Positions 1-55,430 of a stretch of 55,430 bases of DNA are shown here, one piece after another. A program made the position numbers and the translations under genes. Each line of letters begins with the position of its first letter. The first letter of the stretch is position 1. The DNA lies in NCBI GenBank assembly GCA_002843035.1, contig PHEV01000002.1, forward strand, positions 1 through 55,430, in the 5' to 3' direction. The notes below the pieces were generated by a model. That model searched no databases. It saw nothing but the letters and a program-made list of their open reading frames with translations, and was not told the DNA's origin. The stretch is from Actinobacteria bacterium HGW-Actinobacteria-5. Lineage in GTDB: Bacteria; Actinomycetota; Actinomycetes; Propionibacteriales; Propionibacteriaceae.

Positions 1-657
1 CGGCACTGCGCGCGTTCCGATCAGGTCCGCGCCGGCCAGCAGGAAGGCATAGGCGTTCTGCGGGCGCGGGAACTTCACGCCGGCAACCTTGAGCTTCACC
101 CCGGTGCCCTTGAGGGTCTCCTTCATGATCAGGAACTGGTCCATCGAGGGTCCCTCGAATTGCCCGGAAGCAGTCTTTGCGTAGTCGATGCCAGCCTCTG
201 CGATCAGCTTGCAGCCGGTGGCGATCTCCTCATTGGTCAGGAAGCATGTGTCCAGGATCACTTTGGTGATCGCATCGACGGCTTCCCTCCTGAACTGCCT
301 GAGCTCCTCTTCAACGTCGGCGATGCGACCACTCTTGAGAGCTCCGATATTCATCACGAGGTCGACCGCGGTGCAGCCCAGGGCCACTGCTTCCTCCACC
401 TCCCGCATCTTCACCGCGACGCTCGCCGACCCGAACGGAAAGGCCACTCCGGTGGCGACAAGAACATCGGTGCCCGCGAGTTCCTCCCGCACAACGGGAG
501 TCCAGTAGGTCGAGGAAGAGTAGAACGCCGCACAGTTGTAGGCGACAGCCTCACGACAACCGGAGCGAATCGACTCCTCCGCGCTGTCCTTGGGAAGGAC
601 GGAATGGTCGAAGCACTTGCCGAGTTCCCACGCGCCCACCTGGCTGAGGTCCACCAT
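1..657 (-). CDS. DeoC-family (deoxyribose-phosphate) aldolase, 3' end cut by window edge
   Basis: Class I aldolase of the DeoC family; these cleave 2-deoxyribose 5-phosphate or a related sugar phosphate through a lysine Schiff base in the cytoplasm. The frame is open from an ATG at 657 to the window edge (219 codons), so the C-terminus is missing. An AAGGGAGG box lies about 10 bases before the ATG. Visible motifs are FDHSVL (residues 16-21), VDLVMNIG (99-106, carrying the relay Asp100), YAKTASG (159-165, Schiff-base Lys161) and the phosphate-loop region LIGTR close to the cut end. It diverges from the HAD gene and faces away from the transketolase operon, whose promoter carries the same kind of palindrome as this gene's promoter. 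The true substrate is not certain; it need not be deoxyribose 5-phosphate. Confidence 0.88.
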   Translation of the reverse strand, partial: MVDLSQVGAWELGKCFDHSVLPKDSAEESIRSGCREAVAYNCAAFYSSSTYWTPVVREELAGTDVLVATGVAFPFGSASVAVKMREVEEAVALGCTAVDLVMNIGALKSGRIADVEEELRQFRREAVDAITKVILDTCFLTNEEIATGCKLIAEAGIDYAKTASGQFEGPSMDQFLIMKETLKGTGVKLKVAGVKFPRPQNAYAFLLAGADLIGTRAVP

Positions 658-732
658 CTGCTGAACACCTCCCTTGTCTCACGAACCCTCAACGTCGGTG
701 ACGTCAGCCTGCCGACCTGTACACGCTTTAAC

Positions 733-761
733 TATCTAGTATGTTCTTGTACATACAGCAA
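733..761 (-). promoter_or_regulatory. Promoter with embedded operator for the left-edge aldolase gene
   Basis: On the minus strand there is a -35 TTGCTG (761-756), a 17-base spacer and a -10 TAGATA (738-733). The spacer contains ATGTTCTTGTACAT (741-754), one mismatch from the perfect palindrome ATGTAC-NN-GTACAT found at 1939-1952. The shared element suggests that one regulator controls both transcripts. That regulator is not identified. Confidence 0.55.
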
Positions 762-873
762 CCTACTGACCCCTGCCGACCCGGTCAAGAGGCACCCACT
801 CCCGCTACCGCGATGGCGGAAACCACAACCACCACCCCCGGCCCTCGAGCCCTCCAGGCGTGCCTCAAGCTCC

Positions 874-890
874 AGTACAGACAGGTCTAT
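874..890 (+). promoter_or_regulatory. Possible GntR-type half operator upstream of the HAD gene
   Basis: AGTACAGACAGGTCTAT matches the stretch at 6727-6743 (AGTACAGACAGGTATAT) at 16 of 17 positions. The second site overlaps the promoter of the other DeoC-family gene. No clear -35 is visible here. It may be a binding site for the GntR regulator encoded at 5814. Confidence 0.4.
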
Positions 891-1027
891 GGTTGGAGGT
901 CAACCCGTGGCGTAAGTCCTTCGTCGCAGAGGCACCTCCCGTAGCCGAGCGACCTGGCCGCAGATCTCCGGCCAGACGTGGCCCAGCTGGCAGGACGACA
1001 CGCCACCAGCAGCGCGAGAGGAACAGC

Positions 1028-1873
1028 ATGCAGGACGACTCGAACTGGACCGAGCAGATGCACCGAATAGCGTCTGCGCGCCTGGTCGTCGCCGACATGG
1101 ACGGAACGCTGCTGACCGTAGCGGGACAATTGCCGGACGGCCTCTGGTCCACGCTGGCGCGATTGCGACGTGCGGGCATCGTGTTCGCGGTCGCCAGCGG
1201 ACGTCAGTATCCCACCCTCCGCAGCTACTTCGACCCCGCCCCGGAGGGAGTCGCCTACATCGCAGAGAACGGCGGCTACGCCGTACACGCGGGAGTCGAA
1301 ATCAGCGCTCGACCACTCCCCCTCCCGGTAGCGCGAAAGGCCGCGCTCAACGTTCGCACTGCCGCCCGCAGCCACGACATCGGCGCCGTGTGGTGCGCTC
1401 GGGACGTGGCCTATGCCGAGCGCAGGGACGCACCCTTCTTGCGGGAGGTGACCGCCTTCTATCGGAGCCTCGAACTCGTCGACGACCTCACCCGGATCAC
1501 AGATGAGGCCATCAAGATGGCCGTCTACGACTTCGGCGACGCCGAACGCGGCTCGGCCCGCCTGCTGCAGCCGCTGTCCTCGCCGGCACAACTGGTGGTC
1601 TCCACCCCGCACTGGCTGGACATCATGAACCCCGAAGCCAACAAGGGCGTCGCACTCCGCGATCTCCAGGCCGCACTCGGAGTAACCCCGGAGGAGACCA
1701 TCGTCTTCGGCGACTACCCCAACGATCTCGAACTGATGGAGGCAGCGACACACTCGTTCGCGATGGCCAACGCCCACCCCGAGGTTCTCCGACGCGCGCG
1801 CTACCTGGCTCCATCCAACGAGGACCGCGGCGTCCTGGTGGTACTGGACGCAGTGCTCGACACCATCTCCTGA
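1028..1873 (+). CDS. HAD-superfamily hydrolase, Cof/type IIB phosphatase
   Basis: Predicted cytoplasmic sugar-phosphate phosphatase of 281 residues. All four HAD motifs are visible: DMDGT (nucleophile Asp23 and Asp25), VASGR (Ser57), Lys206 in NKG, and GDYPND (228-233). The long segment between motifs II and III fits the type IIB (Cof/YbiV) cap. An ATG at 1028 preceded by GAGAGG is preferred over an upstream in-frame ATG that would add 56 low-complexity residues. It lies divergent from the left-edge aldolase and just upstream of the transaldolase/transketolase operon. A role in removing phosphate from an intermediate or dead-end product of that pathway is inferred from position alone. Confidence 0.85.
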   Translation: MQDDSNWTEQMHRIASARLVVADMDGTLLTVAGQLPDGLWSTLARLRRAGIVFAVASGRQYPTLRSYFDPAPEGVAYIAENGGYAVHAGVEISARPLPLPVARKAALNVRTAARSHDIGAVWCARDVAYAERRDAPFLREVTAFYRSLELVDDLTRITDEAIKMAVYDFGDAERGSARLLQPLSSPAQLVVSTPHWLDIMNPEANKGVALRDLQAALGVTPEETIVFGDYPNDLELMEAATHSFAMANAHPEVLRRARYLAPSNEDRGVLVVLDAVLDTIS

Positions 1874-1924
1874 GCCCCCGCGGATGAGGCGCCCTGTTGA
1901 CGAGTGGTGTCGATAGCCCTATCG

Positions 1925-1953
1925 TTGACTATGCTCGTATGTACAAGTACATT
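1925..1953 (+). promoter_or_regulatory. Promoter with perfect palindromic operator for the transaldolase/transketolase operon
   Basis: A -35 TTGACT (1925-1930), a 17-base spacer and a -10 TACATT (1948-1953) precede the gene starting at 2005. A perfect 6-2-6 palindrome, ATGTAC-AA-GTACAT (1939-1952), covers the -10, as expected for a repressor operator. A near copy sits in the promoter spacer of the left-edge aldolase. Confidence 0.65.
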
Positions 1954-2004
1954 CGAGCGGACGCGAAGATGACCCTGGCGTCCGGCCCGTGAAGGAGTTC
2001 AACG

Positions 2005-3369
2005 ATGATCACCGTCAACCAGCCCCGGAATGGAGACGCCGAACTGCGCATGCGCTACTCGGTGGGCAGCCTCGGGCTCACCCCCGCCCGCGGCCAGGAA
2101 GACGTCCTGCCGCGGATCGCGCACCTCCCGCTGGACCCGGAGGAATACGCCCTGCTCCGCGACCGCGCCATCTCGGTGGGCGGCAGCGACCGGTTCCACG
2201 ACGTGCTGAGCACCTTCCCGACACCGGCCGGCGAGACGCCACCCGGGTTCCGCGTGGAGACCCAACTGAACAGCGACGGGCTACTGGAGGCGGACCTGGT
2301 TCGCGACATCGGCTTCGGCCGCAACTCCGCCAGGCGTCCGACCAGGACGATCTTCTCGGCCGACTCGGCGAACCCCTACGAGGTCGCACCGGTGGCGGGC
2401 TTGCTGGGGAACCTGACCTGCAACCCAGGCATCGTCTACGACCTGTTCATCAACAACCCCGAGGCGAATGTGGGCCACAGGTTCAGCACTCTCGAGGAGG
2501 TCATGACCGAGCTGGGCCGCGTCCTGGGCCCGGGTTGCGATGTGAGCGTCGAGCTCGAGAACCCGTTCGACCCCGACTTCGACCACATCCTCGCCGAGAT
2601 CGAGCCCTACGAGAAGATCCTCTCCCCCTACCGCCTCGTGGTGAAGGTGCCGCACACGGGTCCGGTGAACGGCGAGAACGTGAGCGAGCTGCTGACCGGC
2701 TCGGGCCGGCTGAGCAGCTCCTACCTGAAGCCCGCCACCGAGGATGCGTTCCGGTCGCACAATCTCGCGCTGCGCCTGCGCGAGCACGGGTACCGGGTCA
2801 ACTACACGCTCATGTTCGAGCCCCACCAGGCCGCCCTCGCGCTACAGGCCCGTCCCTACTTCATCAACTCCTTCGTCCGGCACCGCCTGATGCAGACCGG
2901 CCGGATCGCCCAGCTGGTCTCCGCGTTCAGGCAGACCGGCGAGATCAGCCACCTCAAGGAGCTGCGCGCCTACCTGATCAGCACCGACCATCTCCCGGAG
3001 AACGCGAACACGGAGTTGGTCGAGGTTCTCCAGTACAGCGAGAACCTGATCAAGTACCGGCACTACGACGACGCCGAGGGCAGCGACGGCCTGGACACCC
3101 TCCGGCACGAGCTGAGGCTCCTCAAGCAGTGCAACCTGCCGGACACCCGGGTGATCGTCTGCAGCATGGAGGGGCCGCACAACTACCCCGACATCGACAA
3201 GCTCGCGACCGAACCCGAGTTCGCCGACGTGATCGACCGGCTGGTCATCACCGCGGAGCCGAGCTACCTGGCCCGCTTCACCTCGGCGAGCCACGTGGTG
3301 AGCTACCAGCGGCGGTTCATGGCTGCCGCGGCGACGGCCACTCGACCGGGAGTGAGGCTCAACGCATGA
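2005..3369 (+). CDS. Transaldolase-family protein with long N- and C-terminal extensions
   Basis: Predicted sugar-phosphate aldolase/transferase of 454 residues. The transaldolase barrel core spans about residues 115-295. It shows SADSAN (Asp120), TCNPG (138-142), an Asn that follows the family pattern, VELENPFD (Glu183), the Schiff-base lysine in VVKVP (Lys214), VNYTLMF (265-271) and INSFV (287-291). Standard transaldolases are about 220-390 residues. This one has about 110 extra residues before the core and 150 after it, which I do not recognise. An AAGGAG box precedes the ATG. The stop overlaps the next start as ATGA, so it is the first gene of a four-gene operon with the isomerase and split transketolase. 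The substrate is unknown. Confidence 0.75.
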   Translation: MITVNQPRNGDAELRMRYSVGSLGLTPARGQEDVLPRIAHLPLDPEEYALLRDRAISVGGSDRFHDVLSTFPTPAGETPPGFRVETQLNSDGLLEADLVRDIGFGRNSARRPTRTIFSADSANPYEVAPVAGLLGNLTCNPGIVYDLFINNPEANVGHRFSTLEEVMTELGRVLGPGCDVSVELENPFDPDFDHILAEIEPYEKILSPYRLVVKVPHTGPVNGENVSELLTGSGRLSSSYLKPATEDAFRSHNLALRLREHGYRVNYTLMFEPHQAALALQARPYFINSFVRHRLMQTGRIAQLVSAFRQTGEISHLKELRAYLISTDHLPENANTELVEVLQYSENLIKYRHYDDAEGSDGLDTLRHELRLLKQCNLPDTRVIVCSMEGPHNYPDIDKLATEPEFADVIDRLVITAEPSYLARFTSASHVVSYQRRFMAAAATATRPGVRLNA

Positions 3370-3806
3370 TTCTCGGTTTCGGCTCCGACCCGAACGCGAC
3401 GCAGTTGCGCCAGGAGCTGATGGCCCGCGCGTCCGCTCTCGGGCACGACGTGGTCGACTTCGGTTCGGACGACCCGATCTATGCCCACACCGCGATCGTC
3501 GTCGCCCAGGCGGTCGTGGCCGGCCGCCTCGACCGCGGCGTGCTGGTCTGCGGCACCGGAATCGGGGTCTCGATCGCGGCCAACAAGGTTCCCGGCGCGT
3601 ACTGCGCGCTGGTGTCCGATGTGTACCAGGCCCGGCGCGCACAGCTGAGCAACAACGCCAACCTGATCGCGATGGGCGCACAGGTCATCGGACCGGAGCT
3701 GGCGAAATGCCTCCTCGAGGAGTACCTCAAGGAGTCCTTCGACCCCGGCTCCCGAAGTGCGCCCAAGGTGGCGGCGATCACCGACTACGAGCGTGGGCGG
3801 GCCTGA
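3366..3806 (+). CDS. RpiB/LacAB-family sugar-phosphate isomerase
   Basis: A 146-residue isomerase of the ribose-5-phosphate isomerase B / LacAB family, which interconverts aldose and ketose phosphates. The family signature is clear: VCGTGIGVSIAANK (61-74, catalytic Cys62) and the YQARRAQLSNNAN stretch. The usual N-terminal GSDHAG is GSDPNA here (7-12), so a residue that often contacts the substrate differs. This suggests a substrate other than ribose 5-phosphate. Related actinobacterial proteins act on four-carbon sugar phosphates such as erythrulose 4-phosphate. The start overlaps the upstream stop (ATGA), and its own stop overlaps the next ATG by one base. Confidence 0.85.
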   Translation: MILGFGSDPNATQLRQELMARASALGHDVVDFGSDDPIYAHTAIVVAQAVVAGRLDRGVLVCGTGIGVSIAANKVPGAYCALVSDVYQARRAQLSNNANLIAMGAQVIGPELAKCLLEEYLKESFDPGSRSAPKVAAITDYERGRA

Positions 3807-4660
3807 TGTCCCCCAGCGTCCTCGAACTGGAGCTCGCCGCGAGCAGGGCGCGGCGGCTCGTGCTGCGGATGCTGGAGGCACATCCAGCCGGGCACGTCGG
3901 GGGCGCACTCTCCGCGATTGACCTGGTCGAGGCGATCTACCGCACGGCGATGCGCCTGACCGTGCCCGGGCTCGCAGCGCCCGACCGGGACAGGTTCCTG
4001 CTCTCGGCCGGGCACAAGGCGCTGGCCCAGTACGCGGTCCTGGCCGAAACCGGGCTGATCCCCACTGACGTCCTCGACAGCTACGGCAGGACCGGCTCGG
4101 CCGTGCCCGGGCATCCGGACATGCACAAGCTGCCCGGGGTCGAGGCCAACACCGGAGCCCTGGGGCACGGCCTCGCCATCGCCTGCGGGATGGCACTCGG
4201 AGCACGGCTGTCCGGCTTCGGCTCCCGGGTCTTCGTCGTGATGGGCGACGGCGAGCTTCCTGAGGGATCGAACTGGGAGGGCGCCGCGATCGCGGCCCAC
4301 CACCGGCTCGACCATCTGGCCGTGTTCGTGGACGCCAACGGGCTCCAGATCAGCGGTCCCACCAGGGAGGTCATGGGCATGGAATCGATCAGCGCGAAGT
4401 TCGACGCATTCGGCTGGGCCACCACGGAACTGGACGGCAACGACATGGCGAGCATCGTTCGGGTCCTGGACGAACTGCCCCTGACCCCGGGGCGGCCTTC
4501 GGCGATCATCGCGCGCACTGTAAAGGGACGGGGCATCCCCTCGATCGAGGGCACAGTCGCCTCCCACTACTGGAAGCCGAGCGCCGCCGAACTCGCCGCG
4601 GCGATCGAGTACTGCGAGGACACCACGAGGCGGCTCGAAGCTCTGGTGGCGGCGTCATGA
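3806..4660 (+). CDS. Transketolase, N-terminal (thiamine diphosphate-binding) subunit
   Basis: The 284-residue N-terminal half of a split transketolase, which binds the thiamine diphosphate pyrophosphate and transfers two-carbon ketol units. Visible features are GHVGGALS (usually GHPGGSLS) near residue 25, the ANTGALGHG glycine-rich segment and the metal/diphosphate motif GDGELPEGSNWE followed by the Asn of VDANGLQ. The ATG overlaps the upstream stop (TGATG) and the stop overlaps the C-subunit start (ATGA), so the halves are translated together. Split transketolases like this usually belong to special catabolic pathways (one example is apiose/apulose-phosphate breakdown) and not to the pentose phosphate core. 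Confidence 0.9.
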   Translation: MSPSVLELELAASRARRLVLRMLEAHPAGHVGGALSAIDLVEAIYRTAMRLTVPGLAAPDRDRFLLSAGHKALAQYAVLAETGLIPTDVLDSYGRTGSAVPGHPDMHKLPGVEANTGALGHGLAIACGMALGARLSGFGSRVFVVMGDGELPEGSNWEGAAIAAHHRLDHLAVFVDANGLQISGPTREVMGMESISAKFDAFGWATTELDGNDMASIVRVLDELPLTPGRPSAIIARTVKGRGIPSIEGTVASHYWKPSAAELAAAIEYCEDTTRRLEALVAAS

Positions 4661-5628
4661 CCGGCAACCTGCTGGACCCGCGGATCACCTTCGGCCAGGC
4701 GGTCGCCGACGCCGCGGCGCTCGACCCGAAGGTCGTTGTGCTGTCGGCCGACAGCGGAGGTTCGTCCGGCCTGGGCGGCTTCGCCGCGTCGCACCCGGAG
4801 CGGTACCTGGAGTTCGGGATCCAGGAACACGGCGTCACCGGTGTCGCGTCGGGACTGGCCACCTGCGGCTACATTCCCGTGTTCTGCGCGATCGCGCCCT
4901 TCGTCACCTGCCGGAACTTCGAGGCCTTCCGCAACGACCTGGGCTACATGCGCCAGAACGTGAAGGTCGTCGGCCGCAACGGCGGGTTCACCTACTCCGA
5001 CCTCGGGGCCACCCACCATTCGCTCGAGGACTACGCGCTGATGCGGATGATCCCTGGAGTCACCGTGCTCGCCCCTCAGGATCCCGCCGAGATCAGGGGC
5101 GCAGTCACGGCCATGCTGGCCCACGAGGGGCCGGTGTACATGCGCATCGGGAGCGAACCGCTGCCCGAGATCTTCCCGGACGACAGCTTCGTGATCGGAC
5201 GGGCGAAGCGACTGCGCAGCGGGAACGATCTCACGGTCGTCAGCACCGGCTACGTCACACCCCGGGTACTGGAGGCGGTCGACCAGGTTGGTGCTGAGGT
5301 CGACGTCGACCTGCTCGGCCTGGGCACGGTGTGGCCTCTGGACGCCGAAGCGATCCTGGACTCGGCGCTGCGCACCTCTCGCGTGCTCACCGTCGAGGAG
5401 CACTATCTCCCCGGTGGGCTGGGCAGCGCCGTGTGCGAGCTGCTCGCCGGCGTCCCGGGGGTGGTGGTGGACCGAGTGGCGGTACCACACGACTACGTGC
5501 CGAGCGGCCGCTACGACGAGCTCTCAGCCAGGTTCTCGCTGGACCCGGAAGGGATCGCCGCACGGATCAGGGCCTTCGCCGCATCGGGGGCCCGCAGTCG
5601 TCCGGTGGCTCCGGGGGTGAGCGGGTAA
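4657..5628 (+). CDS. Transketolase, C-terminal subunit
   Basis: The 323-residue C-terminal half of the split transketolase, with the pyrimidine-binding and C-terminal domains. FGIQEH holds the catalytic glutamate (Glu57) that activates the cofactor aminopyrimidine. The segment following it (VASGLATCGYIPVF) and the Rossmann-like end are typical of the family. It overlaps the N-subunit by four bases, and the two must pair to form the active site. It is the last gene of the operon; 185 bases without a clear hairpin separate it from the GntR gene. Confidence 0.9.
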   Translation: MTGNLLDPRITFGQAVADAAALDPKVVVLSADSGGSSGLGGFAASHPERYLEFGIQEHGVTGVASGLATCGYIPVFCAIAPFVTCRNFEAFRNDLGYMRQNVKVVGRNGGFTYSDLGATHHSLEDYALMRMIPGVTVLAPQDPAEIRGAVTAMLAHEGPVYMRIGSEPLPEIFPDDSFVIGRAKRLRSGNDLTVVSTGYVTPRVLEAVDQVGAEVDVDLLGLGTVWPLDAEAILDSALRTSRVLTVEEHYLPGGLGSAVCELLAGVPGVVVDRVAVPHDYVPSGRYDELSARFSLDPEGIAARIRAFAASGARSRPVAPGVSG

Positions 5629-5813
5629 CGGCCGTCCGCGAGCCCGGGAGCCGATGGCCGCCGGGCCCGCTTGCGCCGCCGGAGCGCACGGTGTCCGGTG
5701 GGGCTGGTCCACCTGAGTGCGCGCGTGGACCAGCCGCGTGCCTTTGCGCGGAGTTGCGCCCATCCCTTGCTAGGCTAGGCAGGCTTAGGCAGCCCTAGAG
5801 AGGAGGCGCGACC

Positions 5814-6545
5814 GTGGCTGAGCTCCAACGCGACTCGTCCGTGCCGCTGTATCAACAGCTTGAGGACGCGTTGCGGCAACGCATCCGCGCGGGCGAGTGG
5901 CAGCCAGGGGAACGCATCGCCTCCGAGAACGAACTCAACCGGGAGTACGGCCTGAGCCGCATGACCGCGCGCGGGGTGCTCACCAAACTGGTCAACGACG
6001 GCGTCCTGTTCCGGGTGCCCGGCAAGGGCACTTTCGTCTCCCCGACGAAGATCAGCACCATCTCGCCGGCCTACCGCGGGGTGCGCGAGCAACTCGAGGC
6101 CATGGGGTACGAGACCAGGACCGAGCTCATCCGGGTCGCCCAGGAGGCACCCACCCGGCGGGTTCGGGAACGGCTCAACCTCGCCGAGTCGGACGCGGTG
6201 TACGCCGTGCATCGGCTTCGTCTGGCCAGCGGCGAGCCGATCAGCCTGCACCGCTCCTACATTCCCGCGGCCCTCGCGCCCGGGCTGGAGGAGCAGGATC
6301 TGGTGAACGAGCAGCTCTGCGTCATTCTCGAGGGGCAGTACGGCCTGCGCATGAAGCGCGTCATCGAGTCCCTCGAAGTCGCCGCAGCCCAGGCCGAAGA
6401 GGCGAAGCGGCTCGGCGTCCCGCGTGGCGCTGCCCTGCTCCAGCTGGAGGATGTGATCAGCGCGCAGAACGGCACCACGTTCGAGTTCACCCGGATCGTC
6501 TTCCGGGGCGACAAGATCCGGCTCGACTTCGAGTACAAGCTGTAG
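5814..6545 (+). CDS. GntR-family regulator with UTRA domain (HutC subfamily)
   Basis: A 243-residue DNA-binding repressor. The winged helix-turn-helix spans about residues 8-77 (PLYQQLEDALRQRI, the RIASENELNREYGLSRMTA recognition region, and the wing VPGKGTFV). A UTRA ligand-binding domain follows from about 95 to 237, which in this family senses a sugar phosphate or small acid. The GTG start lies 7 bases after AGGAGG. It sits between the transketolase operon and the second aldolase gene. The palindrome at 6734-6747 (ACAG-N-TATA-N-CTGT) resembles HutC-type operators and covers the aldolase promoter, so that gene is its likely target. The ligand is unknown. Confidence 0.9.
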   Translation: MAELQRDSSVPLYQQLEDALRQRIRAGEWQPGERIASENELNREYGLSRMTARGVLTKLVNDGVLFRVPGKGTFVSPTKISTISPAYRGVREQLEAMGYETRTELIRVAQEAPTRRVRERLNLAESDAVYAVHRLRLASGEPISLHRSYIPAALAPGLEEQDLVNEQLCVILEGQYGLRMKRVIESLEVAAAQAEEAKRLGVPRGAALLQLEDVISAQNGTTFEFTRIVFRGDKIRLDFEYKL

Positions 6546-6715
6546 GGCTTCATCATGACCCGCTGACCCGACCAGGGCGCGGGTGCGTGCGCGACCCGGG
6601 ATGCGCCCCTCGCGGCGTCCCCTCACTACCGGCCTCATCCACGGCACGCGAATGCCGGCCGCCGCAACCAGACGGGACCGCGGGCTTCACGAGTACACCA
6701 CAGCGGTTCTGCGGG

Positions 6716-6747
6716 TTGCGCAACCTAGTACAGACAGGTATATCTGT
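6716..6747 (+). promoter_or_regulatory. Promoter and GntR-type operator of the second DeoC-family gene
   Basis: A -35 TTGCGC (6716-6721), a 17-base spacer and a -10 TATATC (6739-6744). The interrupted palindrome ACAGGTATATCTGT (6734-6747, matching its reverse complement at 12 of 14 positions) lies over the -10. Its GGTATA core is typical of HutC/UTRA regulator sites. Confidence 0.55.
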
Positions 6748-6789
6748 AGGCAGAACGGCATTCACGACGATGCACAGAGAGGTGCCACC

Positions 6790-7521
6790 ATGCCCCAGCC
6801 GATCACCCTCAGCCAACTGGATCTGTCCCGGGAGCACCTCGCCTCCCTGATGGACTTCTCCGTCCTCAATCCTGACGCCAGCAAGGCCGACATCGATCGC
6901 GGTATCGCGATCAGCAAGGAGTATCGGTTCAAGGGATTTCATACCAACCCCGGCTGGGCGCCCTACGTCGCCGACCAGCTCGAAGGCACCGGCATCGAGA
7001 CCGGCTGGGTGGTCGCATTCCCCTTCGGCTGCCTCTCCACCGCAGCCAAGGTCGCCGAGGCCCAGGAGGGCGCCCGCGTCCTCAACGGACGACCCTGGGT
7101 GATCGACATGGTCGCCAACCACGGCAAGCTCAAGAGCGGGGACTACGACGACTACCGGCGCGATATCGCCGAGGTCGTGAAGGCAGCCCATGACGGGGGC
7201 GCCGAGTGCAAGGCCATCCTCGAAGCCCAACTGCTCACCGACGACGAGCTCCGCGCAGCCGTCGAACTGGCCAGCGAGGCCGGCGTCGACTGGGTCAAGT
7301 CCTCCACCGGCCGGCACGGCGGACCGCAGTTCGCCCAGGTCAAGATCATGTGCGACACCGCGCCGGAGGGGGTCAAGGTCAAGATCGCCGGCACCGGCAG
7401 CTTCTGGACCCCGATGGTGGCGCTCGGCTGCCTCCTGCTCGGCGTCGAGCGCATCGGTACCCGCAGCGCGCCCTGGATCTGCGACGAGCTCTCCGGGGAT
7501 CTCGGCCGACTGCTCAAGTAG
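6790..7521 (+). CDS. DeoC/LacD-type class I aldolase
   Basis: A complete 243-residue aldolase of the DeoC superfamily. The likely Schiff-base lysine is Lys170 in DWVKSSTG, the conserved acid is Asp106 in VIDMVAN, and VKVKIAGTG (196-202 region) and RIGTRSAP complete the phosphate end. It starts at an ATG behind GAGAGG; an upstream in-frame start would read through the promoter. It is only distantly similar to the left-edge aldolase: motif spacing matches but most residues differ. With the transaldolase-like protein, the isomerase and the split transketolase it gives this locus three carbon-carbon lyase/transferase activities. The substrate is unknown. Confidence 0.85.
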   Translation: MPQPITLSQLDLSREHLASLMDFSVLNPDASKADIDRGIAISKEYRFKGFHTNPGWAPYVADQLEGTGIETGWVVAFPFGCLSTAAKVAEAQEGARVLNGRPWVIDMVANHGKLKSGDYDDYRRDIAEVVKAAHDGGAECKAILEAQLLTDDELRAAVELASEAGVDWVKSSTGRHGGPQFAQVKIMCDTAPEGVKVKIAGTGSFWTPMVALGCLLLGVERIGTRSAPWICDELSGDLGRLLK

Positions 7522-7526
7522 GCGTC

Positions 7527-7580
7527 CGGGGCTGCTGTCCTCGTCCTCGAACCCCTCCGAGGACGAGGACGCCGGCCCCG
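7527..7580. terminator. Strong bidirectional terminator-like hairpin
   Basis: GTCCTCGTCCTCG (7537-7549) pairs perfectly with 7558-7570 around an 8-base loop. An outer stem CGGGGC/GCCCCG (7527-7532 with 7575-7580) extends it. It lies between convergent genes, so it can end both transcripts. Confidence 0.7.
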
Positions 7581-7631
7581 ATCCGGACACTCGGACGCAG
7601 GCCGTCCCTGGCGCGCCGCGACCGGCACGGT

Positions 7632-9278
7632 TCACGCGACGAGGCCGCGCCCCGGGATCGCGGCGAGCAGTTCCTGGGTGTAGGGGTCGACCGCGTTCTC
7701 GAAGATCTGTTCCGGCGTCCCGCTCTCGACGAAGCGGCCCTGGCTCATCACATGCACCTGGTCGGAGATCATTCGCACCACGGCGAGGTCGTGGCTGATG
7801 AACAGGTAGCTCAGACCGAGTTGCGACTGAAGGTCGGCGAGCAGTTCCAGGATCTGTGCCTGCACCAGGACGTCGAGAGCCGAGACGGCCTCGTCGAGGA
7901 CGACCAGGTCGGGCTTCAGCGCGAGCGCCCGGGCGATGGCCACCCGCTGTCGCTGCCCGCCGGACAGCTCGTGCGGGAGTCGGGTCGCGAAGTCCCGCGG
8001 CAGCGAGACCTGCTCCAGCAGGTCTCCCACCCGTGCGCGCCGCTCGGCCACGTCGCCCAGGCGATGCACTCGAAGCGGCTCGGCGATGCTCTGGCCGACC
8101 GAGTAACGCGGGTCGAGCGAGGAGTAGGGATTCTGGAACACCGGCTGGACCCTGCGCCGGAAGTCGAACATCTGCCGGCCACGCACGCCGGTCAGGTCGA
8201 CGCCGTCGAACCGGATCCGGCCGGCGGTCGGCTCGTCCAGGCCGAGCAGCAGGCTGGCCGTGGTCGACTTGCCCGAGCCGGACTCCCCCACGATCGAGAC
8301 CGTGGTACCGCGCTGAATGGAGAAGCTCACTCCGTCCACCGCCGTGAACGTGCGCGACCCCTGGGACGTGCGGGCGCGCAGCGGGAACTCCTTGACCAGT
8401 CCCTCGACCTCGACCAGAGGCGACGACTCCTTGGCGGCCGCGCTGTCCCTGACCACGGGCTCGCGACGGGTGGCCAGGCTCGGCGCCGCAGCGATCAGCT
8501 CCCTGGTGTAGTCGTGGTGAGGGTTCACCAGCACCCGAGCGGACGGGCCCTCCTCGACCACCCGGCCCTGGTACATGACCACGACCCGGTCCGCACGCTC
8601 CGCAGCCAGCGCGAGATCGTGGGTGATCAGGAAGACCGCGGTGCCGAGCTCGCGGGTCAACGAGCCGAGCTGGTCGAGCACTCGGCGCTGCACCGTCACG
8701 TCGAGCGCTGAGGTCGGCTCGTCGGCGATCAGCAGCCGGGGACCGCAGGCCAGGCCCATCGCGATCAGCGCGCGCTGGCGCATGCCGCCGGAGAACTCGT
8801 GAGGGTACTGCCGAGCCCGCTCCGCCGGCTGCGGGATGCCCACCATCTCGAGCAGCTCGCGGACGCGCTCCTGTGTGGCCCGGCCCCGCGTGCGGCCGTG
8901 CACCTCCAGCGCCTCGCCGATCTGCTCGCCCACCCGCATCAGCGGGTTCAGGTTCGACATCGGATCCTGGGGCACGAGCCCGATGCCCGCTCCCCGCAGG
9001 CCGATCATCTCGTGCTCACCGAGATCGGCGATCTCCCTGCCCTCGAAACGGATCGTTCCGGCGGTGATCACGGCGTTGTCGGGAAGCAGCCGATTGACCG
9101 CGGACGCGGTGGTGCTCTTGCCCGACCCCGACTCCCCGACCACCGCGACCGTCTCACCGGCGGCCACGTCGAGGCTGACGTCGATCACCGCGGGGACGAG
9201 CGTGGCCCCGGTCCGGAACGACACGCACAGGTCGCGGATCTGGAGCACCGGCTCAACCGAACTCGTCACGGTCACCAT
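7632..9278 (-). CDS. Oligopeptide-type ABC transporter, fused DppD-DppF ATPase
   Basis: A 548-residue protein with two ABC ATPase domains that powers the importer whose permeases and binding protein are encoded upstream. Domain 1: Walker A GESGSGKS (48-55), signature FSGGMRQR (162-169), Walker B LLIADEP (182-188). Domain 2: Walker A at 331-338, signature LSGGQRQR (438-445), Walker B LVVLDEA (458-464), where the usual DEP is DEA. It is the last gene of the operon. The ATG at 9278 touches its AGGAAGG box directly, so the GTG at 9275, which forms a GTGA overlap with the hydrolase stop, is an equally good start. Context points to cell-wall fragments as the cargo. Confidence 0.9.
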
Positions 9279-10342
9279 CCTTCCTGGCCGACAACAGCCA
9301 GCCCCACGGTCTCCACGACCGAATGCCACAAGTCCGCGGTCGCCGCGGGACGCGCGGCGAGCAGGCGACTGGAGAGCATCACCACGGCGATGCCGAACTC
9401 CGGCACGAAGCCCAACGCGCAGCCGGTGAAGCCCGGATGCCACAGCATCCGCCCGACCCGGCCGCCACGGGCCACCGGCTCGGTGCGCCATCCCGACGCC
9501 TGGCCGGCGTCCGGCCCGTCCCGGAAGATCGCCTCTCGCAGGTCGCCGCCCCACAGCTCGTCCGCCGCGGGGTCGGCCAGGGAAAGGGCGAGGGTGAGCA
9601 GGTCGTCCGCGGCGCCGAACAGTCCGGCGTGGCCGGCCACCCCGGCGAAGGCGTGGAACGCGTTGCCGTCGTTCGCCTCGCCCACGGTGAGCCCGTCCCG
9701 CCACTCGAAGGAGGGGTCGGCGAACAGCACTGGATAGGGCTCGCCGCTGCGCACCATCGTCGCCTCGACGCGATCGCCCACGCCACCGGCGGCCACCTCG
9801 GCGTCCACCGGTCCGAAGCCGATGCTGTCCAGCCCCAGCGGCCCTGCGACCAGCTCCGCCACCGCGTGCCGCAACCCCACCCCGGTGACCGCACCGATCA
9901 CCTCGCCGAGCAGGATGAACCCCAGATCGGAGTAGTGCCGCCCCTGGCCCGGCGGGTACCGCAGGGGCAGCCCGTCCAGTGCAGCCAGCGGCTCCGTCGC
10001 GGCCAGGTAGAGAGGTTGCCACTCCCACAGGCCGGCGCGGTGGTGGAGCAGGTCGCTCAGGGTCGGATCGCCGGGCCGCGCCCCCGGGAGGTAGCGGGAC
10101 AGTCGATCGGTCAGCTCGAGTTCGCCCAGGACCGCAAGCCGGTGCAGGGCACAGGTGGTTGCGACCACCTTGGTCACCGAGGCCAGGTCGAAGCGCGTCC
10201 GTTGGGTGACGGGCTCGCCGCCGGGCGTGCACACGCCGCCCGCGGCGATCCGGCGGCCCTCGGGGCCCGCCATCCCCACCACGGCACCCAGCGGCGCCGA
10301 CGGACCGGCCAGCAGCCGGTCCAGCGCCCCGGTGACGGCCAT
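9272..10342 (-). CDS. Serine hydrolase, beta-lactamase (class C-like) family
   Basis: A 356-residue penicillin-binding-fold hydrolase without a signal peptide, so probably cytoplasmic. Catalytic motifs are SVTK (Ser55/Lys58), YSD (137-139) and HPGFTG (302-307, in place of the usual K-T-G-type motif). The segment GVAGHAGLFG (about 234-243) is typical of beta-lactamase-like proteins that sit near muropeptide-recycling genes in other bacteria. The start overlaps the GNAT stop by one base (TGATG). Inferred role: trimming an ester or amide on imported muropeptides. A true beta-lactamase is less likely because of the missing signal peptide and the operon context. Confidence 0.78.
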   Translation of the reverse strand: MAVTGALDRLLAGPSAPLGAVVGMAGPEGRRIAAGGVCTPGGEPVTQRTRFDLASVTKVVATTCALHRLAVLGELELTDRLSRYLPGARPGDPTLSDLLHHRAGLWEWQPLYLAATEPLAALDGLPLRYPPGQGRHYSDLGFILLGEVIGAVTGVGLRHAVAELVAGPLGLDSIGFGPVDAEVAAGGVGDRVEATMVRSGEPYPVLFADPSFEWRDGLTVGEANDGNAFHAFAGVAGHAGLFGAADDLLTLALSLADPAADELWGGDLREAIFRDGPDAGQASGWRTEPVARGGRVGRMLWHPGFTGCALGFVPEFGIAVVMLSSRLLAARPAATADLWHSVVETVGLAVVGQEGW

Positions 10343-10845
10343 CACCCGGGTTCCCCTTCCCTGAGGTCCTTGCGCAGTCGCAGTTCCGGCTGCCCGAACT
10401 CGGGCTCGACCCGGGTGGCACCGTCGGGACGCCAGCCGCGGCTGCGGTAGAAGCCCACCGACGGGCCGTTCGCTGCGAACACCCACAGCGTCGCCGACGT
10501 CACCCGCTGTTGGACGAAGGCGTCCTCGGCGTGGTCGAGCAGCCTGGTACCGAGCCCGGAGCCCTGCGCGACCGGGGAGACGTACAGCGAGTGAACCTGG
10601 CCGGCGGCGCCAGAGACCTCCCAGCGGGTCAGTCCAAGGATCCGTTCGCCATCGTCGGCGACCACGGTGTGGCCGCGCGCAGAGCCGAGTGCCCGCGTCC
10701 ACATCTCGACGGCCCGCTCGTCGGAGATCGAGGCGACCAGGCTCTGCGGCAGGACCGCGGCGTAGCTGCCCCGCCAGCAGGCCAGGAAGACCTCGACCAC
10801 CGCGTCGAGATCGGCCGGAGTCGCCTCACGAAGCACGACGTTCAC
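10342..10845 (-). CDS. GNAT-family N-acetyltransferase
   Basis: A 167-residue acetyl-CoA-dependent acetyltransferase. The N-terminal LREATPADLDAVVEVF strand-helix, the central HSLYVSPVAQGSGLGTRLL (acetyl-CoA pyrophosphate loop, with Q-G-S-G-L-G fitting Q/RxxGxG/A) and the C-terminal NGPSVGFYRSRGW motif are all present. Translation probably begins at a GTG whose last bases overlap the AnmK stop (GTGA). The substrate cannot be read from the sequence. Given the operon, a peptide or amino sugar released from the wall is plausible. Confidence 0.85.
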   Translation of the reverse strand: MNVVLREATPADLDAVVEVFLACWRGSYAAVLPQSLVASISDERAVEMWTRALGSARGHTVVADDGERILGLTRWEVSGAAGQVHSLYVSPVAQGSGLGTRLLDHAEDAFVQQRVTSATLWVFAANGPSVGFYRSRGWRPDGATRVEPEFGQPELRLRKDLREGEPG

Positions 10846-12017
10846 GGCCGCGTCCGCTCGCCGGACAGTCGAAGGCCGGTGATCGCCGGTACCGGGTCCG
10901 GCAGAACGAGGGGCCCGCGACCGGGGACGATCGAACCCAGGATCCGCGGTTCGAGGGCACCGGTGCCGCCCAGGACCGTCCCCGGGACGCCGTGCAGGGT
11001 GCACCAGCCGATCAGCGCCATCAGGATGGCTTCCTTGGTGTCGGCCGGCATCCCCAGAACATCGGTGAGGACCAGTTCGACACCGGGCAGCAGGGCGCCC
11101 AGCCGATCCATCAGGAGCGGATTGCGGCAGCCGCCGCCGGAGACCGCCAGGTATTCCACCCCGGCGTCCCGGACGGCGTCCGCGACCGTCCGGGCGGTGA
11201 GCTCGACCAGCGTCGCCAGCAGATCGGCGTCGGACGGAGCGGACCCGGCCGCGTCCAGTTCCCGCTGCAGATAGGCCAGGTTGAACAGTTCCTTCCCTGT
11301 GCTCTTGGGCGGGACCTGCGCGTAGTAGGGCTCGGCGAGCAGTCGGGCCAGGAGCCGGTCGTCGATGGTCCCCTCGCGCGCGATCCGGGCGTCGGCGTCG
11401 TAGCCGCGCGGGTCCAGTCCGCGGTCCGCCACCACGGCGTCCATCAGGGCGTTCGCCGGCCCGATGTCCCAGGCCGACACCCCCTCCGCGGAGACGACCG
11501 TGAGGTTCGAGATGCCACCCAGGTTGAGCGCTCCGCTGACGCCGCTGCGCTGGTTGAGCAGGAGGAAGTCGACCAGCGAGGCCAGCGGTGCGCCCTGACC
11601 TCCGACGGTCAGGTCCCGCGCCCGGATGTCGGCGACCACGGGGACGCCCACCCGCTCGGCGATCCATGCGGGCTGGCCGAGCTGGAGCGTGCCCAGGGCG
11701 CGCCCGTCCTCGACCCAGTGGAAGACGGTCTGGCCGTGGGAGCACACCGCGTCGACCGCTCCGGCCTCACCGATGGCCCACTCGGCCGCGTCGGCGAAGG
11801 CCTGCCCGATCCGGGTGTCGATCTCGCAGACTCCGGCGAGGGTGGTGGGCCGCGGAGGCAGCATGTCCATCAGCAGGCGGCGCAACGACGGGTCGTAGGG
11901 ACGCGAGCCACTGAACCCGAGCGTGCCCTCCAGCACGCCTGCGCGCTGGGCGAAGTCGACCACGGCCACGTCGATGCCGTCGTGGGAGGTGCCCGAGATC
12001 ATGCCGAGGACGCGCAT
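10842..12017 (-). CDS. anmK: Anhydro-N-acetylmuramic acid kinase
   Basis: AnmK, 391 residues. It cleaves the 1,6-anhydro ring of anhydro-MurNAc and phosphorylates the sugar to MurNAc 6-phosphate, the substrate of MurQ. The family signature is visible: GMISGTSHDGIDVA (5-18), CSHGQTVFH (92-100), ADIRARDLTVGGQGAPL (129-145), ALNLGGISN (163-171) and the catalytic Asp184 in WDIGPAN. The ATG overlaps the murQ stop by one base (TGATG), fitting coupled translation of the two consecutive enzymes. Its length is normal for the family. Confidence 0.95.
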   Translation of the reverse strand: MRVLGMISGTSHDGIDVAVVDFAQRAGVLEGTLGFSGSRPYDPSLRRLLMDMLPPRPTTLAGVCEIDTRIGQAFADAAEWAIGEAGAVDAVCSHGQTVFHWVEDGRALGTLQLGQPAWIAERVGVPVVADIRARDLTVGGQGAPLASLVDFLLLNQRSGVSGALNLGGISNLTVVSAEGVSAWDIGPANALMDAVVADRGLDPRGYDADARIAREGTIDDRLLARLLAEPYYAQVPPKSTGKELFNLAYLQRELDAAGSAPSDADLLATLVELTARTVADAVRDAGVEYLAVSGGGCRNPLLMDRLGALLPGVELVLTDVLGMPADTKEAILMALIGWCTLHGVPGTVLGGTGALEPRILGSIVPGRGPLVLPDPVPAITGLRLSGERTRP

Positions 12018-12928
12018 CACGCCATCTCCAGGGCCGCCCGCAGGCGTCCGTCGGCGGCGGCGATCCGGGCGACGGCGGTGTCCGCGTCGGTCGGGGCGAT
12101 CAGCATCAGGGAGGCCACCTTCACGTCGTAATCCACTTCGGACAAGGCGGCGACCGCCTGCTCGCGCGACGCATCGGCGATCAGCTCGACCATCCGGATC
12201 GCCCGCTCCCGTAGCTTGTGGTTGGTTGCCTTGAGGTCGACCATGAGGTTGCCGTAGGTCTTGCCCAGACGGACCATCACGATCGTCGAGATCATGTTGA
12301 GCACCATCTTCTGGGCGGTCCCCGCCTTCAGCCGGGTGGAGCCGGAGATCACCTCTGGGCCGAGTTCGATCTCGATCGCCAGTTCGGCCGCAGCGCTCAG
12401 CCGGGTATGGCTGTTGCAGGAGAACCCGACCGTGAGCGCCCCCCGCTCGCGCGCCTGGGTGATGGCGCCGATCACGTACGGCGTGCGTCCGCTCGACGCG
12501 ATGCCGACGACGGTGTCGAGGGGCCCGATGCCGGCCGCCGCCACCGCACTCGCGCCTGCCTGCGCGTCGTCCTCTGCGCCCTCGGTGGGCGTGACGATGG
12601 CATTCGGGCCACCGGCCATGATCGCGAAGACCTGCTCCGGTGGGGAGCTGAACGTCGGCGGGCACTCGGACGCGTCCACGACGCCGATCCGCCCCGCCGT
12701 ACCGGCCCCGACGTAGACCAGCCGCCCTCCGTCCTGCATCCGGGCGGCCGCCGCCTCGATCACCGCGACGATGGCGGGCAGCGCGGCCCGGACGGCTCCG
12801 GCGACGGTGGCGTCCGCCCGGTTCATCAGGTCGGCGAGCTCCGCGACGGACATCGTGTCCAGCATGGCGTAGTCGGGGTTCACCGCCTCCGTGACCAGGT
12901 CGGCCAGATCCTCCTCGAGAGTGCTCAT
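12017..12928 (-). CDS. murQ: N-acetylmuramic acid 6-phosphate etherase
   Basis: MurQ, 303 residues, cytoplasmic. It removes D-lactate from MurNAc 6-phosphate to give GlcNAc 6-phosphate. SIS-fold motifs are clear: YVGAGTAGRIGVVDASECPP (72-91, catalytic Glu88), TEGAED (115-120, second catalytic acid Glu117), GIASSGRTPYV, and STRLKAGTAQKMVLN followed by LGKTYGNLMVD. The ATG overlaps the permease stop (ATGA). It links AnmK to the amino-sugar pool; no nagA/nagB or nagZ homologue is in the window. Confidence 0.96.
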   Translation of the reverse strand: MSTLEEDLADLVTEAVNPDYAMLDTMSVAELADLMNRADATVAGAVRAALPAIVAVIEAAAARMQDGGRLVYVGAGTAGRIGVVDASECPPTFSSPPEQVFAIMAGGPNAIVTPTEGAEDDAQAGASAVAAAGIGPLDTVVGIASSGRTPYVIGAITQARERGALTVGFSCNSHTRLSAAAELAIEIELGPEVISGSTRLKAGTAQKMVLNMISTIVMVRLGKTYGNLMVDLKATNHKLRERAIRMVELIADASREQAVAALSEVDYDVKVASLMLIAPTDADTAVARIAAADGRLRAALEMA

Positions 12929-13812
12929 TTCCTACCTCTGTTCCTGGGGTCGAGGGAGTCGCGGAGGCCATCGCCGAGCAGGTTCAGGCCGACGACGAAG
13001 AGAACGACGATGACGCCGGGGGCGACCATCGTCCAGGGCGCGATGTAGACCAGGGTGCGGGCCTCGTAGATCATCGAGCCGAGTGAGGGCGCCGGCGGCG
13101 GGGTGCCGAGACCCAGGAAGCTCAGTGATGCCTCCGTGAGCACCGCCCAGGACAGCGAGAGCGTGACCTGGACGATCAGGATCGAGGTGATGTTCGGCAG
13201 CACGTGGCGGAACATGATCGCGGCTCGCCGTTGCCCCGAACTCACCGCAGCCCGGACGAAGTCGATCTCGCGCAGCGACAGCACCGGGCCCCGCGTGACC
13301 CGGATGAAGATGGGGACGTAGACGATCGCGATCGCCACGGCGATGGTGAACCAGTTGCGGTCGAACACCGAGGCGAGGGAGAGCGCCAGCAGCAGCGGCG
13401 GGAAGGCGAACAACACGTTGGTGACCCCGCTGACCACCGCGTCCGAGACGCCGCGGAAGAAGCCGGCCGAGACTCCGGCGAGCGTGCCGACCACGGTGGC
13501 GAAGGCCACGGCGACCACGGCGATCAGCGCCGAACTGGCGACGCCGGCGGCCACCCGGGAGAACACGTCGCGTCCGAACTGGTCGGTGCCGAACCAGTGC
13601 GCGGCGGACGGCGGCAGCAGCCTCTGTTGTGGGGCCTGGGCGAGGGGGTCGTAGGGCAGCAGGCCGAAGGCGGCGAGCACGCACAGGATCGCGAGCAGGC
13701 CGACCAGGACGAGCCCGGCCACACCGCTGCGGCTCTTCAGCAGCAGCCGCAGGCGCTGCCCGGACTGGACGCCGGCGAGGCTGGCCGGGGCGGATTCGGA
13801 GATCTCGGTCAT
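12925..13812 (-). CDS. Oligopeptide-type ABC transporter permease (DppC-like)
   Basis: A 295-residue inner-membrane permease of the binding-protein-dependent (OppC/DppC) class. A first helix at about 29-51 is followed by the OppC hallmark FGTDQFGRDVFSRV and five further hydrophobic segments. The EAA loop, which docks to the ATPase, lies around IDFVRAAVSSGQRRAAIMFRHVLPN. It overlaps dppB upstream (ATGA) and murQ downstream (ATGA). It forms the membrane channel with the DppB-like protein. Confidence 0.92.
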   Translation of the reverse strand: MTEISESAPASLAGVQSGQRLRLLLKSRSGVAGLVLVGLLAILCVLAAFGLLPYDPLAQAPQQRLLPPSAAHWFGTDQFGRDVFSRVAAGVASSALIAVVAVAFATVVGTLAGVSAGFFRGVSDAVVSGVTNVLFAFPPLLLALSLASVFDRNWFTIAVAIAIVYVPIFIRVTRGPVLSLREIDFVRAAVSSGQRRAAIMFRHVLPNITSILIVQVTLSLSWAVLTEASLSFLGLGTPPPAPSLGSMIYEARTLVYIAPWTMVAPGVIVVLFVVGLNLLGDGLRDSLDPRNRGRK

Positions 13813-14786
13813 TCGGCACGCACCCGTGGGTCGATGATCCGGTACAGCAGGTCGGTGAGCAGGTTGACCACCACGAACGCGAGCGCGATCAGCAGCACGG
13901 TGCTCTGTACCAGCGCGTACTCCTTCTGCTGGATGCCGAGCAGCACCTGCCGGCCGATCCCGGGCAGGGAGAAGATCTGTTCGACCACGACCGCGCCGCC
14001 CAGCAGGTAGCCGAACTGGAGGCCGGTCATGGTGACGATGGGGACCAGCGCGTTCTTGAGCACGTGGCGGACCTGCAGCCGCCTCGGGCCGACGCCTTTC
14101 GCCCGCGCGGTCCGGATGAAGTCCTGACCCCGCACCTCGAGCACGGCGGTGCGGGTGGTGCGCATGATGGGTGCCGCGATGCCGAATCCCAGCACCAGGG
14201 ACGGCAGCAGCATCTGCTGGAGGTTGAGCAGCGGATCCTCGCTGAAGTAGGCGAAAGCCTGCCCGTTGGGGTTGAACCGGACCGTCGCCGACAGGATCGC
14301 CAGCAGGGCCGTGGCCAGCAGGAAGGACGGGATCGAGAGCCCCATCAGGCCCACCGCCTGGCCGAACGCGTCCCGCGGCGAATCCGGACGGGACGCCGAG
14401 AGCATGCCCAGCGGGATGCCGATCAGGAGGGCGAGCACGATCGAGAAGACCGCGAGTTCGAGCGTGACCGGGAGCGACTGCGCGGTCAACTCCAGGACGC
14501 TCTGCTGGGCGCGGGAGGAGAAGCCGAGGTTCCCGGTGAAGATGTTGCCGAGCCAGCTGAAGAACTGGGTGACCAGGGGCTTGTCCAGGCCGTAGTAGGC
14601 CTCGAGCGCAGCCTGCTGGGCCGGGGTCAGCGCAGCGGCCTCGGTGCCCAGACCCGCGGTGATCTGGTTCCCGGGGATGGCCCGCAGCATGACGAAGACG
14701 AACACGGCGACGCCGAGCAACGTCCCCAGCGCGGAGATGATCGGGCGCAGCACGCGGTGGGACGCGACAGCTCTGACAAGGTTCAT
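13809..14786 (-). CDS. Oligopeptide-type ABC transporter permease (DppB-like)
   Basis: A 325-residue permease of the OppB/DppB class. It has an N-terminal helix (about 12-32), the LGLDKP-like segment AYYGLDKPLVTQFF before a periplasm-side loop, and five more membrane spans. The EAA loop is at FIRTARAKGVGPRRLQVRHVLKN. It follows the binding-protein gene after 57 bases that contain a perfect 13-bp hairpin, which probably lowers permease expression relative to the binding protein. Confidence 0.92.
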   Translation of the reverse strand: MNLVRAVASHRVLRPIISALGTLLGVAVFVFVMLRAIPGNQITAGLGTEAAALTPAQQAALEAYYGLDKPLVTQFFSWLGNIFTGNLGFSSRAQQSVLELTAQSLPVTLELAVFSIVLALLIGIPLGMLSASRPDSPRDAFGQAVGLMGLSIPSFLLATALLAILSATVRFNPNGQAFAYFSEDPLLNLQQMLLPSLVLGFGIAAPIMRTTRTAVLEVRGQDFIRTARAKGVGPRRLQVRHVLKNALVPIVTMTGLQFGYLLGGAVVVEQIFSLPGIGRQVLLGIQQKEYALVQSTVLLIALAFVVVNLLTDLLYRIIDPRVRAE

Positions 14787-14802
14787 GATGAATAGTGCAC
14801 CG

Positions 14803-14834
14803 CGGTGTGGGCCGGTTTCACCCGGCCCACACCG
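14803..14834 (-). terminator. Intercistronic hairpin between binding-protein and permease genes
   Basis: CGGTGTGGGCCGG (14803-14815) pairs perfectly with 14822-14834 around a 6-base loop, with no T-run. It lies after the binding-protein stop and before dppB. Such hairpins stabilise the upstream message or partly terminate transcription, giving excess binding protein. Confidence 0.65.
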
Positions 14835-14843
14835 TCGCGCTGA

Positions 14844-16409
14844 TCAGCCGATGGCGGTCTCGCGGAGGTACTGCAGCGAGCTGTTCGCCATGGGGGTGAA
14901 CCCGGTGACGTTCGAGGTGGTGGCGGTGTAGGTGTAGCTGGTGAACATCCAGATCCACACCGCGTTGTCCTCGAGGTTGTTGGAGATCTGGGTGTAGATC
15001 TCCTTGCGCTTGGCGAGATCGGAGGTCTGCCTGCCTTCGGCGAACAACTTGTCGAGCTCCGGCGAGGAGTACCCGGCGACCTTGTTCAGGTTCCCGGTGC
15101 TGGTGAAGTAGCGGGAGTAGGCGCCGTCGGGATCAGGACGTCCGCCGTTCAGGGCGACCGCAGCTTCGAAGTCGGCACCGATCCAGCGGTCCACGTAGGC
15201 ACCGGATTCGAGCACATCCAGGTCGAGGGTGATCTTGGCCTCGGCGAGCTGGGCCTTGAGGTTCTGCGCCTCGTTGACCGAGGTCGAGTACTCACCCTGG
15301 GACACGATGGTCTTGATCGTGACTCCGTCCGGCTTGCCCGCCTTGGCGAGGTACTCGGCAGCCTTGGTCAGGTCGCGCGTCGGGCACGGACGCGAGTTGG
15401 GGTCGGAGCGGAAGGCGGGAGAGGTGATCGGACCGGTGATCTCGCCCTCGCCCGCGGCAGCGGTATCGAGGACCTGCTGCCGATCGATCGCGCACTGCAT
15501 CGCCAGGCGGACGTTCACGTCCGTGAGCGGGCCCTTCCTCGCGTTGAGTTGCAGCACGTGGTAGCTCAGCTGCGGGGTCTTGGCCACGGCGAGCCCTGCC
15601 GCCGCGGCGGTCTGGGCCACCAGCGGATCGTCGAAGACCGCGAACTGGACATTGCCGGACTGCATCGCTGAGACGATCGAGGACTCGTCGGGGATCACCC
15701 GGAACTCGACGCCGTCGAGCTTGGTCTTGTCGCCCCAGTAGGCGTCGTTGCGCACCAGGGAGAGCGACTGGTTCGCCTTGCGCTCCTTGAGCGTGAACGG
15801 ACCGGTGCCGTTCGGGGTGGTGTTGAGCGCGGCCTCGGTGTCATCGGAGGACAGCATCGCCATGTTCACCACGCCGAGGTTGGCCAGCAGGCCCGCGTCC
15901 GGTGCGCTGAGGTGGACGGTGACGGTCTCCGGGTCGGTGGCGTCCACGCTCTTCACCGAGGCGAGGGACGCCGCGGCGACGGCCGCGGTGGCTTCTTCCT
16001 TGATCTTGTCGAGGGAGAACTTGACGTCGGCGGAGTCGAAGGCGCTGCCGTCGTCGAAGGTGACCCCCTTGCGCAGGTGCAGCGTGAGCGTGAGCCCGTC
16101 CGAAGAGGTGTCCCAGGACTCGGCCAGGCCGGGCACAACGTTGAGGTCCTTGTCGAACTCGGTGAGGGTGCCGTAGATGTTCTGCAGCACGTTCACCGCC
16201 TGGAACTGGGTCGCCTTCCAGGGGAACAGGGTGTCGGGCTCACTGGTGACGCCGACCACCAGGGTTCCTCCGGCACCGGCGGCACCGCTCGGCGCGGCGC
16301 TCCCGGTCGAGGTAGCAGCCGGCGCGCAGCCCGAGAGGACGAGCGCGCCAGCCAGGGAAAGTCCTACTGCAACAGCGGTTCCGCGACGGGCGCGGCGACC
16401 TGCGATCAT
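14844..16409 (-). CDS. ABC transporter substrate-binding lipoprotein (SBP_bac_5 family)
   Basis: A 521-residue family 5 solute-binding protein, exported and lipid-anchored. A twin-arginine-like basic N-terminus and hydrophobic stretch end in the lipobox LSGC (Cys28). The usual family core follows (LAESWDTSSDGLTLTLHLRKGVTFDDG near residue 95). The ATG at 16409 lies 7 bases after AGGAG; a TTG two codons upstream is a worse choice. First gene of the operon. Family 5 proteins bind peptides, but some bind murein tripeptide or sugars. Here murQ and anmK in the same operon suggest anhydro-muropeptides or MurNAc as ligand. Confidence 0.9.
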   Translation of the reverse strand: MIAGRRARRGTAVAVGLSLAGALVLSGCAPAATSTGSAAPSGAAGAGGTLVVGVTSEPDTLFPWKATQFQAVNVLQNIYGTLTEFDKDLNVVPGLAESWDTSSDGLTLTLHLRKGVTFDDGSAFDSADVKFSLDKIKEEATAAVAAASLASVKSVDATDPETVTVHLSAPDAGLLANLGVVNMAMLSSDDTEAALNTTPNGTGPFTLKERKANQSLSLVRNDAYWGDKTKLDGVEFRVIPDESSIVSAMQSGNVQFAVFDDPLVAQTAAAAGLAVAKTPQLSYHVLQLNARKGPLTDVNVRLAMQCAIDRQQVLDTAAAGEGEITGPITSPAFRSDPNSRPCPTRDLTKAAEYLAKAGKPDGVTIKTIVSQGEYSTSVNEAQNLKAQLAEAKITLDLDVLESGAYVDRWIGADFEAAVALNGGRPDPDGAYSRYFTSTGNLNKVAGYSSPELDKLFAEGRQTSDLAKRKEIYTQISNNLEDNAVWIWMFTSYTYTATTSNVTGFTPMANSSLQYLRETAIG

Positions 16410-16472
16410 GGGCAAACTCCTCAGAACAAGGCGATCCTGACTGCGGCATCGGGAGCGCCCGGTGTTGTCGAT

Positions 16473-16485
16473 GTACTAAAAGTAC
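16473..16485. promoter_or_regulatory. Small palindrome near the binding-protein promoter
   Basis: GTACT-AAA-AGTAC lies on the probable -10 of the leftward operon: on the minus strand TTACAA, 17 bases, TACTTT. It could simply be part of the promoter. It resembles the ATGTAC...GTACAT operators of the first cluster only loosely. Confidence 0.3.
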
Positions 16486-16500
16486 GCGATTGGCTAGGAT

Positions 16501-16531
16501 CTTGTAACTGTCTTCCCCCAGCTTGTTACAG
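16501..16531. promoter_or_regulatory. Probable RpiR operator in the divergent promoter region
   Basis: CTTGTAACTG (16501-16510) and CTTGTTACAG (16522-16531) form an inverted repeat TGTAAC...GTTACA whose halves are about two helical turns apart. They lie between the leftward mur/ABC operon and the rightward rpiR gene, so the RpiR protein can control both. Confidence 0.5.
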
Positions 16532-16571
16532 AATTGCAATACAGTCGCCGCGTCGATGGGTAGGAGCCCAG

Positions 16572-17492
16572 ATGCCCGTATCCCTGCCGTGGCCGGACGC
16601 GAGCCGGCACGCCCTGGTCAGCATGCGCGCCCTCCTGCCGGAACTCCGACCGAGCGAGCGTCGGATCGCCGAGCTCTTCCTCGCCGATCCGGCCGGGGCC
16701 GCCGAGCTCTCGGTGAACGATGTTGCCGTCCGTTGCGACACCTCGACCACGTCGGTGATCCGGTTCTGCCGGAGCCTCGGCTACGACCACTTCCGGGACC
16801 TCCGGATGGACGTGCTCCGCGAGATCACCCGGGAATCGATCGAGACCGCCGGGCTCCCCGAGGCGTCCGGTGACATCGACAAGGACGACACCCTGGCCGA
16901 CATCGTCGCGAAGATCTCCCTCGCCGAGACGATGTCGATCGCGGACACGGCCAAGACCCTGGACGCCACGGCGCTGCAGCAGGCGGTGGACGCGATCAGC
17001 GGCGCCCGCCGGGTCGACGTCTTCGGCGTGGGCGCAAGCTCCTTCGTCGGGCTCGACCTGCAGCAGAAGCTCACCCGGATCGGCCGCACCGTCCTGAACT
17101 GGTCGAGCACCCACTCCGCCTGGACGTCGGCCGCGACCCTCGACACCGGAACCGTCGCCCTGGCGATCTCGCACAGCGGCACCACCTCCGACACGGTCAT
17201 GTTCCTGGAGATGGCGCACGATTCGGGAGCCACGACGATCGCGCTGACCAACCACGCCCGCTCCACTCTGGCCGCCCACGCCGACATCGTGCTCACCACG
17301 GCCGCCCGGGAGACCGGGTTCCGCTCCGGTGCGCTGGGGAGCCGGATCGCCCAGCTCATGGTGGTGGACTGCCTGTTCATCGGGGTTGCGCAGACCAACT
17401 ACGAGCAGTCCATGAACGCGATCCGGCGTACCTATGCCGCGACCCACCGGCTCAGCGATCCCCGCGCCACCCGGCCCTTCGACGACACCTGA
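16572..17492 (+). CDS. RpiR/MurR-family transcriptional regulator (HTH plus SIS domain)
   Basis: A 306-residue regulator. The N-terminal RpiR helix-turn-helix covers about residues 18-80 (LRPSERRIAELFLADP, then the recognition helix TSTTSVIRFCRSLGYDHFRDLR). The C-terminal SIS sugar-phosphate-binding domain (about 128-260) shows VFGVGASS and AISHSGTTSDT. The start ATG follows TAGGAG. It is divergent from an operon with murQ and anmK. By analogy with MurR, its effector is probably MurNAc 6-phosphate, inferred from context. It ends only 15 bases from the convergent export operon. Confidence 0.88.
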   Translation: MPVSLPWPDASRHALVSMRALLPELRPSERRIAELFLADPAGAAELSVNDVAVRCDTSTTSVIRFCRSLGYDHFRDLRMDVLREITRESIETAGLPEASGDIDKDDTLADIVAKISLAETMSIADTAKTLDATALQQAVDAISGARRVDVFGVGASSFVGLDLQQKLTRIGRTVLNWSSTHSAWTSAATLDTGTVALAISHSGTTSDTVMFLEMAHDSGATTIALTNHARSTLAAHADIVLTTAARETGFRSGALGSRIAQLMVVDCLFIGVAQTNYEQSMNAIRRTYAATHRLSDPRATRPFDDT

Positions 17493-17507
17493 TCGCCGCG
17501 GAACCGC

Positions 17508-17726
17508 TCAGCCGGCGACTCCCGCGAGAGCGCGGTCGGTGAGCACTCCGACCAGGAAGCCTGCCCCCCAGATGGCGAGGGCGATCAGGAGGAGGGTGAG
17601 CCAGTGCAGCCCCCTGCGCTGCCTGGGTTGGAACTCCAGGTCGTCCTGCTCGGCGTCGTCGGCGCCGAGGCTGAGGCCGTCGCCCCCGACGGGGTCGTCG
17701 GCGGGATGGGTGCCGGGTTCAGTCAT
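17508..17726 (-). CDS. Small single-span membrane protein of the MacB-type operon
   Basis: A 72-residue protein with an acidic N-terminal half (residues 1-40) and one predicted transmembrane helix (about 46-66). A GAAGGA box six bases upstream supports the ATG at 17726. It follows the permease gene by 25 bases and is the last gene of the export operon. I recognise no family. It may be an accessory subunit of the transporter. Confidence 0.6.
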   Translation of the reverse strand: MTEPGTHPADDPVGGDGLSLGADDAEQDDLEFQPRQRRGLHWLTLLLIALAIWGAGFLVGVLTDRALAGVAG

Positions 17727-17751
17727 CGCAGTTCCTTCGGGTGTAGCCGCT

Positions 17752-19014
17752 TCACTCGTAACGGAGGGCATCGATGGGCTTCAGGGAGGCGGCTCGCATC
17801 GCGGGGTAGATGCCGAAGAACAGGCCGACAGCCAGGGAGAAGCTGAACGCGAGCGCCACGGAGTAGGGGGCGACGACGGCCCGGAAGCCCGAGATCTCGA
17901 TCTGGCAGACCAGATAGCCGAAGATGATGCCGGCGATGCCGCCGAGCACGGACAGCAGGACAGCCTCCAGCATGAACTGGAGAATGATGTCGCTGCGACC
18001 GGCTCCGATCGCCTTGCGGATCCCGATCTCACGGGTGCGTTCGGTCACCGTGACCAGCATGATGTTCATCACTCCGATGCCGCCGACGAGCAGGGAGACG
18101 GTTGCGAGCGAGCCGAGCAGGACGGTGAAGATGTCCGTGATCGACTTGGCGGCGTTGAGGAAGGTGGCCGAGTTCGTGACGGTGAAATCCCTGGTGTCGA
18201 CGTTGGTGCGGTGCCGGGCGTCCAGGATCGACTCGATCTGGGCCTGGGCGTCGTTGACCGCGGCGGCCGAGACGGCCTGCGCCACGATGCTGCTCAGGTC
18301 GCCGTATCCAGCGAGATGGTCCTGGACTGCTGTCGCCGGGGCGATGATCCGGTCATCCTGGTCGAGCCGACCGGTGACGCCCTTGGCTTCGAGGATCCCG
18401 ATGACGGTGAATTCCTTGCCGTTGAGCCGGATGACCTGGCCCAGCAGGCTGCTGCCGTCCCCGCCGGCGAGCGCTTCAGCGACGGTGCGTCCGGTGAGCA
18501 GGACGCGGGAGTGCGCCCGGTAGTCGGTGTCGGTGAACACGCGCCCGGCCACGACCGTGTCGTTGTTGATGCTGAGATAGGCGTTGGTCGTGCCAGTGGT
18601 GCTGGGGATCGGGTGCGAGGCGCCGTTCAGGGTGGCGGTCACCCGGGTGGCGACGACCACGGGCGCGACGAGCCGGATCGCGGGGGCGAGTTCGGGGTCG
18701 GCGAGCGCTTCGGCGTCGGACATGGTCAGGCGGGTGTCGCGAATGTTGGTGCCGCTGCCGGCGGCGTCGACGGAGGGCGCCACGAACGGGTTGCGGAGCT
18801 GGGTGGTGTCGGAACTCTTGCGGGTGATCGTCAAGGTGTTGGTCCCCAGGGAGTTCAGGGTGTCGGTGACACTCTGGTTGGCGCCGGTGCCGACGCCGAC
18901 CAGGATGATGACCGAGGCGACGCCGATCAGGATGCCGAGCATGGTCAGTGCCGATCGGGGCTTGTTGGCCGTCAGACCACGCCAGGCGAACCGGGCGCTC
19001 TCGGCGATGCTCAT
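17752..19014 (-). CDS. MacB-type ABC transporter permease (FtsX-like)
   Basis: A 420-residue permease of the MacB/FtsX class. The N-terminal helix is at about 19-43 (MLGILIGVASVIILVGVG), followed by a large extracytoplasmic domain (about 50-270) and three C-terminal helices (about 275-300, 325-350 and 370-395). ERTREIGIRKAIGAGRSDI and the C-terminal AMRAASLKPIDALRYE signatures are typical. It overlaps the ATPase gene (ATGA). With the ATPase and the HlyD-like protein it forms a tripartite-like exporter for a peptide, antibiotic or lipid-linked cargo. Confidence 0.93.
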   Translation of the reverse strand: MSIAESARFAWRGLTANKPRSALTMLGILIGVASVIILVGVGTGANQSVTDTLNSLGTNTLTITRKSSDTTQLRNPFVAPSVDAAGSGTNIRDTRLTMSDAEALADPELAPAIRLVAPVVVATRVTATLNGASHPIPSTTGTTNAYLSINNDTVVAGRVFTDTDYRAHSRVLLTGRTVAEALAGGDGSSLLGQVIRLNGKEFTVIGILEAKGVTGRLDQDDRIIAPATAVQDHLAGYGDLSSIVAQAVSAAAVNDAQAQIESILDARHRTNVDTRDFTVTNSATFLNAAKSITDIFTVLLGSLATVSLLVGGIGVMNIMLVTVTERTREIGIRKAIGAGRSDIILQFMLEAVLLSVLGGIAGIIFGYLVCQIEISGFRAVVAPYSVALAFSFSLAVGLFFGIYPAMRAASLKPIDALRYE

Positions 19015-19766
19015 GAGGCCATCCCCGTGGGCGGGTGGCGCAGGGCCGGCGGCGGTGCGTCCACGGGAGCGTTGCGCTCGTCCGAGCGGATCTTGCCGTC
19101 GTGCATCTGCAACACCCGCTTGGCGTGGGCTGCGACACCCGCCTCGTGGGTGATCACGACCAGCGTGCGGCCGTGCGCGGAGAGCTGGTCGAACAGGGCC
19201 AGGACCTCTTCGCTGCTGTGGCTGTCCAGGGCGCCGGTGGGTTCGTCGGCGAGCAGGATGACCGGCTCGGTGACCATCGCGCGGGCGATCGCCACCCGCT
19301 GCTGCTGGCCTCCGGAGAGCTGGGCAGGGGTGTGCTCGATCCGGTCGGCCAGGCCCACCTCGCGCAGCGCGGCGAGGGCGCGCCGGCGCCGTTCGCGTGC
19401 CGGCACCCCGGCGTAGACGAGCGGCAGCTCGACGTTCGACAGGGCGGTGGTGCGGGCGATCAGGTTGAAGTTCTGGAAGACGAAGCCGATCTTGCGGTTG
19501 CGGATCCGGGACTGCTGCCGGTCGTCGAGCAGCCTGACGTCGACGCCGTCGAGGCGGTAGAGGCCGCGGGTCTGCGCATCGAGGCAGCCGATCAGGTTCA
19601 TCATGGTCGACTTGCCTGAGCCGGACGGCCCCATCACGGCGACATAGTCGCCGCGCTGCACCTGGAGGGTGACACCGTCGACGGCGTGCACGAGGGTCTC
19701 ACCCACCCCGTAGGTCTTGGACACGTTGCGCAGGTCGATCACCGGGCGGTCCGGCGGGCCGGTCAT
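19011..19766 (-). CDS. MacB/LolD-type ABC transporter ATPase
   Basis: A 251-residue ATPase: Walker A GPSGSGKS (46-53), Q-loop FVFQNFN, signature [14 protein letters not shown] (about 145-158), Walker B LLADEPTGALD and the switch histidine in VITHE. The short C-terminal tail after about 220 is poorly conserved. It starts at an ATG overlapping the HlyD stop (ATGA). It drives the mechanotransmission-type exporter with the adjacent permease. Confidence 0.94.
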   Translation of the reverse strand: MTGPPDRPVIDLRNVSKTYGVGETLVHAVDGVTLQVQRGDYVAVMGPSGSGKSTMMNLIGCLDAQTRGLYRLDGVDVRLLDDRQQSRIRNRKIGFVFQNFNLIARTTALSNVELPLVYAGVPARERRRRALAALREVGLADRIEHTPAQLSGGQQQRVAIARAMVTEPVILLADEPTGALDSHSSEEVLALFDQLSAHGRTLVVITHEAGVAAHAKRVLQMHDGKIRSDERNAPVDAPPPALRHPPTGMAS

Positions 19767-21298
19767 CGGGCGCTGCTCTGTGCGGCGGTGGGGAACAGTC
19801 CAGGATTGCCGGTTCCTCCGGTGTTGGACAACAGAACCGAGTCGCCCTCGCTGAGTCCGCTGGTGATCTCGGTGCCGGTGGTGCCGGTCATGCCGGTGGT
19901 CACCTCGACCCGGGTGGGCTTCCCGCCGGAGGTCTTGATCACGTAGCTGGTCAGGCCGTCGGTGGCGATGGCGCTGGTCGGCACGAACAGCACGTCCGGC
20001 TTGCTGGCGGTGGTGATCGACAGGCTGGCGGTCTGGCCCACCTTGACCGACGCCGGCGGCGCGTCCAGGGCCAGGGTGGTGAGGTACTGCACGACGTTGT
20101 TGGTGACGGTGCTCTGCACGTCCACCGAGACGACCCTCGCGGTGAGGTCCAGGCCGGTGGCCGGCAGGTTGACGGCGGCTTCCTGGCCGACCTTCACCGC
20201 GGCGACGTCGGCCTCAGCGATGAAGGCGACGACCCGCTTGCCGTCCGGGTTGACCAGGGTGACCAGCCCGCCACCGGCACCGGAGGCGGAGCCGAGGCTG
20301 GCCGCGGCGGACTGCCCGACGACGGCGTTGACCGTGGAGACCGTGCCGCTGAACGGCGCCCGCAGCACCGTGTCGTCGAGGGCCCGCCGGGCCTGGTCAA
20401 CGGCGACGTTGGCTGCGTCGATCTGGGCCTGGGCGGCCTGGACCGAGCCGGGGTTCGGCGGCTGCTGGGCGACGGCCACCGCTGCCTTCGCCTGCGCGAG
20501 CGCCTTCTGCGCCGCGTCCCGGCTGGCCCGCTGGGCGGTGAGGGACTGCCTGGCCTGCAGGACCAGGGTGTCCCGGGTGCGTTCGGCCTGGGCGAGCGAC
20601 CCCTCGGCTGCGGTGAGGGTGGCCGTGTCCGTGACGATCTGGGCTTCCAGCTGGCTGATCTGGGCCTCGAGTTGTGCGATCGTGCCCGTGTCGGACGGGT
20701 CGGTCGCGGCCAGTTCGGCCTTCAGCCTCGCGAGTTCGACCTTGTCGTCGGAGAGCGCCTGTTGGGCATCGTCGACCGCAGCCTGGAGCGGCGCGATGAT
20801 CTCCGCCTGCTGCTGGACCACCAGGGCGTAGCTCTCCTCGGCGATGGACAGCAGCCGGTTCGCGTTGGTCAGCGCCTGCGAGGCCGCGGCGACCGAGGCC
20901 GCGTCGGAGCGCCGTTCTACGTCGGTGCGTCCCCGGGTGGCGTTGGTCATGGCCGCGTTCGCCGAGGCCAGGCTCGCCTGTGCCGAGGCGAGCTGCTCCC
21001 GGGCGCTGGTGGGGTCGACCCTGACCAGGCGGTCACCGGCGTTCACCTGGCTCCCGGTCTTGACGTAGACGCGCGTGATCACTCCGCCGGCGCCGGGCAT
21101 CTGGAGCGAGGCGGTGATCCCGCTCTCCACGTTGCCGCTCGCGGTGACCGTGGCTGCCAGGGTGCCACGGAGCACTTTGGTGGTGGGCAGGTTGGCGTAG
21201 GGATCCTGGCGCGGGGTGAACAGCGCCACCAACCCGGCCACGCCGAGACCGAGAACGAGAACTCCGAGGCCGGCATTGACCAGTATCCGGCGGTTCAT
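19763..21298 (-). CDS. HlyD/MacA-type periplasmic adaptor (efflux membrane fusion protein)
   Basis: A 511-residue adaptor: an N-terminal anchor helix (about 5-27), the first lipoyl half (GNVESGITASLQMPGAGGVI), a long alpha-helical coiled-coil hairpin rich in Ala, Gln and Glu (about 95-330), the second lipoyl half (DDTVLRAPFSGTVSTV) and a beta-barrel plus membrane-proximal region. GGAGGG precedes the ATG at 21298; starting further upstream would read through promoter DNA. First gene of the operon. A MacA-type adaptor in an outer-membrane-less host resembles the YknX type. Confidence 0.9.
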   Translation of the reverse strand: MNRRILVNAGLGVLVLGLGVAGLVALFTPRQDPYANLPTTKVLRGTLAATVTASGNVESGITASLQMPGAGGVITRVYVKTGSQVNAGDRLVRVDPTSAREQLASAQASLASANAAMTNATRGRTDVERRSDAASVAAASQALTNANRLLSIAEESYALVVQQQAEIIAPLQAAVDDAQQALSDDKVELARLKAELAATDPSDTGTIAQLEAQISQLEAQIVTDTATLTAAEGSLAQAERTRDTLVLQARQSLTAQRASRDAAQKALAQAKAAVAVAQQPPNPGSVQAAQAQIDAANVAVDQARRALDDTVLRAPFSGTVSTVNAVVGQSAAASLGSASGAGGGLVTLVNPDGKRVVAFIAEADVAAVKVGQEAAVNLPATGLDLTARVVSVDVQSTVTNNVVQYLTTLALDAPPASVKVGQTASLSITTASKPDVLFVPTSAIATDGLTSYVIKTSGGKPTRVEVTTGMTGTTGTEITSGLSEGDSVLLSNTGGTGNPGLFPTAAQSSAR

Positions 21299-21635
21299 CA
21301 GGCGACCCTCCACCCGGCCGGCGCGGCTGTTGTGTGCCCGGTGATCTCCATTTCCACAATGCCAGCCTAAGCGCCTCCTCACACGGCCGCCGATGGAGCC
21401 CTCGCCTCGGTTCCCGAGGCTCACGCCGATTCCGGCGAAGGGGCCGATCCTGCCGCCCGAACGGCCCGGCCAGGGATTCGGGCCGGAATCCATGAAATGA
21501 CCGGCTACGACGATTCGGGCGAGAGCGTCGGCCGCGGGCACCCGGACCGTCGACCCCAACGACCCAGCCGAGACACCGCCCCGCCCGGTCAGGGTGTCGG
21601 CGGATCCTGAGAGGGCCCACACATAGGCTGTCGGG
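21299..21635. promoter_or_regulatory. Divergent promoter region; possible leaderless start on the plus side
   Basis: 337 bases between the export operon and the oxygenase gene. No gene is visible. On the plus strand TAGGCT (21624-21629) ends seven bases before the GTG at 21636 and there is no ribosome binding site between them. The oxygenase message could therefore begin at its own start codon. A -35 is not obvious. Confidence 0.4.
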
Positions 21636-22874
21636 GTGAGCGGCATCCTCAGCGAGCCGGATTCGCCGTCGCGGATCCCGTCCAGCCTTCGCCTGCGCGA
21701 TGAGGCCCTGGAACGGTTCCCGGAGCTCGCCCCCGCCTACCTTGCCGGGATGTGGCAGGGCGAGCCGTTGGCGGACGCCTTCGTCGCCGATGCCGCCGCA
21801 CTGGGTACCGGTCGGGCGATGCGGATGCTCCGGACCGCGTGCCGGGAAGGGATCGAGGCAGTGGCGGACGCGCCCGCCTCCCTGGTCGCCCTGTTCGCCG
21901 AGCTGGATGCCGTCCCGGACTGGGTCGATCTGGAGGCGATCGACCGGGACTGTCGCTATCTGGGCCGGTTCACGCGGCAGGGCGGGATCGTGCTGGGGGC
22001 GGCGTCCCTGGTCAGCGGGTACGCCAACTCGGCGGCGTCGCGTCCCCTGCAGCTGACCGGGCGGTACGTCGAGAGCGCCGGGGTGCGGACGATCGAGGTC
22101 TCGTCCTGGCTGGTCGCGGCCAGCAGCACCGGAGGCCTGCAGCGGTACGCCCGCGGGTTCGAACTGACCGTCCGGGTGCGGATCATCCACGCGCTGGTCC
22201 GGCGGGCCCTGAGCGGCGATCCGCGCTGGGACGAGGCGGCCTGGGGGGTGCCGATCTGCCAGGCGTACCTGGCCTACACACTGGTGGAGTTCTGCCTGAT
22301 CCCGATGCGCGGGATGGCGGCGATCGGGGCCACCTTCCTCCCCCACGAAGAGCGCGCGTACTACGCCCGCTGGCGCTACATCGGCCACCTGCTGGGGATC
22401 GACCCGACGCTGCTGGCCACCAACCAGGGCGAGCAGGAGGCGCTGGAGGAGATCTACCTGCTCACCCGGCCGGAGGTGGACGACTACTGCCGTGACCTGG
22501 TCGCCGCGATCAACGACGAGTTCCTGGTGCTCGAGATCGAGCAGATCCTCCTCCCGCCGCTCCGGTCGCTGGCTCCGCGCGTGGTGCACGCGCTGGAGCG
22601 GGTCTTCCTCGGCGACCAGATCGCCGACGAGCTGGCCATCCCCGACACCCGCCTGAAGAGCCTCGTCCGCGGCGTCGGCCACGTGCTGGCCGGCGTCAAC
22701 CGGATCGTCGACCGGATCCCCGGCACCCTGCCGCTCCGGACATCCCTCGGCGAGCGCTACCGGATCAAACAGGACGCCCGGCTCCGGGCGCGGTACTCGG
22801 TCCGCCACGACCTCGTGGACGCCGCCCCCACCGGCAAGCCCCACCCCGCACGGGTCGAGCCCGACACAGTCTGA
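21636..22874 (+). CDS. Oxygenase of the MpaB/latex-clearing protein family (DUF2236)
   Basis: A 412-residue, all-helical protein of the MpaB/rubber-oxygenase catalytic domain family. These are b-type haem proteins in the cases studied. The conserved RVRIIHALVRR (180-190) carries His185, the position of the axial haem ligand in latex-clearing protein. RYLGRFTRQGG (107-117), WGVPICQAYLAYT and the C-terminal helices also fit. There is no signal peptide, unlike secreted rubber oxygenases. The GTG start has no ribosome binding site. It stands alone in its transcription unit, and the substrate is unknown. Confidence 0.78.
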   Translation: MSGILSEPDSPSRIPSSLRLRDEALERFPELAPAYLAGMWQGEPLADAFVADAAALGTGRAMRMLRTACREGIEAVADAPASLVALFAELDAVPDWVDLEAIDRDCRYLGRFTRQGGIVLGAASLVSGYANSAASRPLQLTGRYVESAGVRTIEVSSWLVAASSTGGLQRYARGFELTVRVRIIHALVRRALSGDPRWDEAAWGVPICQAYLAYTLVEFCLIPMRGMAAIGATFLPHEERAYYARWRYIGHLLGIDPTLLATNQGEQEALEEIYLLTRPEVDDYCRDLVAAINDEFLVLEIEQILLPPLRSLAPRVVHALERVFLGDQIADELAIPDTRLKSLVRGVGHVLAGVNRIVDRIPGTLPLRTSLGERYRIKQDARLRARYSVRHDLVDAAPTGKPHPARVEPDTV

Positions 22875-22949
22875 CGTGCGCGACCGACGAGTCGCCGCGC
22901 GAGACCTGACGCTGGCTGCGCCGCGCCGGGCGGAGGAGCAGCACCCGCT

Positions 22950-23279
22950 CTACGGCGTGGCTGCTCCGCCTCCGCGGACGAACCTGCCCCAGAGCCGAAC
23001 GGCCACGTAGATGAGCAGCGCCGCGATCAGCCCCACCACCCATGGGGCGGCTTGGCTCTGGAGGGCGAAGAACAGCGGACGGGTGCATCCGATGCCGCTA
23101 CCGAGCTCAACCGGGCCGAACCGAGGCACGTATCGGTAGGGCAGCTCAAGACCGAACTGGCTGGTCCCATCGTCACAGGACCAGATCGAGGCACCGACAA
23201 GAGCCAGCACGAGGCCGCCAAGGGGCGAGGCGATGAGCTCCAGCGCCTTCCCACCGCTCTCCTCCGCAGCGTCCGCCAT
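22950..23279 (-). CDS. Hypothetical small membrane protein
   Basis: A 109-residue protein of no family I recognise. It has two probable membrane helices (about 12-30 and 78-97), with two cysteines (in SCDD and GCTRP) in the loop between them that could form a disulfide outside the cell, and a basic C-terminus. The start at 23279 lacks a good ribosome binding site, so the start and the gene itself are uncertain. It faces the oxygenase gene and marks the left edge of the defence island. Confidence 0.45.
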   Translation of the reverse strand: MADAAEESGGKALELIASPLGGLVLALVGASIWSCDDGTSQFGLELPYRYVPRFGPVELGSGIGCTRPLFFALQSQAAPWVVGLIAALLIYVAVRLWGRFVRGGGAATP

Positions 23280-23632
23280 GCCCCAACAATCGACTGAGCC
23301 ATCTCGTTGCGAAAGTGGCCGTGATGCGTAGCTGACATCGTCGCACTCGCTCCTGAGCGATCTGCGGGACGACAAGACGGGCCATGTGGTCGCGGGCCAA
23401 AAGACCGTCTCTGACTTTTGTTTCACTAGGTAAGTTACGCTGACGTAACCGTCTTCATGCACTCCGAATGTACAAGACTCAGCTTTTGTAATCCGCTGAT
23501 CCGCGACCGGCGCGAAGCCTCGGATTGATCCCAAGGGAACGCCGTGGGGCGGTTCGGCGCCGCGGCACGACCCGGCAAGTAGTCTGACACGAAGGATTGT
23601 GGACGGCATCGTTACCGCAGGAGGTCTCAGTC
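23280..23632. other. Intergenic region upstream of mcrB with a 6-4-6 palindrome
   Basis: 353 bases with lower GC than the flanks and no convincing gene. GTTACG-CTGA-CGTAAC (23434-23449) is a perfect inverted repeat and a candidate operator for the McrBC transcription unit. The AGGAGG for mcrB is at its right end (23619-23624). Confidence 0.5.
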
Positions 23633-26485
23633 GTGATTCACGAGAACGACTTGCCCAGGTGGCAGGCGAAGCTCCTCCAGGTCGAAGCGGCCGTCGCGAC
23701 CGACAGAGATGTCCTTGATAGGTGGGCGGGCCAGGACGCGCTGCGCGACGTTCGCGACGATGAGTTGCGAACGATCGTCGAAGCCTTTCAGACCAAGGCG
23801 GAACTCGATGAGTTCCGCGAGGCCGTCGACCACTGGGCGCACCGGCCAGGGCCATATGTCGGATTCACCGGCTTCGGGCAGATGTGGCTGAACCAGGTTG
23901 TCAAGCACACACCTCTTGGCGACACGGAAGTCACACACGCGCTGCAAGAGGCGCTAACGACGCCCAACAGCATCGAGGATTCGATCAAGAAGATGAACTC
24001 CGTGATGCGAGTGACGGAGAATCTTGTCCCGAAGGGTGGCCCCCAGGTGGGGCGAATCCCGTACGTGTTGTCGCTCTTCTGGTCGACCGATCACGACGCT
24101 GACCCTCGCTGGCCGGTAATGTGGCCGAGCGCGCCGGCGATGATGGCCGAGTTGGGCTGGTCGCGGCCGTGGAGCAACCAGGATCGCTGGCCCGGGTATG
24201 TGGAGGCAGCACGCAGCTTCTTCCCTAGTGATATCTCCCGGTTCTACCGGCTGATGTGGCATCTGTCCGAGCATAAGTTCGTTGGCCTGAACCCCGAGCT
24301 GCCAAGCCTGTGCGCTGAAGCGTCCGACCTCATGGCCAAGTACAACCGAGGTCTCGGCTACGCCGACGATGACGTCGCAGCACGGGCAGAGGCGTTGGCC
24401 TACCAGTTGAGAGGGGAACTCGGCCTCGCCGGGGATGGACTCGCTGGAGAAATCAGCGCCAGAGTGGGCCGCACCCTCCGGCCGCAGAAGATCGATACTC
24501 GAGTAGCGTTCGAGAAGACCGCTGCGTTCCGAGCTGATGCCTACACGGCCTGGACGGAGAGCGAGGCAAGCTTCGCTCCGAGCTTTAGGCTGTGGGCTAC
24601 GCGCTCCGGACTGGCGATGGGCATCCACGCCTACGGTGATAACGACGCGGATTCCGCCCGCCTCGCAGCGCGCCTTTCACCAAAGGTCCCCGCCGGAATG
24701 ACGTTCTTCCAGCTCAAGCCACATCTGAGCGGCGACCGCCTCGTCCCGGTCGAGAACTACACCACGGGCCAGATCTTTGTAGGCCGTTGGTGGACCTGGG
24801 ATGAGGTGCCCATCGGGCTGAGCCTCCAGGACGCCGTCCTCGATGTGGCCGACGAGCTCATCCCCGCCTTCGACATAATGGCGCCCCGTCCCGAGACCTC
24901 GCCTGCGCCCACCCCTGGCAATGAGGTTACGGATGAGTTCGTGGAGCTCGCCGCCAGATTCCGAAGCGGACGGCCGTACCCAAACGACCGGGACGCCTGG
25001 CAGAAGGATCAGCGGGCAAGATTCGCAGACATGCTCAGCGCCGACAACCTGGTCATCTTCGATCTAGAGATCTTCCGCCAACTCGTCAATACCGGCCGGT
25101 ACGGCGGCCCTGGGCCGCAATCTGTGCTCAACGCAAGCCTCGCATCGATGGACTCCATCGCGCTGGATGCGTTTGCCCACAAGCTCCACGAGATCCTTTG
25201 GGGAACCGAGCCAGTCGCAACCCGAATCGACCGAGCACTTGACTGGGAGGACCTCGGCACTAAGGGCCTTGGCGAGTCGATCGTGATGAAGATGTTCGCC
25301 ATCGTCGAGCCCGATCGGTTCCTGGCGGCGTTCCCTCTGACCGGACCCCATGGCAAGATCGCGATGCTCCGACGCATCGGGCTCCCAGAACCTGAACCAA
25401 CGAGCTCGCGTGGACAAAGGCATCTCGAAGCAAACGACGTGCTCAGGGCGCGGCTTGAGCCGTTGTTTCCGGACGATCCATGGGGCCAGACGCAGTTCGC
25501 ATACTGGCTTCTCGAGAACGAAGCTGTCGGCAAAGAGCCCGAGATCGACCTTCTCGACCCAACCGCGGCGGAGTTGTTCGTACCGAAGCAGTTCCTGGAA
25601 GAGATCAGGGAGCTGATCCTGGAGAAGGGCCAGGTGGTGTTCTACGGCCCGCCAGGTACGGGCAAGACCTATGTCGCCGAGAAGTTCGCTGCGGCAATCC
25701 AGCCGGATCCGGATCGGCGGATGCTTGTTCAGTTCCATCCGTCGATGTCCTACGAGGACTTCTTCGAGGGCTACCGCCCTCGCACTGATGAGGTCGGCCA
25801 GATGTCCTACGAGCTACGACGGGGTCCGCTCGCACTCATCGCCGAGAAGGCAGAGGCGTCGCCCGGGCAGCCCCATGTGCTGATCATCGACGAACTGAAC
25901 CGAGCCAACCTGCCGCGAGTGTTCGGAGAGTTGCTTTACCTGCTGGAGTATCGGCGCAAGTGGGTCCGCACCCAATACCGGGCTGAAGAGCCTTTCGAGC
26001 TACCATCGAACCTGTACTTCATCGGAACGATGAACACCGCCGACCGTTCAATCGCCATGATCGACGCCGCGTTGCGGAGGCGATTCCACTTCATCCCGTT
26101 CATACCAAACGAGGGCCCGCTTGCGGATGTGCTGCGCAACTGGCTCAAGAAGAACGAAGAGCCGGCGTGGATCGCTTCGATGGTCGATCGGATCAATGAG
26201 GAACTTAGGGTGCTGCTGCGCGGAAGCCACCTACTCATCGGTCACTCGCACTTCATTGTGCCTGCCGCGGGAAAGGGCAAGCCAACCGTCCTTGGTGAGG
26301 CGCGACTTCGGCGTATCTGGGACTACGGCATCTACCCGATGATCGAGGACCAGCTCTACGGCAAGCCCGACAAGCTCGCCGATTTCACTTGGGACGCAGT
26401 ACTCAAGCGCTTCGGACCCAGTTCCGCTGCGGCGATAGAGGAACAGGAGGCTCTCGAAGCGAGCAGAGACTCGGATGCCGGATAG
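23633..26485 (+). CDS. mcrB: McrB-type AAA+ GTPase of an McrBC restriction system
   Basis: A 950-residue motor subunit of a type IV McrBC restriction system; such proteins use GTP to translocate DNA and trigger McrC cleavage. The AAA+ module is C-terminal: Walker A GPPGTGKT (672-679), the QFHPSMSYEDFFEGYRP segment, Walker B VLIIDELN (749-756), and the McrB-specific MNTADRSIAMIDAALRRRF sensor/arginine stretch. The 650 residues before it are far longer than in E. coli McrB and show no DNA-reader domain I can name. They include a helical region rich in Trp and Arg. The GTG at 23633 follows AGGAGG by 8 bases; an upstream start adds 12 residues. It overlaps mcrC by 11 bases. Confidence 0.9.
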   Translation: MIHENDLPRWQAKLLQVEAAVATDRDVLDRWAGQDALRDVRDDELRTIVEAFQTKAELDEFREAVDHWAHRPGPYVGFTGFGQMWLNQVVKHTPLGDTEVTHALQEALTTPNSIEDSIKKMNSVMRVTENLVPKGGPQVGRIPYVLSLFWSTDHDADPRWPVMWPSAPAMMAELGWSRPWSNQDRWPGYVEAARSFFPSDISRFYRLMWHLSEHKFVGLNPELPSLCAEASDLMAKYNRGLGYADDDVAARAEALAYQLRGELGLAGDGLAGEISARVGRTLRPQKIDTRVAFEKTAAFRADAYTAWTESEASFAPSFRLWATRSGLAMGIHAYGDNDADSARLAARLSPKVPAGMTFFQLKPHLSGDRLVPVENYTTGQIFVGRWWTWDEVPIGLSLQDAVLDVADELIPAFDIMAPRPETSPAPTPGNEVTDEFVELAARFRSGRPYPNDRDAWQKDQRARFADMLSADNLVIFDLEIFRQLVNTGRYGGPGPQSVLNASLASMDSIALDAFAHKLHEILWGTEPVATRIDRALDWEDLGTKGLGESIVMKMFAIVEPDRFLAAFPLTGPHGKIAMLRRIGLPEPEPTSSRGQRHLEANDVLRARLEPLFPDDPWGQTQFAYWLLENEAVGKEPEIDLLDPTAAELFVPKQFLEEIRELILEKGQVVFYGPPGTGKTYVAEKFAAAIQPDPDRRMLVQFHPSMSYEDFFEGYRPRTDEVGQMSYELRRGPLALIAEKAEASPGQPHVLIIDELNRANLPRVFGELLYLLEYRRKWVRTQYRAEEPFELPSNLYFIGTMNTADRSIAMIDAALRRRFHFIPFIPNEGPLADVLRNWLKKNEEPAWIASMVDRINEELRVLLRGSHLLIGHSHFIVPAAGKGKPTVLGEARLRRIWDYGIYPMIEDQLYGKPDKLADFTWDAVLKRFGPSSAAAIEEQEALEASRDSDAG

Positions 26486-27662
26486 AAGAATCGAACTCTC
26501 CGAGTACGGCGCGTCTCTGCCCCTCCGGCTGGATCGGCGAGATCTGAGGCTGCTCGAGAACGTCCCGCGGGATCGGCTATGGGCGATACCGACGACGGAG
26601 CGTGGTTGGTACACGCTCCATGCCACATCGTGGGTAGGCACCGTGGATCTCGGTACCGTCCGAGTCCGGATGGTGCCGAAGGTCGACGACCTGCGGAATG
26701 TCTTGATGATGTTCGCATCCGTTGCCGGTCTCGCCGACTGGTCGTCACGGAGTACTGATTTCTCCAGGGCAGACCTTGTTGAGGGGATTGCCGAACTCGT
26801 GCTTCGCGTGATCGACCAGGCGACCCGAAGAGGACTCATCCACGGGTACCAGACCCGAGAGGATCGCCTGCCGATATTGAGGGGGCGGCTTCTGGTATCC
26901 GAGATGGCCTCCCGGCCCTGGGACGTCTGGCCGGCGCCGTGCCGCTACGACGACTTCACAGCCGATGTTCCAGAGAACCGGATCTTGCTTGCTGCGGTGG
27001 GCGTCATCCGGCGCTGGTCCCTCCCGCCCGAGGTGAGACGGCTCTGTGCCGATCTCGTGACTCGGTTCGACGAGGTATCCGAGCGCGCGGCCCCCTTGCT
27101 GGAGGCCGAGTTAATCGAGGAGAGCCCGCTGAATGAGCACTACCTACCTGCACTCGCGCTTTCTGCCATCGTGCTCGAAGGCACGGGTCTTGCGCACACT
27201 GCCGGTGACATAGAGGGCATGGCCTTTCTGATCGACATGAACAAGCTCTACGAACGGTGGATCGGAGCCGAGCTCACGACGCGGCTATGGCCGACGTTCC
27301 AAGTGGCAGAGCAGGAATGGGTCGCACTCAGCCGCCGCCCAACAGTCTCGATGCAGCCCGATCTGCTGTTCCGCGCCGGCCGAAAGTTGGCCTTGGTGGG
27401 CGACGTGAAGTACAAGTTGTCAGGCTCCGGGTTCGCCCGGAACCCCGACTACTACCAGCTCCTCGCATACGCCACGGCACTCCAGCTACGCCGAGGTATC
27501 CTCATCTACTGCCAGGCCGACGACGCGCCACAACGGCAGATTCAAGTAGTTGGCGGTGGCCAGGATCTCCTCTGCTACCCACTGGGGCTCGGAGGGGAAT
27601 GGTCCGAAGTGAGCCTCCGTCTCGACGCGCTGGCCAACACCATCGCGAAGCTCAGCGAGTGA
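26475..27662 (+). CDS. mcrC: McrC nuclease subunit of the McrBC system
   Basis: A 395-residue McrC. The N-terminal half is the McrB-contacting region (RMVPKVDDLRNVLMMF). The C-terminal PD-(D/E)XK nuclease shows PDLLF (Asp296) and GDVKYK (Asp310, Lys312), so all catalytic residues are present. FLIDMNKLYERW is a further McrC hallmark. The start ATG lies inside the end of mcrB, which couples translation. It ends 26 bases from the convergent helicase gene. Confidence 0.93.
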   Translation: MPDRRIELSEYGASLPLRLDRRDLRLLENVPRDRLWAIPTTERGWYTLHATSWVGTVDLGTVRVRMVPKVDDLRNVLMMFASVAGLADWSSRSTDFSRADLVEGIAELVLRVIDQATRRGLIHGYQTREDRLPILRGRLLVSEMASRPWDVWPAPCRYDDFTADVPENRILLAAVGVIRRWSLPPEVRRLCADLVTRFDEVSERAAPLLEAELIEESPLNEHYLPALALSAIVLEGTGLAHTAGDIEGMAFLIDMNKLYERWIGAELTTRLWPTFQVAEQEWVALSRRPTVSMQPDLLFRAGRKLALVGDVKYKLSGSGFARNPDYYQLLAYATALQLRRGILIYCQADDAPQRQIQVVGGGQDLLCYPLGLGGEWSEVSLRLDALANTIAKLSE

Positions 27663-27688
27663 AGCTTCCACGGGCTTGGCTATGCGAC

Positions 27689-30600
27689 TCAGCCGACTGC
27701 GAGAGCCGTTTCCGAGTAGAGGTCCGGCGGCATGGGATTCTCCAACTTCCAGGTAATGGCGATGGGACGGTCGCCTGCGTGCGACACATGGTTGGCGGTT
27801 CCGAGGTACGTATACGGCGCGGTACCGAACTCGTTCCTCCGCTCCCTGCGCACGAACAGCAGCACGGTGCTTCCGCCGTTGATGTACCGCTGCCCAGTCT
27901 CCGACGCGACCGACGTCGTCGACTGCGACTCCCAGTGAAAGAGCGTTGGGCTGATCGGGTAGTCCCGGTACATGGTGCTGGGCGAGTACTCGGCTTCCGA
28001 TTTGTTGAGAGTGATGAAGAACGCGTCGACGGTCCGTCCGCTCACAGTGGTCTTGAGCACTCCTTCGCGGAACTGGCTTGGCGGCCGATTCAGCTCTGCG
28101 TGTCCGAGCGCGGCCAGGATCTCCTCACGCTGGTAGCTCCCGTGGAGCGCAAGGGACAGCCCCTCAAACCCGTCGTCTGCGCGGGTAAGCCGACGGCTAT
28201 CGGCGAAGGCTAGTTCGACGATGAGCTGCATCTCCTCTCGAGCCTCGCCGTGGCTCGAGAGCGCTGCCCAGCCTTGGTTGAAGTCGACGTATCCGCCGCC
28301 GCTCGGCCAGATGGTGAAGTACAGCATCCGCGCGAAGGGGTCCCGGGGGTCGAAGCGCCGGCGTCCCGAGAGCAGCTGACGATAGGCCTCCGCCCGTTGG
28401 AGATCATCGACGTGTGCCAGCGCTCGGACACGCTTCAAGAGCGGCTCCTCCCCTGTCGGAGCCGCGCCGAGCATTCCCGCCTGGCGCCGTAGGGTCGTCC
28501 AAGAGCGATCGCTGCGGATAACCTGCGACAGTTCGGCACCGCTGTCGTTCAGGAACTGAGGAAGGCTCTCGGTTGGATGGGCCCTGAGTTCGCGGACCAG
28601 CAGGTTCCAGCGCAGGGCAAGGTGCTGTCGCACACTGGCGAGGACCTTCTCCTGGGTCACTTCGTCGAGGACGATCTGGCATCCGGACGGAAGGAATGGG
28701 AACCCGCGGTCGACATCGCGTTCTAGGCCCTTGCGAGTCGCTCCAGTCAGAGCACGGTATCGAAGGTCAAGCCTGAACTCGGCTCGGTTGTTGCCGACGA
28801 AGTCCAGCACCGTCAGTACGTCCTTGTCGGGCGCAAGCCTCAGCCCCCGGCCCAACTGCTGAAGAAAGAGGGTCGGGCTCTCAGTTGGGCGGAGGAAGAG
28901 CACAGTATCGACGGCAGGAATGTCGACGCCCTCGTTGAGCAGATCAGCAGCGAACACGACGTTCAGGACCCCCGCTCGGAGATCAGCCAGAGCTTGAGCC
29001 CGTTCAGCGCCGGGGGTCTTGCCGCTGAGGGCGATCGCCGCGATACCCGCACGGTTGAACGTGTCCGCCATGAAGTGCGCGTGGTCGATGCTGACGCAGA
29101 ATCCGAGGGCACGCATTTGATGTGGCGTGCTGATCTTGTCGCGCACCTCCTTCACCACGACCGCAGCACGCGCATCGTTCCCGGTGTAGAGACGGGAGAG
29201 AGCGCCCTCGTCGTACCTGCCTCTACTCCAGGGAACCTGGGTGAGGTCGGTGTTGTCGCTGATTCCGAAGTAGTGGAACGGGCTCAGCAAACCCTGGTTG
29301 ATGGCGTCCCAGATCCGGAGTTCCGCGGCGGTCCGACCGTCGAAAAGTGCACGGACGTCCGTCCCGTCTCCACGTTCGGGAGTAGCAGTAAGGCCGAGAA
29401 GTTCCGCGGGCTGGAGGTGGTCGAGAATCCGGCGGTAGGTCGGCGCCTCAGCGTGGTGGAACTCGTCGACCACGACGACGCCGAAGTGGTCTGCCGGTAT
29501 GTTCTCGACCCCGTACTGGCTGAGTGCCTGGACGCTCGCGAAGACGTGATGCCATCGCTCGGGTCGGGCCCCGTCGACGTAGAGCTCGCCGAAGTTGGCA
29601 TCGACCAGGGCTTCTCTGTAGGTGCGCAGAGACTGCTGGAGGATTTCGCGGCGATGCGCGACGAAGAGGAGGTTCGGCTGCTTCCCTGCTGCGCGAGCAA
29701 GGTTGCGGTAGTCGAGGGCCGCCATCACGGTCTTCCCGGTCCCTGTGGCAGCGATCACGAGATTCCGGTGCCGATCATGGTTGGTCCGCTCGGACTCCAG
29801 CGACTCGAGGATCGTCTGCTGATAGGGGTACGGGCGGAGTTCGAGGCCAGACAGGCTGATCGTGGCTGAACCTGCGCGCTCTCCACGCGCGGAAGCCAGT
29901 GCGTCGTCGAGCCGGTCACGATCGGTATCCGGGTCGTAGGTGTCGAAGGAGTCTGAGTTCCAGTAGGTGTCGAAGGTGGCGAGGAACTTGTCCAGAAGGC
30001 TCGGCGTTCCGACGCGGGACAGACGGACATTCCACTCGATGCCGTCGAGCAGCGCAGCGCGAGAAAGGTTCGACGAACCGATGTAGGCGGTGTCGAATCC
30101 GCTGTGGCGACGGAAGAGCCAAGCCTTGGCATGGAGCCTCGTGCGCCTCGCGTCGTACTGGACCTTGACCTCCGCGCCGTAGTCGCGCACGAGTCGGTCG
30201 AGCGCGGCGCGCTCGGTCCCGCCCAGGTACGTGGTGGTGACAACGCGGAAAGGAACACCGCGATCTCGCGCGTCCCGCAGCTCCGCCTCAAGCAGGCGTA
30301 AGCCAGGCCACATCACGAAGGCGCAGAGCAGGTCGACCTCATCACAGGTCGCAAGTTCGTGTCGAAGCTCGGACCCGACTGTCGGTTCACCCGGCGCGTT
30401 GGTTAGCAGAGCCGCCTCCGCCAAGGGCGTCGACGGTCGACGAGAGACGTCGATCCTGTGCCTGCCCGGGGTCGGCGGCGAGCTCAAACTGAGCAACTGC
30501 CTCACTCCCCCGGCCGGCGCATCCTCTGGCGCTTCGAGAATCTCCATGAGTTCGTTCGCGAGCGCGAGCCGTTCGTCTGGTCGACGGGCGGTGAAGGCAC

Positions 30601-30766
30601 GAAGCACGGCTTCGGATATGTGATTACCCAGCACGTGTGGCTGATCAGCCTCATCCACGTGGGCGATCTGTTGTCGGAGCTCAGCGCGACGTTCCAGCTC
30701 GCGCAACAGCCGCCGGCTCACGACCGATTCGTACAATCCCTCGGGGTATTCACTCTCGGTCGACAC
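27689..30766 (-). CDS. PLD-domain/superfamily II helicase/DUF3427 protein
   Basis: A 1025-residue fusion. A phospholipase D-type nuclease domain (about 130-270) has one HKD motif (RLHAKAWLF, His212-Lys214, then GSSN at 230-233). A superfamily II helicase follows (Walker A ATGTGKT 340-346, DEFH 434-437, TATP 461-464, and motifs V/VI in LNEGVDIPAVDT and QQLGRGLR). A C-terminal DUF3427-like region runs from about 800. Proteins of this architecture are common in defence islands. A single HKD suggests dimerisation for cleavage. The GTG start lacks a clear ribosome binding site. It is divergent from the PD-(D/E)XK-like gene, with 150 bases between them. Confidence 0.85.
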   Translation of the reverse strand: MSTESEYPEGLYESVVSRRLLRELERRAELRQQIAHVDEADQPHVLGNHISEAVLRAFTARRPDERLALANELMEILEAPEDAPAGGVRQLLSLSSPPTPGRHRIDVSRRPSTPLAEAALLTNAPGEPTVGSELRHELATCDEVDLLCAFVMWPGLRLLEAELRDARDRGVPFRVVTTTYLGGTERAALDRLVRDYGAEVKVQYDARRTRLHAKAWLFRRHSGFDTAYIGSSNLSRAALLDGIEWNVRLSRVGTPSLLDKFLATFDTYWNSDSFDTYDPDTDRDRLDDALASARGERAGSATISLSGLELRPYPYQQTILESLESERTNHDRHRNLVIAATGTGKTVMAALDYRNLARAAGKQPNLLFVAHRREILQQSLRTYREALVDANFGELYVDGARPERWHHVFASVQALSQYGVENIPADHFGVVVVDEFHHAEAPTYRRILDHLQPAELLGLTATPERGDGTDVRALFDGRTAAELRIWDAINQGLLSPFHYFGISDNTDLTQVPWSRGRYDEGALSRLYTGNDARAAVVVKEVRDKISTPHQMRALGFCVSIDHAHFMADTFNRAGIAAIALSGKTPGAERAQALADLRAGVLNVVFAADLLNEGVDIPAVDTVLFLRPTESPTLFLQQLGRGLRLAPDKDVLTVLDFVGNNRAEFRLDLRYRALTGATRKGLERDVDRGFPFLPSGCQIVLDEVTQEKVLASVRQHLALRWNLLVRELRAHPTESLPQFLNDSGAELSQVIRSDRSWTTLRRQAGMLGAAPTGEEPLLKRVRALAHVDDLQRAEAYRQLLSGRRRFDPRDPFARMLYFTIWPSGGGYVDFNQGWAALSSHGEAREEMQLIVELAFADSRRLTRADDGFEGLSLALHGSYQREEILAALGHAELNRPPSQFREGVLKTTVSGRTVDAFFITLNKSEAEYSPSTMYRDYPISPTLFHWESQSTTSVASETGQRYINGGSTVLLFVRRERRNEFGTAPYTYLGTANHVSHAGDRPIAITWKLENPMPPDLYSETALAVG

Positions 30767-30916
30767 CTGGACAGCATGGCAGCTCGGCCGGCATTACATC
30801 TGTTATCACCGCCGACGACCAGCGAAGTCATCCGTAGGTGGTCTTCAGCGAGCCGGAACGAGGATCGGGTCCATGGGTTAGCCTCATTCCAGCAATGGCG
30901 ATGTCTGGAGGAAGTC

Positions 30917-32089
30917 GTGCCCGACCATCTGGTGACAGGGCTGCTGCCTGTGCTGGGCCGGCCTCTAGCGTTGGGTTTCAACGTCTTCGACGTGTTGCAC
31001 CACGGAACCCACGAGAAGCAGATCTCGAATCTCTTCCGATGGCTGCTGGACACCGATGACACCCACAGGCTCGGCGACCGATTTCAACGCATCTTCCTTG
31101 GCGAGCTGAACCTGATCCAGCATGGCCAGCCCGACCTCGCACTCGACGGGTACTGGGTTCATCAAGAGGTGAACACTTCAGTGGCGGGAGACCCCGGCGA
31201 CATCGCGGATCTCGTTCTTGAGAGCGGTGCGGCGGTCGTGGTGGTCGAGAACTACCTGACCTCGGATGGGCACGGGCACAGCTACGACAGCTACCTCCAG
31301 TACAGCCAGCGCGATGGCCGTCACGGAGTGGTCGTTCTCCTGTGTCGCGATGAGGACGGGTCATTGCAGACGGCTGGCTGGGAGAACGCTGCCGTCCTCA
31401 CCTACGCCGCCCTGGTACGTCGCCTGCACGATGAAGTTGTAACCGACCGCAACTACCAGCTGCAGAATCCTGAGTCCTACTCATTCATCGAGCAGATGTA
31501 CCGCAAGTTCGTGAAGGGAAGAGGTCGCATGGAAGACCAAGACGTGCTCGACTTCGTCGTCGCAATGTGTGACACAGGAGAGGCCGGGCGCTACCAGGAG
31601 CGGCCTCAAGACCTCGCGGCAGACCGGTTCGCCAATGACCTTGCCGAGCAAGCGCGTGAACGATTCGGCGAAGGCCGCGAGCTAATGCATCGGGTCAAGG
31701 CGCGGCTAAGGAGCTTCGGCACCGAGGTCCTGGGGCCGCAGCTCAATGCGACGTTGGGCGATGGGTTCGTGCGCAAGGTGAGCGCTACTTACTCTGGCAT
31801 CTACCAATGGACGATCAACTTCGAGGCGTCCGACGACGGGACCGATTTCGGCGAAGCCCGGCTCCAACTCAAGTTCGGCCCGTCAGCCTGGTTCGCCAAC
31901 GAGAAGGACCCAAACTGGACCAACACCGTCGAACCAGGGCTGGCTGACTACTCGCGAGTGTTCATCACCCGCGCGAAGAACAGGGAGATCCGCCAGTCCG
32001 CCGTAACGCTCCAAGAGGTGCTAGACGGGCTCGCTCCAGCCGACCTCCGGCTGCACGACGAGATTGTGAGACTGCTCAGCAACGACTGA
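30917..32089 (+). CDS. PD-(D/E)XK nuclease-superfamily protein with altered active site
   Basis: A 390-residue protein resembling the PDDEXK_4 family. The N-terminal HEKQISNLFRWLLD (32-45) is the family's usual opening. The core strand pair gives Asp98 in DIADLVL and Glu111 in VVVENY. The lysine normally two residues after the glutamate (ENK) is Tyr113 here. The HSYDSYLQYS helix that follows is preserved. The C-terminal half (about 200-390) is unassigned. A GGAGG five bases before the GTG at 30917 fixes the start. Divergent from the PLD-helicase, it may be a partner in one defence system. Confidence 0.65.
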   Translation: MPDHLVTGLLPVLGRPLALGFNVFDVLHHGTHEKQISNLFRWLLDTDDTHRLGDRFQRIFLGELNLIQHGQPDLALDGYWVHQEVNTSVAGDPGDIADLVLESGAAVVVVENYLTSDGHGHSYDSYLQYSQRDGRHGVVVLLCRDEDGSLQTAGWENAAVLTYAALVRRLHDEVVTDRNYQLQNPESYSFIEQMYRKFVKGRGRMEDQDVLDFVVAMCDTGEAGRYQERPQDLAADRFANDLAEQARERFGEGRELMHRVKARLRSFGTEVLGPQLNATLGDGFVRKVSATYSGIYQWTINFEASDDGTDFGEARLQLKFGPSAWFANEKDPNWTNTVEPGLADYSRVFITRAKNREIRQSAVTLQEVLDGLAPADLRLHDEIVRLLSND

Positions 32090-32552
32090 CCTCGATGCGA
32101 ACTGTTGCCCCTTGCCTGGACTCCCTGCCTGCCGGGATGCATGAGGTCTGTGGCACTTCGAGGGTGGTCCAGGACGTGAGTCAGCGGAGTGTAGTCGCCG
32201 GTGTCCTGCTTGCAGTGCCGAGGGTCAAGCGGGTGCCGGTGATGAACAGCGTGGTCGCAGGGTCGTGGCGCGCTTGCGTATCCCGGCCGACAGCGGTCCC
32301 GCGGGTTTGAGGCACAGGCTTCCTTGAGCTCATCAGCTTCGTCCCCGACCCCATCTCGCCAGCAGCAACAGTGTCGCCCGAACGGGGTCTTGGCACCGGG
32401 TAGGGACCTCGGCAGGCTGACGGCTGTGCCAGCGTCCACCCCCGTCGCGCCAACGACAGCTTTGGCATACCTGGGATCGGCCGACATCGTCCGCCGCCGT
32501 GAGCGGGATCGCGAGACTCCGCGTCCGCGGATGTCACAGGAAGAGTCGCGCG
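32090..32552. other. Intergenic region without recognised content
   Basis: 463 bases between the PD-(D/E)XK-like gene and the first NERD gene. Short frames exist on both strands, but none has a recognisable product or good ribosome binding site. It could be decayed coding DNA within the island. Confidence 0.4.
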
Positions 32553-33248
32553 ATGCTTGACGGAGCGCTCGAACTCGGAGGCAGGGTGAGCCCCGGCCAG
32601 GACGCGGTCACCGAGTACCGGCCGCGTCGGGTCCTGATCGAAGTAGCCGACCCCATCGACGACCCCGGGCCCGCTCGAGTCGGCGTGCCGGCGTTCGAGC
32701 CAAGTGGTTCTGCTGCATCGGTTCCACGCACTCAGTGGATCGCGCCCGTCGGGCCACCGGTCGTGGCAGACCTTGCTTCATCGCCCCGCAGAGCAGGTGC
32801 GATCAGTGGGGCGATGGTGGCCCGCGAGCTGGACCGGCTGAAGACGACTGACCGCCGCTGGGTGTGTCTCAACTCAATCCCGGGCGGAAGGAAGGGCACC
32901 GCGATCGACCACCTCGTGATCGGTCCAGGCGGCGTCTTCACCATCAACGCCGGGCGTCACTCCGGCGGCCGCGCCTGGACCGGCGGCGACATCCGCGCCG
33001 GCCGATACCAGACTCAACGCGTAGCAGGGATCCTCACCGCAGCGACGAGGATCTGCGTTCGCGTTCAGGGCCTGATCGTGCCCGTCGGCGCGAACAAGGA
33101 CGTCGTGAAGCAGCCTTCGAACATCGTGCAGATCGTCAACCACTCCGCCCTGGTCGATTACCTACGGAGCCAACCGCACTATCTCGACGGAGCGACCCTG
33201 ACGCGAATCACCGGCTATGCCCGTCTCAGTTCGACCTGGTCGGGCTGA
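32553..33248 (+). CDS. NERD-domain-like protein, probably degenerate
   Basis: A 231-residue protein with a C-terminal NERD (nuclease-related) domain from about residue 85. GTAIDHLVIGPGGVFTIN (115-132) is the family core with Asp119. The usual N-(T/A)-K-H-H is NAGRH (132-136), so the catalytic lysine is absent. The G-(A/D)-E/D-G-E motif before the first helix is reduced to SGAM (85-88), and about 20 residues expected around 145-160 seem deleted. The N-terminal 80 residues are Pro/Arg-rich and unassigned. An AGGAAG box precedes the ATG. It is likely inactive as a nuclease or a decaying gene; it converges with an intact NERD gene. Confidence 0.6.
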   Translation: MLDGALELGGRVSPGQDAVTEYRPRRVLIEVADPIDDPGPARVGVPAFEPSGSAASVPRTQWIAPVGPPVVADLASSPRRAGAISGAMVARELDRLKTTDRRWVCLNSIPGGRKGTAIDHLVIGPGGVFTINAGRHSGGRAWTGGDIRAGRYQTQRVAGILTAATRICVRVQGLIVPVGANKDVVKQPSNIVQIVNHSALVDYLRSQPHYLDGATLTRITGYARLSSTWSG

Positions 33249-33333
33249 GTGAGACGCCAATTGCATCCGTCGACCCAGTCCTCCAGCAGGATCCCCGCAC
33301 CCACATCGACTCTGAAGGACACTGTCGAGCTAC

Positions 33334-34245
33334 CTAGACTTCTCTCTGACGTGGGAAGGCCTCGTGGAGCTGCCATTGCAGCTCGGCGATCCGATCAGCG
33401 TCCAGCGGCCCAGCCTCGGCGAGCATCGCCTTGAGCTTCTTCGGCCACATCACCGAGACGCCCTGAACCGTGAACGAGCCGCCGATCAGCGGCCAGTCCG
33501 CATCCACAAAACACAAGACGCCCTGCACCGGCACGTCCGGCTGATCGGCGAGGGCCGCGCGGACCAAGCCGAGTTGCTTGTGCATGCCCTCCACGAGCTT
33601 GGTGCGCTCCCGGCCCCCGACGACCAGCAGCTCTTGTCGAGCACGAATCAACCCACCCTCAATCCGCAACGCAGGCCGGGCGTCCTTGTAACGCTTGGCG
33701 TCCACGACGAACACCCCGGACGAGCAGACGACCAGGTGGTCGATATTCGCCGTCGTCTTCGGGATCCGTCTGTCGTGCAACACCCGGAGGGTCGGGCCGG
33801 CAATCCGGGCCAACATGCCCCCGAGCAGCTGCTCCCCCACCGCGCCGGTCGCCCACGCCGTGGTGGACTGCGGGTCATCGAACACCGCCAGCAGGAACCT
33901 GCCGATCTTCGGATGGTTGGCCTGGACACACTGCCGCCGGGCGTCGTGTCGACGGTCGAACTCCCGCGCAGCCGAGCCGCCGGCCGTGCCGTCGACCACC
34001 TCGAGCTGGGGCGGCGCGCCCGGAGTGATCGCGTGGCGCGGGGCGGCGGACTCCTCCGCCCGCTCGGGCATGGCGCGCCGGGCCGGGCACTCGACACAGG
34101 CGACCGTCTTCGACGTCCGGTCGTAGTCCGCGGTCACGCCCGCCTCGAGCGATGCCCCACACCGCGAACAGATGCCCGCGTAGCGAAGCCGCATCCTCTT
34201 CACCGCCGGAGTTGCAGTGGGCTCGACGACCGCGTCCTCGCTCAT
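33334..34245 (-). CDS. NERD-domain protein with N-terminal zinc ribbon
   Basis: A 303-residue protein. An N-terminal zinc ribbon (CSRC at 26-29, CVEC at 50-53) precedes a linker and a NERD domain (about 125-260) with GAVGE (134-138), NIDHLVV (Asp169) and VVDAKRYK (Asp182, Lys184). All catalytic positions are therefore kept. NERD proteins are predicted DNA-processing nucleases often carried by mobile elements. Starting at 34245, behind a GGAG box, removes 41 residues that have no family similarity. It is next to the relaxase remnant. Confidence 0.75.
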   Translation of the reverse strand: MSEDAVVEPTATPAVKRMRLRYAGICSRCGASLEAGVTADYDRTSKTVACVECPARRAMPERAEESAAPRHAITPGAPPQLEVVDGTAGGSAAREFDRRHDARRQCVQANHPKIGRFLLAVFDDPQSTTAWATGAVGEQLLGGMLARIAGPTLRVLHDRRIPKTTANIDHLVVCSSGVFVVDAKRYKDARPALRIEGGLIRARQELLVVGGRERTKLVEGMHKQLGLVRAALADQPDVPVQGVLCFVDADWPLIGGSFTVQGVSVMWPKKLKAMLAEAGPLDADRIAELQWQLHEAFPRQREV

Positions 34246-34366
34246 CGTCTGCTCCGGCGGGTCACCTAGAGAGCTTCCCACCGGATTCAGCACTCGATGA
34301 AGTACCCGCCCGGGCGACTTGGCTCTTGGCCCCACCCCCGAGTCGATGGCCGGGAGCCACATTCCC

Positions 34367-34385
34367 AAGAAGTCCGGGACTTCTT
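34367..34385. repeat. Perfect 9-1-9 inverted repeat
   Basis: AAGAAGTCC-G-GGACTTCTT. It lies between the NERD gene and the truncated relaxase, close to where the relaxase sequence loses its N-terminal domain. It may be an operator, a transfer-region element or a recombination scar. Confidence 0.6.
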
Positions 34386-34421
34386 CACGGATCGTGTCCG
34401 GAACCCCACCTTCGCTGGCTT

Positions 34422-36824
34422 ATGGAGGTGACCCTGCCGAACTCCGCATGGGGGCATACGCCAGGAACCGAGGTGGGACCCGACGGTAGCTCGGTCTACA
34501 CGGTGGCCGACTCGGCGACCTATACCTCGCGGCAGATCCTGGACGCCGAGACCCGGCTGCTCGCCGTCGCTGGACGCCGCGACGGCATGGTGGTCGGCGA
34601 GCGGTCGATCAGCCTGGCGCTGCTGGCAGCGACGGCCAACGGCGTCGAACTCAATACCGGTCAGGTGAACCTGGTGCGGTCGATGGCCAGTTCCGGCGAT
34701 CGTCTGCAGTTGGCGCTCGCACCGGCCGGAGCCGGCAAGACGACGGCGATGAGCGTGCTGGCCGCCGCATGGCGCGAGGCCGGCGGCGAGGTGTTGGGGA
34801 TGGCGCCGTCCGCGACCGCGGCCGCCGCGCTCGGCGAACAGCTCGGCGGGCATGCCGACACCCTGCACATCCTCACCCACGGTCTGGCGAAGCGCCGGCT
34901 ACCAGCGTGGGCCGAGCAGATCGGGCCGCGCACGCTGGTGGTCATCGACGAGGCCGGCATGGCCGACACGCTCACCCTTGAGGTCGCGGTGTCGTTCGTG
35001 GTCGGTCGGGGAGGCAGCGTCCGGCTGGTCGGGGACGATCACCAGCTCGCCGCGGTCGAGGCCGGCGGGGTGCTGAAGGACCTCGCCGCCGAGTACGGCG
35101 CCGTGCGGCTCACCGAGGTGGTGCGGTTCTCCGACCCGGCCGAGGCGGCAGCCTCGCTCGCGTTGCGGGAGGGACGTCCGGACGCTCTCGGCTTCTACCT
35201 CGACCAGGGACGTGTCCACGTCGGGGATGCCGGTTCGACGCTGGACCAGGCGTTCATCGCGTGGGCGGTCGACCGGGCGTCCGGGCTGGACAGCCTGATG
35301 CTCGCGCCGACTCGCGAGCTGGTGGCCAAGCTGAACCGGCGGGCGCGGGACTACCGGCTCGGCGGTGCAGCACGCACCGCCGAGGTCCCACTGTCTGACG
35401 GAAACCGTGCTTCGGTCGGGGACACCGTGGTGACCCGGCGGAATGATCGGCGCCTGCAGTACTCGCGAACCGGTTGGGTGCGCAACGGTGACCGGTGGAC
35501 GGTGACCGCGGTCGGCCGCGACCAGAGCCTGGTCGTGGCGAACAGCCGCGGCTCTCGAATCACCCTGCCGGCCGACTACGTCCGCGACGACGTGGAGCTG
35601 GGCTACGCGACTACGATCCACGGCGCGCAGGGCGCGACGGTCGACACCATGCACGCGGTGCTCACCGGTTCCGAGAGCCGCCAGCAGCTGTACACGATCA
35701 TGACCCGCGGACGGCTGGCGAACCACGCCTACGTCCAGGTCGTCGGTGACGGTGCACCGGACAGCCTGCCGCGGTGGGAGACGGCCAGGCCGCCCACCCC
35801 GACCGAAGTCCTGGAGTCGGTGCTGGCGCGGGACGAGTCGGCGCTGCCGGCGACCGGCTTGCGTCGTGCCGAAGCCGACCCGGCGACGCAGCTGACGCCG
35901 GCCGTCGACCGCTACGTTGACGCGCTTGGCTTCGCCGCCGAGAAGGTGATCGGAAGCGAGCAGGCCGCGCAGATCGAGGCCGATGCCGATCAGGTCGTCC
36001 CCGAGCTGACCGACGCTCCCGCGTGGCCGGTGCTGAAGTCGCAGCTGATGCTCCTCGCTGCGTCGGGAGCGGACCCGATCACCGTTCTGTCGACCGCGGT
36101 CCAGGAAGGCGAACTCGCCGAAGCGCGCGACCCGGCGGCGGTCCTGTCGTGGCGACTCGCCCGGGTGGACCGCAACGGTCCGCTCCCCTGGCTCAGCGGG
36201 ATTCCGAAACGGCTGGCCGAGCACCCGCAATGGGGTCCGTACCTGACCTCCCGCTCGCAGCTCGTCCGCGACCTGGCCGCCGAGGTGCGCGACGCATCTG
36301 CAGCCACGGAGCATCGCTGGCAGGACGCGCTCTCGGCGGACCTCACGCCGGAACTCGTGGCGCAGGTATCGGTTTGGCGGGCGGCGATGGGAGTGCCCGA
36401 GGACGATCCCAGCCCGACCGGCTCGACACAGCCGCCCGGTGCCGCCGCTCGATGGCAGCACGTCCTCGACGACCATCTCGAGCTCTCCAGCCCATCGCTA
36501 CGGCACTGGATGGCGGTCGTGCGTCAGCTTGCGCCGAAGCTCCGGGGTGACCCGCAGGCCCCAGTGCTGGCTGCAAGGCTCTCCTCGCTGTCGCACCAGG
36601 GCGAGGACGTGCCCGCGCTTCTTGAGCACGCCCTGGGACGTCGGCCATTGCCGGACGAGCACGCTGCCGCGGCACTTCTCTACCGCCTCGAGCGTCGTTC
36701 GCGGAACCGGCCGATAGACGAGGTGTGGGAGACGGTCGAACCCACCGAGAGAATTCGCCAACGCCAGGAGCGAATGCGCCCGCCAGATCTCGGCCCGTCG
36801 CACGGCCTTGGAATCGGTATCTGA
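34422..36824 (+). pseudogene. MobF-type conjugative relaxase remnant: helicase part only
   Basis: An open frame of 800 codons matching the C-terminal, RecD-like helicase part of actinobacterial TraA/MobF relaxases. Visible are the SSVYTVADSATYTSRQIL lead-in (about 24-41), Walker A APAGAGKTT (about 100-108), Walker B VVIDEAG, GDDHQLAAVE, and the 3' motif TIHGAQG followed by RQQLYTIMTRGR. The HUH nicking domain that should precede it is absent: upstream DNA is in another context and no histidine triad is seen. The start ATG at 34422 is arbitrary and lacks a clear ribosome binding site. It implies that the element was once conjugative or mobilisable and no longer is by this route. Confidence 0.75.
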
Positions 36825-36847
36825 CCCACCCACCAGGAGGAGCACCT

Positions 36848-37051
36848 ATGACCGCCCAGCCGAAGCCGACAAACCATCCAGTCGAGTACCTATCAATCGC
36901 CGAGGCCGCCGCCCTCTACCACGTTTCACGCGATTACATCCGCCACCGAATCGTCGACGGCACCCTGCCAGCCGTGCGCTCAGGTCGTCGGATTGTACGG
37001 GTCACGACGGGGGATCTGAAGCGGCTCTTCCGACCGGTCCATCCGAGCTAA
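36848..37051 (+). CDS. Excisionase-like helix-turn-helix protein
   Basis: A 67-residue MerR/HTH_17-type DNA-binding protein (YLSIAEAAALYHVSRDYIRHRI, then a wing around residues 40-50, SGRRIVRV). AGGAGG lies shortly before the ATG. Such proteins act as Xis directionality factors for tyrosine integrases or as repressors. It lies 2 kb from the integrase gene, with darTG in between. Confidence 0.8.
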   Translation: MTAQPKPTNHPVEYLSIAEAAALYHVSRDYIRHRIVDGTLPAVRSGRRIVRVTTGDLKRLFRPVHPS

Positions 37052-37173
37052 TTCTGCATGCGGTTCTCAACCACGAGCGCGACTCAAGGGACGGAGCGTA
37101 GGAGAGCGCGTAAACACAGTGCGGACAGCAAGAAAGTCGTCGAAAGCAACACTACCTGTCGAGACAGCGGAGC

Positions 37174-38289
37174 TCACGCGTTGAGCAGGCGGTCCTCGAC
37201 CAGGGACTCCGTCTGCTCGTCAACCGCAATTCGGGACCAGCCCCTCATGCAGAGAAGCGCCGCGGCGTCGACGACTTCTTCGGTAGTGAAGCGACCCGGC
37301 TTCCATTCCGATACGCGATCAATGACCTCCGTGAGCTGGGGGGCGCGGCCAGACTCCTCCTCGGCGGCAGCAGCGACAAAATGCACCGTTGCGGCTACCT
37401 CTGCAGAACTCGTGTTCATTCGCGCCATCAGGTCGACCGTACGGTCAACCGCATCCCTGTAGGGCTCCATCCACTCTCGCGCCTGCGTTACCGCGTCATA
37501 GTAGGTTGGCCCGACCAAAACTTCGAACATCTGGCCGTGTCTAGCTTCAACTGCCAAGCCGTTGTTCTGTAGTTGCGCGATGCGACGCTTGAGATCCGCA
37601 CTGAACGGGCCGTAGGATCCTCGCTCGAATGCCAGTCCTGTCGAGATCCCGGCCTCAGTCGCGAAGTAGGCGAGCTTTTGGAACATAATGCGGCCAACCG
37701 GCCAGCGGTAGGGCTGCCGCTGGAGTCGATCAAGAACCGCAACTACGGCGACCCATTCGGCAGGAACGCGACGTTCAACCGATTGAGGTGAATCCCAGAG
37801 TTCGAGCTGCGCTCGGTCCGTAGAGGCGCCGATCGGTGCATACAAATCCACCGGAATATCCAGGCGCGCCAGATGTCGCAGCAGAGTTGGACCAACAACC
37901 TCCCACTCAAGCTGGCCGTTGCCACAACCGAGCGGCGGCACGGCGATGGATGTAATACCCCATTCCCTGTAGTGCCGCTCCAAATGCTCGAGCCCCCTAA
38001 CAATATCCTCGAGCCTGCTTACAGACCGCCAGTGGGATTTAGTAGGGAAATTGACAATCAGGTGATCTGTCTCTCGGTATAGGTACGGTCGACCCAGCTC
38101 AACCTCACCCCGTTCGCATCGCTCAACGTAGTCTGCGAACATCCTGGGGTACCGCTTCTTGAAGGCAAGCGCAATACCCTTGCCCATGACCCCGACCGTA
38201 TTTACCGTGTTGACCAGCGTCTGCCGACCCGAGTCGAGCAGGTTCCCGGTGACGATCGCGACCTTCCCGCCATCAGCCGAAGTAGACAT
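37174..38289 (-). CDS. darG: DarG antitoxin: macro-domain ADP-ribosyl glycohydrolase
   Basis: A 371-residue antitoxin. The N-terminal macro domain (about 5-155) shows TGNLLDSGRQTLVNTVNT, GVMGKGIALAFKKRYP and PPLGCGNGQLEW, and removes ADP-ribose from thymidine in DNA. The C-terminal half (about 170-371) is the DarG region that binds and blocks DarT. The ATG overlaps the darT stop region by 17 bases, so toxin and antitoxin are co-translated, with the toxin first. Confidence 0.93.
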   Translation of the reverse strand: MSTSADGGKVAIVTGNLLDSGRQTLVNTVNTVGVMGKGIALAFKKRYPRMFADYVERCERGEVELGRPYLYRETDHLIVNFPTKSHWRSVSRLEDIVRGLEHLERHYREWGITSIAVPPLGCGNGQLEWEVVGPTLLRHLARLDIPVDLYAPIGASTDRAQLELWDSPQSVERRVPAEWVAVVAVLDRLQRQPYRWPVGRIMFQKLAYFATEAGISTGLAFERGSYGPFSADLKRRIAQLQNNGLAVEARHGQMFEVLVGPTYYDAVTQAREWMEPYRDAVDRTVDLMARMNTSSAEVAATVHFVAAAAEEESGRAPQLTEVIDRVSEWKPGRFTTEEVVDAAALLCMRGWSRIAVDEQTESLVEDRLLNA

Positions 38290-38857
38290 GAGCGTTCACC
38301 TCCACTCTCCAGTTTGCATCGACGCTCTGACACTGCCTTGCGGCCGGCTGACGCCAGGCGTAGCAGCCGATGATGAAGCGAGGATGGACTGCATCCGGAA
38401 CGAGCACCTCTGCTTGACGTTGTCGCTTGCGCTCCTGCTGCTCCCAGTAGTCCTCGTGCGTCCACCACTCCGCATACACTCGATCGGCCTCCAGGGCTCC
38501 CACACCGCCCGGCGAGGCGAAGAACCTTGTCACTCCGTTGGCGGCATTCCCATCTGAGATAACCGTACCCGGAAGGTCGAGGACCGAAGGCGAGACACGA
38601 ACGACGGCTAGGTCATCTGCGCGCCGCATGAACATCATGGCGTTGCGAGCATCGAAGTAGAGGTTGGCGTACTCGTGCAGCATCCGGCCACCCGGCACTC
38701 GCTTGCCAGCCCGACGGTCCTGCACTGCCTCCAGCGCAACCGACTCGTGGTCAAGCGCCGACGCTCGATCGTGGCTCAAGATCCCGTACCGCCGGATCGA
38801 TGCCAAGTTGCTGATGGGCGTCATGAAGTGCAGTTCGCCGACTCGGGCCCGATCCAC
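38273..38857 (-). CDS. darT: DarT toxin: DNA thymidine ADP-ribosyltransferase
   Basis: A 194-residue DarT, which uses NAD+ to ADP-ribosylate thymidine in single-stranded DNA. Visible features are LHFMTPISNLASIRRYGI (9-26, NAD-binding His10), LHEYANLYFDARNAMMF (60-76) and the catalytic Glu150 in RQAEVLVPD. All key residues are present, so the toxin is probably active. The GTG at 38857 lies behind GGAAAGGAG. Known homologues act in anti-phage defence, fitting the surrounding cargo. Confidence 0.93.
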   Translation of the reverse strand: MDRARVGELHFMTPISNLASIRRYGILSHDRASALDHESVALEAVQDRRAGKRVPGGRMLHEYANLYFDARNAMMFMRRADDLAVVRVSPSVLDLPGTVISDGNAANGVTRFFASPGGVGALEADRVYAEWWTHEDYWEQQERKRQRQAEVLVPDAVHPRFIIGCYAWRQPAARQCQSVDANWRVEVNAHVYFG

Positions 38858-39029
38858 GCCAACTCCTTTCCAGTAGAAGCTTGCCAGAATTGAGCGCCAT
38901 CGGCCGCGGACGCCGTGAGGACGGAGCATCACACGATCGTTCGTCGGGTTCCTGCATCCTCGGAGGACTTCGGGTTCCGAGGCGCGATCGTGGCCCGCGA
39001 TGCAGGGCAGATCGGACGAATGCCTCGGC

Positions 39030-40190
39030 CTAACTAGAATCACCGCCAACCAAGCGGGATAGTCGTTCCGCGATCTGACGATCACGGTCCTTGGCGGCGT
39101 GCTGGTAGAGCTGCGCAGCCACTGAAGTCGAGTGGCCAAGACGGGCCTGAAGCTCGGCGGTCGTGGCCCCTACCTGGGCGGCCATCGTCGCTCCTGTGTG
39201 GCGGAGGTCGTGCCACTTGAGGTCTTCGCGGCCAGCCGCCTTTTTCGCCTTGGCGAAGTAGGTGCCCATCACCGAATGCCGCATGTGGCCACGCGCCTCG
39301 CCGGGGAAGAGCAGAGTGTTCTGTCCCGGTCGAACCCACCTCTCAAGGTGCTCTTCGATGATCGGCCAGATATGCGGAGGGATGGAGACATCGCGGTAGC
39401 CGGCCTCCGACTTCGGTGGTCCGACGACGGGCCCGCCAGGCGGGAACGTGACCGCCCGACGAACCTTGATCTGCCGGTTGGCGAAGTCGATGTCCTTCCG
39501 GCGCAGCTCGGCCAGTTCTCCGTACCGCCGAGCGCACCAAGCGGCGATGTAGACCGAAGCGCGGAGCCGGGGCGGCATGTTCGCCGCCATGACGTCGATC
39601 TCGGCCGGCGTGGCGGGCTCGACCGGGCGCTTCGTCGCAGCGGCGCCCGCGCCGCGGATGTGGACGGGCGACGCCTGGATCAGCTCCTCGTCGACCGCCG
39701 AGTTCATGATGGCCCGCAGGAGCCCGTACGCCTTGGTTCGTGACTTCAGCGTTGTCGACGTGCCCAGGCTGGCATGCCAGGCCCGGACGTCAGCGCGCGC
39801 GATCGCGTCAATGGGCCGCTTGCCGAAGGTCGGCATCAGGTAGGCGGCGAGAATGTGCCGGTAGTCCTTCTGCGTCAGGATCCGCAACGGCTCTCCCTTG
39901 GAGTTGCGGCGCTCGTCGATCCAGCGCGTGGCGTACTCACCGAACGTCTCCTTAGGCATCAGCTGACGCCGGGCCTCCTCGAGGCGAGCCGCAGGAGACA
40001 GCCAGGGCACATCGTCGGCTGCTGCCTCGGCGATCCGCTTCTTCTCGTTGTGCAGCCAGACGATCGCCAGGTCCTTGGCCTCGAAGGTCACCGGGCCGTT
40101 GTACCTCTGCATGTCGGGGCCGATGTAGCTAGCCTGATAGCGGCCCGACGGCAGCTTCCCGATGTAGCCGAACTCTCTGCGCTCCGCCAT
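39030..40190 (-). CDS. Tyrosine recombinase (phage/ICE-type integrase)
   Basis: A 386-residue integrase: an arm-binding N-terminus (about 8-60), a SAM-like core-binding domain (about 80-175) and a catalytic domain with Arg222, Lys260 (PPKSEAGYRDV), HDLR (His327-Arg330), His353 (LGH) and the nucleophile Tyr362. The set is complete. The ATG at 40190 is chosen because the 18 residues upstream run into the gap by the tRNA. It lies 131 bases from the 3' end of tRNA-Lys, the usual attB layout. Confidence 0.93.
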   Translation of the reverse strand: MAERREFGYIGKLPSGRYQASYIGPDMQRYNGPVTFEAKDLAIVWLHNEKKRIAEAAADDVPWLSPAARLEEARRQLMPKETFGEYATRWIDERRNSKGEPLRILTQKDYRHILAAYLMPTFGKRPIDAIARADVRAWHASLGTSTTLKSRTKAYGLLRAIMNSAVDEELIQASPVHIRGAGAAATKRPVEPATPAEIDVMAANMPPRLRASVYIAAWCARRYGELAELRRKDIDFANRQIKVRRAVTFPPGGPVVGPPKSEAGYRDVSIPPHIWPIIEEHLERWVRPGQNTLLFPGEARGHMRHSVMGTYFAKAKKAAGREDLKWHDLRHTGATMAAQVGATTAELQARLGHSTSVAAQLYQHAAKDRDRQIAERLSRLVGGDSS

Positions 40191-40321
40191 CAGAGGCCTC
40201 CAGATCGTGCGATTCCGTGCGATAAGCGTGCGATATCTCATCACATCTGGGCCTATGACCGCCTACCAGAGCCTGGTGTACCCTGGTGCGTTTGCCCTAG
40301 TCACGACGCTGAAACCGCTGG

Positions 40322-40394
40322 TGGGCCCACTGGGAATCGAACCCAGAACCCGCGGATTAAAAGTCCGCTGCTCTGCCAATTGAGCTATAGGCCC
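40322..40394 (-). tRNA. tRNA-Lys (anticodon TTT)
   Basis: 73 bases on the minus strand with an acceptor stem GGGCCTA/TGGGCCC, discriminator A, anticodon loop CTTTTAA and TTCGATT T-loop. CCA is not encoded. Its 3' end faces the integrase gene and is the likely integration site of the island. Confidence 0.95.
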
Positions 40395-40452
40395 TCGCGC
40401 GTGGCGCCCTCGTAGCGTATCGGCGCCCCACGCGTCCGTGCACACTGGGAGT

Positions 40453-41142
40453 GTGACCCTCGGCTACCTCGGCATCGCGCTGGTGCTCGTGGTCGGCATC
40501 GCCATCGTCGTCTACGGCTGGCTGTCCGACCGCGCCGACACCCGACGCCGCCAGGAAGCCCTCACGGGCGCCCCCGACCGGCCGATCCCGGGCCACTCCC
40601 CCGATGCTCCCGCACCCAGCTACGTGACCGAGTACGAGGTGCTCCACCAGTCCGAGTACCACCCCGCCACCACGCTCACCGACGCCGAGCGCGCCGACCT
40701 GCAACGCCGCCTCGGCGGAGCCCCCAGCCTCCCCCACGGGCACGCCGCCCGGGAGTTCACCACCGACGAGCCCAGCGGACTCTGCGTCCTCGCCGACCCC
40801 TGGATTCTCGTCGCGGATCAGAGCGTGACCACCATCCGCGAACTCCTCCCCTTCATCGAGAAGGCCCGGGCCACCGACCATCGCGTGATCGTCGTCGCTC
40901 CGTCTCTGGGACGCGAAGTGCTCGCCACCCTGCAGGTGAACGCCGTCAAGCAGACCCTCAGCTGCGCGGTCGTGCTCATCCCGGACGCAGGGCAGCGCCG
41001 TGCGCTGTGCTCCCTGGTCGGCGCCGTCCCGATTCCCTGGGAGGACCTGCGCGCCGGCTACATTCCCACCGCCGACCTTGGCACCTGCGCCACGTGGGTG
41101 AGCAGCCCCGACCAGCTGTGGGTGCTTCAGGACGCCGAGTAG
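40453..41142 (+). CDS. Membrane-anchored protein with a GroEL apical-domain-like region
   Basis: A 229-residue protein. One N-terminal membrane helix (about 3-22) is followed by a charged, Pro-rich linker (about 25-105), and residues 112-227 align along their whole length with the GroEL apical domain. Matches include WILVADQSVTTIRELLPFIE against the GroEL segment ILLADKKISNIREMLPVLE, and EVLATLQVN (155-163) against EALATLVVN, the two helices that bind substrate in GroEL. No equatorial or intermediate domain, ATP site or ring-forming parts are present. A GTG at 40453 behind GGGAG is preferred to an in-frame GTG 15 bases upstream. The function is unknown; it could be a surface or membrane-bound polypeptide-binding module. 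Confidence 0.8.
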   Translation: MTLGYLGIALVLVVGIAIVVYGWLSDRADTRRRQEALTGAPDRPIPGHSPDAPAPSYVTEYEVLHQSEYHPATTLTDAERADLQRRLGGAPSLPHGHAAREFTTDEPSGLCVLADPWILVADQSVTTIRELLPFIEKARATDHRVIVVAPSLGREVLATLQVNAVKQTLSCAVVLIPDAGQRRALCSLVGAVPIPWEDLRAGYIPTADLGTCATWVSSPDQLWVLQDAE

Positions 41143-41270
41143 CCCACTCCTGTTGGTGGGTCTCCTGTGGACAAGTGAACGAACTCGACCGGGCCATGTG
41201 GATAACCCCGCTCACCTCTGCCGGGATGTGCTCCGCTTGTGTCAGACTGCCGGCACCCCAGGAGGTAGCC

Positions 41271-41864
41271 ATGCTGCACAGGCCACGGCGACTCGTCTTC
41301 ACCGCCGCTGCGCTGTGCCTGCTCGCTGCCTGCACTCCCATCAGTCCCACGCCTACACCGAGCCCCGCGCCGAGCTACCGCTGCACCCCCGAGGCCGGTG
41401 GGGACGAGTTCGACTGCACCCAAGCCCAGCACGACGAGATGATCGCCAAGGACAAGCTCTACGCCGAAGCAGAGGCCGTCTACCGCAAGTTCTTCGCGGA
41501 GGAGGTTCGGATCCTGCGCGCTGGCGGCACTGCCGCTGTCACGCCCACGCTCGAGGAGACGACAACCGGCGCCTTTCTAGCCGACGTGATGGACTACTAT
41601 CTCTCGCTCAGGTCTGACAAGGCGACTTTGGTCGGTGGTGAGGTACGTCTAGCGACTCTCGTGCGCGTACCGGGAGTATCGAAGGCTGGTTCCGTGATTG
41701 CATTGCGAGCCTGCTCCGATGCTAGCTCTGCTCGAATCGTGATCGAGGGGAAGGACTCGGGGCCGGGCCGAAGGGGGTCTGATCTTCTCTACTTCATCCG
41801 AGTTGATGGAGCGCTGAAGATCGAGGGCGCCGACGGCAAGGAGGTCAGCTCGTGCGATCAATGA
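41271..41864 (+). CDS. Putative lipoprotein
   Basis: A 197-residue protein with a basic N-terminus, a hydrophobic stretch and the lipobox LAAC (Cys21), followed by a Pro/Thr/Ser-rich linker. The mature part has a helical region (about 50-80) and a later beta-rich region with the two cysteines of ACSDASS and SSC. AGGAGG is six bases before the ATG. No family is recognised. Its end overlaps the next gene, so the two are probably made together. Confidence 0.8.
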   Translation: MLHRPRRLVFTAAALCLLAACTPISPTPTPSPAPSYRCTPEAGGDEFDCTQAQHDEMIAKDKLYAEAEAVYRKFFAEEVRILRAGGTAAVTPTLEETTTGAFLADVMDYYLSLRSDKATLVGGEVRLATLVRVPGVSKAGSVIALRACSDASSARIVIEGKDSGPGRRGSDLLYFIRVDGALKIEGADGKEVSSCDQ

Positions 41865-42676
41865 AGGCTGCTGTCGCGATCGCGTGTGTGCTGATCTGCT
41901 GGGTTGCACCAGTTGGCAACGCGGTCGCAGGCCGGAGCTCCGGCGGCACCACAACGATCACCGAACCGTCGAAAGGCACCTTCGAAGGCCACACACGCGT
42001 GGCCGGCAAGACGAAGCACAAGAAGACGTCCGGCAATTCAAGGCAGAACAAGACCCTGAAGAAGGTCGTGCTCGACAAGCACACCGACGAGCAGCGAGCT
42101 GCGGCGATCGAGGTGATGTGCCGCGAAGCCAGGGAAGCCGGCATCTCGTGCGAGTACACCCCGCCGAAGAGGAACGGCCACGAGCCCGCACGCCTCGTGC
42201 TCGACCTCGATGCGATCGCCCGCACGTTGCTCACCCGCATCCAGTTGCCGGATCCGACTCCGCAGATCGGGCCCGACCCAAAGCTGAACGAGTGGAAGAT
42301 GGTGGCGGTCGGCTATCCATTGTGGCTGTGGACCGCCGGCCCCCACACGGTGACCGATCGGGTCCACGCCTACGGTGTCACGTTCACACTGCGCGCCACC
42401 TGGGTGTCGTCCCGTTTCGACATGGGCGACGGGCACAGTGTCACCTGCACCAGTTCCCGCCCCTTCACGAAGGACGTGAAGCCGGGCACACCCTCCCCCG
42501 CGTGTGGCTACACCTACCCGAAGGCTTCGCTGCCAAAGGACAACTACACCGTCACCGCCACCACCAACTGGAGGATCGCCTGGAGCGCGCTGGGGATGCA
42601 CGGCTCGATGCCCGGGAGCTTCACCGGTACCCGGCAGCTGCCGGTAGGCGAGTTGAACGCTCTTGTGGTCGGGTAG
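41852..42676 (+). CDS. Putative secreted protein, basic N-terminal region
   Basis: A 274-residue protein with a Sec-type signal peptide (about 1-26, cleavage near VAG). A Lys/Arg-rich region follows (about 40-75), then a domain with paired cysteines (CREAREAGISC, and CTSSR with PACGY). AAGGAGG lies 7 bases before the GTG at 41852; an ATG three codons later also overlaps the lipoprotein stop. No family is recognised. It is translationally coupled to the lipoprotein upstream. Confidence 0.75.
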   Translation: MRSMKAAVAIACVLICWVAPVGNAVAGRSSGGTTTITEPSKGTFEGHTRVAGKTKHKKTSGNSRQNKTLKKVVLDKHTDEQRAAAIEVMCREAREAGISCEYTPPKRNGHEPARLVLDLDAIARTLLTRIQLPDPTPQIGPDPKLNEWKMVAVGYPLWLWTAGPHTVTDRVHAYGVTFTLRATWVSSRFDMGDGHSVTCTSSRPFTKDVKPGTPSPACGYTYPKASLPKDNYTVTATTNWRIAWSALGMHGSMPGSFTGTRQLPVGELNALVVG

Positions 42677-42782
42677 GCCGACGTTCGGGCGGTCTTCACG
42701 ACGCTGCCGGCCCTGGCTGCTCCTCAGGAACGGCCGGAGGGACGCAATTCCTCAAGTAGTGCTCTAGGTCTTTTCTCAGGCA

Positions 42783-43136
42783 TCAGGCGTAGCCGAGGTC
42801 GTCCAATTCGTCGTCGTCGATGCCGAAGAAGTGAGCCACCTCGTGCAGCACGGTGATCCGCACCTGCTCGACCAACTCGTCCTCCGTCGAGACCAGCCGG
42901 AGCAGCGGCCCACGGAAGATCAGGATCCGGTCCGGAAGCACTCCCGAGTACTGCGAAGTGCGCTCTGACAAGGGGGTTCCCGAGTAGAAGCCGAGCACGT
43001 CCCCGTATTCAGGGTCCGGCTCCTCCTCCACGATCAGCGCACAGTTCTCGACCAGGTCGAACAGCTGCTCGGGGATCAGTTCCAGCGCCTCGTCGACCAG
43101 TTCGTCGAACCGCTCCGGCGTCACGGACAAGGCCAT
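42783..43136 (-). CDS. Small zincin-like metallopeptidase family protein
   Basis: A 117-residue protein of the small actinobacterial/proteobacterial 'metallopeptidase family' with the C-terminal motif HEVAHFFGIDDDELDDLGY (HExxH with a downstream aspartate). The N-terminus PERFDELVDEALELIP and the FYSGTPLSER...SGVLPDRI stretch are typical. There is no signal peptide, so it is cytoplasmic. Catalytic activity is predicted from the motif only. It stands alone between convergent and divergent neighbours. Confidence 0.88.
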   Translation of the reverse strand: MALSVTPERFDELVDEALELIPEQLFDLVENCALIVEEEPDPEYGDVLGFYSGTPLSERTSQYSGVLPDRILIFRGPLLRLVSTEDELVEQVRITVLHEVAHFFGIDDDELDDLGYA

Positions 43137-43327
43137 GCCCCCACCCTATCCGCGGCCACCAGCACGAAATGACAAGAATGTAGTTATTCAGCATCTACTG
43201 ACCACGAATGCCGCCGCGAATACAGTCCTGTTCCATCTGAGGCAGTTGGGACGGGTGTGACGCAGGTCACCGGGGAAGGCTCGTCCCCTGCCTCTCTTGG
43301 AGTTCCGCAGGACCGGAAGGAACGGAC

Positions 43328-44647
43328 GTGAAGAGAGCGCTGAGGGTCACTCGCGCCGCCTTGGCCTGGGCCGTGCTGTCCGCGTCCCTGGTCACCACCG
43401 GCGTCCTGTTCGCCCCCACCGCCGGAGCTGCCACCACCACCTACACGGCCAACACCTCCGTCAACGTCCGCACCGGCCCCAGCACCAGCAAGACCGTCCT
43501 CACCCAGTTGCAGGACGGCCAGACCGTCGTCGCCGCCGGCTCGGTCTCCGGCAGCTGGCTGCCGATCAGCTACGACAACACCACCGCCTACGTCTGGGCC
43601 GCCTACCTCGACAAGGACTCCAAGGCAGCCAGCGTCGTGCTCTCCGGGCCCGCTGGACGCAGAGCCGCCCTGGAGAACGTCAACGTCCGCGCCACCGCCA
43701 GCCTGGACGCCGCGATCACCGCCATCCTCAACAAGGGCACCGCGATCAAGGTCACCGGGTACTCCTCCGGGGTCTTCGCCCAGGTCAGCGTGGACGGCCA
43801 GACCGGATGGATCCACTCCCAGTTCCTGTCCACCACCACCGACACCTCACCCGAGGTGGTCGCCTCGTACACCACGACCACCAACCTCGCCCTGCGCAGC
43901 ACCTCATCCGTCGCCGCGACGAACCAGGTCACGATCGCGAAGGGGTCGACGGTCGGCGGCACCGGCACCCACGAGGGCACCTACAGCCAGGTCATCTACA
44001 AGGGCAAGGTCGGCTGGGTCATCACCGGCTACCTCGCAGCCGTCGACGGCACCCCGGACGCCTACGTCCTGCCCCTCCGCAAGGCGACCCTCTACGCCTC
44101 CTCCGCCGACGTGCCGATCCTCGCCAAGGCCGACTCGGCATCCAGCACGCTCGGCACGATCGCGCTCGCCTTCGCGATCCGCACCACCGGCACCACCAAG
44201 GGCGCCTACACCGAGGTGATCTGGAATGGAGCCACCGGCTGGGTCGCGACCACCTCGCTCAGCACCAAGAGCCCGGTTGTCGACCTCGGCTCCTCGAGCC
44301 TGAACAAGCTGGAGCCGAACGGCAAGGCCGCGGTCCTCGAGGTTCGATCGCACTTCCCGCAGATCAAGACCATCTACGGCTGGCGCTCGTCCAGCGCGTA
44401 CTCCTCCGACCACCCCAACGGCCGGGCGATCGACATCATGATCCCCAGCTACACGTCCAACAAAGCGCTCGGCGACTCCATCGCCCAGTACTTCATCGAC
44501 AACGGCAAGCGCCTCCACGTCACCTACATCTTGTGGCGGCAGCGCAGCTACACACTCACGCGCGGTTCCTGGAAGAAGATGGAGGACCGCGGCAGCGACA
44601 CCCAGAACCACATGAACCACGTGCACGTCTCTTTCGAGCCGAGCTGA
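43328..44647 (+). CDS. Exported protein with four SH3b repeats and a LAS-type peptidase-like domain
   Basis: A 439-residue exported protein. A signal peptide (about 1-36, ending GAAT) is followed by four bacterial SH3 repeats (about 37-100, 108-172, 175-240 and 248-315; the first has the hallmark NVRTGPSTSKTVLTQL). The C-terminal domain (about 325-439) shows H362 and D369 in DHPNGRAID and HMNHVH (His428, His431, His433), the zinc pattern of LAS (D-Ala-D-Ala/VanY-like) peptidases. A cell-wall-bound murein peptidase is likely. The GTG start lies behind GGAAGGA. Confidence 0.85.
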   Translation: MKRALRVTRAALAWAVLSASLVTTGVLFAPTAGAATTTYTANTSVNVRTGPSTSKTVLTQLQDGQTVVAAGSVSGSWLPISYDNTTAYVWAAYLDKDSKAASVVLSGPAGRRAALENVNVRATASLDAAITAILNKGTAIKVTGYSSGVFAQVSVDGQTGWIHSQFLSTTTDTSPEVVASYTTTTNLALRSTSSVAATNQVTIAKGSTVGGTGTHEGTYSQVIYKGKVGWVITGYLAAVDGTPDAYVLPLRKATLYASSADVPILAKADSASSTLGTIALAFAIRTTGTTKGAYTEVIWNGATGWVATTSLSTKSPVVDLGSSSLNKLEPNGKAAVLEVRSHFPQIKTIYGWRSSSAYSSDHPNGRAIDIMIPSYTSNKALGDSIAQYFIDNGKRLHVTYILWRQRSYTLTRGSWKKMEDRGSDTQNHMNHVHVSFEPS

Positions 44648-44675
44648 TCTGCCCCCTCCAACCCCCCGACAGGAC

Positions 44676-44702
44676 GGCCCCCGCCAGCCACCGGCGGGGG
44701 CC
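44676..44702. terminator. Terminator-like hairpin after the SH3b gene
   Basis: GGCCCCCGCC (44676-44685) pairs perfectly with GGCGGGGGCC (44693-44702) around a 7-base loop, 29 bases after the stop codon. No T-run follows, as is common in high-GC actinobacteria. Confidence 0.7.
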
Positions 44703-44860
44703 GCCCTGCGTTCACGGCTGCCGGAACCCCCGGCCGATCCCACCGGGCAGCGAAAGACCTGCCCTGACAGCGTTGGTCACGCCCGGCGCGTCACGGCAGC
44801 GGAGGGCACCGGCCCCGCTTTTGAGCCAGCCGCTGCGCGGGCCGTATAGTGACGCGTCAG

Positions 44861-44936
44861 GTCCCCATCGTCTAGCGGCCTAGGACACCGCCCTTTCAAG
44901 GCGGCAGCGCGGGTTCGAATCCCGTTGGGGATGCCA
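44861..44936 (+). tRNA. tRNA-Glu (anticodon TTC)
   Basis: 76 bases including an encoded CCA. Acceptor stem GTCCCCA/TGGGGAT (G-T wobble at the end), anticodon loop CTTTCAA, T-loop TTCGAAT. Confidence 0.95.
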
Positions 44937-45038
44937 GTGAAAGCTCTCCGCCAGCCATTGCTGCCGGCTCCGGGAGTGCGGGAGGGTCAGCTCAGCCGAA
45001 TCGATGCTCGTCCGCACGAGGACGGGCGGCTGCGACCC

Positions 45039-45067
45039 TTGACACAAAAAGCGAACGCTGCTAGCTT
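45039..45067 (+). promoter_or_regulatory. Promoter of the beta-glucoside operon
   Basis: -35 TTGACA (45039-45044), 17-base spacer, -10 TAGCTT (45062-45067). Transcription would start around 45074, giving a leader of about 150 bases with the antiterminator site. Confidence 0.65.
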
Positions 45068-45094
45068 TTCGGTAGGAACCTGAGTGGTTCCCCA

Positions 45095-45124
45095 GGGTTG
45101 TTACTCGCAAGAGGCAAGGCCTGA
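45095..45124 (+). promoter_or_regulatory. RAT site (ribonucleic antiterminator) bound by the BglG-type protein
   Basis: GGGTTGTTACTCGCAAGAGG followed by CAAGGCCTGA matches the LicT/BglG RAT pattern GGATTGTTACT...GCAGGCAAAACCT. It lies in the leader between promoter and EII gene. The antiterminator protein is encoded downstream in the same operon. Confidence 0.75.
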
Positions 45125-45146
45125 GTCAGCTTCGGCTTGCTCACGC
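45119..45146 (+). terminator. Leader hairpin overlapping the RAT site
   Basis: Arms 45119-45130 and 45135-45146 pair (with two mismatches and a wobble) around a TTCG tetraloop. The 5' arm shares 45119-45124 with the RAT site, so the two folds exclude each other. A short second stem and TCTTTT follow at 45156-45176. Confidence 0.55.
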
Positions 45147-45221
45147 TTGCGCAATCCCGGGGCCAGCTCGGGTCTTTTCGTCTTTCGGGCACCCTGTCAG
45201 CAGAGGTTCGAAGGAGAACAA

Positions 45222-47096
45222 ATGCCCGCTGTCGATTACCGGACGTTGGCCGGTGACATCCTCGAGAAGGTCGGAGGCGAGTCCAACGTCGCCTCCCTGG
45301 CGCACTGCGCCACCCGCCTGCGTTTCCGGCTCAAGGACGCCTCGAAGGCGGACAAGGCCGGCGTCGAGCGCCTCCCCGGCGTGATCACGGTGATGGAGGC
45401 CGGCGGCCAGTTCCAGGTGGTCATCGGCAACAACGTGCCGCTCGTCTTCGCCGAGGTCGGCAAGCTCTCCTCGCTGACCGGCGACACGGAAGAGGCCGAC
45501 GCCGGCCCCAAGGGCAACCTGCTCAACCGGTTCGTCGCGCTCATCTCCGCGATCTTCCTCCCCTTCCTGTGGACGCTGGCCGGCGCGGCGCTGCTCAAGG
45601 CGTTCGTCGGCGCCGCGGCCTACTTCGGGTGGCTCGACCCGACGAGCAACGGCTACGCCGTCCTCAACGCCTCCGGCGACGCGGTGCTGAAGTTCCTCCC
45701 CGTCCTGCTCGCCATCACCGCAGCGAAGCGGTTCAAGGCCAACCAGTTCACCGCCGTCGTACTGGCCGGCGCGCTGATGTACCTCGAGATCACCCAGTGG
45801 ACCGGCCTCAAGGCCACCCCGTCCGACTTCTTCAGCATCCCGGTACCGGCCGTCAGCTACGTCGGCTCCGTCATCCCGATCATCTTCGTGGTGTGGCTCC
45901 AGGGCCACCTCGAGCGCCTCCTGAACGCCGGCCTGCCCGGCATGGTGCGCAACTTCGGCACACCGATGATCGTGCTGCTCGTGATGGTGCCGCTGACCAT
46001 CCTCACCGTCGGCCCGATCACCACCTACGCCGGCCAGGGCATGTCCTGGCTGATCACCAGCCTGTGGACCGTCGCCCCGTGGCTCGCCGGTGGCCTGATG
46101 GGGGGCCTGTGGCAGGTGTTCGTGATCTTCGGTATGCACTGGGCCTTCGTCCCGGTGATGATGGTCGACCTGTCCAACCAGGGCTACTCCGTGCTGTCCG
46201 GCGCCCTGCTCGCCCCGGTCCTCGCCCAGGCTGCCGCGGCTCTGGCCGTCTTCTTCCGCACCCGCAGCGCCAAGCTGAAGGGCCTCGCCGGTCCCGGCGC
46301 GGCGTCCGGCTTCCTCGCCGGCATCACCGAGCCGATCATCTACGGCGTCAACCTGCCCCTGAAGAAGCCGTTCATCTTCGGCTGCATCGGCGGCGCGATC
46401 GGTGGCGCCATCGGCGCCCAGGCGGGCTCGGCCCAGACCGGCTTCGCCATCCCGTCCGTCCTCGCCATCCCGACCTACCTGCCGCAAGGCCCGATCCCCG
46501 CCAGCTCGTTCACCTGGCAGATGATCGGCACCGGGCTGGCGATCCTGATCGCCTTCGTCCTGACCTTCCTCTTCGGTGTGAAGGACAGCCCGGACGTCGA
46601 GGAGGTGGCCGCCGACCCGATCGCCGAGGCAGCCACCGTCGGCGCCGTCGAGGTCGCAGCCCCCGTCAGCGGCCAGACCGTTGCCCTCTCCGAGATCAAG
46701 GACAAGGTGTTCGCCTCGGGCGCGCTCGGCAAGGGCATCGGGATCGTCCCCAGTGCGGGCACCGTCTACGCCCCGTTCGGCGGCACGGTGGTGAGCGCGT
46801 TCCCCACCGGCCACGCGTTCGGCATCAAGTCCGCGGACGGTGTCGAGGCGCTGATCCACATCGGCATCGACACCGTCCAGCTCGACGGCAAGGGGTTCAC
46901 CGCCGCCGTCCAGCAGGGCCAGGTCGTGCAGGCCGGCGACCTGGTGGCCACCGTCGATCTGGACGCCGTGAAGGCTGCCGGGTACGACCCCACCACGATC
47001 CTCGTGATCACCAACACCGCGCAGTTCGCGGCCGTCCTGCCCGCCGAGGGTCACGCGGTCGCGCACGGCGACACCGCGATCGTCATCGAGCGCTGA
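45222..47096 (+). CDS. PTS beta-glucoside transporter subunit EIIBCA
   Basis: A 624-residue phosphotransferase transporter that imports and phosphorylates a beta-glucoside. EIIB: about 1-90 with the phosphorylated Cys29 (LAHCATRLRF). EIIC: about 105-460, with multiple membrane spans and the GITEPIIYGVNLPLKKPF signature. EIIA: about 490-624, with His531 (GHAFGI) and the phosphorylated His546 (LIHIGIDTV). GAAGGAG precedes the ATG. First gene of the operon with the 6-phospho-beta-glucosidase and BglG-type genes. The exact sugar (arbutin, salicin, cellobiose) cannot be told from sequence. Confidence 0.94.
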   Translation: MPAVDYRTLAGDILEKVGGESNVASLAHCATRLRFRLKDASKADKAGVERLPGVITVMEAGGQFQVVIGNNVPLVFAEVGKLSSLTGDTEEADAGPKGNLLNRFVALISAIFLPFLWTLAGAALLKAFVGAAAYFGWLDPTSNGYAVLNASGDAVLKFLPVLLAITAAKRFKANQFTAVVLAGALMYLEITQWTGLKATPSDFFSIPVPAVSYVGSVIPIIFVVWLQGHLERLLNAGLPGMVRNFGTPMIVLLVMVPLTILTVGPITTYAGQGMSWLITSLWTVAPWLAGGLMGGLWQVFVIFGMHWAFVPVMMVDLSNQGYSVLSGALLAPVLAQAAAALAVFFRTRSAKLKGLAGPGAASGFLAGITEPIIYGVNLPLKKPFIFGCIGGAIGGAIGAQAGSAQTGFAIPSVLAIPTYLPQGPIPASSFTWQMIGTGLAILIAFVLTFLFGVKDSPDVEEVAADPIAEAATVGAVEVAAPVSGQTVALSEIKDKVFASGALGKGIGIVPSAGTVYAPFGGTVVSAFPTGHAFGIKSADGVEALIHIGIDTVQLDGKGFTAAVQQGQVVQAGDLVATVDLDAVKAAGYDPTTILVITNTAQFAAVLPAEGHAVAHGDTAIVIER

Positions 47097-48530
<1,434 letters not shown>

Positions 48531-48540
48531 TCCGGACGCA

Positions 48541-48579
48541 CCCGCGGGTCGCGGCCAGCTGCTGGCCCCGACCCGCGGG
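48541..48579 (+). terminator. Very strong two-tier hairpin between bglA-type and bglG-type genes
   Basis: CCCGCGGGTCG (48541-48551) pairs perfectly with 48569-48579. The inside, GGCCAG-CTG-CTGGCC (48553-48567), forms a second stem. It begins 11 bases after the glucosidase stop. It either ends the operon or lowers expression of the regulator gene behind it. Confidence 0.7.
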
Positions 48580-48618
48580 ATGCACGATGATCGCAGTGAC
48601 GCGAGAAAGGGCCGGCAC

Positions 48619-49452
48619 GTGGAAGTGCTGAAGGTCTACAACAACAACGTCGTCCTCGCCACGGACGGGTACCGCGAGGTCGTGCTCACCGGCCGCGGGG
48701 TCGGCTACCAGGCCCACCGCGGCGACGTCGTGGACGGGGAACGCGTCCAGCAAGTCTTCGTGCCGGACGCCCAGCACGACATCGAGCAGCTCTCGGCATT
48801 CCTCACCGAGATCCCGCCGGAGCACCTGCTGCTCGCGGCGGAGATCCTCGCCCTGGCTCAGGCAGAGCTCGGTACCGAGTTCGGCCAGGCCATGGTCATC
48901 CCGCTTGCCGATCACATCAGCTTCGCGATCAAGCGGGTCCGCCAGCACATCGAGGTGGGCTACCCGCTGCGCGCAGAGGTGGCCCACCTGTATCCGAACG
49001 AACTGCGGGCCGCACGGAACGGCGTTGCTCTCGTCCGGGAGCGCACCGGTCTCGACCTGCCGCCCGACGAGGCCGTCCCGATCGCGCTGCACTTCGTGAA
49101 CGCGATGTTCGCCAGCGACGACCTGTCCCACACCGTCCGGATGACCGAACTGTTCCGGCAGGTGTTCGACGTGCTCGATTCTGCCTACGACCGGCACTTC
49201 GACACCGAGAGCATCAACGCCGCCCGGTTCATCACCCACCTGCGCTACTTCTTCGTCCGGGTGGACAGCGGCCAGCAGCTCTCGGAGAACCCGGACAGCT
49301 TCGTCACCACGATCCGGACCTCGTTCCCCGAGGCGTTCGTGTGCGCGGAGCGGGTGAAGGCGCTGCTGGAACTGCGGCTGGAGAAGCCGATCAACACCGA
49401 CGAGGTGGTCTACCTCACCCTCCACGTCGCCCGCCTCGCCAGCGACCAGTAG
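48619..49452 (+). CDS. BglG/LicT-family transcription antiterminator
   Basis: A 277-residue RNA-binding antiterminator. The N-terminal CAT domain (about 1-55, VLKVYNNNVVLATD) binds the RAT site in the leader. Two PRD domains follow (about 65-170 and 175-277) with conserved histidines (ADHISFAIKR, VAHLYPNE, IALHFVNA, LTLHVARL), through which PTS proteins phosphorylate and control it. The start is a GTG at 48619, behind GAAAGG; a GTG six bases later is possible. Preceded by a strong hairpin. Confidence 0.92.
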   Translation: MEVLKVYNNNVVLATDGYREVVLTGRGVGYQAHRGDVVDGERVQQVFVPDAQHDIEQLSAFLTEIPPEHLLLAAEILALAQAELGTEFGQAMVIPLADHISFAIKRVRQHIEVGYPLRAEVAHLYPNELRAARNGVALVRERTGLDLPPDEAVPIALHFVNAMFASDDLSHTVRMTELFRQVFDVLDSAYDRHFDTESINAARFITHLRYFFVRVDSGQQLSENPDSFVTTIRTSFPEAFVCAERVKALLELRLEKPINTDEVVYLTLHVARLASDQ

Positions 49453-49493
49453 CCGGCCGCCGAGCTCACCGCTGAGCAGAGCCGGAACCACCC

Positions 49494-50921
49494 TCAGCGG
49501 AGAGCGAGCGTCCGCTCCTCACGATCGCCGAGCAGCCAGCGTCCGGCCGAGGCGAGATCGAGGTTCTCCGGCTGCCAGCGCAGCGCGTTCAGGAACGGCA
49601 GCGCCAGGTTCACCGACGTCGACCAGTCCCGTGCCCCCAGCACCTCCAGCTGGGCCTGGGTCAGCAGCGCGACGGACGCACCGGTCTCCGGGTCAACGAG
49701 CGTACGCAGCCGCTGCTCCGCCTCCACGTCGACCGCGGCCACACCGTCCTCGGCAGCCTGCAGCATCGCCCGCTGCGCGTCCCGGCTGATCCACAGCGGT
49801 TCCGGAGCCGCAGCCAGCGACGTCCTGGCCACGTCACGGCCCGCGTCGGGGCGGCCCACCCTGCGCGCAGCGGCCGCCATCGCGGCCAGCCGCTCCGGGT
49901 CGGACAGCAGCCCGTCGATCTTGTAGCCGACCGTCGTCGCGTAGTTGCAGCGGACGGCAGCCCCCTCCTCCAGCAGGTAGTCCGCGTTGCGCACCTCCTG
50001 GCCGGGGATCGGGTTCACGATCACCATCGGCAGCCCGGCAGCCATGCACTCCGATGACGACAGCCCACCCGGCTTGCCGACGAACAGGCTGGCCACCCGC
50101 ATCAGGTCGGCCATCCGGTCGGTGAAGCCGAGCACCACGAAATCCCGATCTCTGCCCGCCACGAGTGCTTCGACCCCGGACTTCAGCTCCGCGTTGCGTC
50201 CGCACACGACCACAGCCTGGAACTCGCTGCGCATCCGCATCGCCTGGCGGACGAGTTGCAGCGTGTAGCTGCCACCGGCAGCGCCGGCGGAGATCAGCAC
50301 CACCGGCACCCCCGGACGCAGCCCGAACTCCGACCGCACGGACGCGTCGTCCACCGGATCGGCCAGGCCGGTGCGAACCGGGATCCCGGATGCCGTCACC
50401 CGGTCCGCCGGGATCCCCAGCGTGGTCAGGTACTCGCGGCTCTCGTCCCGCGCGGCGAAGAAGTGATGGAACGGCGACGTCAGCCACAGCCCCTGGAAGT
50501 CGTAGTCGGTGGTCACCACCGTCAGCGTCGCCCTGAGCTGCTTGCGGGCCAGCATCAGCGAGACCAGCCGGGCCGGCAGGAAGTGCGTGCAGATCACCAC
50601 GTCGGGGTCGTACTCGCGCAGTTCCCGCACGAACGAGATGGTGTTCAGCTGCTCCAGCCACTTCAGCGGCGACGCAGCCAGCTTGAACGGCGGGTCGGCG
50701 TTGTCGTAGCCCCAGCCGACCAGCCACGGCGCCTGGGAGACGAGTTGGAAGTACGCGTCGTCATAGAGCCGGTTGAACACCTCGTTCGTCGTCTCGAGAA
50801 TGTCCAGACGGCGCACCTGCGCGTCCGGCTCCAGCGTGGCGAGACCGGCCTCCACGGCGCTGGCGGCCATGTTGTGGCCCGACCCCACTCCTGCGGCGAG
50901 GATCATCACTCGGCGTCCCAT
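49494..50921 (-). CDS. MGDG-synthase-like glycosyltransferase (GT-B fold, family 28 type)
   Basis: A 475-residue glycosyltransferase like monogalactosyl/glucosyl-diacylglycerol synthases. N-terminal acceptor domain: AAGVGSGHNMAASAVE (9-24), CTHFLPA (111-117), VTTDYD. C-terminal nucleotide-sugar domain: SAGAAGGSYT, GKPGG (282-286), Glu291 in SSSEC, and the GQE of PIPGQE (307-309). It likely makes a glycolipid at the inner face of the membrane. No signal peptide. A 100-residue C-terminal extension is not recognised. Confidence 0.85.
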   Translation of the reverse strand: MGRRVMILAAGVGSGHNMAASAVEAGLATLEPDAQVRRLDILETTNEVFNRLYDDAYFQLVSQAPWLVGWGYDNADPPFKLAASPLKWLEQLNTISFVRELREYDPDVVICTHFLPARLVSLMLARKQLRATLTVVTTDYDFQGLWLTSPFHHFFAARDESREYLTTLGIPADRVTASGIPVRTGLADPVDDASVRSEFGLRPGVPVVLISAGAAGGSYTLQLVRQAMRMRSEFQAVVVCGRNAELKSGVEALVAGRDRDFVVLGFTDRMADLMRVASLFVGKPGGLSSSECMAAGLPMVIVNPIPGQEVRNADYLLEEGAAVRCNYATTVGYKIDGLLSDPERLAAMAAAARRVGRPDAGRDVARTSLAAAPEPLWISRDAQRAMLQAAEDGVAAVDVEAEQRLRTLVDPETGASVALLTQAQLEVLGARDWSTSVNLALPFLNALRWQPENLDLASAGRWLLGDREERTLALR

Positions 50922-51030
50922 GCGGGCCAGACTAGGCCAGCGGCCCCGTGTGGACCCCGATTTTCGCCCGGGCGAGGCCGTACGTTATAGTTTCGGGGCT
51001 GGCCGGAAAACGGTCGGTGAGGCCTGTCAA

Positions 51031-51104
51031 GGCCCCGTGACGCAGTTGGTTAGCGCGCCGCCCTGTCACGGCGGAGGTCGCGGGTTCGAGTCCCGTCGGG
51101 GTCG
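51031..51104 (+). tRNA. tRNA-Asp (anticodon GTC)
   Basis: 74 bases. Acceptor GGCCCCG/CGGGGTC, anticodon loop CTGTCAC, T-loop TTCGAGT, discriminator G. CCA is not encoded. Confidence 0.95.
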
Positions 51105-51128
51105 CTGGAAGCGTCATTTGCTTCTCTC

Positions 51129-51201
51129 GGCCAGGTAGCTCAGTCGGTAGAGCGTTCGCCTGAAAAGTGAAAGGTCACCAGTTCGATCCTGGTCCTGGCC
51201 A
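51129..51201 (+). tRNA. tRNA-Phe (anticodon GAA)
   Basis: 73 bases, 24 bases after tRNA-Asp. Acceptor GGCCAGG/CCTGGCC, anticodon loop CTGAAAA, T-loop TTCGATC, discriminator A. Probably co-transcribed with tRNA-Asp. Confidence 0.95.
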
Positions 51202-51284
51202 CGTCGTGCGGTGGATTGCATTCCACCGCACTTTTCTCTGCCCCGGGATTGTGGTTCCCGCGCATCGACACCCGCAACAGCAAT

Positions 51285-51312
51285 GGGGGCCGGGCCCGAA
51301 GGCCCGACCCCC
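51285..51312. terminator. Terminator-like hairpin between tRNA-Phe and the binding-protein gene
   Basis: GGGGGCCGGGCC (51285-51296) pairs with 51301-51312 with one mismatch around a CGAA loop. It stands just after the stop of the leftward binding-protein gene and downstream of the rightward tRNAs, so it can serve both. Confidence 0.7.
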
Positions 51313-51328
51313 ACTCAGCTGGGTCAGC

Positions 51329-53059
51329 TCACTTGGTGAAGCCGACGTTCTCCCACTTCGGGATCTGCGCCATGCCCATGGCGCCGATGTTGGCCAGCTT
51401 GTCCCGAACGCCGATCAGCATCGGGCGCTGGTACAGCGGCAGGGTGTGGCCGGCCTCCCAGATCGCCTGCGCGGCCTGGTTGCCCAGGTCGGCCCGCTTG
51501 GTGGCATCCATCTCGGTGTCGATCTGCGGGATGAGCTCGTTCACCTTGGGGATGTCGAGCTGGGCGAAGTTCGACTCGTTGGGCTTGAACGAATCACCTG
51601 AACCCGTGCCGCCGTAGATCTGGCCGATGTTGCGCAGCGGGTACGGCGTGCCGATCCAGGAGAAGGCGATGATGTCGAACTCGTGCTTGACCAGCACACC
51701 AGGCCAGTCCTTGTTCGTATCCACCGTCTTCAGCTTCAGGTTCACGCCGATGTCCTTCAGGCTCTTCTGCGCCTGCAGGCCCTCGTTCTCCGACGCCTTC
51801 ACCCCGCCGAGAACGGCGAAGACGACGTCCAGCTCCTTGCCGTCCTTCTCCCGGTAGCCGGTGGCGTCGTTCATCGTCCAGCCGGCCGCGTCCAGTGCCG
51901 CCTTGGCCTTCTCCGGGTTGTAGTCGATGCCGGTGGCCTTGGCCTGGTCGACGTAGCCGGGCTGGTTCGACACATACAGGTTGTTGTTCAGCGGAACCTT
52001 GTCACCAGGCAGACCGGCGAGGTCGGACTGGGCGATGACCGTCCGGTCGATCCCCATCATCAGGGCCTGGCGCACATTCTGGTCGGACAGGATCGGCGAC
52101 TGCGAGTTGAGGGTGAAGTGCCGGAAGTTGGGCCCGGCAGCAACCCGCACCGCGGAGTTCTGCGCACCCTTGGCCTGGGCGTAGCCGTCCGGATCCGCGC
52201 CGATGTCGTAGTAGTCGACCTCCTGGTTGGCGAACGCCGAGGCCAGTGCGTCGGACTGGATGTTCTTCCAGGTCAGCTTGTCCAGCAGCGGCTTGGCGCC
52301 CCACCACTTGTCGTTCGGAACCATGGTCACGGTGCCACTGGTCTTGTCCCAGCTGGTCACCTTGAACGGCCCGGAGAACCACGCGTCCTTGTACTCACCC
52401 CAGCCGTCGTTGAATGCGGCGGGGGTCGCGGCACCAGCGGCGGGCAGCGGCCCACCGGAGATGATCGCGGTCCAGTCGGGGTAGGTCGACTTGAACGTGA
52501 AGACCACCTGCTGCGGGCTGGTACCCGCGGCCACCGAGGTGACCTGGTTCCAGCCGTCAGTCGACGCCGCGGCGAACTTCTTGTTCGAGCCGTTCTGCGC
52601 CTTCCAGGTGGCGATCCAGTCGTCGGCGGTGATCGGGCTCCCGTCGTTCCAGACGGCCTTCGGGTTCAGGTCGAGGGTGACCACCAGCTTGCCGTCGACC
52701 ACCGCATCCTTGGCCGAAGTCAGGTAGTCCGGGTTGAGCACCGGGGTGCCGTCGCCCTTGAAGTCGTAGTAGGCGGGCCGGATCGGTGCCTGCAGGAACA
52801 CCAGTTCCGCATCGTTGCCGGTCACGTTGAACTGGTTCCAGGTGGTGATCTGGCTGCTCATTGAGCCGACAAACTCACCCCCTTGCGCGAGCTGATCGTG
52901 GGGGGTCTCGTTGATGTCCCAGCCGCTGCTCGCGGCGGGCGAACCCGCGACCGTGCCTCCGCTTGTGGCGGATTGGGTGGACGACGGGCCACCACAGGCC
53001 GCCATGGTCACGGCGAGACCAGTAGCGATCAGCGGCATCAGGATTCTTGAAGCCTTCAC
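51329..53059 (-). CDS. ABC transporter substrate-binding lipoprotein, family 5 (oligopeptide type)
   Basis: A 576-residue solute-binding protein with a lipobox MAAC (Cys22) and a Ser/Thr/Gly-rich linker, followed by the SBP_bac_5 fold (AVWNDGSPITADDWIATWKA and VRQALMMGIDR segments). The ligand is probably a peptide. It follows the fused ATPase gene after 227 bases that hold a terminator-like hairpin, so it may have its own promoter. A different locus from the mur-linked system: the two binding proteins share family but little else. Confidence 0.9.
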   Translation of the reverse strand: MKASRILMPLIATGLAVTMAACGGPSSTQSATSGGTVAGSPAASSGWDINETPHDQLAQGGEFVGSMSSQITTWNQFNVTGNDAELVFLQAPIRPAYYDFKGDGTPVLNPDYLTSAKDAVVDGKLVVTLDLNPKAVWNDGSPITADDWIATWKAQNGSNKKFAAASTDGWNQVTSVAAGTSPQQVVFTFKSTYPDWTAIISGGPLPAAGAATPAAFNDGWGEYKDAWFSGPFKVTSWDKTSGTVTMVPNDKWWGAKPLLDKLTWKNIQSDALASAFANQEVDYYDIGADPDGYAQAKGAQNSAVRVAAGPNFRHFTLNSQSPILSDQNVRQALMMGIDRTVIAQSDLAGLPGDKVPLNNNLYVSNQPGYVDQAKATGIDYNPEKAKAALDAAGWTMNDATGYREKDGKELDVVFAVLGGVKASENEGLQAQKSLKDIGVNLKLKTVDTNKDWPGVLVKHEFDIIAFSWIGTPYPLRNIGQIYGGTGSGDSFKPNESNFAQLDIPKVNELIPQIDTEMDATKRADLGNQAAQAIWEAGHTLPLYQRPMLIGVRDKLANIGAMGMAQIPKWENVGFTK

Positions 53060-53246
53060 ATTACCTCCGTGTGATTGACGGCAGGCACGACGCTACGGCG
53101 CCGCACAGCTGCCATTCAGATACCAGCCGACGATACTCGTTGAGCGACTCGCGAGCGCGCCACACGGCGTAACGACCTGTTAACGATCTGTTCCAGTCGT
53201 GGATTTCGGCCACATTTGGGCCCGCTCCCCTGCCCGGCACACTCGA

Positions 53247-53273
53247 CTGCCGACCGGAATCCCCGGTCGGCAG
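53247..53273 (-). terminator. Terminator-like hairpin after the fused ATPase gene
   Basis: CTGCCGACCGG (53247-53257) pairs perfectly with CCGGTCGGCAG (53263-53273) around a 5-base loop, 13 bases beyond the stop of the leftward ATPase gene. Confidence 0.7.
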
Positions 53274-53285
53274 GCAGGCGCGGGC

Positions 53286-55403
53286 TCAGACCGAGGCGGA
53301 GGCCTCCGTCTCGCCGGGCACCGGAGCCGGGAAGTGGCAGGCGAACCGGTGGTCGCCGGACTTCTGAGTGAGCTCCGGCGACACCTCGCGGCAGCGGGCC
53401 TGGTCGGCCTCGCCGAGGGCGGCGTAACGGAAGCAACGGGTGCGGAACTTGCACCCCGAGGGTGGGTCGGCAGGGCTGGGCAGGTCGCCGGACAGGACGA
53501 TTCGGTGCCGGGAGCGCTCCGTCTCGGGGTCAGGGATCGGGATCGCCGACAGCAGCGCCTGCGTGTACGGGTGGACGGGGTTGGAGTACACCTCGTCCAC
53601 GTCGCCGATCTCGACGATCGAGCCGAGGTACATCACGGCCACGCGGTCGGCGATGTGCCGGATCACCGCCAGGTCGTGCGCCACGAACAGGTAGGACAGC
53701 CCGAGCTTGCCCTGCAGGTCCTGCAGCAGGTTGATCACGCCGGCCTGGATGGACACGTCGAGCGCGGAGACCGGCTCGTCCAGCATCATCACCTTCGGCT
53801 CCAGGGAGAGCGCCCGGGCGATCCCGATGCGCTGGCGCTGTCCACCCGAGAAGTGCTGCGGGTACCGGTCGGCGTGGCTCGGCTCAAGCCCGACCAGCCG
53901 GAGCAGGTCAGCGACGCGGGTCTCGATCTCGTTCTTCTTGTAGCCGAACACGCCCATCGGCTCGGCGATGATGTCGAAGATCGGCAGCCGGGGGTCGAGG
54001 GAGGCCATCGGATCCTGGAACACCACCTGCAGGTTGCGCCGCAACTGCTTGCGCTCACGCCGGCTCAGCGTCGAGGTGTCCCGGCCGAGCACGTTCACCG
54101 TGCCGCTGGTCGGCTTGCCGAGGTTCAGGATCTCCAGCAGCGTCGTGGACTTGCCGCAGCCGGACTCCCCGACCAGGCCGAGGGTCTCCCCCTCGCGAAT
54201 GTCGAGGTCGATCCCGTCCACCGCGTGCACCGTACCGATCCGGCGGCGGTAGATCGCGCCCTTCATCAGCGGGTAGTGCCGCTTCAGGCCGTCCAGCTCC
54301 AGCACGACCGGACGCGCCTCGCGCGGCACCTTGGCCAGTTCGGACGCGGTGAGCTCCGGCGCGGGGAACAGGTCGGCGTGGCCCATCCCGACCAGGTCGT
54401 TGAGCCGGTGGCAGGCCGCCAGGTGGTCCATCGAGTCCGTCGGCTCGAGTTCCGGTTCAACCCGCGAGCACTGCTCGATCGCCTTCGGGCAGCGCGGCAC
54501 GAACGGGCACCCCGCAGGGAGGTCCACGACCGAGGGGGGGTTGCCCTCCAGCACCGGGAGCGCACCCTCGCTGGCCTGGTCGAGCCGGGGAACCGTGCCC
54601 AGCAGGCCAATCGTGTACGGCATCCTGGGCGCGTAGAAGATGTCGTCCACCGAGCCCTGCTCGACCGGGCGTCCGGCGTACATGACGACCACCCGCTCGG
54701 CCATGCCAGCGACGATGCCCAGGTCGTGGGTGATCATGATGATCGCGGCGCCGGTCTCCTTCTGGGCGGTCTTCAGCACCTCCAGGACCTGCGCCTGGAT
54801 GGTCACGTCCAGCGCCGTGGTGGGCTCGTCGGCGATGATCACGTCCGGATCGTTCGCGATCGCCATCGCGATCATCACGCGCTGCCGCATGCCGCCGGAG
54901 AACTCGAACGGGAACGACTTCACCCGCACCTTCGGGTTCGGGATGCCGACCAGGTCGAGCAGTTCGATCGCCCGGTCCCACGCCTTCGACCTGCCGATGT
55001 CATAGTGCGCCTGGATCGCCTCGACGATCTGGTCGCCGATCGTGTACACCGGCGTCAGTGCGGACAGCGGATCCTGGAAGACCATGGCCACATCGCGTCC
55101 GCGGATCTTCGACAGCTGCTCGTCGGCGCTACCCAGCAGTTCCTCGCCGTGCAGCTTGATCGAGCCTTCGATCCGGGTGGTCGGCGGGTGCAGGCCCATC
55201 ACCGCCAGCGACGTCACGGACTTGCCGGAGCCGGACTCGCCGACGATCGCCATCGTCTCGCCTGCGGCGAGGTCGAAGCTCAGCCCGCGAACGGCGCGAA
55301 CGGGCCCGGCCTCACTCGGGAACGTGACGTGCAGGTCGCGCACGCTCAGGACGGTGTCGCCGGCCTTGGTGCGGCGGTCCTTCACCTGGGTCTGGATGCT
55401 CAC
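53286..55403 (-). CDS. Oligopeptide ABC transporter, fused DppD-DppF ATPase
   Basis: A 705-residue double ATPase. Domain 1: Walker A GESGSGKS (55-62), FSGGMRQRV and IIADEPTTALD. Domain 2 (from about 365): GESGCGKST, FSGGQRQRIGIARA and MMLDEPVSALD. Each ends in an Opp-type C-terminal tail with a cysteine cluster (CPFVPRCPKAIEQC...C and CKFRTRCF...C...C). The GTG start at 55403 overlaps an incoming frame's stop (GTGA), and GAGGGGG lies 8 bases upstream. Same type as the 548-residue fusion at 7632, but with the tails retained. Confidence 0.92.
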   Translation of the reverse strand: MSIQTQVKDRRTKAGDTVLSVRDLHVTFPSEAGPVRAVRGLSFDLAAGETMAIVGESGSGKSVTSLAVMGLHPPTTRIEGSIKLHGEELLGSADEQLSKIRGRDVAMVFQDPLSALTPVYTIGDQIVEAIQAHYDIGRSKAWDRAIELLDLVGIPNPKVRVKSFPFEFSGGMRQRVMIAMAIANDPDVIIADEPTTALDVTIQAQVLEVLKTAQKETGAAIIMITHDLGIVAGMAERVVVMYAGRPVEQGSVDDIFYAPRMPYTIGLLGTVPRLDQASEGALPVLEGNPPSVVDLPAGCPFVPRCPKAIEQCSRVEPELEPTDSMDHLAACHRLNDLVGMGHADLFPAPELTASELAKVPREARPVVLELDGLKRHYPLMKGAIYRRRIGTVHAVDGIDLDIREGETLGLVGESGCGKSTTLLEILNLGKPTSGTVNVLGRDTSTLSRRERKQLRRNLQVVFQDPMASLDPRLPIFDIIAEPMGVFGYKKNEIETRVADLLRLVGLEPSHADRYPQHFSGGQRQRIGIARALSLEPKVMMLDEPVSALDVSIQAGVINLLQDLQGKLGLSYLFVAHDLAVIRHIADRVAVMYLGSIVEIGDVDEVYSNPVHPYTQALLSAIPIPDPETERSRHRIVLSGDLPSPADPPSGCKFRTRCFRYAALGEADQARCREVSPELTQKSGDHRFACHFPAPVPGETEASASV

Positions 55404-55430
55404 GACAAGGCCCCCTCGGAGCTGGTTCGG
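55400..55430 (-). CDS. C-terminal end of an upstream gene, probably an ABC permease (partial)
   Basis: The last ten codons of a frame ending in a TGA at 55402-55400, overlapping the ATPase GTG by four bases. The residues are not diagnostic. Operon position suggests a DppC-like permease. Confidence 0.35.
   Translation of the reverse strand, partial: RTSSEGALS

Follow-up and report, generated by a model that had tools for sequence, protein, structure and literature searches.

The left end of the stretch analyzed here is best read as part of a catabolic regulon under GntR control, of which it forms the right half and which extends leftward onto two further contigs, C282 and C49. It is tentatively proposed, at somewhat less than even confidence, that a small sugar or polyol is broken down by a kinase and DERA-type aldolases encoded in this regulon, the resulting tetrose phosphate being recycled by an isomerase, a transketolase and a divergent transaldolase-fold protein (TAL*). 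The window, meaning the whole stretch analyzed, comprises 55,430 nt (contig PHEV01000002.1, positions 1-55,430, forward strand) from Actinobacteria bacterium HGW-Actinobacteria-5 (Propionibacteriaceae; assembly GCA_002843035.1). The features at its left end are as follows.

1..657, minus strand: DeoC1, alpha type, motif KFPRPQN (TIGR00126, 132.7 bits)
741..753, minus strand: operator-like site 5' of DeoC1 (differing at 1 position from a pattern derived by eye from these sites)
1028..1873, plus strand: Cof-type HAD phosphatase (PF08282, 150.3 bits; TIGR00099, 143.2 bits, cut-off 137)
1940..1952, plus strand: operator-like site 5' of TAL* (exact match to the pattern)
2005..3369, plus strand: TAL*, divergent transaldolase-fold protein of 454 aa (PF00923, 25.3 bits; model pLDDT 90.8; Z 22.2 to transaldolase)
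3366..3806, plus strand: RpiB-family isomerase, GSDPNA at residues 6-11 (PF02502, 139.6 bits)
3806..4660, plus strand: transketolase N-terminal subunit, TktN (Transketolase_N PF00456, 157.4 bits)
4657..5628, plus strand: transketolase C-terminal subunit, TktC (Transket_pyr PF02779, 118.9 bits; Transketolase_C PF02780, 79.5 bits)
5814..6545, plus strand: GntR/UTRA regulator (PF07702, 124.4 bits; PF00392, 67.2 bits)
6731..6743, plus strand: weak operator-like site 5' of DeoC2 (2 mismatches to the pattern)
6790..7521, plus strand: DeoC2, gamma type, motif GTGSFW (TIGR00126, 124.4 bits)

The two DeoC proteins, transaldolase-like protein, GSDPNA isomerase and split transketolase named in the sequence-only reading are all present as judged by profile scores and coordinates, and the set is larger, the HAD phosphatase and the regulator having gone unlisted. 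The N-terminal, pyrimidine-binding and C-terminal domains of transketolase all scored above cut-off in two adjacent genes. Four genes overlap or abut between 2005 and 5628 and the same set was found again in other genomes, results indicating that the grouping is not due to chance. Operator-like sites are located 5' of TAL*, DeoC1, DeoC2 and DeoC4, which may share a common operator, the pattern being drawn by eye from the very sites that it then finds.

Exact 99-bp overlaps, each present in full in two contigs, connect the window at its left end with C282, and C282 with C49. DeoC1 is interrupted at the contig edge, with 219 aa in the window and the remaining 22 residues and stop codon on C282. 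Together C282 and C49 contribute an FGGY kinase, two further DeoC paralogues, a class II aldolase and HAD phosphatases. The sequence-only reading had suggested that a kinase, a dehydrogenase and a transporter may lie to the left; the FGGY kinase was found on C282, the contig abutting the window, whereas the cluster showed no dehydrogenase and no gene that is certainly a transporter. An MFS gene lies on C49 four genes past DeoC4, which is itself adjoined by a EutS-like gene (98.2 bits, cut-off 123) and a EutP-like gene (136.6 bits, cut-off 138.35).

The PF00923 score of TAL* (P0002) is under the Pfam gathering cut-off of 27 bits, while the best structural match to its AF2 model was a transaldolase (215 aligned residues, 2.4 A); the earlier transaldolase-like call is therefore weak by sequence and clear by fold. 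The claim for the fold rests on structure comparison, since hhalign of TAL* with canonical families returned probabilities of just 6-8% and partial coverage of the protein. Asp120, Asn140, Glu183, Lys214, Thr268 and Phe290 were kept in 48 of 48 TAL* sequences, the positions of Glu183 and Lys214 deriving from this low-probability alignment and that of Phe290 from extending it by three columns. The active site is of the transaldolase type, with a Schiff-base Lys, Glu and Phe rather than the Gln and Tyr of the FSA type. Release of free DHA in the manner of FSA, considered on account of DhaKL neighbors, is unsupported because of this residue type. In common with the transaldolase family (PF00923) TAL* has the fold and the Lys, Glu and Phe residues, but differs in its score, approximately 110 additional N-terminal residues, more insertions and, in an alignment by eye, an acidic residue 389 in place of the Arg of ASFRN.

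Relatives of TAL* were found at 63 loci, and relatives occur in Actinomycetota, Bacillota, Spirochaetota, Synergistota and Chloroflexota; P0002 had no match in plasmid records. A canonical transaldolase is encoded elsewhere in the same genome. Among the family genomes it was not seen in 9 of the 22 bearing TAL* versus 25 of the 176 others, a comparison in which eight absences are genomes with a single weak PF00923 match taken as TAL* with its position unseen, G197 has no PF00923 match and part of the genomes are incomplete. PF00923 was over cut-off in 172 of the 198 genomes, eight of which appear to have TAL* only. TAL* may replace the canonical enzyme in some relatives.

The genome encodes five DeoC-type proteins, all over the TIGR00126 cut-off of 117.3 (132.7, 124.4, 146.3, 133.7 and 147.6 bits), of which DeoC1-4 belong to the cluster region. 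No Pfam match was obtained for DeoC2 at E ≤ 1. Like canonical DeoC, the cluster-type proteins pass TIGR00126 and retain Asp and both Lys (21 of 21 aligned). They differ in that the GGVR/GASS-type phosphate motif is replaced in all 21 by KFPRPQN, GVPR[QT]F or GTG[SAG]FW, plus G[TS]R, while 13 canonical controls retain GGVR, GGIR or GGVK, and their gene context also differs. A search of 394 genomes of the class with P0007 gave matches at E ≤ 1e-20 in 34 genomes, the best outside the source genome (G466 and G529) being canonical and used as controls. In these two genomes the DeoC with GGVR is located beside genes resembling, by eye, phosphomannomutase, purine nucleoside phosphorylase and adenosine deaminase; the window DeoCs have neither GGVR nor such neighbors. 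Context and replaced motif agree with the earlier view that this is no standard pentose phosphate or deoxyribose operon. Passage of the equivalog model by all five proteins argues the other way, and for this reason they may still catalyze the ordinary DeoC reaction.

The best NCBIfam model for the isomerase was D-erythrulose-4-phosphate isomerase, at 145.1 bits below the cut-off of 240. The protein is also under the RpiB equivalog cut-offs (RPI_actino, 122.8 versus 168.2; rpiB, 97.7 versus 138.65) and passes the PRK05571 subfamily model (144.2 versus 135). All 11 cluster isomerases compared carry Ser in place of the HNN histidine of solved RpiB; 5ifz and 3qd5 share this change, whereas 3s5p and 3he8 do not. 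Judged from these sequence comparisons, the enzyme probably acts on a tetrose phosphate.

The gene set recurs in other genomes. In Actinotalea ten genes form a single run, GntR-DeoC-DeoC-FGGY-aldolase-HAD-TAL*-RpiB-TktN-TktC. Loci L145 and L146 have TktN-TktC-DeoC-HAD-FGGY, preceded by RpiB in L145, and L149 has the same five with additional genes ahead of FGGY. In L145, LsrF adjoins the DeoC/FGGY genes (389.7 bits, cut-off 297). Among the 198 family genomes, DeoC1 relatives were found in 12, TAL* in 22 and both in 10, with 1.3 expected. Counting against the regulon reading, many TAL* loci have no conserved partner gene. Cluster-type DeoC occurs with no FGGY within 19 kb in L147 and none within the 6.7 kb of L064. 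Neighbors at other loci include DhaKL, EutH, DapA-like and LsrF genes, which suggests varied substrates across loci. On a tree of 48 TAL* sequences, of which 21 rows fell in no context group, the Rpi/Tkt context required 4 changes, against a shuffled mean of 7.7 and with 3 of 500 shuffles as low; EutH/ChoK required 1 and DhaKL 6 (118 of 500 as low). Genes were called by composition scoring in place of longest-ORF calling, which chose antisense frames in high-GC DNA; composition scoring missed or cut TAL* in L018, L046, L048, L051 and L058 and the RpiB start in L043.

For the proposed pathway we infer each reaction, its direction and the substrate. After import, a small sugar or polyol would be phosphorylated by the FGGY kinase, and the four DERA-type class I aldolases of the region would split the product to a two-carbon aldehyde and tetrose (or triose) phosphate. 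Interconversion of erythrose-4-phosphate and erythrulose-4-phosphate would fall to the RpiB-type enzyme, and the return of tetrose phosphate to central metabolism to the split transketolase and TAL*. A second drain, of the sedoheptulose-bisphosphate type, could be provided by the class II aldolase together with HAD phosphatase; two erythrose-4-phosphate drains, by transaldolase or an SBP route, are described in passages on the synthetic EuMP cycle (PMC10733421). All parts would be used if a 2-deoxyhexose-like compound were cleaved to acetaldehyde and tetrose phosphate. A bolder version, which we consider doubtful, holds that several DERAs have been re-tooled to act on a sugar phosphate that exceeds deoxyribose-5-phosphate in size, yielding a two-carbon aldehyde and tetrose-4-phosphate. 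The latter would be recycled, in a pathway so far undescribed, by an isomerase dedicated to tetrose phosphate, the split transketolase and a subfamily of transaldolases not recognised before. No published description of the gene combination and no match for the branched-sugar (apulose) transketolase were found in the open-licence PMC literature, both weak negatives. The analysis points to a gene set that recurs and has no assigned substrate. If true, the proposal would supply carbon-carbon bond chemistry with two useful additions, a subfamily of transaldolases and DERA variants whose phosphate sites are altered, and would make the sugar consumed, and replacement of the standard transaldolase by TAL*, directly testable.

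Other readings account for part of the evidence. Catabolism of a tetritol or tetrulose (erythritol, threitol or erythrulose) is unlikely; phosphorylation would be by FGGY, DhaKL or a choline-kinase-like enzyme, RpiB would supply erythrose-4-phosphate to transketolase and TAL*, and DHAP and formaldehyde may arise from erythrulose-1-phosphate through the class II aldolase. The top NCBIfam model of the isomerase is consistent with this reading, as are DhaKL adjoining TAL* at several loci, an S-(hydroxymethyl)mycothiol dehydrogenase adjoining it in L053 (639.2 bits, cut-off 512.9), a glycerol-1-phosphate-dehydrogenase-like gene together with RpiB and FGGY in L044, and the naming of Propionibacterium pentosaceum as a source of erythrulose-1-phosphate aldolase in a passage of PMC10733421. 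However, the isomerase is well under its equivalog cut-off, no polyol dehydrogenase was recognised among the cluster genes of C199 and C282, and four DeoC paralogues are left with no role. Equally improbable is that the DeoCs are true deoxyribose-phosphate aldolases and the other enzymes accessory, the pathway then being a variant related to microcompartment loci of the 'SPU' (sugar phosphate utilisation) type. The TIGR00126 scores and the EutS- and EutP-like genes, both just below cut-off, argue for it, and degradation of DNA-derived sugars is proposed for SPU loci in passages of PMC8217296 and PMC4207490. Against it, those passages mention no FGGY kinase, transketolase or transaldolase and the word 'transketolase' is absent from the available text of both; the DeoC phosphate motif is replaced, the isomerase has lost the RpiB His, and the examined loci have no further shell-like gene (by a crude pattern) and no EutS/EutP relative outside C49.

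An ordinary ribose, deoxyribonucleoside or pentose phosphate cluster with standard, if diverged, enzymes is still less probable. All genes are from known families, and RpiB, transketolase and transaldolase are non-oxidative pentose phosphate enzymes, but the canonical transaldolase is elsewhere in the genome, motifs are replaced in four DeoC paralogues and no nucleoside phosphorylase, phosphomutase or ribokinase was recognised in the cluster. Least probable is a sulfonated-sugar pathway of the sulfo-TK/sulfo-TAL kind, with a 6-sulfo-ketose being cleaved through the joint action of transketolase, RpiB-family isomerase and transaldolase. The kinds of enzyme match, iron-type (PF00465-like) reductases occur in L037, L065 and L066, and TRAP-type transporter genes were seen by eye near L029. 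The L037 enzyme is nevertheless a lactaldehyde reductase (647.3 bits, cut-off 537) rather than a sulfoacetaldehyde reductase (219.2 bits, cut-off 700), and no sulfoquinovosidase or sulfonate gene was recognised by eye. The SqvD-family isomerase (PF02952) had 0 matches in the assembly, with 3 of 14 controls positive, which tells against the earlier suggestion of a sulfonated sugar via known routes. Degradation of AI-2 (Lsr) was considered separately and rejected, the C282 FGGY being under the LsrK cut-off (202.0 versus 528) and the LsrF thiolase (NF006081) having 0 matches in the assembly, a search of uncertain sensitivity with no control genome over cut-off.

The favored regulon reading can be compared with three known systems. 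In the tetritol/erythrulose pathways (LerK, LerI, DerI) and the EuMP cycle, as described in passages of PMC10733421, a tetrose-phosphate isomerase likewise feeds transketolase and transaldolase, whereas the cluster has no recognised LerI or polyol dehydrogenase and has additional DeoC paralogues. SPU loci share the DeoC-type aldolase (pfam01791) and RpiB-type isomerase (pfam02502) according to passages of PMC8217296 and PMC4207490; the cluster adds FGGY, transketolase and TAL*, and in the loci examined the only shell gene found was the EutS-like gene on C49. The bifurcated sulfo-TK/sulfo-TAL sulfoquinovose pathway (SqwGH, SqwI, SftT) also clusters a two-subunit transketolase, an RpiB-family tetrose isomerase and a transaldolase, as seen in passages of PMC9594981 and PMC11659671. 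Known sulfoquinovose routes fit poorly. In place of an SqvD-type isomerase and sulfonate genes the cluster has the FGGY kinase, several DeoC proteins and a class II aldolase; TAL* is a divergent protein of 454 aa whereas the solved sulfofructose transaldolase has approximately 220.

The assembly consists of 295 contigs (completeness 98.87%, contamination 3.6%), and the window is a complete contig, C199. Its first 7.5 kb encode DeoC1 (cut), a Cof-type HAD protein, the divergent transaldolase-like protein TAL*, an RpiB-family isomerase, two transketolase subunits (TktN and TktC), a GntR/UTRA regulator and DeoC2. Contig C282 shares identical ends with two other contigs: its right end with bases 1-99 of the window, and its left end with the right end of C49. 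Full-length copies of each overlap stretch were found by assembly search on its two contigs only, with one further partial match of 26 bases for the window/C282 overlap. DeoC1 is completed on C282, and the sequence-only reading that a kinase might lie left of the window was borne out by an FGGY gene on this contig joined by the 99-base overlap. The extended region and a related set contain:

C282, next after DeoC1: DeoC3
C282: FGGY kinase (PF00370, 158.0 bits; PF02782, 123.4 bits)
C282: class II aldolase (PF01116, 255.3 bits; 82% identity to the aldolase of locus L005)
C282: HAD phosphatase
C282, opposed orientation: phosphoglycolate-phosphatase-like HAD protein (158.9 vs cut-off 225)
C282 (start) and C49 (remainder): DeoC4
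C49, past DeoC4: EutP-like protein, EutS-like protein, oxidoreductase, MFS transporter, GH2-family protein
C112: additional set, SDR-DeoC-FGGY-Cof HAD

Thus at least five DeoC-type genes are present in the genome, four of them in the region. The microcompartment-type EutS-like (98.2 bits, cut-off 123) and EutP-like (136.6 bits, cut-off 138.35) genes of C49 (17901-18784 of locus L102) adjoin DeoC4 and converge on it; relatives of the two were found in none of the other loci examined. Elsewhere in the window, a peptide-type ABC importer with AnmK-like, MurQ-like and RpiR-like genes (7632-17492, by eye) looks like muramic-acid recycling, unrelated to the sugar cluster. An island at 23633-40190 encodes a type IV restriction enzyme (955.7 bits), type II restriction-like and DarG-like proteins and, by eye, an integrase-like gene, and GH1-like and PTS permease-like genes (45222-48530, by eye) are probably a beta-glucoside operon.

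Relatives of TAL* were found in 63 loci (L numbers) of genome contigs and in 22 of the 198 genomes of its own family. Gene clustering covered 75 pieces (the 63 contig-search loci, 8 family-search loci, C282, C112, C49 and the window's first 8 kb). Anywhere on a piece, class II aldolase genes occurred in 15, FGGY and DeoC in 14 each, GntR, RpiB, TktC and HAD in 11 each, TktN in 10, DhaK in 9, EutH and choline-kinase-like genes in 8 each, and DapA-like and DhaL in 7 each; at many of these loci TAL* had no conserved partner. The unbroken row GntR-DeoC-DeoC-FGGY-aldolase-HAD-TAL*-RpiB-TktN-TktC is present in Actinotalea sp. M2MS4P-6 (L006). In Propionibacteriaceae with TAL* elsewhere in the genome, TktN-TktC-DeoC-HAD-FGGY is contiguous in L145, where RpiB precedes, and in L146; L149 has RpiB-TktN-TktC-DeoC-HAD, then other genes, then FGGY, and L155 has RpiB-TktN-TktC-DeoC, stopping at the contig end. 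Among the 198 family genomes, DeoC1 relatives (E up to 1e-45) occurred in 12, including G057 with a beta-type DeoC by motif, TAL* in 22 and both in 10, with 1.3 expected (Fisher P 1.9e-9, overstated since the genomes are related; the 12 span six genera). An FGGY motif was on the same piece in 22 of 30 pieces bearing a cluster-type DeoC, short and duplicate loci having been excluded beforehand and DeoC1 counted twice (window and L099). Among the eight pieces left, an FGGY gene was recognised by reading or BLAST in L100 and L150, the window and L102 (C49) have theirs on C282, L154 and L155 end inside DeoC, and L147 and L064 are true exceptions.

Other surroundings were also observed. TAL* is last in a run with a class II aldolase, HAD and choline-kinase-like gene, often with EutH (588.1 bits in L055, cut-off 575), in L051, L054-L056 and L058-L061 (Mycobacteriaceae, Nocardioides, Tetrasphaera), an amino-alcohol-like context. 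DapA-like and KDG-kinase-like genes adjoin RpiB-TktN-TktC and TAL* in L010, L015, L043 and L063, a different, sugar-acid-like context. Adjoining DeoC-HAD-FGGY in L145 (12326-18198) and L157 are genes for an aldo-keto reductase, a glycerol-dehydrogenase-type protein, DhaL, DhaK, an LsrF-model protein (389.7 bits in L145, cut-off 297), DUF1097 and a family-less protein of 90-91 aa. A second TAL* (53%; L135, contig C12 of G140) occurs in the L005 genome, near class II aldolase, HAD, DhaL and DhaK genes.

The pattern WRTACARGTAYAK has an exact match upstream of TAL*, with a 2-mismatch match on the opposite strand there, and the regions upstream of DeoC1 and DeoC2 contain matches with 1 and 2 mismatches, respectively; a single additional match lies in the 55 kb, and five matches were reached by 2/100 shuffles. 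C282 has four matches (0/200 shuffles), including two exact sites upstream of DeoC4 (start at 87); a pair of 2-mismatch matches was obtained in L102 and another in L100. Because the pattern was derived by eye from the cluster sites themselves, the matches are support for a shared putative operator, not a test.

The AlphaFold2 model of TAL* (48 sequences, pLDDT 90.8) best matched the solved Thermoplasma transaldolase (Z 22.2, 215 residues, 2.4 A), followed by sulfofructose transaldolase and FSA (Z 20-21). Asp120, Asn140, Glu183, Lys214, Thr268 and Phe290 are conserved in 48/48 sequences. Glu183 aligned, by weak hhalign, with Gln of FSA-type and Glu of transaldolase-type proteins, and extending this alignment by three columns would place Phe290 opposite the FSA Tyr; both placements favour a transaldolase over a free-DHA aldolase. 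Position 389, acidic in 47/48, is Arg in canonical ASFRN by by-eye alignment. A canonical transaldolase was apparently absent from 9/22 TAL* genomes vs 25/176 other family genomes (Fisher P 0.0045; 0.030 with G197 counted the opposite way). The two proteins are not simply redundant, since the studied genome has both, as apparently does L044, where a gene read as canonical transaldolase is immediately upstream of TAL*.

Among the 10 cluster isomerases with a called start, 5 have the GSDPNA motif of the isomerase in the form G[SC]DPNA and 1 has GCDQNA; the GSDPNA type also occurs in L145 and L155. The RpiB His serves to open the ring of the sugar substrate, and no ring of this kind is formed by tetrose-4-phosphates. 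This His, present in solved 3s5p and 3he8, is Ser in 11/11 cluster isomerases, as in 5ifz and 3qd5. This replacement, together with the best-scoring NCBIfam model, whose cut-off the window isomerase did not pass, suggests that the isomerase probably acts on a tetrose phosphate.

Given a route producing tetrose phosphate, the core genes would be coherent as kinase, aldolase, tetrose isomerase, transketolase and transaldolase, all reactions of the cluster enzymes being ones that we infer. We tentatively favour a pathway in which the kinase and DERA-type aldolases cleave a small sugar or polyol and the isomerase, transketolase and TAL* recycle tetrose phosphate. The class II aldolase and phosphatase could provide a sedoheptulose-bisphosphate (SBP)-type route; excerpts of PMC10733421 describe two routes out of erythrose-4-phosphate, transaldolase or SBP, in the synthetic EuMP cycle. 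Small-aldehyde side enzymes occur at other loci (lactaldehyde reductase, L037; glycerol-dehydrogenase-type, L145; S-(hydroxymethyl)mycothiol dehydrogenase, L053).

A more doubtful proposal is an undescribed pathway in which several re-tooled DERA aldolases cleave a sugar phosphate larger than deoxyribose-5-phosphate to a C2 aldehyde and tetrose-4-phosphate. In 21 aligned cluster-type DeoCs, Asp, both Lys and an Arg after G[TS] are conserved in 21/21, and the phosphate motif takes an alpha (KFPRPQN-like), beta (SGVPR[QT]F) or gamma (AGTG[SAG]FW) form; GGVR, GGIR or GGVK is retained in 13 canonical controls, those recovered by motif pattern from 29 loci. The deoxyribose-phosphate aldolase model is passed by all five of the genome's DeoC-type proteins, a result that argues for ordinary chemistry and lowers confidence in both the tetrose-recycling and the re-tooled-aldolase readings. 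The same result favours a variant deoxyribose breakdown like that proposed for sugar phosphate utilisation (SPU) loci, with the DeoCs as true deoxyribose-phosphate aldolases, which we consider improbable.

Compared with known systems, the tetrose-recycling reading has its nearest precedent in the sulfo-TK pathway, where, according to excerpts of PMC9594981 and PMC11659671, isomerase and transketolase use a substituted tetrose. The pairing of DeoC with RpiB in the cluster is also that of SPU microcompartment loci, as described in parts of PMC4207490 and PMC8217296.
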